From the NCBI GenBank assembly GCA_913051775.1, contig CAJXCL010000012.1, forward strand, positions 1 to 43,182: a stretch of 43,182 nt of DNA. Reading direction: 5' to 3'. The position numbers and the translations under genes are program-made. This document shows positions 1 through 43,182 of this stretch, one piece after another; position 1 is the first letter of the stretch; the number at the start of each line of letters is the position of its first letter. A model generated the notes under the pieces. It saw only the letters and a program-made list of their open reading frames with translations, had not been told where the DNA came from and ran no database searches. The stretch comes from an uncultured Nitrospirota bacterium (GTDB lineage: Bacteria > Nitrospinota > Nitrospinia > CAJXCL01).

Positions 1-1150
1 CCTGAAAATCAGGCCGTTTCGATGGCCTGTCGTATAAAGGGGCCTCATCCACTAATGGTTTGATAGGAAGGTTTGCAGGTATGTTACCATTTTCTATTAT
101 TTTCATGTATCCATTATCCTTCACCTTTCCTACTACAACCGCATCCAGATCCCATTTCTTAAATATTTTCTCAACATCTTTTTCTTTTCCATTTTTAACA
201 ACTATCAGCATTCTCTCCTGCGACTCCGATAGCATGAGTTCGTAAGAGTTCATACCATCTTCCCTTCTGGGGATTTTCATGATATCCATTTCAATACCGG
301 TTCCAGACCTACCTGCCATTTCAAATGATGATGATGTTAAACCGGCGGCGCCCATATCCTGAATCCCTACAATGTAATCAGTTTTCATTAATTCAAGACA
401 CGCTTCCAAAAGCAGTTTCTCAGTAAATGGATCTCCTACCTGCACTGTCGGACGCTTTTCTTCAGACTTTTCATCAAATTCTTCAGAAGCCATTGTTGCC
501 CCATGAATACCGTCGCGGCCAGTTTTTGAACCTACATACATCACACTGTTTCCAACCCCGGAGGCTAGTCCTTTAAAAATCTTTTCGGTCTTCACGAGTC
601 CAAGGGCAAAAGCATTAACCAGAATGTTTCCGTTGTAACACTCATTAAAATAGATCTCTCCACCGACTGTTGGCACACCAATACAGTTGCCATAACCTGA
701 TATGCCGGCTACTACTCCATTCAAAAGGTATCTGGTTTTAGGGTGAGAGAGAGAACCAAACCTGAGTGAATTCATGGAAACTATAGGCCGGGCACCCATG
801 GTAAAAACATCCCGCAATATGCCTCCCACTCCGGTTGCCGCGCCCTGGTAAGGTTCAATAAAAGATGGATGGTTATGGCTTTCGATTTTAAAAACAACGG
901 ATTCTCCATCGCCTATATCCACAACCCCGGCATTTTCACCCGGACCCTGTATAACTTGAGGGCCGTCCGTAGGAAATTTTCTGAGATGAATTTTAGAGCT
1001 TTTGTAAGAACAATGCTCGCTCCACATCGCAGAGAAAATTCCTAATTCAGTTAAAGTCGGTTCCCGACCAAGTATGTTTAATATTTTTTGGTACTCTTCT
1101 TTGGAAAGGCCATGCTGTTTTATTAGTTCAGGAGTTATTTGCTTTTTCAT
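1..1150 (-). CDS. purL: Phosphoribosylformylglycinamidine synthase large subunit PurL, 3' end beyond the window
   Basis: PurL converts FGAR to FGAM with ATP and ammonia in de novo purine synthesis and is cytoplasmic. Reading the minus strand from the ATG at 1150 gives an uninterrupted frame to the left edge, about 383 residues, so roughly the N-terminal half of a normal ~740-aa small-type PurL is present. Recognisable motifs are the [12 protein letters not shown] block near residue 42, [26 protein letters not shown], and the downstream [11 protein letters not shown] segment typical of this AIR synthase-like ATPase fold. The start is the first ATG and gives the usual [10 protein letters not shown] opening. 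The gene is cut by the window edge and is not a pseudogene. Identification rests on family motifs and is secure; the C-terminus cannot be judged. Confidence 0.95.
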
Positions 1151-1295
1151 AGCATAAAGGAATGTTAAAGAGATTTACTTGAAAAAAATTTCTGTAAAAG
1201 ATAATAGAAAATAACTGGTTAAAATTCAATAAATTTTATATATATTGACAGTCCAAGCAAAATCGTTTAAAAATATTTTACTGCACAGCCACAAT

Positions 1296-1344
1296 GGCAC
1301 CAAGGCAAAAGATATCGCAATTGATATCTTTGTGCCTTGGTGCC
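1296..1344. repeat. Long intergenic hairpin (near-perfect inverted repeat)
   Basis: Arms of 21 and 22 nt (1296-1316 and 1323-1344) pair with a single unpaired base around a 6-nt loop. The arm begins GGCACCAAGGCA and ends GATATC. It lies between divergent purL and the FN3 gene, directly upstream of the latter's start. No T-tract follows on either strand, so it is not a standard terminator. It resembles the 'cacaaaggcaccaaggcac' type of intergenic repeat. Fragments of similar wording occur near 3637-3660 and 6979-7003, which suggests a dispersed family. Confidence 0.7.
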
Positions 1345-1371
1345 TAATATAATTTTTAGTAAGGTGTATAT

Positions 1372-2661
1372 ATGCTTTTAAATCGGGTTATTTGTCTTAT
1401 ATTCGTCTGTCTTGGTGTGTTACCGGTTCTGTCCTTTTCAGAGATTCTGCCTGTGAAATCCCCACCTCAAAATTTTTCGGCAGTTTCCGGGGAAATACGA
1501 GCTGTTCCCTTAACTTGGTCGATGCACAAAAATACAAAAGTTTCAGGTTACGCAATATACCGTTCTGACTCAAAAGGCAGCGTATTTAAAGAGATAGCGA
1601 AATTGCCTTCAAGATATATCACCAGTTACCTAGATGGCAAAGAGGCGGCGCGGGCTACTTTCAAACAACTTACCAAGCTGCTGCAGCCATCGTTATCAGA
1701 TAATAAAAATTATTATTATAAAATTGTAACCATCGTAGAGGAAAACAGCATGGGTGAGTTTTCTGAGATTATAAAGGCAACAACCGCACCAAAACCATCT
1801 CCACCTCTTCATTTTAAAGCTTTTGGCGGCGGGGCCAGAATCGTTTCTTTAAATTGGCTACCCCCCAAAGACAAGACTGTTACTGGATATAGAATATACC
1901 GTAAAAGCAGTGAGGATGAAAAATTATTGTCAATTAAAGATATTTCCGGCAGACTTACTCTCTCTTATGTCGACAAGGGAGGCATGGAAAAGCCTTTAGA
2001 AAACAGACATGAATATTTTTATGCTATTTCCTCTCTCAACCAGGCAGAAGCGGAAAGTTACATAACTAAAATTATATCAGCAATAACAAAAAGTGCGCCT
2101 CCGCCCGTCGAAGGTATTTCCGCTTCAAAAGGAAAAGTAAGGAGCATTGAAATAACCTGGCATCCCTCTCCTATCGTTGACTTAAAACATTACGCCATTC
2201 TTAAAAAAAGAATTGATTTTTCAGAGAGCCAGAAAGAGATAAGAGTTCCGGCAGACACAACAACGTACTTTGACGAAAATCTTCCAGATGGAGTGAGATA
2301 CCATTACCAAATAAAAGCTGTTGATTTTGATGGACTGGAAGGGACGCCTTCCCTTGAAGCAAGTGGAATCACTAAAAACATCCCCTCAACACCGAAAAAT
2401 ATTGAAGTTTTCATAGATGAAGATAAGTTAATTATAAAGTGGGATAAGAATCCAGAGCCTGATATCGTAAAATATGAGATATACAAAATTTCAGGGTTTA
2501 TTGGGGTTATGAAAAAATTAGGTATTACTAAAGAACCCTCTTTTGTTGATCGCAATGTAAAAAAAGGAGCCAGGGTTTCCTATGAAATTGTAGCAGTCGA
2601 TGAAGATAATCTTAAGAGTAAAAAGTCTGATATTATTACTGTTTTAATTCCAAAGCAATAA
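1372..2661 (+). CDS. Exported protein with four fibronectin type III domains
   Basis: This 429-aa protein starts with a hydrophobic signal sequence (residues ~1-23, ending near VLSFSE), so it is probably exported to the periplasm or outer membrane. The rest reads as four FN3-like beta-sandwich repeats at roughly residues 30-138, 140-240, 241-336 and 337-427. Each shows the family pattern of a proline-rich entry (PPQNFSA, PPLHFKA, PPPVEGISA, STPKNIEV), a core tryptophan (LTW, LNW, ITW, IKW), a GYxIYR-like strand and a Y-x-Y/I strand. FN3 domains bind proteins or polysaccharides; no catalytic domain is visible. The gene stands alone on the plus strand, with AAGGTG just before its ATG. Specific function is unknown. 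The domain call is confident; localisation is inferred from the signal peptide. Confidence 0.85.
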   Translation: MLLNRVICLIFVCLGVLPVLSFSEILPVKSPPQNFSAVSGEIRAVPLTWSMHKNTKVSGYAIYRSDSKGSVFKEIAKLPSRYITSYLDGKEAARATFKQLTKLLQPSLSDNKNYYYKIVTIVEENSMGEFSEIIKATTAPKPSPPLHFKAFGGGARIVSLNWLPPKDKTVTGYRIYRKSSEDEKLLSIKDISGRLTLSYVDKGGMEKPLENRHEYFYAISSLNQAEAESYITKIISAITKSAPPPVEGISASKGKVRSIEITWHPSPIVDLKHYAILKKRIDFSESQKEIRVPADTTTYFDENLPDGVRYHYQIKAVDFDGLEGTPSLEASGITKNIPSTPKNIEVFIDEDKLIIKWDKNPEPDIVKYEIYKISGFIGVMKKLGITKEPSFVDRNVKKGARVSYEIVAVDEDNLKSKKSDIITVLIPKQ

Positions 2662-2755
2662 AGCCAGAAGTCGGGAGCCGGCTCTCTCATTTCTCAGCTA
2701 TTAACTCTCTGTTTCCTGTTTTTTTTGCTGATCCCCGGCCACCTGAAACCAGATA

Positions 2756-3205
2756 TTACAACTCTATTATCAAAGCCTGTTCGTCGCAAGCAGGGAACTT
2801 TGAACAATTGACACAATCCTTCCAGATTTTCTGCGGCAGGTCTTCTTTATCTATCGGATGAAATCCTATTTTTTTAAAAAATTCCGCTGTATAAGTCAAA
2901 ACAAAAACTTTTTTTACGTAAAGCGATCTGGCTTCTTCCAAGCAATATTTAACTAAAGCGGAACCTATGCCAAGTGACAGTCTATTTTCCAGAATTGCCA
3001 GTGACCTGATTTCTGCAATATTCTCCCAGCTAAGGGCTAAAGCAGCTACCCCGAGAACTCCGTTGCCTTTCTCATATACGGAGAAATCACGTATATGTTC
3101 ATATAAATCATTTAACGTTCGGGAAAGCATTTCACCCCGCTCCGCGTAAGGTTTTATGGTTTCCTGAATAAAGGGGATATCATTTAAGGTTGCTTTTCTA
3201 ATCAT
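2756..3205 (-). CDS. GNAT-family N-acetyltransferase, N-acetylglutamate synthase-like
   Basis: A compact 149-aa acetyltransferase with one GNAT domain. It contains the acetyl-CoA pyrophosphate-binding loop as LGIGSALVKYCLEEA near residues 78-92 and the following strand VKKVFVLTYTAEFFKKIGF. This arrangement, together with the C-terminal CVNCSKFPACDEQALI segment, resembles the short ArgA-type N-acetylglutamate synthases described for bacteria that lack full-length ArgA. The likely reaction is acetyl transfer from acetyl-CoA to glutamate for arginine synthesis, but a different amine substrate is possible because no arg gene lies inside the window. The C-terminal cysteine cluster (C137, C140, C146 by count) is a family trait that might bind metal. 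It is encoded downstream of a tiny lipoprotein gene on the same strand. Confidence 0.8.
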   Translation of the reverse strand: MIRKATLNDIPFIQETIKPYAERGEMLSRTLNDLYEHIRDFSVYEKGNGVLGVAALALSWENIAEIRSLAILENRLSLGIGSALVKYCLEEARSLYVKKVFVLTYTAEFFKKIGFHPIDKEDLPQKIWKDCVNCSKFPACDEQALIIEL

Positions 3206-3225
3206 AGTTTAAAATGTCTTTTACA

Positions 3226-3259
3226 CCCCCTTAATCCCCCCTCAAGGGCGGATAAGGGG
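3226..3259. repeat. C/G-rich intergenic palindrome
   Basis: CCCCTTAATCC pairs with GGATAAGGGG (one bulge) around an inner CCCT/AGGG, forming a hairpin between the small lipoprotein gene and the acetyltransferase gene. The G/C-rich core contrasts with the AT-rich surroundings. Sequences of the 'ccccttaatccccc' kind are common dispersed intergenic repeats in several bacterial groups. There is no T-tract, so termination is unlikely to be rho-independent here. Confidence 0.6.
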
Positions 3260-3264
3260 ATCGG

Positions 3265-3399
3265 CTACACTGTAATATATCTTTCACTAATAAAAGAAGA
3301 TTCCGGTTCAGGCGGGGGTTTAGGAGGACCTTTTATGCCACAGGCAGAAACAGCGGCACTTATTGCTACGATTAAGAAAATTATAATAATTTTTTTCAC
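3265..3399 (-). CDS. Small lipoprotein of the LptM/YifL type (44 aa)
   Basis: A short frame below usual ORF cut-offs. GTG at 3399 begins a basic n-region (MKK), a run of isoleucines and aliphatics, then a lipobox SAVSAC with the cysteine near residue 20, followed by GIKGPPKPPPEPE. The string C-G-x-K-G-P-x-x-x-P right after the lipid cysteine is the hallmark of the LptM/YifL lipoprotein family. In Gram-negative bacteria this family assists maturation of the LPS translocon LptDE and usually sits beside lysA or argH. The protein should be acylated and anchored to the outer membrane. GTG was chosen because an ATG 8 nt upstream is out of frame. The Shine-Dalgarno match is weak. The family call is good; function is from homology only. 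Confidence 0.75.
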   Translation of the reverse strand: MKKIIIIFLIVAISAAVSACGIKGPPKPPPEPESSFISERYITV

Positions 3400-3680
3400 G
3401 GCTTCATCTTGTATTTTTGATCCGATCACGGATTTCAGTTAAAACAAAGGGTATTTAATCAAACCCTAAAAACAAATGCAAGTTAAATATATTTTATAAA
3501 TTTATTGAAGATAATTTTTATAATTGAATAGTTGTTTTTGTCTTTGTGTACTACAGCCCATGCCCAGCAATAAACTGAAAAATTTAAACATTCTGTCGTT
3601 CAACTGCCACGAACCTTTCAATAATATTTTTCATCTTTGCGCACTTTGCGTCTCTGCTGTCAAAAGTCATAATGGTATTG

Positions 3681-5942
3681 TCACATCAGGTTAATGGGGT
3701 CTATGTCGTATTTAACTTTTACTTTGGCTTTTTTTAATAAACTTCCGGTAAATTCTGTTTTCATCTCTTGAACAATCTCCTTCAAGGGGTTAGAAGCCGG
3801 GCCTTTTAATATTATCTGCCACCTATAGACATTTTTTATTTTATACAGCAGAGATTTTGCAGGCCCTAAAAAATCAACCGCAGGATATTTGCTTTTTCCC
3901 TTACTTTGTTTGGCGGTGATTTTTTTGAGAGATTTTCCAAATTGAACAGCAATTTTTTTTACTGCTTCTTCATTTACACTTTTTAATTTAATACCAACCA
4001 TTTTAGTATAAGGAGGATAACCTAACCTTTCTCTCCAATCGATTTCCCGCGCGGCAAAATTTTCATAATCGTAATTTTTACTGTGTTTAATAATATCATT
4101 ATTTGGATTATACGTCTGGACAACGGCTTTTCCTAAAAGATTACCCCTGCCCGATCTTCCCGCTACTTGGGTGATTAATTGAAACGTCCTTTCCCCAGAC
4201 CTGAAATCAGGAATATTGAGGGATAGATCAGCTGCGACAACACCTACAAGCGTGACAAATGGGAAATCATGCCCTTTGGCAATCATTTGAGTGCCTATCA
4301 GAATATCAACTTCACGTTTTTCGATTTTTTTAAAAATGTTGTGGTAAGCGTGTTTTGTCCTAGTTGAGTCTCTGTCCATCCTCAGTACTCTTGCATTTGG
4401 AAAAAGCCTGTAACAATCCTCTTCTACTTTTTGCGTTCCTATCCCAGAGAAATTTATTTTTATCCCTTTGCATTCAGGACACGTATTAGGAACTTTTACA
4501 TGATAGTCGCAATAATGGCAGCGGTTAAGCTTTTCAGCAAAATGAAAAGTAAGGCTGACACTGCAGTTTTGGCAATAAAAAGTATATCCGCATTCTCTGC
4601 ACTGCAGGAAAGAAGCGGTTCCGCGCCTGTTTAAAAACAGAAACACCTGCTCGTTCTTAACTAAGCAATTTTCAATTTCTTCTCGTAAAATCCTGGAAAT
4701 TACCGCCCTTTTAGGAATATCAGTATTTTTAACGCGCATGTCAACGATGTCGATTTCCGGCAGGCGCTGATTTCCAACCCTGTTCGGCAAGGTAAGATAA
4801 ACGTATTTCCCTTTTTTAGCCTGGTTATATGATTCCAGAGATGGAGTAGCTGAACCTAATATGACAATTGCCTCTGAAATTTCACCTAATTTAATTGCCA
4901 CATCCCTAGCATGGTAACAAGGACTTTCATCCTGTTTATAAGAGTACTCATGCTCTTCATCAACAACAATCATTCCCAGGTTAGCAAAAGGGGCAAAGAT
5001 CGCAGATCTTGGCCCTACAGCTACTTTAGCTTGCCCACTCCGGATCCTGCGCCATTCATCGTATCGCTCTCCATCAGACAAAGTACTGTGCAGCAGGGCA
5101 ACCTTATCTCCAAACCGTGATTTAAGCCGTTGTATTAATTGTGGAGTAATCGCAATTTCTGGAACGAGGTAAATGACTTCTTTTCCTTGGGAAAGAGTCT
5201 CTGAGATGTTTTGCATATATATTTCTGTTTTCCCGCTACCTGTAATTCCATGCAGAAGATAAACCTTATGTTTTTGCTCATTAATGCCAATAGAAATTTT
5301 TTTAAATGTCTTAAATTGCTCTGTATTCAAAGTTTTAGGAATTTTTTGGCTTTTCTCTTCTTCTACATTAGACAGAGGGTTACGACCGACTTCTTTACGG
5401 ATAATTCGTATGATCCCACTTTTATGCAGTGTATTAACTACACTGGAAAGACTTTTGATTTCCCGGCCGAGTTCCTTGTATGAAGTTTCCCCAGTAAGTA
5501 AAATACGGATTACTTGCTGCTGTTTTTGTGACCTGCTGAACTTCTTTTTTATATCGTTTTCAGTAAAATTCTTAATCAAAGACAGATGTTTTTCATATTT
5601 AGGTTTTAATCTCTCCATGCTCTTAGGCAGGGCGGTTTTAATCACCTCGCCCCACGGAGCAAGATAATAATCAGCAATCCAGCGGGTTAAATCCATCAGT
5701 CTAAGACTTATAACAGGGGCTTTATCTAATACATTAATAATCTCCTTTAATTTATTTTCATATTCCGAATCTATTTCATTCGTTGTTTCAACAACATACC
5801 CGGTAATTCTCCTGGGGCCAAATGGGACTAAAACCCTCATTCCTTTTTGGATAAACGGGACTAACCTCTCTGGAATTTTGTATGAAAAAACAGTTTTTAA
5901 GGGGAGACCGACTACTACGTGGGCAATTCCATCCTTCTCCAT
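3681..5942 (-). CDS. priA: Primosomal protein N' (replication restart helicase PriA)
   Basis: PriA is a 3'-5' superfamily 2 DNA helicase that recognises stalled forks and reloads the replisome. The 753-aa product has the full family layout. It has an N-terminal DNA-binding domain (~1-110), Walker A GITGSGKT at 232-239, the DEEH box at 328-331, and the SAT motif near 364. Four CxxC pairs bind two zinc ions: C448/C451, C457/C460, C475/C478 and C488/C491. The C-terminal helicase lobe includes GTQMIAKGHDFPFVTLVGV and QVAGRSGRG. The length matches the family. It is divergent from the neighbouring TVP38 gene, with an 83-nt intergenic region. Upstream open frames on the opposite strand are shadows. 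Identity is secure. Confidence 0.97.
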   Translation of the reverse strand: MEKDGIAHVVVGLPLKTVFSYKIPERLVPFIQKGMRVLVPFGPRRITGYVVETTNEIDSEYENKLKEIINVLDKAPVISLRLMDLTRWIADYYLAPWGEVIKTALPKSMERLKPKYEKHLSLIKNFTENDIKKKFSRSQKQQQVIRILLTGETSYKELGREIKSLSSVVNTLHKSGIIRIIRKEVGRNPLSNVEEEKSQKIPKTLNTEQFKTFKKISIGINEQKHKVYLLHGITGSGKTEIYMQNISETLSQGKEVIYLVPEIAITPQLIQRLKSRFGDKVALLHSTLSDGERYDEWRRIRSGQAKVAVGPRSAIFAPFANLGMIVVDEEHEYSYKQDESPCYHARDVAIKLGEISEAIVILGSATPSLESYNQAKKGKYVYLTLPNRVGNQRLPEIDIVDMRVKNTDIPKRAVISRILREEIENCLVKNEQVFLFLNRRGTASFLQCRECGYTFYCQNCSVSLTFHFAEKLNRCHYCDYHVKVPNTCPECKGIKINFSGIGTQKVEEDCYRLFPNARVLRMDRDSTRTKHAYHNIFKKIEKREVDILIGTQMIAKGHDFPFVTLVGVVAADLSLNIPDFRSGERTFQLITQVAGRSGRGNLLGKAVVQTYNPNNDIIKHSKNYDYENFAAREIDWRERLGYPPYTKMVGIKLKSVNEEAVKKIAVQFGKSLKKITAKQSKGKSKYPAVDFLGPAKSLLYKIKNVYRWQIILKGPASNPLKEIVQEMKTEFTGSLLKKAKVKVKYDIDPINLM

Positions 5943-6025
5943 AACAGGATCATCCTAATCACGCTCAACGTCTTAATAAGAAAATTACTCTTGTATAGGG
6001 TTGAGATTATAAATATATTAGAAAG

Positions 6026-6694
6026 ATGTCAAGCATAGATAAAACTAAAAAGAAAAATATAATTAAACTGGCATTATTCGCAGGGGTAATTATCTTACTA
6101 ATTGCCCTGATCAAAACTACAGGGGCGGATCAATACCTTGATAAAGAGAGACTTCATTCGTGGATTAAAGGGTTTGGTCCCTGGGGACCTCTTGTTTACA
6201 TACTGATTTACTCTATTACACCCATCTTATTTCTACCAGGGCTTCCCGTAACCGTAGCAGCGGGCCTGGCCTTTGGCCCTGTTTATGGAACTATTATTGC
6301 CCTTGTAGGAGCAACGATAGGCGCCTGCTTAGCGTTTTTTGTCTCTAGATATTTTGCCAGAAGCCAGATAGAAAATTTACTTGAAGGCAAATTGAAAAAA
6401 ATAGATGAAGGGGTCGAAAAAAAAGGATGGGTATATGTTGCTGTTACCAGGTTGATTCCTGTTTTTCCGTTTAATCTCTTAAACTATGCTTTTGGGTTAA
6501 CAAAAATAAGGTTCAGCCATTACGCAATTACTTCTTTTATCTGTATGTTTCCCGCAACAGCCGCTTATGTAGTTTTATCCAGTTCCCTGTTTGACCTCTT
6601 GGAAGGCAGGGTAACCCCTGAACTCATTATTGGGGTTGCAATGTTAGCAGCTGTTTCCGCCGTCCCTTTTATTTATAACAAACTAAAAAAGTAA
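6026..6694 (+). CDS. TVP38/TMEM64 (DedA/VTT-domain) membrane protein
   Basis: A 222-aa polytopic inner-membrane protein. After a lysine-rich cytoplasmic start it has a first membrane segment (~17-33). The conserved VTT/DedA core begins around GPWGPLVYILIYSI, continues through FLPGLPVTVAAGLAFGPVYG and GATIGACLAFFVSRYFAR, and ends with a loop containing TRLIPVFPFNLLNYAFGLT. Two further membrane segments close the protein. This family is linked to lipid scrambling or proton-coupled transport, and in bacteria to membrane homeostasis; the substrate is not known for this member. The gene is monocistronic and divergent from priA. Family assignment is firm, and function is only what the family allows. 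Confidence 0.9.
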   Translation: MSSIDKTKKKNIIKLALFAGVIILLIALIKTTGADQYLDKERLHSWIKGFGPWGPLVYILIYSITPILFLPGLPVTVAAGLAFGPVYGTIIALVGATIGACLAFFVSRYFARSQIENLLEGKLKKIDEGVEKKGWVYVAVTRLIPVFPFNLLNYAFGLTKIRFSHYAITSFICMFPATAAYVVLSSSLFDLLEGRVTPELIIGVAMLAAVSAVPFIYNKLKK

Positions 6695-6711
6695 GCTTTT
6701 AGAAATACCCT

Positions 6712-6880
6712 TTATTTAGTCTCAAATTTATTCATTTCCCACCATAAAATTGTCCTGCTGATATTCAATTTTTCTGCCGCTGCCTTAATATTCCACCGGC
6801 ATAAATGAAGTGTTTTATGTATTCTTTCCTATTCCGGAATTTGGGACAGATCAGTATCTTTTACCTATGTTATTCAACAA
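6712..6880 (-). pseudogene. Decayed C-terminus of an NtrC-type (sigma-54) response regulator: Fis-like HTH
   Basis: On the minus strand an open frame contains the helix-turn-helix typical of NtrC-family C-termini: WNIKAAAEKLNISRTILWWE, followed by MNKFETK and a TAA at 6714-6712. This matches the family pattern 'GWNxxxAAxxLgISRTTLyrKlkky'. Just upstream the frame reads LSQIPE, an in-frame TAG, then ERIHKTLHLCR, where intact proteins have an uninterrupted LxxIEREhI helix. No AAA+ ATPase domain lies upstream; the UshA-like gene occupies that space on the other strand. So only a 3' relic carrying a stop survives. The HTH residues remain readable, so decay looks recent or partial. Interpretation as a remnant is inference from the motif. 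Confidence 0.65.
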
Positions 6881-7003
6881 ATGAAACATTCCTGGTACCA
6901 CTCTATATATATTTTGTTTTATGAAGTTATTATTGATATGATATTTTTTAGCCTAAGAAGTAGCCACAACTACAATTTGCCACAAAGGTTCGAAGACACA
7001 AAG

Positions 7004-8635
7004 ATGAATAAAAGAATAGCTCGAAAATACATTATTTTATTTTCTGCGTTCAGCGTTTTCTTTTTACCAACTCCTCGTTTCGTGGAATCCACGGAAATAA
7101 AAATTACACTGTTCCATTTAAATGATACGTACCATATTGCCCCTGTAAGGGCGAAGGAAAGAGATGAAAAAAATAAAAAAATATTCGTTAAGCAAGGGGG
7201 AATGGCGCGGATTCGAACCCTTATAACTGCCTATCAGAATGATAATCCGAAAATTCCTGTGTTGATTTTACATGCCGGGGATATGCTTTCACCTTCATTT
7301 CTTTCCGGGAAAGAACGTCTAAAGGGAAAACAGATGATAGACGTTTTAAACCGCGTCCCTCTTGATATTGCTGTATTGGGAAATCACGACTTTGATTTTG
7401 GGTGTAAAGGTCTCGAAAAGCGGATTAAGGAAAGTGAATTTATTTGGCTGGCGTCAAATATCAAATTTCCGGAAGCCAGTCCTGTATTTAAAAAAATAAA
7501 AAATATTCATATTTTTGAATTCCAGGGAATTAAAATTGGCTTTTTTGGATTAACCGTCCCTTTCCGAACCGCAATGCCGTGTCATCAATATGACAAAGAT
7601 AAAATTCTTTTTCTAAATCCCTTAAGCGCGGTAAAGCAGGTTATGCGGAGCTTGAAAGAACAAAAAGTGGAGATCATTGTGGGACTTACCCACCTTAATA
7701 TGACTACTGATGAACAAATAGCAATGGAAAACCCTGACATAGATGTAATAATAGGGGGGCACGAGCATGTTCCTTTAAGCGCGTTAGTCGGCAATACTTT
7801 GATAAGAAAGGCCGGAACCAATGCAATTAATCTAGGAAAGGTTGAATTGACTTATTTTACCTCTCAACAGAAAAGTGAGCCCGTTATTAAAAAAAACCAT
7901 GAATTTATTCCTGTCAGTGAAAACATTCGACCCGACCCTGATTTAAAAAAAATAGTAGATAAATATCAGGAAAGAATTAAAAAGTACGACAAAATTATCG
8001 GGCAGACAGAGACTCCCTTAGAAGCAAGAAGTATTTGCATGAGATCACATGAAACTAATACCGGCAACCTAATAGCCGATTTAATGAGGAAAATAAGTAA
8101 AAGTGATCTGGCGTTGATTAATGGAGGGACATTTCGCGCAGACAAAATTTTCAATACAGGGCTTATTAACGCTAAGGATGTATATAACCTGATTCCTTAC
8201 AACGACAAAATTGTTTCTATAGAAATAGACGGAAAGACTATTCTTGAGGCACTTGAAAACGGCGTCGCAAATTGGGGCAGGTTGAAAGGAGGTTTCCCCC
8301 AAGTTTCAGGAATTAAATTTGAATTCGATCCTGAAAGACCAAATTATAATAAAATCATTAAAAGCTCGGTTGAGATTAACGGCAAGCCGATAAAACTCAA
8401 TAAAAAATATAAATTAAGCGCAAATGAGTTTTTGGTTAAAAGAGGAGAAATCGATGGATATACCATGATTCAGGGAAAAGAGGTGTTAGGGGAACACGGA
8501 CTACTCACAGATGTTTTTATTGAATATATCCTGGACAATAAAACGATTTCTCCAACTTTGGACCAAAGGATTGTTATTTTTGGAACAGATACTTTAAATC
8601 ATTATAAGTGCGGGGCTCCCGATCAGGTTTTTTAA
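7004..8635 (+). CDS. UshA/5'-nucleotidase-family periplasmic metallophosphoesterase
   Basis: Cleaves phosphate from nucleotides or related esters with a dimetal centre, probably in the periplasm. From ATG 7004 the product is 543 aa with a signal peptide (~1-29). An in-frame ATG at 6881 would add 41 residues and bury the signal sequence, so the later start is preferred. The N-terminal calcineurin-like domain has the metal-binding blocks HLNDTYH (~38), LHAGDML, LGNHDFDFG, LTHLN and GGHEH in order. The C-terminal 5'-nucleotidase domain holds the substrate region: ETNTGNLIADLM, ALINGGTFRAD and YNLIPYNDKIV. Length is normal. It is a single gene facing the DEAD-box gene. Substrate (nucleotide, UDP-sugar or 2',3'-cyclic nucleotide) cannot be told from sequence alone. 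Confidence 0.9.
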   Translation: MNKRIARKYIILFSAFSVFFLPTPRFVESTEIKITLFHLNDTYHIAPVRAKERDEKNKKIFVKQGGMARIRTLITAYQNDNPKIPVLILHAGDMLSPSFLSGKERLKGKQMIDVLNRVPLDIAVLGNHDFDFGCKGLEKRIKESEFIWLASNIKFPEASPVFKKIKNIHIFEFQGIKIGFFGLTVPFRTAMPCHQYDKDKILFLNPLSAVKQVMRSLKEQKVEIIVGLTHLNMTTDEQIAMENPDIDVIIGGHEHVPLSALVGNTLIRKAGTNAINLGKVELTYFTSQQKSEPVIKKNHEFIPVSENIRPDPDLKKIVDKYQERIKKYDKIIGQTETPLEARSICMRSHETNTGNLIADLMRKISKSDLALINGGTFRADKIFNTGLINAKDVYNLIPYNDKIVSIEIDGKTILEALENGVANWGRLKGGFPQVSGIKFEFDPERPNYNKIIKSSVEINGKPIKLNKKYKLSANEFLVKRGEIDGYTMIQGKEVLGEHGLLTDVFIEYILDNKTISPTLDQRIVIFGTDTLNHYKCGAPDQVF

Positions 8636-8682
8636 ATATCGTGGTAGGAGAAAATCTATCGACTTCAGCCGGTAACAGCTAA

Positions 8683-10080
8683 TCAGGAAGTTTTTGTCGT
8701 TGACGTAAAGTCCTCACCGTATTTTTTCTTGTAGTAGGCAATTCTCTCTTCCTCAGAAGAAGGCAGACGTTTTTGTTTGTTCGTTGAATCAGGTCTTTTT
8801 TTCATACCTCTCAGTTCCTTTTTTATGGGTCTTTTATTCCTTTTCTGCTCCGCAGTGAAGGAAGTATTCTTTCCGGGTGAATGTCTGCTCTCCCGTCCTT
8901 TTTCTTTATTCCGCTGTTTTCTAAAAGAACCTGCCATGTCCTTAACCATTTCGGATTCCTCAACCCATTTTCTTTTAATCTTACAGTCAATGAAGCTTTC
9001 GATTTTCGGAAGATTCAGGGCATGGTCCTCGCACACAAGACTGTAAGCTATTCCGGTCTTTCCAGCCCTGGCAGTACGGCCAATGCGATGAACATAGTTT
9101 GCCGCGTCATTGGGCAAATCATAGTTAATAACATGGGATACATCTTCAATGTGCAGCCCACGTGCCGCTACCTCTGTGGCAACAAGGATTTTCACTCTTC
9201 CTGATTTTATGCGGTCAATTATCTGCTGGCGTTTGGATTGGGCGACATCTCCTGTAATCACCTTGGCGGGAAACCCGTTGCCAACTAATTTCCAGCCAAG
9301 CCGTTCGGCAGTTCTCTTCATATTTGTAAAAATAATTACTCGTTCAAATGCAGGTCTTTTCAAAAGACCCATAAGAGTGGGCAGCTTCTCTTCGTTAGAA
9401 ACATACACAAGCCTTTGATCAATCAAGTCAACAGTAACCTGTTCTGGTTCGATCTCGACTAAAACAGGGTCCGGTTTCATGTACTTTGAGGCAAGGCGGA
9501 TCACCCTGCTGTCAATAGTGGCAGAAAAGAGCATGGTCTGTCTTGATTTTCTCCTGGGAAGGTGTTCGGCAATATAACGGATGTCAGGAGTAAAGCCCAT
9601 GTCAAACATTCGGTCTGCTTCATCAATGATAAACTGGTCGATATTAGAGAGGGACAGGGTTTTGGACTTATAAAGATCAATCATCCTGCCGGGTGTGGCA
9701 GCGATAATGTCAACCCCTCTGGATAATTCAGATTCCTGTTTGGCGTACCCAACTCCGCCGTATACCGCAAGAGAACGAAAGGGGAGATACTTACCGAGAC
9801 TTTTGGCGTCGTAGTCGACTTGAATGGCAAGTTCCCGGGTAGGCACCATGATTAAGGCACTGGGATTTCGCACCACTTTCCTATCGGAAATAAGTTTATT
9901 CAAAATGGAAAGAAGATACACAGCGGTTTTCCCTGTCCCGGTTTGGGCTTGGGTTATAATATCCTTTCCTGCAAGGCTTTCAGGCAACGATTGTTCCTGT
10001 ACCGGTGTGCATCGCTCAAAACCTAGTTTTGCAATACCCTTCAACAAGTCCTTGTGGAAGTTTAATCGTTCAAATTTCAT
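8683..10080 (-). CDS. DEAD-box ATP-dependent RNA helicase
   Basis: A 465-aa RNA helicase that unwinds RNA duplexes during ribosome assembly, decay or cold adaptation. Motifs appear in order: Q motif FERCTPVQEQSLP (~21-33), motif I AQTGTGKT (45-52), Ia PTRELAIQ (80-87), GG, TPGR (129-132), DEAD (153-156), SAT (~184), and in the second RecA lobe VATEVAARGLHIEDV and HRIGRTARAGK. After residue ~370 a highly basic, low-complexity tail ends in a conserved-looking EEERIAYYKKKYGEDF block. The tail probably gives extra RNA affinity. The domain set fits the RhlE/RhlB/CsdA group; the exact subfamily cannot be fixed. A ~400-bp gene-free region lies upstream, consistent with a long leader. Confidence 0.93.
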   Translation of the reverse strand: MKFERLNFHKDLLKGIAKLGFERCTPVQEQSLPESLAGKDIITQAQTGTGKTAVYLLSILNKLISDRKVVRNPSALIMVPTRELAIQVDYDAKSLGKYLPFRSLAVYGGVGYAKQESELSRGVDIIAATPGRMIDLYKSKTLSLSNIDQFIIDEADRMFDMGFTPDIRYIAEHLPRRKSRQTMLFSATIDSRVIRLASKYMKPDPVLVEIEPEQVTVDLIDQRLVYVSNEEKLPTLMGLLKRPAFERVIIFTNMKRTAERLGWKLVGNGFPAKVITGDVAQSKRQQIIDRIKSGRVKILVATEVAARGLHIEDVSHVINYDLPNDAANYVHRIGRTARAGKTGIAYSLVCEDHALNLPKIESFIDCKIKRKWVEESEMVKDMAGSFRKQRNKEKGRESRHSPGKNTSFTAEQKRNKRPIKKELRGMKKRPDSTNKQKRLPSSEEERIAYYKKKYGEDFTSTTKTS

Positions 10081-10486
10081 GTTTCCCTTGGGGTTCCAAA
10101 GAGGATTTTATAGAGGCACATAGAGAGGACTTTATGGATGCTTATTCCTTTGCATGTATGTCTTAAAAAACTGAACTAATTAATTATAACAGAAACAGAA
10201 GAAATAACAAACAAAATCAAAATTAATTAAACATAATCTATTAACGGGATTGCTGGATATACCGCTCAGCGTGACCTGTTATCTTGGTCGTATAGGAATT
10301 TCCATTTTTGTTTCTTATAATAATGCATTTCCCTTAATCTCTTCTCGAGGGGGTACGATGTCTATTTCGAGTTCTATTCCTAATAAATAAATTTGTCGAA
10401 ATTTTAATAACTAACTGGTATAGTACTAACTTTAATCTAATTAAATTCTGATTTTTAAAAATTGTTAAGAAGTTTAATGTATCATT
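10081..10486. other. Intergenic region between divergent DEAD-box gene and nrdR operon
   Basis: About 400 bp without a convincing gene. It must hold the promoters of both flanking units. Next to the helicase start there is an imperfect direct repeat (agaggattttatagaggcac / agagaggactttatggat, 10100-10140). The middle is strongly AT-rich. No riboswitch, tRNA or clear NrdR box was recognised by eye. Confidence 0.5.
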
Positions 10487-10948
10487 ATGAAATGCCCTGC
10501 TTGCGGCAATCTGGAAAACAAGGTTATTGACTCCCGTTTAAGTAAAGAGGGAGATTCGATCAGACGGCGACGAGAATGTCTTAGCTGCTCGGACCGTTTT
10601 ACCACTCATGAGAAAATAGTCGTAAACCTTCCTATGTTTGTTAAGAAGGACGGACGAAGAGAACCGTTTAACTCTGAAAAAATAAAAAGCGGCATTATGA
10701 AGGCGTGCCAGAAACGTCCAATTAGCACTGACAAACAAGAAGAAATAGTTAAAAAAATTGTGAGGCATTTTCAGGAAAGCAACGATAAGGAAATATCTTA
10801 TCAGGATGTCGGAGAACTGGTCATTAAAGAATTGTACGACTTGGATGAAGTGGCGTACGTCCGATTTGCATCGGTTTATAGATCTTTTACAGATGTTGCT
10901 GAATTTATGAATGAAGTAACGGGTCTCCTGAAATCAAAAAAACAATAA
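10487..10948 (+). CDS. nrdR: Transcriptional repressor NrdR
   Basis: NrdR represses ribonucleotide reductase genes by sensing ATP/dATP through an ATP-cone and binding NrdR boxes with a zinc ribbon. The 153-aa product has the diagnostic N-terminus MKCPACG (C3, C6), then DSR, EGDSIRRRRECLSCSDRFTT (C31, C34 complete the zinc site). The ATP-cone follows from ~46 to 136 (VKKDGRREPFNSEKI, YVRFASVYRSF). Length equals the family norm. It is the first gene of a tightly packed run with the siroheme/heme genes (7 nt to the next start), so it is probably co-transcribed with them. That pairing is not required by function. No nrd structural gene is in the window. Confidence 0.96.
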   Translation: MKCPACGNLENKVIDSRLSKEGDSIRRRRECLSCSDRFTTHEKIVVNLPMFVKKDGRREPFNSEKIKSGIMKACQKRPISTDKQEEIVKKIVRHFQESNDKEISYQDVGELVIKELYDLDEVAYVRFASVYRSFTDVAEFMNEVTGLLKSKKQ

Positions 10949-10955
10949 ACTTACT

Positions 10956-11600
10956 ATGTCGGGATATTACCCCGTATTGCTGGATCTCAAGGATAAGAGA
11001 TGTGTTGTAATCGGTGGAGGAAAGGTTGCAGAAAGAAAAGTAACCTCACTGGTTAGGGCAAAAGCTATCGTCACCGTGGTCAGCCTTGAACTGACGGAGT
11101 CATTGCAGCAAATGGCGGAGAAAAAAAAGATTCACTATATAAACGCCTGTTTTAAGGAAAGACATCTAGATGGGGCTTTTCTCGTTATAGGCGCCGTCAA
11201 CAATCCGAAAATTAACCATCACATTTTTAAGGCAGCCGCAAAAAAAAACAAGCTGGTGAATACCGTGGATTCCCCGGATGAATGCAACTTCATTGTTCCA
11301 TCCATCATTAAACAAGGGGATTTAATGATAAGCATATCTACCGGAGGAAAAAGCCCTGCCCTCGCAAAAAAAGTCCGGAAACAATTGGAAAACCAGTTTG
11401 GAAAGGCTTACAAAGATTTTTTGTCGTTTATGGGAGAGTTAAGGCAGAGGATAATTGCTCAATTTCCCGACACAAAATATCGAAATAAAATTTTTCAGGC
11501 CCTGGTCGACTCAGAACTCATTGATTTATTTAAGAAAGGGTTAAGGAAAAAAGCAGAAAAAAAAGCCGAAGAAATCATTAATCGTTTTTCTAAAAACTGA
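10956..11600 (+). CDS. Precorrin-2 dehydrogenase / sirohydrochlorin ferrochelatase (Met8/CysG-N type)
   Basis: Makes siroheme, or precursors of heme d1/B12, by NAD-dependent oxidation of precorrin-2 and possibly iron insertion. The 214-aa protein has a Rossmann NAD site VVIGGGKVAERKV (~18-30). A dimerisation segment follows with NTVDSPDECNFIVPSI and SISTGGKSPALAKKVR, which are signature stretches of the CysG N-terminal/Met8 family. It lacks the CysG methyltransferase domain, so uroporphyrinogen methylation must be encoded elsewhere. The start follows nrdR by 7 nt and the gene precedes ccsA by 10 nt, placing it in the tetrapyrrole operon. Siroheme or heme d1 demand fits a respiratory organism. 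The ferrochelatase role is inferred from family members. Confidence 0.92.
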   Translation: MSGYYPVLLDLKDKRCVVIGGGKVAERKVTSLVRAKAIVTVVSLELTESLQQMAEKKKIHYINACFKERHLDGAFLVIGAVNNPKINHHIFKAAAKKNKLVNTVDSPDECNFIVPSIIKQGDLMISISTGGKSPALAKKVRKQLENQFGKAYKDFLSFMGELRQRIIAQFPDTKYRNKIFQALVDSELIDLFKKGLRKKAEKKAEEIINRFSKN

Positions 11601-11610
11601 TTTATTTAAT

Positions 11611-12399
11611 ATGAAAAACATTGTATTTAATATTTCCCTGTTTTGCTATTTTATTGGGTCATTACAGCATATTCTTTATCTGGCATTGAGGCGACGATTT
11701 TTATATCTCTCAGCTAACGGGATTGTTGTAGCAGGTTTTGCGTTTCTGTTTCTGGGACTGATTTTGCGTTCCGCGGAAACCGGCCACGGGCCATACACAA
11801 GTCCATACGAATATTCTCTCTTTATATCCTGGGCAATTATTTTGTCCTATTTTTTTGTTGAGTTTAAATACCGCATTAAAGATCTGGGTGCTTTTGTTGT
11901 TCCGCTAGCTTTTATCATGATGCTTTATGCTTCATCTTTGCCCCAGGAATCTGCCGCTTTTGGACCATCTAAGAAATTCTGGCTAACTATTCACCTGACC
12001 CTTTCTATGCTGGGGTTAGGCGCGTTTACAATTGCTTTCGGAGCAAGCATCATGTACCTGGTTCAAGAGAAGCTGCTTAAAACCAAAAAGATTGGCTCTC
12101 TCTATCACAGGCTCCCGTCTTTAGAAATCCTTGATGATGTGATGCACTGGATTATAGCCATAGGTTTTCCTATTTTTACAATTGGTTTTATTACCGGTTC
12201 CATCTGGATAGAAAAAACAGATGGCTCTTATTTTTCCTGGAAAGTCCAAAAAACGCTCCCTTTACTCATAACCTGGGTTATCTATGGATCTTTGTTTTTA
12301 GGCCGTATAATAGCAGGATGGAGACGAAAAAAGGTAGCTGTGTTATCCATTATTGGTTTTTTTTCAGTAATAATAACTTATCTGCTACACGCTTATTAA
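11611..12399 (+). CDS. ccsA: CcsA/HemX-type cytochrome c assembly membrane protein
   Basis: A 262-aa protein with about eight membrane spans, of the CcsA/ResC/HemX family. In System II cytochrome c maturation CcsA-like proteins handle heme on the outer side of the membrane for ligation to CxxCH motifs. Family landmarks include SPYEYSLFISW near residue 70, HLTLSMLGLGAFTIAFG near 130, and the late GSIWIEKTDGSYFSWKVQKT block. This last block is a degenerate version of the WWD motif (classically WGxYWxWDPKE) and is followed by LLITWVIYG. Degeneracy of WWD is typical of HemX-like members next to hemA, so a role in heme supply or HemA control is an alternative to heme ligation. It sits 4 nt before hemA. 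No ResB partner is visible. Confidence 0.85.
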   Translation: MKNIVFNISLFCYFIGSLQHILYLALRRRFLYLSANGIVVAGFAFLFLGLILRSAETGHGPYTSPYEYSLFISWAIILSYFFVEFKYRIKDLGAFVVPLAFIMMLYASSLPQESAAFGPSKKFWLTIHLTLSMLGLGAFTIAFGASIMYLVQEKLLKTKKIGSLYHRLPSLEILDDVMHWIIAIGFPIFTIGFITGSIWIEKTDGSYFSWKVQKTLPLLITWVIYGSLFLGRIIAGWRRKKVAVLSIIGFFSVIITYLLHAY

Positions 12400-12403
12400 T
12401 TCA

Positions 12404-13675
12404 ATGAATCCTAATATCATAGTAGTTGGAGTTAACCATAAAAGCGCTCCTATTGAAATACGTGAAAAGTTGGCCTTTTCAATGAGGAAACTGAATGAAT
12501 CCCTAAAGAACCTTGATCGGCATCCCCTGATTTCAGAAAACATCATTTTGTCCACGTGTAATCGAGTTGAAATATATGCAAAGGTAGAAGATATAGAAAA
12601 CGGTGTAATATCGCTGAAAAAATTTTTTGCCGATTATCATGAAATACCCATGCAAGAGCTGAATCAACATTTTTACACTTATATAAACCAAGAAACAATT
12701 GAGCATCTCTTTAGTGTTTCTTCCAGCCTGGATTCTATGATCGTGGGAGAACCACAAATATTGGGACAAGTAAAGGACGCCTATGTTGCAGCTAAAGATC
12801 AGAAAGCAACCGGCATAATTTTAAGCCAACTGTTTGAGAGATCCTTTTCAGTAGCAAAAAAAGTACGCTCCGAAACCGCTATAGCTGAAAAGGCTGTTTC
12901 TATTAGTTATGCTGCTGTTGAGCTGGCAAAGAAAATCTTTGATGATCTAAAAGACAAAGTTGTATTACTGGTTGGAGCCGGTGAAATGTCCGAATTGGCC
13001 GCACGACACCTTCTTGCTTCAGGGGTGAACTCTATTCTGGTTTCCAGTAGAAATTTCGAACGGGCTGTTGGACTTGCACGTAGCTTAAAAGGAAGCGCCA
13101 TCAGATTTGAAAATTTTGCCGATGAATTGATCAGAACCGATATTGTAATTTCATCTACAAGCGCTCCCAATTCCATCATTAGGAAAGATGTAGTGGAAAA
13201 AGCGATTCATAAAAGAAAAAACAAGCCGATGTTCTTTATCGATATTGCTGTCCCAAGGGATGTAGAACCAGAAGTGAATGATATAGAAAATATATACCTC
13301 TATAATATAGACGACTTGCAGAAAATAGTAGATTCCAATAAATTGGAGAGGGAAAAAGAGGCAAAAAAAGCCAGAGCACTCATTAAAGACGAGGTTGTGC
13401 TGTTTTCCGAGTGGCTAGTATCCTTAAAAGTTGCTCCGACAATCAGTTCTATTAGAGAACAGGCGGAAAAAATACGTGTATCGGAATTGGAAAAAACCTT
13501 TTTCAAATTAAAAGACCTCACCGAAACACAAAGAGTCACAATAGAGAACATGACCTCCAGCATTATTAATAAAATTCTTCACAAGCCCACGGCTAAACTT
13601 CGAGAACAGACAAAAGAAAAAGACGGGCATTGGTATATTCAAGTAGTACGTCACCTTTTTCACTTGGACAAGTAA
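12404..13675 (+). CDS. hemA: Glutamyl-tRNA reductase HemA
   Basis: First committed enzyme of the C5 heme pathway; it reduces glutamyl-tRNA(Glu) to glutamate-1-semialdehyde with NADPH. The 423-aa sequence has the catalytic STCNRVEIYA block with nucleophile C52, the substrate-binding GEPQILGQVKDAY (~117-129), the NADPH Rossmann motif VGAGEMSELAARHL (~193), FIDIAVPRDVEP (~290), and the C-terminal helical dimerisation domain. Length is typical. It overlaps none of its neighbours but is within 4-5 nt of ccsA and hemC, which strongly suggests translational coupling. The N-terminal MNPNIIVVGVNHKSAP supports the annotated ATG. Together with hemC it supplies tetrapyrrole for the many c-type cytochromes encoded later in this window. 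Confidence 0.97.
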   Translation: MNPNIIVVGVNHKSAPIEIREKLAFSMRKLNESLKNLDRHPLISENIILSTCNRVEIYAKVEDIENGVISLKKFFADYHEIPMQELNQHFYTYINQETIEHLFSVSSSLDSMIVGEPQILGQVKDAYVAAKDQKATGIILSQLFERSFSVAKKVRSETAIAEKAVSISYAAVELAKKIFDDLKDKVVLLVGAGEMSELAARHLLASGVNSILVSSRNFERAVGLARSLKGSAIRFENFADELIRTDIVISSTSAPNSIIRKDVVEKAIHKRKNKPMFFIDIAVPRDVEPEVNDIENIYLYNIDDLQKIVDSNKLEREKEAKKARALIKDEVVLFSEWLVSLKVAPTISSIREQAEKIRVSELEKTFFKLKDLTETQRVTIENMTSSIINKILHKPTAKLREQTKEKDGHWYIQVVRHLFHLDK

Positions 13676-13679
13676 ATAA

Positions 13680-14633
13680 ATGAAAAAAGAAATCAAGATC
13701 GGCTCCCGTGGAAGCGCTCTGGCTTTGTGGCAAGCAAACTGGGTGAGGGACTCATTGCTAAAAAATTGTCCAGAACTCACTGTTACTATTGTAAAAATAA
13801 CAACTTCTGGTGACAGGTTTCTTGATGTCCCTCTCTCCACAGTTGGCGGTAAAGGTTTATTTACCAAAGAAATAGAGGAAGCGCTATTGGACCACAGGGT
13901 GGACATCGCGGTTCACAGCATGAAAGATGTTCCTGCAGTATTGCCGGAAGGACTATCAATAGATGTAATAACTGAAAGAGAAGATCCCAGAGATGTTTTA
14001 ATTTCAAAGGGAAATCTTGCCTTAAGGGATCTTCCACAGGGGGCCCGGGTTGGAACATCCAGCCTCAGGCGGCAGGCCCAATTATTGAGATTTCGGCCTG
14101 ATTTGAAGATTGCTCCTCTCCGCGGCAATGTGGGAACTAGGATTAATAAATTAAAAAACAATGCTTTTGATGCTATTGTCCTGGCAGCAGCAGGAGTGAA
14201 AAGATTGCAATGGGAATATACAATTTCCGAATATATTGAACCAGAAATTTGCCTCCCTGCAATTGGCCAGGGAGCCCTTGGATTAGAAATAAGGACAAAT
14301 GATAAAAATATTTTGCATCATGTAAATAGTTTCGACCATCAAAAAACGCACACAGCGCTAAAAGCTGAAAGGGCTCTCCTCAAAAAAATGCAAGGAGGGT
14401 GCCAGATTCCGATCGCAGCTTTTGGAGAAGTAAGTGAAAAAAATATTAAATTAACAGCTATGGTTTCAAGTATTGATGGTAAACGATTTATTAAAGAATT
14501 TGACATCGCTTCTTTGAACAAAGCAGAACAGTTGGGGCTTGATATAGCGGAAAAAATGCTTTCAAACGGAGCTGATAAAATCATTCAAGAGACCTTAAAA
14601 ATGGCTTCAAACGTCCGTGTTGATAAAAATTAA
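13680..14633 (+). CDS. hemC: Porphobilinogen deaminase HemC
   Basis: Polymerises four porphobilinogens into hydroxymethylbilane. The 317-aa protein shows IGSRGSALALWQA at the N-terminus, VHSMKDVPA (~78-86), the arginine-rich GTSSLRRQAQLLR (~125-137), LRGNVGTRINKL, and QGGCQIPIAAF. In the last block C241 is the attachment point of the dipyrromethane cofactor. All catalytic features are present and length is normal. It begins 4 nt after the hemA stop and is the last gene of the operon: a short hairpin with a T-run overlaps its stop codon. hemD and hemB are absent from the window, so the operon covers only the early tetrapyrrole steps. Confidence 0.97.
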   Translation: MKKEIKIGSRGSALALWQANWVRDSLLKNCPELTVTIVKITTSGDRFLDVPLSTVGGKGLFTKEIEEALLDHRVDIAVHSMKDVPAVLPEGLSIDVITEREDPRDVLISKGNLALRDLPQGARVGTSSLRRQAQLLRFRPDLKIAPLRGNVGTRINKLKNNAFDAIVLAAAGVKRLQWEYTISEYIEPEICLPAIGQGALGLEIRTNDKNILHHVNSFDHQKTHTALKAERALLKKMQGGCQIPIAAFGEVSEKNIKLTAMVSSIDGKRFIKEFDIASLNKAEQLGLDIAEKMLSNGADKIIQETLKMASNVRVDKN

Positions 14634-14651
14634 AAGTGTGCCACTTTTTTT
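14632..14651 (+). terminator. Rho-independent terminator of the nrdR-hemC operon
   Basis: AAAAGTG (14632-14638) pairs with CACTTTT (14642-14648) around a 3-nt loop and is followed by further T residues. It overlaps the hemC stop codon. The stem is short and A/T-rich, so strength is uncertain. Confidence 0.5.
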
Positions 14652-14755
14652 CGTCTAAGCTAAAATAACCCTTGACATCAGCATCAATAAGGGGCTACCC
14701 TTAATTTCAATTCTTAAAAGAAAGTTAATTATCATATAAGAAAGGAGGCGATAAT

Positions 14756-15031
14756 TTGACAAAATCTGATTTAATCAATGCGGTTCATTTAAATAGCGGG
14801 TCTGAACTTAGTAAAAAATTAGTTGGGGAACTTATAGATTGCACTTTTCAAAATGTCAGCAAAGCAGTGAGAAAAAACAAAAGATTTTCCTATCCTGACT
14901 TTGGCACTTTTACAGTTAAAAAGAGAAAAGCACGCATGGGAAGGAATCCACAAACCGGTGATAAAATTAAAATAAAAGCGAGCAAAACAGTAGGGTTTAA
15001 ACCGGCACCTAGTCTCAAGAGTTCTTTATAA
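14756..15031 (+). CDS. HU/IHF-family DNA-binding protein
   Basis: A 91-aa nucleoid-associated protein that bends DNA as a dimer. The frame starts at TTG 14756, seven nt after a strong AAAGGAGG, giving MTKSDLINAVH; no ATG offers a better opening. The family pattern is complete: N-terminal helices, then FSYPDFGTFTVKKRKARMGR (the beta-arm entry, ~43-62), the conserved NPQTGDKIKIKA segment that intercalates into DNA, and the terminal VGFKPAPSLK. It is followed by a strong terminator and is therefore a single-gene unit. Whether it acts as HU (non-specific) or IHF (site-specific) cannot be told. The rare start codon may limit expression. Confidence 0.95.
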   Translation: MTKSDLINAVHLNSGSELSKKLVGELIDCTFQNVSKAVRKNKRFSYPDFGTFTVKKRKARMGRNPQTGDKIKIKASKTVGFKPAPSLKSSL

Positions 15032-15055
15032 TTATATAAAAAATATATTTTTTAT

Positions 15056-15090
15056 AAATGCCAGCATGATGGTTGTGCTGGCATTTTTTA
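15056..15090 (+). terminator. Strong intrinsic terminator after the HU gene
   Basis: AAATGCCAGCA pairs with TGCTGGCATTT around a short loop and runs straight into a T-tract. The stem of about 11 bp is the best terminator in the left half of the window. It probably also separates convergent rsmA transcription. Confidence 0.9.
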
Positions 15091-15113
15091 TAACTACTTC
15101 CTAATTATTTCAA

Positions 15114-15935
15114 TTACTTACATGATTTTTTTATGATTTTTCCGATACTCCGAGTCAGCTTCAAATATTCTTTAATGCTTAACATCTCTCCTCGCACATC
15201 AAAATTAATGCCGGTTTCCAAACTAACCTTTTTCAAATCATGATCTAAAAGTGGAAGCGCTTTTAAGTTATTTCTTAACTTTTTTCTCCTATGCGAAAAA
15301 GCTATTTTCACAATCTTATAAAATAATTCTGGATTATCAGACCGCTTAAACAATTGCTTTTTTGGTTTAATTTTAACTAAAGCAGAAAATACCTTTGGGG
15401 GTGGAGAAAATGATTTTGGAGGAATATTCATAAGAATTTCTACGCTAAAATATAACTGAATAAATATGGACAGAGAACCGTAATCTTTTGTTCCGGGTGA
15501 GGCAACCAACCTTTCAGCTACTTCTTTTTGTAACATGAAGAGCATTTCAGAAAACTTTTCCCGATAGTTTATTAAATGCATAATAATTCTTGTCCCTATA
15601 CTATAAGGCAGATTACCTATTACTTTGATTCTTTCAGAAATAATTGAGAGGTCATATTTTAAAATATCTTCATGAATCAAGTTAAGATTTTGAGCTTCAT
15701 TAGAAAATCGCCTTTCTAAATAACGAACTAACTCATTATCAATTTCTATTGCAATAACTTTTCGGGCATATTTAAAAAGTATAGAGGTTAAAACGCCTTT
15801 ACCCGGTCCAATTTCCAGCACAATCTCATTACGCCTGATGTCCGCAAATGAAACAATCTTTTCTGCAACCCGTTCATCCTTCAAAAAATGTTGTCCATAT
15901 TTTTTTCGTTTTTTATGTTTCACAATCCTCATCAT
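15114..15935 (-). CDS. rsmA: 16S rRNA dimethyladenosine transferase RsmA (KsgA)
   Basis: Dimethylates two adjacent adenines in helix 45 of 16S rRNA late in small-subunit assembly. The 273-aa protein has the N-terminal KKYGQHFLKDERVAEKIV, SAM-binding motif I LEIGPGKGVLT (~42-52), the acidic IAIEIDNEL, the catalytic motif IV GNLPYSIGTRI (~107-117) and the FSPPPKVFSALVKI segment near 180. A C-terminal helical domain ends in a lysine-rich stretch. Length is normal. The gene converges on HU and is preceded by a palindromic repeat. The start at 15935 gives MMRIVKHKKRKKYG; the second methionine is an equally possible start. Identity is secure. Confidence 0.96.
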   Translation of the reverse strand: MMRIVKHKKRKKYGQHFLKDERVAEKIVSFADIRRNEIVLEIGPGKGVLTSILFKYARKVIAIEIDNELVRYLERRFSNEAQNLNLIHEDILKYDLSIISERIKVIGNLPYSIGTRIIMHLINYREKFSEMLFMLQKEVAERLVASPGTKDYGSLSIFIQLYFSVEILMNIPPKSFSPPPKVFSALVKIKPKKQLFKRSDNPELFYKIVKIAFSHRRKKLRNNLKALPLLDHDLKKVSLETGINFDVRGEMLSIKEYLKLTRSIGKIIKKSCK

Positions 15936-15985
15936 AGTTTAAAGTAAACAGAATTCCTATATAATGAACGAGATTCTGAATATTG

Positions 15986-16061
15986 GTCATTTCGACCAAA
16001 GGTAAAAATCTATAACCTCTATATTTAGTCCCCTAAGATTTCTCACTCCGTTCGAAATGAC
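15986..16061. repeat. Intergenic palindromic repeat with ~26-bp imperfect inverted ends
   Basis: Left end GTCATTTCGACCAAAGG and right end CCGTTCGAAATGAC are inverted copies. They enclose a short middle that includes 'agtcccctaagatttctcac'. This is the widely dispersed 'gtcatttcgaacgaagtgagaaatct' palindrome known from many bacterial genomes, a REP/MITE-like element. It separates rsmA from a small plus-strand frame. Confidence 0.75.
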
Positions 16062-16090
16062 AGTAAAGGGGAGTTCTCGTTCAGGCAGAC

Positions 16091-16285
16091 TTGGTTTTTG
16101 TTATGCTGGTTTTTTCTATTCTTGCTATTATTTTTGTAATTAGCAGATCGAACGAGGCTATCAAACTGCTAAACAACAGGGTTAACATGCATTCAGGCAT
16201 ATTAAAAAAAATGAAGAAAGGGAATAAAAAAATGGGTATGCCATTTGCTGAGGAAGACGCCATTAAAAATATCCTTAACAGCTAA
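16091..16285 (+). CDS. Small single-pass membrane protein, hypothetical (64 aa)
   Basis: The frame starts with TTG at 16091 or ATG at 16103. It encodes one strong hydrophobic helix (VMLVFSILAIIFVI), then SRSNEAIKLLNN and a lysine-rich, possibly helical tail ending FAEEDAIKNILNS. A purine-rich AGGGGAG lies about 20 nt upstream, and the end of the palindromic repeat abuts the region. No family was recognised. Support is the membrane segment followed by a charged tail with a sensible N-in/C-out charge pattern. The other strand also has a 60-aa frame here, which looks like its shadow. It could be a real small anchor protein or chance. Confidence 0.4.
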   Translation: MVFVMLVFSILAIIFVISRSNEAIKLLNNRVNMHSGILKKMKKGNKKMGMPFAEEDAIKNILNS

Positions 16286-16308
16286 TTCAAATAAATAATC
16301 CTGTTTTA

Positions 16309-16950
16309 TTATTTTCTTTCCCACCCTATTAAAGCTGAAACAGATTTGCGGGGAATCATTAAATATGATTCCGATATGGAAACCCCTATCCGTCTTGCCT
16401 CGGTTATTTCTAATATCTCTTTTTGTGCTTCAACATGCCAATCTCCGTATCCAACGCTATATCGCTTTTTTGAAATAAAACCGGCTTTTATAATACCTTG
16501 AGAAATTCTTTTTTCAACAGCCTCAGCCATATATTCCGCCATCCAGTTTCCAACATGTTCCAGAAAAAACGAGCCTGACTGGTCATCCTTTGCCATTTCA
16601 ACCGCATGGTTTTCTAACTCAGGTCCGATGGTCGACACAAAAAGTGAACAATATTCGCAATTTTTTAATATTTCTGCCACCTTTTTGCCGTTAACGAGGG
16701 TTTCACTTTTGTCCAGGACAACTTTACTTTCAAATACGTTTTTTATTTGAAACGTATTATAGCAGGCCTTCCCATGGACTAGCCCATACGCTATTTCAAT
16801 AACGTTTTTCAATTCTTCCCCAAGTTTTTTTTCATTCAGATCTTTCAGGTTTTTTTTTACCGGTATTCGCAATTCTCTTAATACCCTCTTTTCATCAATC
16901 TCAAAGGGAATATTCGCTAGCACAGAAACATGATTCAGGCTTTTAATCAT
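16309..16950 (-). CDS. MetH-activation-domain-like protein (stand-alone)
   Basis: The C-terminal half resembles the reactivation domain of cobalamin-dependent methionine synthase, which binds SAM: KKRYSVGYGDWHVEAQKEIL followed by RIGVSISESYLMIPRKSVSA and IGW. In MetH the matching elements are RYSPGYGDWP..Q and the tyrosine- and arginine-containing SAM loop. The N-terminal ~120 residues are not recognisable. From ATG 16950 the protein is 213 aa; a GTG at 17022 would add a hydrophobic 24-residue extension lacking a good ribosome site, so the ATG is preferred. Stand-alone proteins of this type in anaerobes may reactivate split MetH or another corrinoid methyltransferase. That role is inferred; no other cobalamin gene is nearby. 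Confidence 0.78.
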   Translation of the reverse strand: MIKSLNHVSVLANIPFEIDEKRVLRELRIPVKKNLKDLNEKKLGEELKNVIEIAYGLVHGKACYNTFQIKNVFESKVVLDKSETLVNGKKVAEILKNCEYCSLFVSTIGPELENHAVEMAKDDQSGSFFLEHVGNWMAEYMAEAVEKRISQGIIKAGFISKKRYSVGYGDWHVEAQKEILEITEARRIGVSISESYLMIPRKSVSALIGWERK

Positions 16951-17044
16951 AAACTTGACAACTTTAATAAGAAATATTATAAATTTAAAATGGAAATCAA
17001 ATAAAATTAAACCTTTTACCACAAAGATTATTAAGCTTAAACCT

Positions 17045-17089
17045 TTATTGTAATATTATTTTCAGATATAATATAGTCTATATTAGACT
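17045..17089 (+). promoter_or_regulatory. Putative promoter with overlapping palindromic operator
   Basis: A TATAAT at 17067-17072 has a weak -35 (TTATTG, 17045-17050) 16 nt upstream. Immediately downstream lies a perfect palindrome AGTCTA-TAT-TAGACT (17075-17089), where a repressor would block transcription. It would drive the small membrane gene at 17117 and the DUF1844 gene. Confidence 0.45.
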
Positions 17090-17116
17090 TTTGTTTTTTC
17101 TTAAAGGAATAATGAT

Positions 17117-17380
17117 ATGGCAGAAAATGATAAGATAGATATTACTCAACAACAGAAAACACATTTTGATGAAGAAAAAGGAATCAAAATAATTAAATAT
17201 GCACTGCTTGGAATTGGATCTATTTCCTTTATTGTTGGTCTGATTAGGCAATGGCCTGTATTAGGAAAAGGGTATATGGCCTTTATTGAAGGAAATGGAT
17301 ACATGGCATTAATTATGGGTCTTATTATCATAATCCTGGGATTTTCAGTTAGGCTGTTTGTTATTAATGATGCAGAATAA
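17117..17380 (+). CDS. Small two-span membrane protein, hypothetical (87 aa)
   Basis: A charged N-terminal ~30 residues (including IDITQQQKTHFDEEKGIKII) precedes two hydrophobic helices, about 28-48 (YALLGIGSISFIVGLI) and 63-84 (YMALIMGLIIIILGFSVRLF). A Shine-Dalgarno-like AAAGGA lies about 9 nt before the ATG. No family was recognised. It sits 33 nt upstream of the DUF1844 gene on the same strand, behind a plausible promoter and palindrome, so the two are probably co-transcribed. Coding is supported by the ribosome site, sensible topology and clean codon pattern; the opposite-strand frame here is a shadow. Function is unknown. Confidence 0.65.
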   Translation: MAENDKIDITQQQKTHFDEEKGIKIIKYALLGIGSISFIVGLIRQWPVLGKGYMAFIEGNGYMALIMGLIIIILGFSVRLFVINDAE

Positions 17381-17413
17381 ATAAAAAAGAAAAATTATTT
17401 TGGAGATTTGATT

Positions 17414-17884
17414 ATGAGTGAAAAAGAAAATAAAAAAGGAGCAAATTTTAAAGTTACCGACCGGAGATTATCATTTGACGATGACGAACCTGCGAAGACA
17501 AAAGATGAAACAAAGCCATCTCCCGAGCCAGAAGTAAAAAAAGAGGAACTAAAAGAAAATATATTGGGAAATAACATATCAGAAAGTAAAACTGCGGAGA
17601 AAACAAAAAAAGAAGAAAAACAGGATAAAGAACCACTCCCTAAAATTAATTTGGCCACTTTTATCCTCTCCATGAGCAGTTCAGCTATCTTTCACATCGG
17701 AGAAATTCCCAACCCGGAGACTGGGAAAACTGAAAAAAATCTAGCCCTTGCCAAACAATCCATCGATATCATAGAAATGCTGAAAGAGAAAACAAAAGGC
17801 AATCTGGACTCAGATGAAGAAAAACTTTTAGACCATGTCTTGTACGACTTGCGTTTAAAATATGTTGAAGCATTAAAATCCTGA
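17414..17884 (+). CDS. DUF1844-domain protein
   Basis: A 156-aa cytoplasmic protein. Residues 1-75 are a charged, low-complexity region rich in K, E, D and P. The C-terminal ~80 residues are a DUF1844 domain: INLATFILSMSSSAIFHIGE, IPNPETGK and LALAKQSIDIIEMLKEKTKG, then DEEKLLDHVLYDLRLKYVE. DUF1844 is found in Desulfobacterota, Nitrospirota, Acidobacteriota and Planctomycetota, and its function is unknown. The ATG at 17414 is chosen over an in-frame TTG at 17408 because TGGAG lies at a proper distance from it. It follows the small membrane gene. The domain call is secure. Nothing in the sequence suggests catalysis. Confidence 0.88.
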   Translation: MSEKENKKGANFKVTDRRLSFDDDEPAKTKDETKPSPEPEVKKEELKENILGNNISESKTAEKTKKEEKQDKEPLPKINLATFILSMSSSAIFHIGEIPNPETGKTEKNLALAKQSIDIIEMLKEKTKGNLDSDEEKLLDHVLYDLRLKYVEALKS

Positions 17885-18246
17885 TTTTGCAAGCTTCCTT
17901 TTTTATCATTAATTGCTGCCGGTAAAACTTCAATAAAAAATTTCGGAACACCTTTTTAAACTCTATTTTTTATGATTAGAACCTCCTTATCCAGACTGTC
18001 CGAAAAGTGTCATTCCTAACTTGATCTGAAATCTCAAAGCTCCACAATAGAAAAAAAATTTTTTTGAACAAAAGGTAAATTTGTTGTATCTGAGGAGTCG
18101 TAGGGAAAATTTTATACTTCCAATAATAATCTCCGCTCTCTCAAAAAAGAAAAGCTAAAATACTTCAGTTCATTAAGAAATAACGAGGTAAAAAACTGAA
18201 TTATCAAAATGTTAAGAATAATATCGAAGAAGAGTTAGTACTTTTA
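17885..18246. other. Gene-free convergent intergenic region
   Basis: About 360 bp between the DUF1844 gene (plus) and the phosphorylase-family gene (minus). It includes a segment resembling the common 'gtcattcctaacttgat' repeat (18009-18025) and an A8/T7 run near 18050. No open frame with a ribosome site or family match was found, and no RNA gene was recognised. Confidence 0.5.
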
Positions 18247-19017
18247 TCAAATGTCATTGCTGTTAATTATTTTTAACACTGCTTCAGTCAATGTTTTTGC
18301 GGCTTTATAGAAGTTTTTTTTAAATTCTAGTACACGGGGGATAAGAAAAGGGTGAGATAATACGTAGTAACCTGCCGCTAATCGGTTTATTTCCCCCTTT
18401 TTATTGGTAAGCTTGTTTGTTTGAAAAATAGCATGAGATACTTCATCAGAAACAGCCCTGAGTGAAAAAAACGGCACATCATTCCGCGCTGCAATTTTAG
18501 CAATGGAAGCGGTTTCCATCTCCACCCCTGATACAGGGTAATTTTTACCCAACCATTCTTTAAACTTTACCGAATCAGCAACTCTATTGACGGAAATAAT
18601 ATTACCTGTTTTAAATTTTGTTTTATTTTCAGTTAATATTTTTTTTATTCTATCTCTATCATCACTAAGATTAGCAACGAGAGAAAGAGAAACCTTTTTA
18701 AAACGAAAGAGGGATTCTTCATCTTCACAACAATAAATTTTTTCGGGTAAAATTAAATCCGATATTATTAACTCAGGAACCAGCCCACCCGCAAAACCTA
18801 TAGAAATAATTGATTTTATGTTGAATCTCTTTACAGCGTCAGAAACTGCTCTTTGCGCCGGGGACTGACCAACTCCTGAACGAACAATAAGTATCTCCTT
18901 ACTTTTGATTAGTCCTTTATAAAAAGTAGCAGCACCAATATGTTTTTTTTCCTTAATGGTGATATGTTGTTTGATTCCAGAAACTTCTTCCTTAACTGCT
19001 CCAATAATACAAATCAT
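18247..19017 (-). CDS. Nucleoside phosphorylase/MTA-SAH nucleosidase family protein
   Basis: A 256-aa member of the PNP/UDP phosphorylase superfamily, which cleaves the N-glycosidic bond of nucleosides. The N-terminus IIGAVKEEV matches the MTA/SAH nucleosidase opening (GIIGAMxEE). The middle has ISIGFAGGL near 92, a typical ribose/purine-site glycine motif, and the C-terminal half has SGVEMETASIAKIAARNDVPFFSLRAVSDE. In this family ME(M/T)E binds the ribose hydroxyls and the aspartate in SDE contacts the purine. Candidate roles are SAH/MTA recycling, futalosine hydrolysis for menaquinone, or the hopanoid-associated HpnG reaction; the sequence does not decide between them. It is a single gene. 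Family confidence is high, substrate confidence low. Confidence 0.87.
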   Translation of the reverse strand: MICIIGAVKEEVSGIKQHITIKEKKHIGAATFYKGLIKSKEILIVRSGVGQSPAQRAVSDAVKRFNIKSIISIGFAGGLVPELIISDLILPEKIYCCEDEESLFRFKKVSLSLVANLSDDRDRIKKILTENKTKFKTGNIISVNRVADSVKFKEWLGKNYPVSGVEMETASIAKIAARNDVPFFSLRAVSDEVSHAIFQTNKLTNKKGEINRLAAGYYVLSHPFLIPRVLEFKKNFYKAAKTLTEAVLKIINSNDI

Positions 19018-19154
19018 ATTGCTCTGCTTACGGATATTAGCGGATCAAACTTTGGAAAGTGTTATTACGTTACCCACCAGCGTCAACTCAAAAATTTTTA
19101 TGCTGAAAGTTAACCACTGCTTATTTGGAGGAAATCTTCGGAGATAACGGTTTT

Positions 19155-19511
19155 TTAAAAGATCAAACCGTTTTTTTTAAGCCATTTTTTACCGTCAAAA
19201 TTTTTAACCAGAAATTCTTGAAAGGCAATTTCATTAGTATCTAATTCTTTCCCATCAATAAACTGCCTTTCGTCCTTCTTTTTCTTCTTCTGATACTCTT
19301 TTATAATATCTGAATTATCTCGATCAGCATCTGAAATATTTGGCAGGTTTTCTAACTTTAAAACCATGACCATCAGGGCATGCGGCAAAATTAACTCTTT
19401 TTCGCGAAATTTTTCAATTATTTTTTTTACATTTTTTGAATTAAAAATTGCTTCTGCAATCGCTCTTGAAAGTTTTTCTAACTCTTCCTCCGGAATATTT
19501 TTCTCAGACAC
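19155..19511 (-). CDS. Hypothetical cytoplasmic protein (118 aa)
   Basis: The frame starts with GTG at 19511, seven nt after GGAG, and encodes an acidic, mostly helical protein. Blocks include EEELEKLSRAIAEAIFNSKN, then FREKELILPHALMVMVLKLE, a linker rich in D and K (YQKKKKKDER) and an end FLVKNFDGKKWLKKNGLIF. No catalytic motif, membrane span or metal ligand is visible. It is separated by about 100 nt from the exported protein gene upstream on the same strand, so an operon is possible. The ribosome site and amino-acid composition support coding. No family recognised. Confidence 0.65.
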   Translation of the reverse strand: MSEKNIPEEELEKLSRAIAEAIFNSKNVKKIIEKFREKELILPHALMVMVLKLENLPNISDADRDNSDIIKEYQKKKKKDERQFIDGKELDTNEIAFQEFLVKNFDGKKWLKKNGLIF

Positions 19512-19614
19512 TATTTTCTCCTTTATAATTATCAGCAGTTCAAAAAGTATATTTTATAATATTAATACTATATTCTGTCAAGCTAATTATTTAATTTAAA
19601 TTGATCTAAAAATA

Positions 19615-20556
19615 CTAATCAAACTCGTACCCCCCTCCATTTTCCTGTAGTTCATCATCATTTTGAATTAAAAAAAATTCATAACTACTTTTCAAAACAT
19701 GCTGATCAGCAAAAATGCTGTCATCTTCTTCTTCCGGAATAGTGGCCTCTACATCCATCATTCCCATTTTTTTCATTAGAACTGTCCTCGCTATATCTTC
19801 CCTTGCAATCTTCACCGCATTGGAAACGCGCATAGAATGAAACTGGGTCATAAAAATGTTTTGCAATTTTTCATTTTCATATTTATCAAAAGAAATCTGA
19901 ACACCTTCTGGGAGATCAAATTTATCGGATGAGACAGGAACATTTTTATCAATTTTTACAGCAGTCACGACACTTTTATCATCATATTTAGATTTTCTAG
20001 TTCGCTTGAGCGGAATGTTTACTCCAGGCCATATGAGCGCCCTAACCTCAAATATTTCTATGAGATCACAATTAATCCCAATTATTTTCTTATGTAAAGG
20101 CGCTCTTTTTCCATGGATATTTCCTATAACTGCCACACCAAGTTCCTTTACATTTTTTTTTACAATATTTTTTTCTTTTTCAGATAAACGGTCAAACTCT
20201 TTTATCAGTTCATTTTTTAAGTTCCTTTGTTTAGTACCCGATTTATTTAAAAGGTCAATATTATAAATATATTCCGGAGTGGTTAAAATTAAAACATTTT
20301 TAGGTTTCATTTTACCGAGGTATGAGTATTGCGTATTAATGTAAAGCGCTTGATAATCAGAATTTACATACAATGTCTCTTTTCCATTTTCATACCCGGT
20401 TACCTTATAATGAATAATTGCTGTCTCAAAAGGGTAGTGGTTTTTATATGGATTTTCTACGGCATCTGAGCTGTTTGATATAAAAAGCAGAAATATTGAT
20501 ATGCAAAAGAAAGGGATAATAGCTTTTGAAATTTTAGTAAAGCATACTATCGTCAT
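19615..20556 (-). CDS. Exported hypothetical protein (313 aa)
   Basis: An N-terminal signal sequence (hydrophobic stretch about 12-28, cleavage near SSDAVE) indicates periplasmic location. The mature part begins YPFETAIIHYKVTGYENGKE, reminiscent of beta-rich DUF3108/DUF4412-like outer-envelope proteins, with repeated short strands (TLYVNSDYQ, NVLILTTPEYIYNIDL). A lysine-rich middle follows, then LPEGVQISFDKYENEKLQN, typical of 'xFxLPxGVxxx' endings in such proteins. The last ~70 residues are acidic (PEEEDDS). No heme motif and no membrane anchor after the signal are visible. Exact family not assigned. It stands between the 118-aa protein and moaD, all on the minus strand. Confidence 0.72.
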   Translation of the reverse strand: MTIVCFTKISKAIIPFFCISIFLLFISNSSDAVENPYKNHYPFETAIIHYKVTGYENGKETLYVNSDYQALYINTQYSYLGKMKPKNVLILTTPEYIYNIDLLNKSGTKQRNLKNELIKEFDRLSEKEKNIVKKNVKELGVAVIGNIHGKRAPLHKKIIGINCDLIEIFEVRALIWPGVNIPLKRTRKSKYDDKSVVTAVKIDKNVPVSSDKFDLPEGVQISFDKYENEKLQNIFMTQFHSMRVSNAVKIAREDIARTVLMKKMGMMDVEATIPEEEDDSIFADQHVLKSSYEFFLIQNDDELQENGGGYEFD

Positions 20557-20644
20557 TGGTACACTAGTTATTAGTCATTAGTTCATTTATTGTAGGTTTT
20601 TAGCTAACTACATGTAGCTAATAAGCACTGACTAACGACCACGT

Positions 20645-20896
20645 CTATCCACCTGATAAAGGAGGGAGGATAGCGATTTCATCATTTGGTTTTAAGATAG
20701 TATCCAGATTAGCAATTTCTTCGTTCACAGCAAATAGAAAAGAATGCGCTTCCAAAAATTTTGCCAGGATATTATTTTCTAATTTTAAACGATTAAGTAA
20801 AGACTGCAGAGTCACATCATCTTCCAACTCAAACTCTTCTTCATCTTTCCCTAATTTATCTTTAATTGACGCGAAATATAAAACTTTAACTTTCAC
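20645..20896 (-). CDS. moaD: MoaD/ThiS-family sulfur carrier, molybdopterin synthase small subunit
   Basis: MoaD carries a C-terminal thiocarboxylate that donates sulfur to make molybdopterin. The 83-aa protein has the ubiquitin-like beta-grasp layout: MKVKVLYFASIKDKLGKDEE, a central helix LQSLLNRLKLEN, the FAVNEEIANLD strand, then DEIAILPPLSGG. It ends exactly in the required Gly-Gly. GTG at 20896 is the start; no clear Shine-Dalgarno precedes it. No moaE, moeB or other moa gene is in the window, so the partner is elsewhere or it serves another sulfur pathway. A molybdoenzyme gene (AioA/IdrA type) lies 15 kb away, which makes a Moco role attractive but not proven. Confidence 0.85.
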   Translation of the reverse strand: MKVKVLYFASIKDKLGKDEEEFELEDDVTLQSLLNRLKLENNILAKFLEAHSFLFAVNEEIANLDTILKPNDEIAILPPLSGG

Positions 20897-21145
20897 AAAA
20901 TTGTCTTGTCAAGCAGATTGAAAATCGTAAACGTGAACTTTTGTTTTAAATTAATCGACTTTGGAGAAACTTTTTCAGACTAGATTAGCTGGATTAACCA
21001 GTTATGGTCCGGCAAACTCACCATGATAGTAATTGTCGGGCTAAGCATGTTGAAGTCCAATGAATCCTTTTATCCTATCAAAAAAAAATAAACTCCAGTA
21101 CGACAAAGGATTTTTCAGTACCGACTCTACGCAAGGTTTTGAAAT

Positions 21146-22102
21146 CTAATTGATATCCGCCTTAATATCATTCAGGTTCAATTTGCTACCATCCTGGAAG
21201 TGATATGTATAACCTTTCTTTCTTGTACCTGTCATAGGTTTAGCTTTCCAACCTATTTTACCGCTCTCGGCATTTTTTATTACCCATTGCTCTATAACAA
21301 GGTTCTTTGTATAAGTTACTCCAGGGTCTTTTGTTAACCTGTCTTTTCTTTTCTCTATCACTTGATCCTTGTTGTCCGCATTTCTATACTTTTCAATGTT
21401 ATGAACCTTCTTTTTTCTTTCTTCAAAGTTGAATTTATACTTATCATCGAGAGATGGTTGAAAAGGTGTATTTTGATGTTCGTGACATCTTTTGCAGACA
21501 TTTCCCGTGTTATTATCATACCTTTTATTAAGTTTCTCTGCCTGCGCGGAGGTAAAGTCGCCCTCTGTGTTTTTCATAAGCACTCTAAACTGAGACCCTC
21601 CTCTAACGCTGTGACACATTTCACAACCTACCTGCTCAAGGCTGGGTTCTTCAGGATCTATGGCAGTCTTCTTCTTTATCTTTCCTTTTTTGGTCTTTGT
21701 GTCCTTAAACCTAAAACCACCACTCTGTCCGAAACCTGTAGTATGGCACCTCAGGCATAGAGGTTCTGACGTAAAATCAGCTTTTGTTACATCCAGTCCG
21801 TCTACATAGGCCTGGTCCCTGCCCCCAAACTTCACTAACTTTTCCTTAATTAATGCCTCTGCCTTCTTTTTTGCATCTGTCCTTTCCCCCGGTTTCAATA
21901 GGTTGTATGTTTTCCCATGGCCGGAGTTCATCCATGCTTGGTACCAAGGATCATGACAACTTCCATCACATTTAGCAGCACCCACAAATTTAGGGGTTTT
22001 GGGTATCTTTTTTTTCTTGGCTGCATCAGCAGTTAAAACAGTTAACGCCAAGCAAACAAAAGGAACAAAAATAAATAACAATAACATCCTTGCTCTTTTC
22101 AT
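21146..22102 (-). CDS. Periplasmic tetraheme cytochrome c (cytochrome c554-like)
   Basis: A 318-aa exported electron carrier. A signal peptide (~1-27, ending TADA) precedes FVGAAKCDGSCHDPWYQAW, which resembles the opening of the cytochrome c554 family but with three residues between the cysteines (C45-x3-C49-H50). Three canonical sites follow: CLRCH (116-120), CEMCH (160-164) and CKRCH (203-207). A lysine-rich tail reaches residue 318. The ribosome site AGGAG is well placed. It is the last gene of the long minus-strand respiratory block, 22 nt after a diheme lipoprotein, so it probably shuttles electrons to or from that complex. Whether the first motif binds heme is open. Confidence 0.85.
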   Translation of the reverse strand: MKRARMLLLFIFVPFVCLALTVLTADAAKKKKIPKTPKFVGAAKCDGSCHDPWYQAWMNSGHGKTYNLLKPGERTDAKKKAEALIKEKLVKFGGRDQAYVDGLDVTKADFTSEPLCLRCHTTGFGQSGGFRFKDTKTKKGKIKKKTAIDPEEPSLEQVGCEMCHSVRGGSQFRVLMKNTEGDFTSAQAEKLNKRYDNNTGNVCKRCHEHQNTPFQPSLDDKYKFNFEERKKKVHNIEKYRNADNKDQVIEKRKDRLTKDPGVTYTKNLVIEQWVIKNAESGKIGWKAKPMTGTRKKGYTYHFQDGSKLNLNDIKADIN

Positions 22103-22124
22103 AGATATCTCCTGTTTTAAGTGT

Positions 22125-22850
22125 CTATTTTAATGACTTCAGATAGTAAGTTATATTGAATGCTACTTTGTCTTTGAACCCGTAATTAGGCATTTTAACA
22201 TGTTTAATCATACGCTGAGGGTTTAAGAAAAACTTATACATCCAAGCGGGGTTAAGTCTCGCGCCTATATGTGTCAGATCCGGTCCGACTGTTCCCCCTT
22301 TTTCACCAATTTTGTGACAACCCGAGCATCCGGTTTTTTTATATGCTTTTTTGCCCATTAACATGGCTCTCTTATTCTTCTTTTTAAACTTCTCTGAGCC
22401 AGCTTTCATGCTCTTGCCCTCTAATCTCTCCGGTTTTATTTTCATCTCCTTTGTAAAATCAATATCTCCGGTGTCATGTGAATGAAGCGTTCTGATAAAG
22501 GCAATGATCTGCCAAATTTCTTTTTCAGAGAGAGTATACTTATAGAGGGGCATGCGGGTTGATTTTTCAATGGCGCCTCCTCCCAAACTTAGAACTTTAT
22601 AGAGGTCTTCATTCTTCTGTTTTCCAAGGTAGACTTCTTTGCTATCCGTCAGGTCTCTTGGTGTAGGGTCCAGGTTAAGCGAGTTAAAGCCGTCTCCCAT
22701 ACCTTTTTCCCCGTGGCAAGACGAGCAATAATATCCAAAAAGCTTGCGCCCTTGCCCAACGTTTTCATCTTCCAACAAAGCACACCCACCGGCAAACATT
22801 AATAAAAATATAGATGATATTCCAAATAAAATAATCTTATTTATTTTCAT
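22125..22850 (-). CDS. Diheme cytochrome c lipoprotein
   Basis: A 241-aa protein with a hydrophobic leader ending in the lipobox FAGGC (lipid cysteine C23), so it should be membrane-anchored on the periplasmic side. The first cytochrome c domain has CSSCH (42-46), GEKGMGDG and PTPRDLTD, with a candidate axial methionine in STRMPLYKYTLSEKE. The second has CSGCH (175-179), GPDLTHIG and a methionine near VKMPNYGF. It is a clear paralog of the gene at 32497-33198, sharing layout, the TLHxHD linker and MGKKxYKKxGCSGCH. It follows the EB_dh fusion gene by 12 nt. Probable role: electron carrier of the encoded complex. The heme count is read directly from the motifs. Confidence 0.88.
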   Translation of the reverse strand: MKINKIILFGISSIFLLMFAGGCALLEDENVGQGRKLFGYYCSSCHGEKGMGDGFNSLNLDPTPRDLTDSKEVYLGKQKNEDLYKVLSLGGGAIEKSTRMPLYKYTLSEKEIWQIIAFIRTLHSHDTGDIDFTKEMKIKPERLEGKSMKAGSEKFKKKNKRAMLMGKKAYKKTGCSGCHKIGEKGGTVGPDLTHIGARLNPAWMYKFFLNPQRMIKHVKMPNYGFKDKVAFNITYYLKSLK

Positions 22851-22862
22851 AAACCTGCCTCT

Positions 22863-24380
22863 TTATTTCTTTTTTCTAATCAATTTAATGAGAGAAAATT
22901 CAAACGCGGCAACAATAATAATTGCCAGTAAAGGATAATAGTAAACTGTCTTTGGAATTTGTGCTTCAAGGATAAGGAAATACCAGGCAGATATTGACCG
23001 CTTTGTCCCGGTCTCCTCATTGCTGCCCTCCCAGGCAGAGAAGGCGACAGGGATGAATTTTCCCGGCTCAAATTGGGCGTCCTTTTTATCATCTGTTTTC
23101 AAAGACCGTTTAATTAGAAGCCTGTATTCTCCATTATCGTATACAACAGCGCCCTTTGCATTCTGGTTACCTTCCTTCTGTGCAACCATTCTTTTCATTC
23201 CCGTGGCGTTTATCTCTGTAATACTCCCCTCTTTATGAGCGCTCCATTGCAATAAATAAGCAGGGTTTTCCGGATCACCATTAAGAAAATAGGGTTTTCG
23301 CCCATCCGGATTTTGTGGAAGTTGGAGAGCTATGGCGTCTTTAAAGGAATCATCATCAGTCAATTCAGATGGATCATGCCATATCAGTAAAAAAGCTATC
23401 TCATCCTGGTTGTAAATGGCTTTCATTTGCACAAAATCAATCTTCGGCTTAAACATCCGTGGATCAACAATAACCTGCCCTGCCATGGGATATTGACCCA
23501 TAGGAACACTATTCCATACTTCATCATCAGGGCCTTCCGGCAATTCCCCTTGAATGAGTTTTACTTGATAGGACGCCGTCGGTATTGGTTCTTCCGGAGA
23601 TGAAAGGGAAAGTACATAATTGGCCAAATGCCAGGTTTGTTCCTCATCCAGATCTTCAGCAAAAGAAGGCATTGGCGTTCCCTCAACACCTATTCTTATG
23701 GTATAGTAAATATCCCGTGGGCCAGTGCCTCTTTTGAATGTCCATCTTTTCGTAAGATCCCTTGGAAATATTGGGGTTTCCCAGTCTGTCTCCAGATCCA
23801 GGGCAAGATCCCCATTGCCTCTTCCAGCATCTCCATGGCACGAATTGCATTGGATACCATCCTTAGAAAATAATTCTTTCCCTTTTTCAATACTTTCCGG
23901 AGATGAAGGTATGGGCGTGCCCACTTTAATTGGCGCCGGGGCCTTACCTTCCTTAAACCTATCTGAAAAGGATTTAACATAATAGACCAGTCCCCATCTC
24001 ACATCACTAGGAAGTTCAGCCCATTCTCGCATAGAAGTGCCGGGAATCCCTCTGGTGATTACATTAAATATATCTTGATCTGTGGCAAGCTCGTCCCTTG
24101 CAGTAGTTTTTATCTTAAATACCCCTAAAGTGAAATCCCTGGGTTCCGGATATAATCTTTCGCTTGCCGGAGCTACTGCATCGCCTTTTTCCCCATGGCA
24201 ATTGATGCAATTTTTTTCATAAGTTTTCTTTCCTTTAGCTATAATTTCCGGGCTTTCGGCGACCACAGCTTCTTTCTTTTCTTCCTGAGCCAATACTTTA
24301 CCACCCATAAAAGCAAAGATGAATAGAGCAGAGATTACAATATTAAAGCATTTTCTTGTTAAACTTATTTTTTGTCGCAT
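22863..24380 (-). CDS. Diheme cytochrome c fused to an EB_dh-type heme b domain, C-terminal membrane anchor
   Basis: A 505-aa three-part protein. A signal peptide (~1-31) is followed by two cytochrome c modules with CINCH (58-62) and CNSCH (178-182). A beta-rich domain from about 265 to 470 resembles the ethylbenzene dehydrogenase/DMSO-reductase gamma-type heme-binding family (AIYNQDEIAFLLIWHD, EYRLLIKRSLKT, IPVAFSAWEGSN). One membrane helix (YYYPLLAIIIVAAFEFSLI) precedes a lysine tail. In NXR- or nitrate reductase-like enzymes such gamma subunits pass electrons between a molybdoenzyme and cytochrome c. A fusion with two c-type domains resembles proposed NxrC variants, but no NxrA/B is in the window. 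Its position inside the antiporter/bd-like block suggests it belongs to that complex. Confidence 0.82.
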   Translation of the reverse strand: MRQKISLTRKCFNIVISALFIFAFMGGKVLAQEEKKEAVVAESPEIIAKGKKTYEKNCINCHGEKGDAVAPASERLYPEPRDFTLGVFKIKTTARDELATDQDIFNVITRGIPGTSMREWAELPSDVRWGLVYYVKSFSDRFKEGKAPAPIKVGTPIPSSPESIEKGKELFSKDGIQCNSCHGDAGRGNGDLALDLETDWETPIFPRDLTKRWTFKRGTGPRDIYYTIRIGVEGTPMPSFAEDLDEEQTWHLANYVLSLSSPEEPIPTASYQVKLIQGELPEGPDDEVWNSVPMGQYPMAGQVIVDPRMFKPKIDFVQMKAIYNQDEIAFLLIWHDPSELTDDDSFKDAIALQLPQNPDGRKPYFLNGDPENPAYLLQWSAHKEGSITEINATGMKRMVAQKEGNQNAKGAVVYDNGEYRLLIKRSLKTDDKKDAQFEPGKFIPVAFSAWEGSNEETGTKRSISAWYFLILEAQIPKTVYYYPLLAIIIVAAFEFSLIKLIRKKK

Positions 24381-24444
24381 AACATCCCAAAAAAATATAA
24401 ATTATTCTTAACAGTAATCAATCACAAATTAAAATTTACTATAA

Positions 24445-25215
24445 CTATTCCCAGGTTCGGGGTTTGTTTCCAGTCGCATCATAAAGATAAAGGATTGCCT
24501 GCCATATCTCCTCATCAGTCAGCATATTTTTCCATATTGGCATTGCTGAATCCCATGGCGTTGCCTCAGGAGGCAGACCCGGGCCTCCGGTGGAAGCCCT
24601 CCAGAAAACAAAGGATTCCTGCAGCATACCAATTGTTGTTTCATCAAAAGTCGCGGGAGCGGGATTAAAGGCATGGGCAAAATGTCCTTTTCCATGCCAT
24701 TTATCACCATGGCAATAATGACAGTTTTCATAATATATACGCGCCCCTGCCTTGATGTGATTAGGAAGGTTTTCCTCATCATCTCGCAATGGATTGTAGA
24801 ACGAAGCCACTTCAGGGGGTGGCGCCGGATGGATAACCCGCATGGTAATAGGAGGTTCAAATCTAGGCATTTCCCCCTGATAAACCCCATAGGCGACATA
24901 AAGAGGAATAAAGACCAAAAACGCCCATCGGGCCACTATCCACGGCTGCGCACGATCCGTATCTCCGCGCAAAAACCAAAGGATCGGTTCTATAAACCCT
25001 ACTATTGTATGTTCATAAATAGAGACAGCCAACAGCACCCCGACTGTAACCGTAAACATGTACATGTACATTATACTTGCCGGCAGCGGTATACCGATAT
25101 AGGCGAAGAAAATTTTTAGGAACGCATAGATTCCGATCCAGACGATAGCCGCCTTGGCCGGTACCGGAATCCCTTTTTTTCTTTTACCCTGTAACTCTTC
25201 GTTCTTATCTGCCAT
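24445..25215 (-). CDS. Membrane-anchored monoheme cytochrome c with three N-terminal spans
   Basis: A 256-aa protein with a charged start (ADKNEELQGKRKK), three hydrophobic helices (about 21-41, 46-68 and 95-114) and a periplasmic cytochrome c domain. The heme site is CHYCH (165-169), and the candidate axial Met is in WDSAMPIWKN. The helices contain IYEHTIVGFIEPILW, so a histidine could ligate or contact a partner. No signal peptide cleavage is expected. It lies between the second antiporter subunit and the EB_dh fusion, with well-placed Shine-Dalgarno AAAGG. The likely role is to tether electron flow from soluble cytochromes into the membrane module. No named family was recognised; the heme call is direct. 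Confidence 0.82.
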   Translation of the reverse strand: MADKNEELQGKRKKGIPVPAKAAIVWIGIYAFLKIFFAYIGIPLPASIMYMYMFTVTVGVLLAVSIYEHTIVGFIEPILWFLRGDTDRAQPWIVARWAFLVFIPLYVAYGVYQGEMPRFEPPITMRVIHPAPPPEVASFYNPLRDDEENLPNHIKAGARIYYENCHYCHGDKWHGKGHFAHAFNPAPATFDETTIGMLQESFVFWRASTGGPGLPPEATPWDSAMPIWKNMLTDEEIWQAILYLYDATGNKPRTWE

Positions 25216-25263
25216 AAATAACCTTTTCTTAATAAATTTACCCTAAATAGCTGGGCTATAATT

Positions 25264-26841
25264 TTAGTAAATCCCCATGATTACAGAAATGATAGCGCCG
25301 CCGAGCAAAGGGATAACGATAAAAGCGGTTATGGGCGTCAACCGCTTGAGAACCCAGTTGAACACGTTAGCTCCCTTTCTGTAAAACCAATCTGTATCAA
25401 GATTGGTAGCCCTTATTTCCGATGGATATATTCCGGATAATATGAGGAGACAGAAAGCCAACGCGGAGAAAAAAAGCAACTGCAACATGTCCACAACATG
25501 GCCTGCCGTGTAGGGCACATAATCAACCGGATATGGAAGAATACTATAGAGTGTTCCGGGAAATATGCCTATAAAGATGCATAAAAAGGCAGCAATCCCC
25601 ATGGCGAGCAGCATATTAAGGGGAGGCTCTTTTGTCCTAATGCCTGAATCATGGGAAAAGAAAGCAAAGAAAGGGATCTTGATACCTGAGTGATGGAAAA
25701 CACCTGCTGAAGCAAATAGCAAAACAATCCACACAGCAACTATGCCCTCATGGCCTGACGCGCTCACAATCATAGATTTCGTTACAAAACCACTGGTAAA
25801 AGGAACTCCGGAAATGGATGCGGCGCCTATTATGCAAAATAAAGCGGTAAGGGGCATGGTTTTGTATAACCCCCCCAGGTCCGTGGCATTGATCTTTCCT
25901 GTCTGATGCAAAACAGCCCCCATAGACATAAAAAGTAAGGCTTTATACAGAATATGGGCAAATGCATGGCTAACAGTACCATTAAGAGACAACTCTGTCC
26001 CAATTCCGATGCCGACCACCATGAATCCAACCTGGTTAATAAGGCTGTAAGAAAGTACCCTACGCAGGTTATTTTCTATAACAGCATAAAAAATAGGGAA
26101 TGCCGTCATCATCGCTCCAATCCATATCAGCGCCTCGGTGCCGGGGAATGACCTTGCCAGCACGTATACTGCTGACTTGGTAGTAAACGCGCTTAAAAAT
26201 ACCGTCCCTGTAATGGTGGACTCCGGATAAGCGTCTGGAAGCCATGCATGGATAATGGGGAAAACGCAATTTACACCGAATCCGAGCAATATGAAATAAG
26301 ATCCCAATCCATTTAAGCCTATAACCCCAAACTCGATAGAACCCGTCTGATACACATGGATGATTATACCTATGAGAAGAGAAAGACCTCCAAAGAGATG
26401 GACCAAAAAATATCTCAATCCTGCTGTATAAGACGCCTCTGTGCCTCTCGCCCAGATAAGATATGTGGAAGCTATAGTCATAATCTCCCAGAATATGAAG
26501 AGAGAGAGCATGTCTCCCGCAAAAACAACACCCAAAGCACTTCCGGCATAAAGAAGGGCTGCAATATGCTGTCCATCATCTTTGACACGAAGAGCGTAAA
26601 GGGCTCCTATAAAAGATACAATCGTAAATATGTATCCAAAAACCATACTAAGCTTGTCAACCTTGCCAAAAATAATCTTATAGTCTAAAAAGTTTACGAT
26701 CCAGTATGTGCCTTCAGGCATAATAAAGAGATTTAATAACCCTATCGCTGGAACTATAAGTAGCCAATTCTGTTTTGCCTTTCCTTTTAGAAAAGGGACA
26801 AATAACGCGCCGATGATAAATATCACTGCAGGGTTAATCAT
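25264..26841 (-). CDS. Antiporter-like NADH dehydrogenase/Mrp subunit (ND4/NuoM/MrpD-like)
   Basis: A 525-aa polytopic protein of the proton_antipo_M family, which moves H+ or Na+ in complex I, Mrp antiporters and membrane-bound hydrogenases. Glutamate E119 (FIFWEIMTIAS) is the conserved TM5 acid, and K222 (SAFTTKSAVYVL) matches the TM8 lysine. The TM7 segment GFGVNCVFPIIHAWLPDAYP carries N191-C192 where most relatives have Lys. The start is ATG 26841, preceded by GGGGAGAGGA; a TTG at 26865 lies upstream without a better ribosome site. It overlaps the 84-aa gene by 8 nt, showing coupling. It sits in a bd-like oxidase cluster, so a complex I origin of the operon can be ruled out. Ion specificity is unknown. 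Confidence 0.87.
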   Translation of the reverse strand: MINPAVIFIIGALFVPFLKGKAKQNWLLIVPAIGLLNLFIMPEGTYWIVNFLDYKIIFGKVDKLSMVFGYIFTIVSFIGALYALRVKDDGQHIAALLYAGSALGVVFAGDMLSLFIFWEIMTIASTYLIWARGTEASYTAGLRYFLVHLFGGLSLLIGIIIHVYQTGSIEFGVIGLNGLGSYFILLGFGVNCVFPIIHAWLPDAYPESTITGTVFLSAFTTKSAVYVLARSFPGTEALIWIGAMMTAFPIFYAVIENNLRRVLSYSLINQVGFMVVGIGIGTELSLNGTVSHAFAHILYKALLFMSMGAVLHQTGKINATDLGGLYKTMPLTALFCIIGAASISGVPFTSGFVTKSMIVSASGHEGIVAVWIVLLFASAGVFHHSGIKIPFFAFFSHDSGIRTKEPPLNMLLAMGIAAFLCIFIGIFPGTLYSILPYPVDYVPYTAGHVVDMLQLLFFSALAFCLLILSGIYPSEIRATNLDTDWFYRKGANVFNWVLKRLTPITAFIVIPLLGGAIISVIMGIY

Positions 26842-27088
26842 AGTAATCCTCTCCCCTTTTAACAAATTTGCGCAATATATGCTTTGCTGCTAAAACGAGT
26901 AAAACGCAGGCAATAAATCCAAATGCCCCATAAAAGGATGGAAACTTTTCCCATGAAAAATCGGGATGTTTCAAGTGCATTAGAGTGAGAAAAAGGTCCA
27001 CAACAATGAGTACTACAAGGGATATATAAAAACCCATCAAGAATCTTTTTACATTTTTTGGTTTATCAAAAAAATGTTCTTTTTCCAT
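26834..27088 (-). CDS. Small two-span membrane protein of the respiratory block (84 aa)
   Basis: MEKEHFFDKPKNVKR precedes two hydrophobic helices, about 17-36 (GFYISLVVLIVVDLFLTL) and 50-68 (FYGAFGFIACVLLVLAAKHI). They are linked by a short loop with HLKHPDF and followed by a basic tail ending EDYYD. An AGGAGA ribosome site precedes the ATG by 6-7 nt. Its stop overlaps the next antiporter gene, and it begins 12 nt after the 45-aa gene. Translational coupling argues strongly that it is a real subunit. It is probably an assembly or small accessory subunit like those of oxidases. No family recognised. Confidence 0.8.
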   Translation of the reverse strand: MEKEHFFDKPKNVKRFLMGFYISLVVLIVVDLFLTLMHLKHPDFSWEKFPSFYGAFGFIACVLLVLAAKHILRKFVKRGEDYYD

Positions 27089-27100
27089 TTCAATCTCCTC

Positions 27101-27238
27101 TTATCCTAAGGCAGATCCTATGACAAAGATTATAAAAAGGTATGTAGCCGTAACTGATAAAACGATGTTGAAAATTTTGCCGTATCCAGGTTCAGGATCA
27201 TGTTTAAGCTCACTTATCTCTTTTATCTCTTCTTCCAT
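27101..27238 (-). CDS. Tiny single-pass membrane protein of the respiratory block (45 aa)
   Basis: A 45-aa frame that length filters would miss. ATG 27238 follows AGGAGGAGG, which lies inside the end of the upstream antiporter gene (stop ends at 27240), and TAA is at 27103-27101. The product has a charged N-terminal half (MEEEIKEISELKHDPEPG) and one hydrophobic helix (IVLSVTATYLFIIFVIGSAL). Very strong ribosome site, 1-nt spacing to the previous gene and 12 nt to the next make coding likely. It is most like a small structural subunit of a membrane complex. No named family was recognised. Confidence 0.78.
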   Translation of the reverse strand: MEEEIKEISELKHDPEPGYGKIFNIVLSVTATYLFIIFVIGSALG

Positions 27239-27239
27239 C

Positions 27240-28718
27240 TTAACCTCCTCCTGTTACACTTGGTAGAACCATTCTGGCAAGGTCAAGGAAGAACGATGGC
27301 GCTAAAAATAAAGCCACTACTGCTACAGCCGTAAGCATCAATGGCACTACCACAGTGGCCGGGGCCTCCTGTCTTTCAACCTTCTCGCCCGACGGTAAAT
27401 CCCTAAAATATGCCGCATACACGATTGGCAGAAAATAACACGCGTTCAGAATTGAGCTTGTGACAAGGACAGCTATCACCCAGTACTGTTCTGCTTCTAT
27501 TGAACCAAAGAGCAAATACCATTTGCTTATGAAGCCTGCAAAGGGTGGAAAGGCTATCAGGGAAAGGGAGCCTATGGTGAAGGCCGCCATTGTAAAGGGC
27601 ATCTTTTTCCCAATGCCATTCAGTTCACTCACCTTGGTCTTTCCCGACGCCACATAGATCGCCCCCGCGCAAAAGAACAGTGTAATCTTTGAAAAGGCAT
27701 GATTGGCGATGTGCATTACCCCGCCTGTTACACCGGCCGTTGTCAACAATGCCATCCCGAGGATGATATAAGAAAGTTGGCTTACTGTAGAATAGGCAAG
27801 CCTGGCCTTTAGGTTATCCTTCGTCAGGGCCACTACCGAAGCTGCGACTATCGTAAAGCATACAATGAAGATCACAGGACCTCCTACATCAAGTTGTTTT
27901 AGCGTCTCCAGCCCAAAGGTGTCTAAGCCCACGCGGAATAAAGTGAAGACACCTACCTTTACAACCGCAACGGCATGCAATAAAGCACTCACCGGGGTAG
28001 GAGCGATCATGGCAGCAGGCAGCCAAGGATGCAAAGGCATGATCGCCGCCTTAGCGCCAACACCCACAAGAAATAGAAAAAAGGTGATGGTGAGCAGGGT
28101 CTGATCCACGTCAGCGGGGAAGACACCGCCTTGTTTAAAATCCAGAGTATCGGAAAGACCGTAGCTCAAAAAGATCGCGAGCAAGAATAGTTTTGCCATC
28201 CCAAAGAGATAAAAAACATACTTGTTCGCCTTGTGATACGCCTCTTCGGTCTCTGAATGTGCCACCAAGGGATAAGCACAAACGCCGACAAGCTCGTAAG
28301 CGAGGTAAAGGGTCAGCAAATTGGCAGCAAAGGCCACCCCAATAGTGGCCGATAAAGTGAGCGCAAAACAGATATAGTAGCGGGTCTGCGCGTGCTCCTT
28401 GAGGGAGCGCATGTAGCCGATGGAGTAAAAGGTGGTCAGGATCCACAAAAAAGAGGCTGTGATAGCAAATAAAAGCCCCATGGCATCTACCTTAAACGCA
28501 ATGGAGACACCAGAAGTAATAGAAAATAAAGTATAGTTAAGTGTATTTCCGGCAAGTACCGGGGGAATCATGTGGAGAACAAAGAGAAACATCAGGGTCG
28601 CCGCCGCCACCGACCAGGCCTCACGGGCATTGGGAGAATTGCGGTTTATCGCGATGGGGACAACCGCGAATAAAGAGACGGCCACAGCTAAGAATGGCAT
28701 AACGGACTCAACTTGCAT
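27240..28718 (-). CDS. Antiporter-like NADH dehydrogenase/Mrp subunit (NuoL/MrpA-D-like)
   Basis: A 492-aa polytopic protein with the full antiporter core. The conserved TM5 glutamate is E142 (LTLYLAYELVGVCAYP). The TM7 lysine is K223 in GVGAKAAIMPLHPWLP. PTPVSALLHAVAVVKVGVF contains H249 and K254. FTIGSLSLIAFPPFAGFISKWYL is the late half-channel signature, with another lysine. It is thus a complete ion-translocating unit, unlike its sister at 25264, which lacks the TM7 lysine. The start at 28718 has GAGGAGG about 9 nt upstream and lies inside the end of the bd-like gene (11-nt overlap). It should pair with the second antiporter subunit. Whether it pumps ions from redox energy is inferred. 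Confidence 0.9.
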   Translation of the reverse strand: MQVESVMPFLAVAVSLFAVVPIAINRNSPNAREAWSVAAATLMFLFVLHMIPPVLAGNTLNYTLFSITSGVSIAFKVDAMGLLFAITASFLWILTTFYSIGYMRSLKEHAQTRYYICFALTLSATIGVAFAANLLTLYLAYELVGVCAYPLVAHSETEEAYHKANKYVFYLFGMAKLFLLAIFLSYGLSDTLDFKQGGVFPADVDQTLLTITFFLFLVGVGAKAAIMPLHPWLPAAMIAPTPVSALLHAVAVVKVGVFTLFRVGLDTFGLETLKQLDVGGPVIFIVCFTIVAASVVALTKDNLKARLAYSTVSQLSYIILGMALLTTAGVTGGVMHIANHAFSKITLFFCAGAIYVASGKTKVSELNGIGKKMPFTMAAFTIGSLSLIAFPPFAGFISKWYLLFGSIEAEQYWVIAVLVTSSILNACYFLPIVYAAYFRDLPSGEKVERQEAPATVVVPLMLTAVAVVALFLAPSFFLDLARMVLPSVTGGG

Positions 28719-31257
28719 CGCTGACAGCCTCCTCTACAGTTGGTGGTATAAGTTCCTTCTTCACTTCATCAGAATCTGAAGGCGCAACGGTTGCCGGTAC
28801 ATCCGGTTTCTTTGCTTCATCAGGTTTCGCAACAGCTGCCGGTATAGTTTTCGGTTTCACTTCCTCAGACGCTGTTTCCAGCGGAAGCGCCTTCACTTCC
28901 TCTACATCTACTGTGACCTCTCCCCCTAGACTCTGGATAAAAGACACAACCATATAGAGCTCTTGCATAGAAAGACCGATAGGAGGTTTGTTAATTACAG
29001 GCATCTCTGCCGCGAAGGGTCTTGGAATATTTCCAGTATAATCTCTATAAAAATAGTTTTTTGGATGGAGGAGTGAATCTATAATAAATTCTTTTGTCAG
29101 CCTTCCACCTATACCGCCCAGAATGGGAGCGCGAGCGCCATGAGTCGCTTCTATAGTATGGCAGAGCGAGCATTTACCCTTTCCAAAGAAAAGTTTCTTC
29201 CCCTGCTGAACCAGATCTGCCCTGCTATTGATCAGCGATAAATCGAATTTCTCCTTCTTAGGCGGATGAGATTCCAGCTGCGGGACCGAATAGGACATAT
29301 AGACGTAAGCCAGCAGAAGCACAACAGCTGTCCCAAGGACCTTCAAGTATTCGATATATCCTTTCGACTGCCGCCCGGACGCCGGTACAGCCGGCTTTTC
29401 CACAAGGGAGACAATCCAATGATATAAGGGCGTGAAAAAGAAGTACTGTGTGGAGAAGGCAGGTTGACGCGTAGTGTTGAAGGTAGTCCAAACGACTAAG
29501 CCCACCAGGAAAAAATACAGAGCTGTGCACACCGCCGCCATGGCGAGAGCCTGTCCCAAAGCAGGGGAAAAAGCATGCGGGGTGGTGTCCTCCAATACCC
29601 CATAGATATGCCAGTGGACACGAGAGGCCGAGCGGGCATATCCCATCATTGACATCGTGAAGACAATTGTTATGGCATTGATGACCAGAACATGCTGGGA
29701 TCTCACCGGCATCCTGCCCCAGATCATCGTAGAGGTTTCTTTGGCGCCCTTAAGCATTCTCGCCACAACCGGAGTGACCGTTATCAGCACAAACAGTACT
29801 ATTAGAACCTGCCATACGGAGAACTTATTTATCCTGATAATGGCCGGAACAAAGTAGCCCCAGACCCCAAGTACGATCAAAGCCACGAAGGCCACCGCAA
29901 AAAGCAATATAATTAAATAGTTGGCCACCTTCGCCCATCCCACCGTCGGCTGCTGCCCTGCGCGCCAGTAAATGAGAAAGCTTATAAAGGAAACCAAAAT
30001 CATCACATTCACAGCCGTCATTTTAGCCGACATAACCCCCAGGACACCCAGTATGGGATGATGCGCTCCGCCCATCGCACGGGCCTCCTCAAGGCTCGCC
30101 ACCAGACTGTGGGGTGTCAGCCATACCATAAAACACATCAAGATCACCACGAGCATCCCCATCATGGTCTTCATGTATTTTTCGGCACCCTTTTCCGTTC
30201 TGTAGGCCAGACCCAGCCAGAAGTAGTAATTGGCTCCCAGGAAAAGAACGCCAATCAGAACAGCCTGGATGATAAATAACCAGGATAGAAATCCGCCCAT
30301 CAAGGTGATCCCCATTTGTTGACTATAGATATAGATTTCTCGTGCCAACCAGTATCCGGCAAAGGGAAGCGTAAGCAAACCGAACATCCCGATAAAGTTT
30401 CCGATGTACCCCATCCAGTCGTAATGGGCCCGTTCTTCTTCTGTCTTGGCCCCCAGGTAACGGACGCCCGCATAAGCGCCGACAAGAAACCCGCCCAGTA
30501 CGATGTTGGCAACAAACCGGTGGATATTAACTGGCATCCAAGTCATGTTATTTGTTGCTGCCCAGGCCTTCTCCAAGGCGCTCGCACCCTCTGCTATAAC
30601 CACTGGGCTGGCCTGGAATGTGGCCCAGGAATTGGGCGTCGCCATGACGAGAAGCGCAACAAGGTTTAGCAGGAAGCCGTAAAACAGGTGCAGACCCTGC
30701 CGTTTTTTCAATTTTTCAAACCCGGACCAGTAGAGGTAGAGGATGACCATGGACGCGGCAAACAGGAACACATAAAAATAATAGGTGGGCCAAAAGACCT
30801 CCGTGATGTATCTCACGAGCTTGGGATAGAGAGCGAGGAGGAAAAGGAGAAGGAGGGACCCAAGAATCGCGGTCATTTCAAAAGCGGCCACGATCAGGTT
30901 CGTAAACTCATTCGCTAACTTGATATACCGCTCTTCCTTTCCCATGACCCCGATGATATGGCAGATCCAGGCAAAGACCGGCACCCCTAAAACAAACCCG
31001 CCAGCGAGAAGATGGAGCTGTGCGATTATCCAGATAAGATTGCGGCTCCCTATTATGGGAACTTCTCGGTAATCCACTTTTGCGGCCTTTTCTGCCGCTA
31101 AGAGTTCCGGAGCAAAAATGAGAACCGAAGAAAAGGCCACTACTATGAGAGCTAAGAACTTTAGGATATCTCGGTGCACAGGAGACTGTCCGAGAATTGT
31201 GATTCCGGACCTGATCCAAAGTCTTATATTGTTATGTACTCCTATAGGCCTTTCCAC
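28708..31257 (-). CDS. Cytochrome bd-like oxidase subunit fused to a cytochrome c domain
   Basis: An 849-aa protein from GTG 31257 (AGGAGGAAC five nt upstream). The membrane part has many spans. It begins with a CydA-like region in which H82 (IIAQLHLLAGGF), E127 (AAFEMTAILG) and H246 (MPVNIHRFVANIVLGG) stand where CydA has its heme ligands and conserved acid. No GRQPW Q-loop typical of quinol oxidases was seen. After the last spans a periplasmic cytochrome c domain follows, CSLCH at 696-700, with axial Met candidate in FAAEMPVINKPP. The tail is Pro/Ala/Glu-rich. Length exceeds CydA (about 520 aa), and no CydB follows. It resembles the bd-like oxidases reported in nitrite-oxidising Nitrospira and other Nitrospirota. 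The reduction partner (O2, or other) is inferred. Confidence 0.85.
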   Translation of the reverse strand: MERPIGVHNNIRLWIRSGITILGQSPVHRDILKFLALIVVAFSSVLIFAPELLAAEKAAKVDYREVPIIGSRNLIWIIAQLHLLAGGFVLGVPVFAWICHIIGVMGKEERYIKLANEFTNLIVAAFEMTAILGSLLLLFLLALYPKLVRYITEVFWPTYYFYVFLFAASMVILYLYWSGFEKLKKRQGLHLFYGFLLNLVALLVMATPNSWATFQASPVVIAEGASALEKAWAATNNMTWMPVNIHRFVANIVLGGFLVGAYAGVRYLGAKTEEERAHYDWMGYIGNFIGMFGLLTLPFAGYWLAREIYIYSQQMGITLMGGFLSWLFIIQAVLIGVLFLGANYYFWLGLAYRTEKGAEKYMKTMMGMLVVILMCFMVWLTPHSLVASLEEARAMGGAHHPILGVLGVMSAKMTAVNVMILVSFISFLIYWRAGQQPTVGWAKVANYLIILLFAVAFVALIVLGVWGYFVPAIIRINKFSVWQVLIVLFVLITVTPVVARMLKGAKETSTMIWGRMPVRSQHVLVINAITIVFTMSMMGYARSASRVHWHIYGVLEDTTPHAFSPALGQALAMAAVCTALYFFLVGLVVWTTFNTTRQPAFSTQYFFFTPLYHWIVSLVEKPAVPASGRQSKGYIEYLKVLGTAVVLLLAYVYMSYSVPQLESHPPKKEKFDLSLINSRADLVQQGKKLFFGKGKCSLCHTIEATHGARAPILGGIGGRLTKEFIIDSLLHPKNYFYRDYTGNIPRPFAAEMPVINKPPIGLSMQELYMVVSFIQSLGGEVTVDVEEVKALPLETASEEVKPKTIPAAVAKPDEAKKPDVPATVAPSDSDEVKKELIPPTVEEAVSDAS

Positions 31258-31312
31258 GTTCCTCCTACTTATAATCGATTACCACTAACTAGACTAGATG
31301 TTTTTTATTTTC

Positions 31313-31331
31313 GCACCGAAACATTCGGTGC
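31313..31331. promoter_or_regulatory. Perfect palindrome upstream of the bd-like gene
   Basis: GCACCGAA-ACA-TTCGGTGC, 8-bp arms with a 3-nt centre, lies about 56 nt upstream of the GTG of the bd-like gene in an AT-rich gap. It is G/C-rich and lacks a T-tract, so an operator for a dimeric regulator is likelier than a terminator. Binding protein unknown. Confidence 0.5.
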
Positions 31332-31376
31332 ACTATAAAAGCAATGACACAGTTCACTGCGCATTCACACTAAATA

Positions 31377-32408
31377 CTATTTAAACGATAACAGAAAAGG
31401 TTTTTTTACTCTGGTATGCTTCTGCAATCGGTCGTTATCCCATGTTGCCACACCAAAGTAATAAGACTTTCCTGTATCAAATTGAACGTCGTTTTTTGCG
31501 TCTCCGGTTTTAAGCTTTCTGCCAAATTCTAAAGTCCAGGCTGCCTCTTCCTCATCGTATTTTCCAGCGGCATTAACATCACCGCCGCTTCCTTTTGGTC
31601 TGGATAAAAGCCACCCCGGGATTGTATCTCCTTTTTTAATTTTGGACATATCCAGAGCAACTTCATCGCCTTTTATAAGGAAAGGTTTGTTCGGCCCGCC
31701 CTTAGGCATCCATTTTGGTTTATCACCCTCCTTGTTTTGTACGTAACCTAAAGCCTCGTCCCCTTTTTGCGCGGCGGCAACTCTCTTTGGCTTATCCGCC
31801 TCTTCCGCTACAGTTTGATTGGTAGAATCCTGATACCAGTCATCCGCGTATTTCAAGGGATCTGTGAGTGCGGATTTCCAGAGCCAGATATCGGTTTTCT
31901 GTCCTGAGTCGAGAAGATACATCTTATCTTCTTTCTCGGGTGAGTGGCAGATTGTAGCGCATCCCTTTTGCTCGAAGGAAAAATCCTTCCCTTTTATATT
32001 TTTCTTAATTTGAGCAGCGTCTGTTATAGGCCATTGGAAACCAAATCGGTCTGTATCCGCATCCCATGCCTCGTCCACTCTATCTTCCTTTTTAACAGTC
32101 CACTTGCTGCCGTCATAGACCCACTGATCCATATTTATGGAGTGATCCAAATCTCCAACCACCGTGATAAGAAAAAAAATCTCACTATCGGTATGAACGG
32201 ATTTTATAGATATCTCAGGACCGTCTTCAGCCTCAACGGCTACATTTTTAGCACTTTCCCACTGCGCGTCTCCACCACTACCGTCGATTTTTGGAGCAGC
32301 ACCTACCTTTGAAGATACCAAATCGTGAGTGTCTGCAGCGTAAAGCGGCTGCGCTAAAAAGCAAGCAATAATCGCAATAAAAAAAATAACCTTCATTGAA
32401 TTTCCCAT
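31377..32408 (-). CDS. Periplasmic EB_dh-type heme-binding protein with CX3CH motif
   Basis: A 343-aa exported protein from ATG 32408, with AGGAGG at the right distance; earlier in-frame starts lack it. A signal peptide (MKVIFFIAIIACFLAQPLYA, after MGNS) leads to a beta-sandwich of the ethylbenzene dehydrogenase gamma/DMSO-reductase-like heme family. DTDRFGFQWPI and KSYYFGVATWDNDR are typical. A C-x3-C-H stretch, CATICH, lies in the middle, with MYLLDSG downstream. In this family a heme b is held by Met/Lys or His. The extra C-x3-CH may bind a second heme c, which is not certain. It is encoded between the diheme cytochrome and the bd-like gene on one strand, so it probably acts as an electron input subunit. 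Confidence 0.8.
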   Translation of the reverse strand: MGNSMKVIFFIAIIACFLAQPLYAADTHDLVSSKVGAAPKIDGSGGDAQWESAKNVAVEAEDGPEISIKSVHTDSEIFFLITVVGDLDHSINMDQWVYDGSKWTVKKEDRVDEAWDADTDRFGFQWPITDAAQIKKNIKGKDFSFEQKGCATICHSPEKEDKMYLLDSGQKTDIWLWKSALTDPLKYADDWYQDSTNQTVAEEADKPKRVAAAQKGDEALGYVQNKEGDKPKWMPKGGPNKPFLIKGDEVALDMSKIKKGDTIPGWLLSRPKGSGGDVNAAGKYDEEEAAWTLEFGRKLKTGDAKNDVQFDTGKSYYFGVATWDNDRLQKHTRVKKPFLLSFK

Positions 32409-32496
32409 GAAACCAACCTCCTCATTCATTAAAGTTAAAGGCCAACACCATACCAAAATATTTTCAATTCCACAATAGTTTTTTTCTTTTTTTTTC

Positions 32497-33198
32497 TTAT
32501 TTCAAAGACGACAAATATTTAACCAGAATTACTCCAGTTCTTTCGTCTATATTAAATGCAGGCATTTGTGAGTCGGTGTTAACTGATAGAGGGTCTTTGA
32601 TAATCTGCCACATCTTATGGGCGTCATATTTCAATCCAACTGTTGATAAATCACCCCCTGAGGAACCGCCGTTTTCTTTTATCGCGTGACATCCCGAACA
32701 GCCATATTTTTTATAAACTTTTTTTCCCATCAGTTTATCCCTTTTACTGGTTTTGCCCGTTTCTATTTTATTGACAACAATACTTTCTTTTGTCCTTTTT
32801 GCTTTGGAAAAATCCAAAGGAGGCGCGTCGTGTTTATGAAGAGTCCTAATATAAGCTGCTACGGTGTGGATTTGATAGTCAGAAAGCGTAGATTTAAACT
32901 GTGGCATCAGGGCTGATTTATCTATCCCCAACCCTCCCTCTGCAATCGCTTGAATTAAATAAGTATTATCTTTCGTCTTCATGTAAGGCTTTTCAATGTC
33001 ACACAAATCCCTGGGCTGCGGATCCATTTCCGCGGCCTTAACATTTGGCCCATCACCCAGCCCCTTCTCCCCATGGCACTGCGCGCAATATCGCATAAAA
33101 AGTTGCTTCCCCATGGCTTCCTCCTTTTCACCGGCAAAAGAAAAAAGTGGTTGAAAAAGCGCCAGCATCAAAATAATAATTGAACTTAAAATTCTCAT
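32497..33198 (-). CDS. Diheme periplasmic cytochrome c (paralog of 22125-22850)
   Basis: A 233-aa protein from ATG 33198, preceded by AAGGAGGAGA. A signal peptide (~1-23, ending SFAGE) is followed by two cytochrome c domains. The first has CAQCH (38-42), GEKGLGDG, PQPRDLCD and axial Met candidate in ALMPQFKSTLS. The second has CSGCH (167-171), GGDLSTVG and Met in SQMPAFNID. Unlike its paralog it has no lipobox, so it is soluble or signal-anchored. Both share TLHxHD and the MGKKxYKKxG run before the second heme. It is the second gene in the block, about 135 nt after the HEAT-repeat gene. An electron-carrier role is inferred from motifs. Confidence 0.88.
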   Translation of the reverse strand: MRILSSIIILMLALFQPLFSFAGEKEEAMGKQLFMRYCAQCHGEKGLGDGPNVKAAEMDPQPRDLCDIEKPYMKTKDNTYLIQAIAEGGLGIDKSALMPQFKSTLSDYQIHTVAAYIRTLHKHDAPPLDFSKAKRTKESIVVNKIETGKTSKRDKLMGKKVYKKYGCSGCHAIKENGGSSGGDLSTVGLKYDAHKMWQIIKDPLSVNTDSQMPAFNIDERTGVILVKYLSSLK

Positions 33199-33333
33199 CC
33201 TGATCTCCTCCTTAAAAAACATTAATAAAATAATTTTTTAGTTGTTTGTTACTCTTTTTTTGTTTTAACGAATAACCACTAATTTATAACTTTAACACTC
33301 TGAAAACCTTCGTTTATCTCTATCCAAATTGTA

Positions 33334-35577
33334 CTATGCCGCTTTCCGATATATTTCCATCAATGCAGCCATAGCTATCCAATGATTTGCCTGCTGTTTG
33401 TTATTTTTTATGACGTCAATTAATTGGTCCACAATTTCTGGCTTCCCAATACTTTTCAAAGATTTAGCTATCTCATCCCGCAATTCCCCGAAATTCTCAT
33501 AATCATATAGTGAACCCAATAAAAGTTCTATTGCTTTACCCTCTTTAAACTTACCGAGATTTACAACAGCCTGCCTTCTCACCTCTCTTGATTCGTCCTT
33601 CAATGCTTCTAGAAATGTTTCTAAAGCTTTTGGAGTACCGATTTGTCCAAGAGAGCTAACTGCTGTTTCACGAATAAATGGATCTTCATCCTCTTTTAAA
33701 ATTTTACAAAGCGGCTCAATTGCATCTTCATTTTTAATTTTCCCCAGAGCTTCTAAAGCGGCAAGCCTTAGTTCTCGTTGTTCGTGATTAAGGAATGGCT
33801 CAATATTTATAAATAACTCTTTTTTCTGCATATTTCCAAGCGAGATAATCGCCTCTATTACTAAATCCAGATCATCGTTATCCAGTAGAGAAATTAAGAC
33901 ATCAATGGACTCGGGAATTGAAATATTTCCAAGAACCCTTGCCGCAAATGTTTTTTTATACTTTTCCTGAACAATTTTTATGCCCTCATCCTCTGCCTTA
34001 TCTTCAGCCACTTCAGCCTTTTCATCAGCGCAATTATCATCTATTGTCTGGTCTTTTTCTGCTATTTCTTTCTCCTCAGCAGCATGTTCATCTTTCTCCT
34101 CTTTAGAAGCAGGAAATATATTTGCCATAAGGGGATCTACTAATTTTTCATGCCTAACCTCAGGAATCACTTCACCATTGGTTTTAATGTCGGATTCTTT
34201 GTTTTCCCGGGTTTTATCTTTATCATTCTCAGAGTTTGTCTCGTTAGAAAGATGCTCTACTTGGTTTACCTCTTTTTTATTGGAATCGTTTTCATTTTGA
34301 ACTTCATCTTCATCTTCATCTTTTTTCTCTTCAGGTTCATCAAATACTGAAATAATAATGGATCTAGCTTCCGGCAACCCAACCTTTTCCAAGGCAACCA
34401 TAGCTGACAGAATAATCTCTTTTTCATTACTCTCAATACTCTTTTTTAAAACCTCCAGTATTTCAGGGCCTCCAATTCTTGTGACAGCATGAATTGCGGT
34501 AATACGGGTGTATGCTTCCTTTTTAATGTCTTCTATAATGATATAAAGCGGTTCTAATGCCTTTTTATCCCCAATTCTTCCTAAAGATCTAATGACTTCA
34601 CACTGAACAGATTCATCCGATTTTTTTAATAACTCCAGGAGAGGGTCAACCGCCTCACTGGTTCGCAAGCTTCCCAGAACTTCAGCGGCTTTTTTTCGTA
34701 CATTTCTAACAGGATCCTTTAGCATAGGAAGAAGATGCTCAATTACCCTGGGATTGTCAATTTGTGCAAACAAACCTACAACTTCAGCCCTCACCTCTTG
34801 ATCCTGATCCTTCAATAAGAGAGCAAGGGGAACAAGGATATTTTGAGGGTCCCCAATTTTTACCAGAGATCCGGCAGCGCTAATCCGTACATCTGCATTC
34901 TTATCAAGCAGCGTGTTCGTCAAGACCTCAACGGCCTTTGGGTGGTCTACATCTCCAAGAAGACCTGCAATGCGCTTTCGGAGGAGATCATCGGAATCCT
35001 TGAGTAATTTAATTAATATATCCACAGCCGCCTCATCTTTTATGCTGATAAGGGCGCGAAAAATATCATGGCTAATATCCTGGGCAAATTCATCTGTAAG
35101 ATATTTAACCAGAGGGTCTACGGCCTTTGGGTCCCCAATCCTCCCAAGCGCTCTAACTGCTTCAAGATGCACGTCCCATGACGGATCAAAATCCATTTCA
35201 TCTTCCAAATCCTCATCCGGTCGATACACAGCGTCGTCATCCTCTAGCATTTCAATTAACCGGTCTACTACCTTCTTATCGGTTCTGTCGCTAATCTGGC
35301 CCAAAGACCTGACAGCGTTAATAACAAGATCTCCATCTATGGCTTTAGTAACGTCTAACAGAGGCTCCAAGGCATCTTTATTCTGAATTTTACCGAGGAC
35401 TTCCGCGGCATCTATCCGCACATCCGGATCCGGATCATTTAAACAACCAAGCAGGTCTTTCATGGAAGAACAAACCCCAATCGTTCCAAGCGCCTGGATG
35501 GCCGCCATCCTGGTCATAGCAAGTTTGCCTTTCAGGCACAATGCAATAGCATCCGCAGCTTCTAGCTTTTTTGACAT
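33334..35577 (-). CDS. HEAT-repeat scaffold protein
   Basis: A 747-aa cytoplasmic protein (no signal) composed of tandem HEAT/PBS-lyase-like repeats of about 31 residues with A-V/A-x-x-L-G-x-I/L/N and D-x-x-V-R patterns (AVRSLGQI, ALRALGRI-like, AEVLGSL, RAVVNLGKF). There are about ten units before residue ~415 and five after ~540. They are separated by an acidic, lysine-rich low-complexity linker (EEKKDEDEDEVQ..., ~415-530). HEAT arrays are protein-binding scaffolds. The start is ATG 35577 rather than the adjacent ATG at 35580, because AGGAG is at proper distance from the second. It is the first gene of the respiratory block. HEAT proteins near cytochromes or oxidoreductases may help maturation or regulation; the partner is unknown. 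Confidence 0.88.
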   Translation of the reverse strand: MSKKLEAADAIALCLKGKLAMTRMAAIQALGTIGVCSSMKDLLGCLNDPDPDVRIDAAEVLGKIQNKDALEPLLDVTKAIDGDLVINAVRSLGQISDRTDKKVVDRLIEMLEDDDAVYRPDEDLEDEMDFDPSWDVHLEAVRALGRIGDPKAVDPLVKYLTDEFAQDISHDIFRALISIKDEAAVDILIKLLKDSDDLLRKRIAGLLGDVDHPKAVEVLTNTLLDKNADVRISAAGSLVKIGDPQNILVPLALLLKDQDQEVRAEVVGLFAQIDNPRVIEHLLPMLKDPVRNVRKKAAEVLGSLRTSEAVDPLLELLKKSDESVQCEVIRSLGRIGDKKALEPLYIIIEDIKKEAYTRITAIHAVTRIGGPEILEVLKKSIESNEKEIILSAMVALEKVGLPEARSIIISVFDEPEEKKDEDEDEVQNENDSNKKEVNQVEHLSNETNSENDKDKTRENKESDIKTNGEVIPEVRHEKLVDPLMANIFPASKEEKDEHAAEEKEIAEKDQTIDDNCADEKAEVAEDKAEDEGIKIVQEKYKKTFAARVLGNISIPESIDVLISLLDNDDLDLVIEAIISLGNMQKKELFINIEPFLNHEQRELRLAALEALGKIKNEDAIEPLCKILKEDEDPFIRETAVSSLGQIGTPKALETFLEALKDESREVRRQAVVNLGKFKEGKAIELLLGSLYDYENFGELRDEIAKSLKSIGKPEIVDQLIDVIKNNKQQANHWIAMAALMEIYRKAA

Positions 35578-35580
35578 CAT

Positions 35581-36212
35581 ATTCTCCTAACAACAGGCTG
35601 TTGCCCAAATCAAAACAGAGTGAAAAAACTTTTTTTTAAACTACCCCTCTTTGCGATCGCTTCTTTACCATAGAGCAGGTTTAAAGAACAGATCGCAAAA
35701 AGGGAAAGGTTATCACAGAAAATTGCGGCTGCAACCTAAGATGAGGTAAATTTGCCCAACCAAATGCGGCACTATTCCCCATCAAGAAGATTGAGTAGCG
35801 GTTGTGTAAAAACGAAGGATATAATAACCTCAACAAATCTTTTTTGTCAAGAAAAAATAATACCCTATTGTTGTTAGTAGCAGTTTATGTGCCAGGAGGG
35901 TTGAAAGTATTAATTATTGTTTCAATTCAATAAGTTAATGTAAAAACAGAGATGTTGCCTACAGAGAGTATTGATTCATATTGAAACAATTAGTGTTTTA
36001 CTGGAAACAGGTGTTTTAATGCGCTTACGAATTCAACAAATATACTTTCATTAAATCTTTTCTGGCGTCAACCATTTTTTCCATCTGACGACAATTATTT
36101 TCAAAAAACCTTAAACAACATCTTTTTGAAGGCAGAAATGCTTAAATACAGAGTTATCAATAGTTTTTACATAATTCCTAAAAGTTTCAATCTTGGCAAC
36201 AATCTGGCAGGA
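35581..36212. other. Long AT-rich intergenic region between the two minus-strand units
   Basis: About 630 bp with no convincing gene. It contains the inverted repeat at 35645-35704 and a second, smaller perfect inverted pair ATTGTTTCAAT (35916-35926) / ATTGAAACAAT (35980-35990). Strong A/T runs suggest promoters for the HEAT/oxidase operon. The stretch next to the terminator (36000-36210) shows no open frame with a ribosome site. Confidence 0.5.
35645..35704. repeat. 14-bp inverted repeat upstream of the HEAT-repeat gene
   Basis: CCCTCTTTGCGATC (35645-35658) and GATCGCAAAAAGGG (35691-35704) are inverted copies with one mismatch and a 32-nt loop. They lie 70-130 nt upstream of the HEAT gene start on its template side, in the likely promoter/leader. 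No T-tract follows. It could be an operator pair or a leader stem. Confidence 0.6.
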
Positions 36213-36214
36213 TA

Positions 36215-36250
36215 AAAAAAAAGAGGGGAGTATAAACTCCCCTCTTTTTT
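36215..36250. terminator. Strong bidirectional intrinsic terminator downstream of the IdrA-like gene
   Basis: AGAGGGGAG (36222-36230) pairs with CTCCCCTCT in a 6-nt-loop hairpin (36222-36245 core), flanked by an A-run on one side and a T-run on the other. It follows the minus-strand operon stop at 36276 by 25 nt and would also stop plus-strand transcription. This ends the four-gene molybdoenzyme operon. Confidence 0.9.
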
Positions 36251-36275
36251 GTGAATCAGCATAGTATTTATACGT

Positions 36276-39065
36276 TTATACTATGTCTCTTCTTGCGAAG
36301 GAGAATGCACGGTATGTCCTCTTATAAGGAGATTCTCCTATCTTTTTAACTTTGCCCACACCAAGCTTAAAGCGGTACCTGTTGGTAACCCAATCAGGAA
36401 CCATGGGAACAAGGGCATTAGCCGGTTGATGTGGATTCTGGAAGTAGGTCCAGGTTGTACCCTTCCTCACAATCGGTGTAACAATGGCAACCCCTGTTAT
36501 GGATGCCTTGGTTAGCTTGATATGGCCCTGCTTCATCAGGTTGGAGAACATGAAGTCTCCACTGAAGACCGCCTGATTATAGTCTTTTTGTATAGGCACT
36601 CTATCACAAGTGATAACAAGCTGATCACCACTCTCAATTCCTCTTGCCTTGGCGTCTTCAGGATGAATTTCAAGCCAGTTTTCAGGGAACCGCTGGGTAA
36701 TATAAGGTCGGCGGAACATGTCATCGAAACCAGACTGCCATATTTCATTAATACGGCCGTTGGTCACCCATAGTTCCTCTCCCTTTGGTTTCCACCATTC
36801 CCAGAAATCGGAAAACTGGTTCCATGGAGATTTCAGCAGGTTCAACTTACCGGTCTGGGATTTGTATTTTAATTCCAGCTTATTAAAAATGGTGCGTTCT
36901 GGATGGCCCGTATCCGGCATCTTCATTTCCGTATCGTGCTGTCTTACCGTAGCAAACAACACACCACCACGCCACTCAAGACCTTTTAGTACTTCCTGCT
37001 GGTCACCTGCAAATTTTCGGCCCGGCCTGTTTATTCTTGGGTCTTTACTATTTGCATAGGCTTTATCCATAATGCGGACAGGCGCCTGGATTCCTGTTGT
37101 ACCGAGCTTTCCGAGCAGTTCATGGCCTTTCATGCCATTTTTCTTTGCCATCCATACAATCGAGTCATAGGCTACCCTGCTCTTTCTGCTGAATCTGGCG
37201 GTTTCTTCAAAGACCTGGTTGGAATCTTTCCAATCAAATCCCGGGAATCCCATTTTTTTGGCTACTAAACCCGCAATCTCCCAATCAGGCTTTGCGTCAC
37301 CCGGGGCGTCATAGAACTTGGAGTAAAGCCGGCACCGGCGTTCTCCATTAGCCCGTGCAAAATCAACCTCGCCCCATGTTGCGGCAGGAAAAACTATGTC
37401 CGCGTATTTAACCCCGATGGGATCACGAAGATAGATATCCCAATTGGCAACAACCATACCACCACTGTCCACACGTTTTTTCAATGTGGAAATGATTTCA
37501 CTCTTGTTAAAACTATGAACTTGATGCGCATTCTTTCGGGTCTGCCGGTTAAAAGCATCTCCTATTCCTCCTTGCGCACCAGCCATACCGCTTACCCATG
37601 TACAACCAACTACGTTTGCAAACCGTACATGTCCAGATACAAGCCAGCGATCAAGATCGATAGGTTTTTTTCTCCGGCCTTCGTTCTTTTCCGGCCCTTT
37701 TGTCCTGATGTACTTTCCACCGCCTCTGCCACCGCGCTGGTGACCGCCCAACCGGCCGATCATCCGTCCCGGTCTTCCACCGGTTCCGGTAATAACAGCC
37801 AGACTAGCAATTGAAACGGTATTTCCATAGTTGTTTGACCAGTAATTTCCTTTTTCAAGGGCAATGGACACTTTAGTGGGTTTCCCCTTTTTCTGTGACA
37901 TCATTTCCGCGGCTTTTTTGATCTTTGCTGCAGAAACCCCGGTAAGTTCAGCGGCTGCATTCAGTTCGAACTCCTTCTGGCTAAACAACCATGTTTTAAA
38001 GCTTTTCTTGCCGTTGTCATAGCCGCTGGTCTCAAATTTACCCCAGGTAGATCGCCACTGCCATGGAGAGTTACGCGTTCCCTGGCCAAAACCGGAATCT
38101 GTCTCCCACTTATTGTTAGTCCATTTCTTGATCCACTCTTTATCAATCCCGTCCATCTCAATGATTTGCCGGGCGATTGCATTTTGAAGAACCGTATCTG
38201 TTCCCGGGATCAATTGAAGGAAGAGTCCGCCGTTTGCTTCGGCATAAGCCGCACCCATTGTTTTTCTGGGCATGACCATAATTACCTTCATTTTTCTTTT
38301 GTTTATCGCCGGCAATATCCATTCGTTCCAGAGGACGGTTTTTGTCTCATAGGGGTCTGTACCGGAAATAAATAAAGTATCCGCATGAGCCCAATCCCAG
38401 TATGAGGGCGCGAATTTCGCGTACCCGGTGTCCCGCAATCCTATTGCGTCTCCTCCAGGTCCCGGCTGATCGTGCGGTGAAAATGACGCCGTTCCAATAT
38501 GTCGTAATGCCAACTTGGTCAGGGCGTAAGTATTTTCCCAGTACTGATAGGAATACTGTTTATGCGCCCAGGCGTTCGCGCCATATTTATCAATTACATA
38601 GTTGCTCATTTCTGCAAAAATGTCCGTGGCAAAATCCCAGGTTACCGGCATCAAGTGGTCAAAAATACGAATCATTGGCCTTTGCAGTCTATCCCTTGTG
38701 GGTGTATTTGGGTTATATGGCTTCTTAGCAATACAACCGCCTCTTATGCTGTGGTCTCCATTTAAGTTTACAGCTCCGGTTTCAGCATCCGCTACAACTA
38801 TTATGTTGTGAGGCTTGTTGTTTACCATCACCACGTTGTGGTTATTCGGTCCATACCAGGCTACTCCTGACTTCCCGAGAGGTTCCAGCGGGAAATCTGC
38901 GAGTAAGGCATTATCCATTGCGCTCGGCCCTCCGTCTTTACCTACGGGCCATCTATATACTTTATATCCACACGCGACTATGCAATAGTCACATGCAGTG
39001 GTAAACACCTCCGCATTGGGCGGCGGTATCGGTACTTTATCTTTTGGTAGATAATATTGTGTCAT
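36276..39065 (-). CDS. idrA: AioA/IdrA-type molybdopterin oxidoreductase large subunit (iodate reductase-like)
   Basis: A 929-aa catalytic subunit of the DMSO reductase family, Mo-bisPGD with one [3Fe-4S] cluster. The N-terminus VFTTACDYCIVACGYKVYRW has C25-x2-C28-x3-C32, and NGDHSIRGG follows with a serine (S106) where four-Cys enzymes have the last ligand; this is the AioA/IdrA hallmark. The sequence then reads TPTRDRLQRPMIRI and, much later, the C-terminal Mo-cofactor binding domain (WLEIHPEDAKARGIESGD, HQPANALVP). No Tat signal: it should be co-exported with the Rieske subunit. Downstream of two diheme peroxidase-like genes, it fits the reported idrABP1P2 set. Arsenite oxidase is the alternative; the peroxidase pair disfavours it. 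AioA is somewhat shorter (about 825 aa). Strong AAGGAGGTG precedes the ATG. Confidence 0.8.
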   Translation of the reverse strand: MTQYYLPKDKVPIPPPNAEVFTTACDYCIVACGYKVYRWPVGKDGGPSAMDNALLADFPLEPLGKSGVAWYGPNNHNVVMVNNKPHNIIVVADAETGAVNLNGDHSIRGGCIAKKPYNPNTPTRDRLQRPMIRIFDHLMPVTWDFATDIFAEMSNYVIDKYGANAWAHKQYSYQYWENTYALTKLALRHIGTASFSPHDQPGPGGDAIGLRDTGYAKFAPSYWDWAHADTLFISGTDPYETKTVLWNEWILPAINKRKMKVIMVMPRKTMGAAYAEANGGLFLQLIPGTDTVLQNAIARQIIEMDGIDKEWIKKWTNNKWETDSGFGQGTRNSPWQWRSTWGKFETSGYDNGKKSFKTWLFSQKEFELNAAAELTGVSAAKIKKAAEMMSQKKGKPTKVSIALEKGNYWSNNYGNTVSIASLAVITGTGGRPGRMIGRLGGHQRGGRGGGKYIRTKGPEKNEGRRKKPIDLDRWLVSGHVRFANVVGCTWVSGMAGAQGGIGDAFNRQTRKNAHQVHSFNKSEIISTLKKRVDSGGMVVANWDIYLRDPIGVKYADIVFPAATWGEVDFARANGERRCRLYSKFYDAPGDAKPDWEIAGLVAKKMGFPGFDWKDSNQVFEETARFSRKSRVAYDSIVWMAKKNGMKGHELLGKLGTTGIQAPVRIMDKAYANSKDPRINRPGRKFAGDQQEVLKGLEWRGGVLFATVRQHDTEMKMPDTGHPERTIFNKLELKYKSQTGKLNLLKSPWNQFSDFWEWWKPKGEELWVTNGRINEIWQSGFDDMFRRPYITQRFPENWLEIHPEDAKARGIESGDQLVITCDRVPIQKDYNQAVFSGDFMFSNLMKQGHIKLTKASITGVAIVTPIVRKGTTWTYFQNPHQPANALVPMVPDWVTNRYRFKLGVGKVKKIGESPYKRTYRAFSFARRDIV

Positions 39066-39087
39066 TTAATTACACCTCCTTTTTATT

Positions 39088-39627
39088 TTATAAGTTACTG
39101 TGTCGTCCGTAAATTAAACCCATCATGCCATAGGCATACACATCGTTTCCTTCAACCTCGAGCAAAATCTGCGAAATGCTTTCCGTGGAATGACCGCTGA
39201 TAACTATTCCATGCCTCGTTAAGTCAAAGGTGGTCTGATGATAAGGGCATGGGCCTACCGCTTTATCTGCTGCCTTGTAGCCTCCATCCAACATTTTGCC
39301 GCCCATGTGCTGACAGAAATTATTAAAAGCTACTACATCCTTAGCAGGACCTACTCCACCACCAGCCTCTGTGCCTAATTTAACAATAAAGCTGCCGGAG
39401 TATTTTTTGGTGTCCGGATATTTAAACTCAACAGGTTTCCCTGTTTTCAGACTGCTCAATGATGCTACTTTCTGCCTCGGGTAGCCGGTTGTTATTGCTT
39501 CAGCCTTTTTCGCTCCCATTCCGGGTATCCCCGAGAGAACAACAGTTGCCGTTGCAACACCGCTGGCAAGAAGAAACTGCCTACGATTTGAACATAGAGA
39601 AAAACATTTTTCCTCTTTCTTTTCCAT
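39088..39627 (-). CDS. idrB: Tat-exported Rieske [2Fe-2S] subunit, AioB/IdrB type
   Basis: A 179-aa electron-transfer subunit. The start is ATG 39627, six nt after AGGAGGTG; the GTG at 39636 lies inside the ribosome site. The Tat motif is SNRRQFLLASG with R15-R16, then a hydrophobic stretch, so the subunit is exported folded and can carry the catalytic subunit. The Rieske site has C105-Q-H107 and C127-P-Y-H130. The two extra cysteines that form the disulfide in classical Rieske proteins (after CxH and after CPx) are replaced by G110 and Y129. This absence is known in some AioB proteins. It would receive electrons or pass them between IdrA/AioA and cytochromes. It lies 22 nt before the catalytic subunit gene. 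Confidence 0.85.
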   Translation of the reverse strand: MEKKEEKCFSLCSNRRQFLLASGVATATVVLSGIPGMGAKKAEAITTGYPRQKVASLSSLKTGKPVEFKYPDTKKYSGSFIVKLGTEAGGGVGPAKDVVAFNNFCQHMGGKMLDGGYKAADKAVGPCPYHQTTFDLTRHGIVISGHSTESISQILLEVEGNDVYAYGMMGLIYGRHSNL

Positions 39628-39673
39628 GAATTTCACCTCCTGATTATTTTTTTATATTTATGTTGGCAACTAA

Positions 39674-40921
39674 TTATTTTCTCGGCATCCAGTCCGCCAT
39701 CGCTTGAAATTGAGGAAGCTTTGGAGTCGGCAATACCATAGGATCGGCAGTTAAAGCCAATAAAAAGTTTTCCAGATCCTTTTTTTCCTCTTCCGTTAAA
39801 TTTAGCTTCTTCATGATGGGTGACTTTGTACCTGGATATTTATCTCCATAAGGTGTTATTAGCTCTTTGGTAAACTCATTTTCATCGCCGCCTCTATCGT
39901 AAAAATCAATGACTGCACGTAGCGAATCCAACTGGCCGTGATGCATAAATGGCGCGGTAAACCTGGTAAACCTTAAAGGAGCTGTACGGAATTTTCCTCT
40001 GCTTGACAATTGTTTATCGCGGAACCACATCCCCGCGTCATCCTTGAATGACCGGAAAATCCATTCTGAATTGCCTTTGTTGCCGTATATTTCCCAGCGA
40101 AGGTTGACCTGTACAAGCGGCATCGCATCATCAGGATCCTCACCACCATCAAGTCCTTCTCCTCTTTTAACACCCAAATTGTAAAATTTTTCATCCGTAA
40201 GCATCGGACCGTTATGGCATTCAAAGCAGTTTGCTTTTCCTTTAAAAATATCCAGTCCTCTTATTGCGGAGGCTGACATAGCGCTTTTATCCCCATTCAT
40301 ATACTTATCAAAGGGGGTATCAATCTGAGACATATATCTTTCGAAAGATGCTATAGACCGCCATGCATTTTGAAGTATTGGCCATCTATCTCCGAAAACC
40401 TCATTAAAGCGTCTCACATATTCCGGCGCCAGTCTTAAGCGAGCCTCTCCCTGATCTCTTTCCAGGTTTCCAGCACGTGCCGCTCTGGCAGCGGATGGAG
40501 CCTGGGCTTCCAAACTTGGAGATGAGCCGCCCCAGAAAAGCTTCTGTAAATAAGCGTTATTCACAATTGTTTGTGAATTCCGCCAGTGCGCTGTTCCCGG
40601 ATAACCTTTGCTGTGCGCTTCGTTCGTTCCCCATCCCTGTAAAGGATTATGGCAATCGGAACAGGCAGAAGGCCCCTGGTCGCCTGACAATTTTGGATCA
40701 AAAAATGTGAGATAGCCTAATTCCTGTTTCGGGCCCATTGGGGACGGCCATACATTTTTCTTCAATGTCGGGTTATCCACCGGATATGGTGGAGGTGGTA
40801 ACGCTCCTAGCGGCATATCAAAATCCGGATCTCCTTCCGCATGCGCTGTTCCCGCAGGGGAGAATATCAGCAATGCCGCGAAAACGAGCAAAATAAACAT
40901 TAATTTCTCACTGCTTTTCAT
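39674..40921 (-). CDS. Diheme cytochrome c peroxidase-like protein (IdrP-type)
   Basis: A 415-aa exported MauG/CcpA-family protein. ATG 40921, preceded by AGGAGGAG, is chosen; the in-frame ATG at 40942 overlaps the previous stop and has no good ribosome site. A signal peptide (~1-28, ending HAEG) is followed by CSDCH (87-91) and CFECH (232-236), one heme per domain. RFTAPFMHHGQLDSLRAVID is a conserved C-terminal region with the methionine/histidine candidate. In iodate reducers IdrP1 and IdrP2 are diheme peroxidase-like and are thought to remove H2O2 or other by-products of iodate reduction. The longer sequence has an extra loop (SPSLEAQAPSAARAARAGNL). It is 46 nt before the Rieske gene. Confidence 0.88.
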   Translation of the reverse strand: MKSSEKLMFILLVFAALLIFSPAGTAHAEGDPDFDMPLGALPPPPYPVDNPTLKKNVWPSPMGPKQELGYLTFFDPKLSGDQGPSACSDCHNPLQGWGTNEAHSKGYPGTAHWRNSQTIVNNAYLQKLFWGGSSPSLEAQAPSAARAARAGNLERDQGEARLRLAPEYVRRFNEVFGDRWPILQNAWRSIASFERYMSQIDTPFDKYMNGDKSAMSASAIRGLDIFKGKANCFECHNGPMLTDEKFYNLGVKRGEGLDGGEDPDDAMPLVQVNLRWEIYGNKGNSEWIFRSFKDDAGMWFRDKQLSSRGKFRTAPLRFTRFTAPFMHHGQLDSLRAVIDFYDRGGDENEFTKELITPYGDKYPGTKSPIMKKLNLTEEEKKDLENFLLALTADPMVLPTPKLPQFQAMADWMPRK

Positions 40922-40938
40922 AAATTTTTCTCCTCCTT

Positions 40939-42099
40939 TCATTTCCTATAATTTGTAATTGTATAATCATTATTAACCCAGTTCGGCAAAGGCATGTAAT
41001 CCATATCAGGTTTTGCGTATTTTACTGCTGCGCCGATATCATCACCACTTAAAGCAAGCAGGAATTCTTTTAACTCCGCTTTTTCAGTATCTGTCAAACG
41101 CAACGGTACCATTGCGGAATCTTTCAACCCGGGTCTGTCCGGTCCGCCGCCCTTATTGTAGAAATCTATGACTTCATCCAATGAGGCCATTAATCCGTTA
41201 TGCATATAAGGAGCGGTGTATTTCAGCTCTCGCAGGGTAGGGGTAGAGAACTTACCCATGTCTTTAGCGTCATGAGAGACGGTCATGTAGCCAGGGTCCC
41301 GCCTTAAATTCATAATATTCTCAAGTCCCTGGGCAAAACCTAAAAGGCTGATTAACGTTATATGCCGGACAGGATCTTTAAACACCTCAGGGTTTTCCGG
41401 AACACCAGTATTATGCGGCTTGCCGTCTGTAAACATCGCACCGTTATGACACCTGATACAGCCTGCTTTGCCAAGGAAAAGTTCAAGGCCAGCTTTGGCT
41501 GTAAGATTGAGCTTACCCTGATCAAAAGGGACATTCTTGGAAGTCAGAGTCTTTAAAAATTCAGGGATAGCTTTCCTGACCAGACCATTGGAAGGTTCTT
41601 TTGCCCCAAATGCATCATTAAATTCTATAACATAAGACGGAAACTGTCTTAGTCGTTCCTGCATGATCCTCATGTCCATGTTCATCGTCTCGCTCGTAAC
41701 CAGGGCATCACGGGTCATGTCATTGAGGTTAGTACCGATTCTGCCATCCCAATGCCAGGGGATACGTTTGTTGCGCAAAACTGATTTACTCCCTTTGTAA
41801 GCGGTGTTAATTAGAGTGGGTGCATTTCTGAAATGGAGCATGCTGACGTACGCATCCGACAGGGGCTTTCTGGTTGTAAAACCAAGTTTGTGGTCATGGC
41901 AGGAAGAGCATGCAATCTGCCCGTCACCTGAGTTCTTGGTATCGAAAAAGAGTTTCCTTCCCAGTTCCGCTTTTTTGGCGTTAAATTTCAACGGCGGCAA
42001 AGGACCAATGCTTGCGGCCTGGACGGTCTGAACCAGCACAAAAGCTGTTACAATAACAGCAACCATGCATAAAGCTACTTTCTTTGTTTGTGCTTTCAT
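40939..42099 (-). CDS. Diheme cytochrome c peroxidase-like protein, first gene of the Idr-type operon
   Basis: A 386-aa exported diheme protein of the MauG/CcpA family. A signal peptide (~1-29, ending QAAS) precedes the first heme domain with CSSCH (64-68) and a GFTTRKPLSDA region. It continues with MLHFRNAPTLIN and WHWDGRIG, typical of bacterial cytochrome c peroxidases. The second heme site is CIRCH (214-218), followed by FSTPTLRELKYTAPYMHNG, the C-terminal Met-containing loop. AAGGAGGTG stands before the ATG. It starts the operon and is separated by 17 nt from the second peroxidase gene. The pair distinguishes this operon from arsenite oxidase. Which one corresponds to IdrP1 or IdrP2 cannot be said. 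Confidence 0.88.
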   Translation of the reverse strand: MKAQTKKVALCMVAVIVTAFVLVQTVQAASIGPLPPLKFNAKKAELGRKLFFDTKNSGDGQIACSSCHDHKLGFTTRKPLSDAYVSMLHFRNAPTLINTAYKGSKSVLRNKRIPWHWDGRIGTNLNDMTRDALVTSETMNMDMRIMQERLRQFPSYVIEFNDAFGAKEPSNGLVRKAIPEFLKTLTSKNVPFDQGKLNLTAKAGLELFLGKAGCIRCHNGAMFTDGKPHNTGVPENPEVFKDPVRHITLISLLGFAQGLENIMNLRRDPGYMTVSHDAKDMGKFSTPTLRELKYTAPYMHNGLMASLDEVIDFYNKGGGPDRPGLKDSAMVPLRLTDTEKAELKEFLLALSGDDIGAAVKYAKPDMDYMPLPNWVNNDYTITNYRK

Positions 42100-42146
42100 T
42101 ATTTTAAGCCCACCTCCTTTTAAAATTTATAAGCTTTTCTATCTTC

Positions 42147-42193
42147 TTTACGTTTTTAACACTACATCTAATTTACGTTTTTAACACTACATC
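42147..42193. repeat. Tandem duplication in the leader of the peroxidase/IdrA operon
   Basis: The 22-bp unit TTTACGTTTTTAACACTACA plus TC occurs at 42147-42168 and again at 42172-42193, with a period of 25 bp and no mismatch. It lies 48-94 nt upstream of the first gene of the operon, where paired operators might sit. Confidence 0.75.
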
Positions 42194-42328
42194 CAAAATT
42201 TTTATTCTTATGCTTTCATCTACCACCCCTTTCTTTCAAAAAAAATTGTTTTTCTTGTCTTTTATCTTCACCTCCATTCCTAAAAAATTTTTCCTTCTAC
42301 AATCGTTTTAGATATTTACAGTTTTCTA

Positions 42329-42440
42329 TTCTGCAACCCTTGTTTTAATGAAATTTGATTCCCGATACATTCACAATGATCCTATTTATGTTTAAGCAGT
42401 ATGTTTCAATCCTTGTTTTAATGGAACTTGCTCACAATCA
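42329..42440 (-). CRISPR. Possible CRISPR remnant: two repeats with one spacer
   Basis: Two related units share the exact core CCTTGTTTTAATG at 42338-42350 and 42411-42423, a 73-nt period matching a ~36-nt repeat plus ~37-nt spacer. Read on the minus strand, the 42403-42440 copy ends ...AAAACAAGGATTGAAAC, a classic CRISPR repeat terminus whose last eight bases ATTGAAAC match common crRNA 5' handles. The 42329-42364 copy is diverged, as expected for the terminal repeat. No third unit is seen 73 nt either way, so the array is minimal or eroded. Confidence 0.5.
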
Positions 42441-42458
42441 AAAATTCCATTAATTGTT

Positions 42459-42641
42459 TCAAGAGTGTTCTTCAATGAATCTAAAAAGATTATTGACACC
42501 TCGATATTTGGCTGTTGAAATCAGCCATGCCTTATCTGCAGTATCTAAAAGATCCTGCAATGCAAAAGCCCGCTTCTCGGGGCAAAAACCGATAAATATT
42601 TTCATCAATGACAACAATAATGCCTCATCTTGCAAAAGCAA
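42459..42641 (-). CDS. Small hypothetical frame or gene fragment (60 aa)
   Basis: The minus-strand frame MLLQDEALLLSLMKIFIGFC continues through FALQDLLDTADKAWLIS and ends FRFIEEHS. It is helical and moderately charged, with no motif I can name. The frame opens upstream after a TAA at about 42660. The TTG at 42641 has no clear ribosome site, so it may be the tail of a disrupted gene. It lies between the CRISPR-like repeats and the stem-rich segment. Reported because the codon pattern and composition look protein-like; coding is doubtful. Confidence 0.25.
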   Translation of the reverse strand: MLLQDEALLLSLMKIFIGFCPEKRAFALQDLLDTADKAWLISTAKYRGVNNLFRFIEEHS

Positions 42642-42710
42642 AAATGCCTCTATTTACCTATATTATGAAAAAATTTAAAACAAAGGTAAATAGATAGCAG
42701 CACCCCTTTT

Positions 42711-42788
42711 GAATGGGTAGGACTGCTCATTTTTCCTGCCAATCCTATAGGTAACTCTACCTATTTACCTAGGTAGTATTACCCATTC
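42711..42788. repeat. Stem-rich element downstream of the TnpB/Cas12-like gene
   Basis: GAATGGGTA (42711-42719) pairs with TACCCATTC (42780-42788). Inside, CTACCT and AGGTAG (within 42757-42776) form a smaller palindrome. A further pair CTATTTACCT (42650-42659) / AGGTAAATAG (42684-42693) lies alongside. Such nested stems 3' of a TnpB-like gene recall IS605-family right ends and their omega-RNA. Confidence 0.5.
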
Positions 42789-43004
42789 TCTCTGGCTAAT
42801 TCTATCCATAGAAGTTCTACCCCTTAAGGCATTCTTTTGATCCTTCAACATACTTGCCACATATCGGCATTCCAATTGCCGCAAAGCATCTGATTTCTAT
42901 GAACAATTTTAAAAAAAGCAACATTTATTGAAAAAATTTCCAATTAATTTGAGTTAAACTATTTTTTTAAATCTATGTGCCACAATATTTTTGGATTCTG
43001 CTCT

Positions 43005-43182
43005 TCAATTGTATTTAGCAATATTTTTTGCTTCGTTAAAGTCCGAATTGCATTCCACTTCTTTGCATAGGCCACACTTAAAAGGAGGCCAATTATTTTT
43101 CTTTCTATATTGAAAGGTAAAGTAGCTATTGACATGACCACAACCATGGCATTTTCCGGAAGCATTTTGGGATGATAGATAC
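43005..43182 (-). CDS. TnpB/Cas12-superfamily nuclease, C-terminal fragment, continues beyond the window
   Basis: The minus-strand frame from the right edge to the TGA at 43007-43005 gives 59 residues. It contains a zinc ribbon KCHGCGHVN ... FKCGLC (CxxC, CxxC) followed by SDFNEAKNIA. The latter matches the RuvC-III D-x-N-x-A-x-N-I signature of TnpB and Cas12 proteins. The lead-in YLSSQNASG corresponds to the TSQ(T) that precedes the ribbon in TnpB. In IS605-type elements TnpB is an RNA-guided nuclease; in type V CRISPR the same fold is the effector. The body lies outside the window. Another frame on this strand (42959-43165) gives a longer but motif-free protein, which I take as a shadow. 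Confidence 0.65.
   Translation of the reverse strand, partial: YLSSQNASGKCHGCGHVNSYFTFQYRKKNNWPPFKCGLCKEVECNSDFNEAKNIAKYN

Follow-up and report, generated by a model that had tools for sequence, protein, structure and literature searches.

The window analysed here (the whole 43,182-nucleotide stretch of contig CAJXCL010000012.1) contains a conserved eight-gene core, 22125–31257, that probably encodes a cytochrome c-oxidising O2 reductase of the OR-N2 type coupled to two ion-translocating subunits of the complex I/Mrp type. The core runs from CydA-c to the diheme cytochrome cc241b and lies within twelve successive minus-strand genes (21146–35580), a run already noted in a preliminary description of this DNA; all twelve open reading frames were confirmed. 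That description treated the twelve as a unit, of which the eight-gene core proved to be conserved, while HEAT, EB359, cc241a and c554 do not recur beside it in the other genomes compared. It also counted five further cytochrome c or EB_dh proteins beside CydA-c, where there are six. In reading direction the genes are:

33334–35580, minus strand: HEAT-repeat protein, 748 aa, no TM, outside the core (NblB/CpcE-type HEAT models; hydropathy)
32497–33222, minus strand: cc241a, diheme cytochrome c, paralogue of cc241b, outside the core (CXXCH at 46 and 175; Cytc6/CcoP-type models)
31377–32408, minus strand: EB359, EB_dh/DOMON periplasmic heme-b-type protein, outside the core (EB_dh, 2e-23)
28708–31257, minus strand: CydA-c, 849 aa, putative O2-reductase subunit of the OR-N2/NIDE0901 type with a C-terminal monoheme cytochrome c (Pfam, AlphaFold model, His set)
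27240–28718, minus strand: antiP492, antiporter 1, MrpD/NuoL-like, 492 aa (Pfam Proton_antipo_M, 5e-58)
27101–27238, minus strand: tm45, 45 aa, single TM, EPxPGYxxIF-like motif (homologues at the same position elsewhere)
26834–27088, minus strand: tm84, 84 aa, two TM, between both antiporter subunits (homologues beside CydA and in complex I and Mrp clusters)
25264–26841, minus strand: antiP533, antiporter 2, MrpD-like, 525 aa, short C-terminal form (NCBIfam PRK12668 MrpD, 3e-220)
24445–25215, minus strand: TMc256, three TM and a C-terminal monoheme cytochrome c (Pfam Cytochrome_CBB3)
22863–24380, minus strand: ccEB505, diheme c with EB_dh (NxrC-like, heme b) and a C-terminal TM anchor (Pfam; TIGR03477)
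22125–22850, minus strand: cc241b, diheme cytochrome c, final gene of the conserved core (Pfam)
21146–22102, minus strand: c554-type cytochrome, three CXXCH, outside the core (Cytochrome_C554, 2e-14)

The start of antiP533 was set at ATG 26841 in place of TTG 26865. CydA-c and antiP492 overlap by 11 nt and tm84 and antiP533 by 8 nt; antiP492 and tm45 are 1 nt apart, tm45 and tm84 12 nt. The gaps after antiP533 are 48 nt (to TMc256), 64 nt (ccEB505), 12 nt (cc241b) and 22 nt (c554), and those upstream of the core are wider (EB359, 119 nt; cc241a, 88 nt; HEAT, 111 nt). EB_dh was found twice by Pfam, in ccEB505 and EB359, together with several c-type domains; the match of ccEB505 to TIGR03477 (DMSO_red_II_gam, 4e-33) lies below that model's cut-off.

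The CydA-c subunit

The fusion of a CydA-like protein to cytochrome c, noted in the preliminary description, was borne out by the domains Cyt_bd_oxida_I (PF01654, above cut-off) and Cytochrom_C (E 1e-9 and 2e-4), with the heme motif CXXCH at residue 696. Predicted-model confidences were moderate (pTM 0.74 and 0.70). With the AlphaFold model of CydA (pTM 0.74), the Foldseek matches in the PDB at E<=1e-3 were cytochrome bd CydA chains only (7oy2, 5doq, 6rko). No PF00115 (COX1) match was found and no heme-copper oxidase (HCO) was among the significant fold matches; the likeness of CydA to these enzymes is confined to the pattern of histidines. The quinol-site motif GRQPW was found neither in the window CydA nor in any of the 44 relatives examined.

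The histidine set comprises H82, H246, H383, H399, H400, H548 and H550. In the CydA tree the window protein clusters with NIDE0901, apart from the OR-N1 paralogue, and H383, H399, H400 and H548 match the NIDE0901 type and differ from OR-N1. Glutamate E169, the presumed equivalent of E. coli E107, is replaced by S or T in the window clade (S169 in the window type). The E. coli equivalences used here (E99/E107, H19, H186) are all presumed. No member of the family is known to us to have been purified. By fold, tree position and histidines CydA-c is a bd-superfamily subunit of the OR-N2 type, and it is a putative cytochrome c:O2 reductase. The OR-N naming follows PMC10839748 and PMC12342949; experimental confirmation of O2 reduction by OR-N enzymes is lacking (PMC10839748).

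Antiporter subunits and small membrane proteins

Two antiporter-type subunits were expected from the preliminary description, and Proton_antipo_M was indeed recognised in both (Pfam 1e-41 and 5e-58), with the checked charged pump residues kept: E142, K223, H248, K304, H340, K344 and K399 in antiP492, and E119, K222 and K355 in antiP533. Barring single exceptions, the proton-path Glu, Lys and His residues are kept across 12 and 10 CydA-linked copies. antiP492 is 76% identical to its CydA-linked counterpart in locus L052. The distal MrpD-like subunit, antiP533, is without the C-terminal lateral arm and last TM, its C-terminal tail being 36 aa long as against 71–277 aa in complex I and Mrp copies.

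The two tiny membrane proteins of the same description are real by hydropathy (one TM in tm45, two in tm84), and neither has a Pfam family above the curated cut-off. Homologues of tm45 of 41–42 aa occupy the same site in L050–L053 and L166. Because a further homologue lies in a Scalindua Mrp operon (L150), tm45 is not unique to the oxidase and was ruled out as an oxidase-only marker. Homologues of tm84 occupy the site between the MrpD-like pair not only beside CydA but also in complex I and Mrp clusters.

Conservation of the core in other genomes

A contig search with a CydA alignment gave homologues; a single-sequence query gave none. The conserved-neighbourhood search proposed earlier, for CydA, two antiporters and the 45-aa and 84-aa genes, showed the set kept together in other genomes: the order CydA-c, antiporter 1, 45 aa, (84 aa), antiporter 2 occurs in five (L050, L051, L052, L053, L166). 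Since the same gene order, from CydA to diheme c and including the 45-aa gene, recurs elsewhere, co-occurrence of the core is far above chance. A counterpart of cc241b follows the TM-c and EB genes in L050–L053, TMc256 is kept in modules both with and without antiporters, and no c554 homologue adjoins CydA in the other loci compared.

Across 396 Nitrospirota genomes the antiporter pair adjoins a fused CydA-c in 12 of 13 loci, and antiporters were found beside a split CydA in none of about 70 loci inspected. Clusters with CydA-c and two antiporters come from records titled Gammaproteobacteria, Omnitrophica and Nitrospiria, besides the window genome. The pair is not indispensable, because genome G008 has the same CydA-c with a single antiporter (L024) and the fused CydA of L064 and L171 stands without any; the second antiporter of L115, L169 and L170 belongs to a different family.

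The window genome is 96% complete. CydB was not found in it, and its COX1-like match is a 262-aa fragment only (positions 4–157 of 436). It carries separate complex I (L041) and Mrp-like (L042) operons. An Idr-like molybdoenzyme and two peroxidases adjoin the cluster; the label 'AioA' for the upstream enzyme was dropped in favour of Idr-like. Whether the genome's class is an anammox one was examined with the HZS_alpha family, which matched 3 of 60 relatives (frames about 1000 aa long) and did not match G000; this gave no basis for claiming a taxon.

Repeated recruitment and loss of the lateral arm

The 12 antiporter-linked CydA-c included in the CydA tree form one group (SH-aLRT 94), and the antiP533 proteins linked to them occupy three separate positions in their own tree; therefore the partnership was formed, or the partner swapped, repeatedly. 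A single origin was rejected for CydA-linked antiP533 (AU p 3.8e-8 and 1.6e-52) and weakly for CydA-linked antiP492 (p 0.033). Antiporter 2 thus joined CydA on at least two occasions and, judging from the tree, probably on three. All 14 CydA-linked antiP533 end about 50 aa or less from the DxDW/Y motif, and 17 complex I/Mrp copies of the family extend 71–277 aa past this point. Arm loss follows CydA linkage in 3/3 independent pairs, which is not significant by a sign test (p 0.25).

A broader interpretation, which we hold tentatively and at a little short of an even chance, is that pump subunits of the complex I type were joined to a CydA-c reductase on at least two and probably three occasions, with loss of the arm each time. 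Next to the heme-copper oxidases, which pump, and the bd oxidases, which do not, this would constitute a third design of O2 reductase, in which one lineage dispensed with the bd proton-entry glutamate.

Discussion

We infer that the core proteins form one complex that reduces O2 and pumps H+ (or Na+) outward. Periplasmic carriers would hand electrons to the diheme c, EB_dh/c and TM-c proteins, which would deliver them to the cytochrome c fused to CydA, and the CydA hemes would then pass them on to O2. The redox cycle of CydA-c would drive the antiP492-tm84-antiP533 pair alongside, which, placed beside CydA, may dispense with the C-terminal lateral arm that complex I and Mrp employ. We know of no bd oxidase that pumps protons, the pumping oxidases known to us being heme-copper enzymes. 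If the model is correct, reactions other than quinone reduction or the oxidation of H2 or ferredoxin can drive an antiporter module, which has a direct bearing on the mechanism that links electron transfer to pumping in complex I. That the lateral arm was lost repeatedly yields a testable statement on its purpose.

The same parts might work in reverse, with the ion motive force driving, via the antiporters, uphill transfer from high-potential cytochrome c to quinone, or electron bifurcation. This is what PMC9040806 proposes for TO_2. An autotroph that draws on a high-potential donor would depend on reverse electron flow. TO_2-like clusters have Rieske and cytochrome b genes next to CydA (L054), but neither was found among the twelve genes of 21146–35580; moreover, CydA is devoid of the GRQPW motif and a recognised quinone-binding module is missing from all eight core proteins, so that we regard this mode as unlikely.

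Similarly unlikely, in our view, is that the antiporter pair with tm84 and tm45 is an independent small Na+/H+ antiporter or ion channel, serving for example pH homeostasis and merely co-transcribed. MrpD-like proteins are known as subunits of secondary antiporters, and the window-lineage antiP533 nests among Mrp copies in the tree; however, no other Mrp subunit genes lie alongside, the genome already has its Mrp-like and complex I operons, the linkage is specific to fused CydA-c and arose repeatedly, and arm loss is confined to CydA-linked copies. By a small margin the least probable of these alternatives is a CydA-like protein that is not a terminal oxidase, reducing NO or peroxide instead or acting as a cytochrome c:acceptor oxidoreductase. 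We know of no assay of an OR-N enzyme, the presumed E107 equivalent is S or T in the window clade, and the neighbouring Idr-like molybdoenzyme with its two peroxidases would suit such a role. O2 reduction is favoured by histidines like those of heme-copper oxidases, described for the Nitrospira oxidase (PMC8026999), which appear to be present in the window CydA, by a genome without a complete alternative O2 reductase, and by the Nitrospira orthologue, the accepted candidate terminal oxidase (PMC12342949).

Comparison with known systems

Canonical CydAB and the window CydA share the CydA fold and two conserved heme histidines; the window protein lacks both a CydB partner and the Q-loop motif, and has additional TM helices, a fused cytochrome c and antiporter neighbours. 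For the antiporter pair the nearest known systems are 'Green' complex I, 2M complex I and the Mrp antiporters; the antiP492-tm84-antiP533 cassette occurs in the complex I (L041) and Mrp (L042) operons of the same genome (antiP492/antiP533 identity to the window 61%/71% and 56%/65%). Unlike these, the window cluster is without NuoH/I/J/K, any hydrogenase-like partner or further Mrp partners, and the antiP533 arm is missing. The OR-N2 CydA of Nitrospira (NIDE0901-type, part of the putative CydAA') is 59–60% identical in its core to the window's and has the same His set, and in Nitrospira L089 and L094 the TM-c, EB_dh and diheme c neighbours are as in the window; there, however, CydA and cytochrome c are encoded separately and antiporter genes do not adjoin.

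The basic idea of a bd-like oxidase with antiporter subunits is already published: PMC9040806 describes TO_2 of Ca. Manganitrophaceae, in which a bd-like oxidase is joined by two MrpD-like subunits, and states it to be unique to that family. Judging from the text of that paper and from the five-pump complex I in the L158 and L159 genomes, L054, L056, L115, L156, L157, L167–L170 and L172 are likely TO_2 members. TO_2 and the window cluster have in common the bd-like protein and two MrpD-like subunits in one cluster; the likely TO_2 loci also share the fused CydA-c and, in complete clusters on complete contigs, TM-c, EB/c and diheme c. TO_2-like clusters have the antiporters upstream of CydA and Rieske and cytochrome b after it (checked in L054), are without tm45 and keep E169, whereas in the window type the antiporters are downstream, tm45 is present, S169 replaces the glutamate and the Rieske protein and membrane cytochrome b of TO_2 are absent. 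A cluster type considered unique to manganese-oxidising Nitrospirota thus extends beyond Ca. Manganitrophaceae to other lineages, and specificity for Mn(II) lithotrophy is therefore unlikely.

Organisation of the gene cluster

Twelve ORFs, all on the minus strand, occupy window positions 21146-35580; they are listed in order, 5' to 3', with products assigned by Pfam and NCBIfam models, together with two nearby features.

Genes 1-4, minus strand: HEAT protein, diheme cytochrome c, EB_dh protein, CydA fused to cytochrome c (849 aa; CydA-c)
Genes 5-8, minus strand: antiporter-type subunit of 492 aa (antiP492), 45-aa membrane protein (tm45), 84-aa membrane protein (tm84), antiporter-type subunit of 525 aa (ATG at 26841; antiP533)
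Genes 9-12, minus strand: three-TM cytochrome c, diheme c/EB_dh protein, diheme c, c554-type cytochrome
20645-20896, minus strand: moaD, close to the molybdoenzyme cluster; 249 nt separate it from the c554 gene upstream
36276-42099, minus strand, upstream of the oxidase cluster: AioA/IdrA-like molybdoenzyme, Rieske subunit, two MauG/CCP-type diheme proteins

From CydA to c554, neighbouring genes overlap or are separated by 1-64 nt; the spacing of the three genes 5' of CydA is 88-119 nt. The preliminary gene-by-gene description was correct overall, except that the further cytochrome or EB_dh proteins number six, not five.

The closest plasmid relatives of the molybdoenzyme are from Vibrio (52%) and Azonexus (49%), with AioA proper at about 25-29%. 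The order ccp-ccp-B-A is common to the window cluster and these relatives and, under the rule for iodate reductase (Idr) clusters (PMC8692401), points to a putative Idr cluster and not an arsenite oxidase.

Conservation of the unit and linkage to the fusion

A profile scan of named genomes and annotation of 80 loci, the records being mostly MAGs, recovered the order CydA-c, antiP492, tm45, tm84, antiP533, three-TM c, EB/c, diheme c in full or in part.

L050, record title Gammaproteobacteria: full order; three-TM c and EB/c a single ORF
L051, Nitrospirae HyVt-426: full order; three-TM c and EB/c a single ORF
L052, Nitrospiria, Hainich: full order
L053, Nitrospira sp., Rifle: full order
L166: a further case, separate tm84 ORF not called
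L122, Omnitrophica: CydA-c then both antiporters; short contig
L024, genome G008: CydA-c and one antiporter

The label of L050 may reflect misbinning or transfer. Because HEAT, c554 and the genes 5' of CydA-c (EB359, cc241a) do not recur beside CydA in the annotated loci, the real unit is 22125-31257. Three additional CydA-like genes of the window genome lie in modules that lack antiporters (L021, L022, L023).

In an evenly drawn sample of 396 Nitrospirota genomes, 143 had a close CydA (E<1e-220). Fusion to cytochrome c without an intervening stop was found at 13 loci, 12 of them adjoined by an antiporter pair; at the sole exception (L171, genome G310) three unrelated genes stand where sister clusters have antiporters, possibly a secondary loss. 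A second fused gene without antiporters, L064, lies outside this tally. No antiporter was seen beside split CydA at about 70 inspected loci, including Nitrospira defluvii (L089) and N. moscoviensis (L094). In the main CydA tree, built with a quick method, the fused proteins linked to antiporters fall into a single group (SH-aLRT 94), so the linkage counts are not independent events.

The oxidase subunit

At E<=1e-3 the AlphaFold model of CydA (pTM 0.74, 22 sequences) had no matches other than cytochrome bd CydA chains. The quinol-site motif GRQPW is absent throughout the window CydA and the relatives checked. The OR-N1 paralogue also has H82, H190, H246 and H550; it lacks H383, H399, H400 and H548, which are shared with NIDE0901-type proteins, the H383 pattern being less clean in a larger alignment. 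All HCO-like heme/Cu residues are reported in one Nitrospira variant, and Gln and Phe occupy two of these positions in the Nitrospinae form (PMC8026999); the Q399/F548 pair of locus L035 fits that form. Position 169, where the common glutamate is by motif what we take to be E107 of E. coli CydA, is S or T in exactly six clusters, all with tm45 and downstream antiporters (the window, L050-L053, L166), E in nearly all other CydA sequences and G in five upstream paralogue sequences.

Origin and features of the antiporter pair

The antiP492-tm84-antiP533 cassette has two extra copies in the window genome, one in complex I operon L041 (61%/71% identity) and one in Mrp-like operon L042; it is likewise arranged in relatives' genomes. 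In L041 (G000:C4:14000-33900) two MrpD-like subunits flanking tm84 take the place of NuoL and are followed by two more antiporter-type subunits, and with these four the operon resembles rhizobial 'green' complex I.

In antiP533 trees the CydA-linked copies occupy three supported places: the window with L050-L053 among Mrp copies; L122 with L056/L156/L157; and L054 next to five-pump complex I (L158, L159). A single clade was rejected for antiP533 by AU tests (p 3.8e-8, full alignment; p 1.6e-52, core alignment without the tail) and weakly for antiP492 (p 0.033). The phylogenies leave two options, repeated recruitment of the pair or replacement of its second member; each implies that a role beside CydA-c was maintained. 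The 45-aa protein may have travelled with the pair, since a 37-aa homologue (60%) sits within a Mrp-like operon of Scalindua (L150, genome G069, 7782-7895). In the CydA-c clusters L115, L169 and L170 the second antiporter belongs to a different family of ~600-630 aa, 28-31% identical to antiP492, which would fit an exchange of partner.

Measured from the alignment point after the DxDWFYRKG motif, CydA-linked antiP533 proteins end after 16-42 aa and complex I/Mrp copies (n=17) after 71-277 aa; the extension of the latter has a hydrophobic segment close to its end and is read as a probable HL-type lateral arm and last TM. Four further CydA-linked copies are short too. Tail loss tracks CydA linkage in 3/3 independent pairs on the tree (p 0.25, n=3 being too few for significance). 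Pump residues are kept in antiP492 (E142, K223, H248, K304, H340, K344, K399) and antiP533 (E119, K222, K355).

Proposed function

Neither CydB nor a complete heme-copper oxidase was found in the window genome (96% complete), which leaves the CydA-like proteins as the only O2-reductase candidates recognised in it. A 262-aa protein (L163, G000:C31, 3872-4660, minus strand) that is CcoN-like in its N-terminal part and ends in a soluble domain was ruled out as a complete oxidase, its match spanning COX1 positions 4-157 only. Electron transfer from cytochrome c to O2 releases ~0.4-0.55 eV per electron, an amount sufficient both for the charge separation of O2 chemistry and for pumping roughly one ion per electron. 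Because this energy suffices and the CydA-like proteins are the sole candidates, an outward ion-pumping cytochrome c:O2 reductase is favoured; we infer that the gene set would form one complex and that this complex would pump.

Relation to TO_2

In PMC9040806, TO_2 is described as comprising a bd-like oxidase, two MrpD-like subunits and a membrane cytochrome b; the paper states that it is unique to Ca. Manganitrophaceae and suggests a possible role in generating or dissipating ion motive force. Antiporters joined to OR-N oxidases are not described in the searched text of two comparative-genome papers (PMC10839748, PMC12342949). The clusters of genomes G064 and G065 are taken to be TO_2, judging from gene content and order, because these genomes have a five-antiporter complex I (L159, L158), as for Complex_I_3 of Ca. 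Manganitrophaceae, their antiporters lie upstream of CydA-c, and in L054 CydA-c is followed by genes for a Rieske protein and cytochrome b. The window type is a variant of TO_2 but differs in that its antiporters lie downstream of CydA-c, tm45 is present, Rieske/cytochrome b is lacking, E169 is replaced, and it occurs outside the family Ca. Manganitrophaceae.
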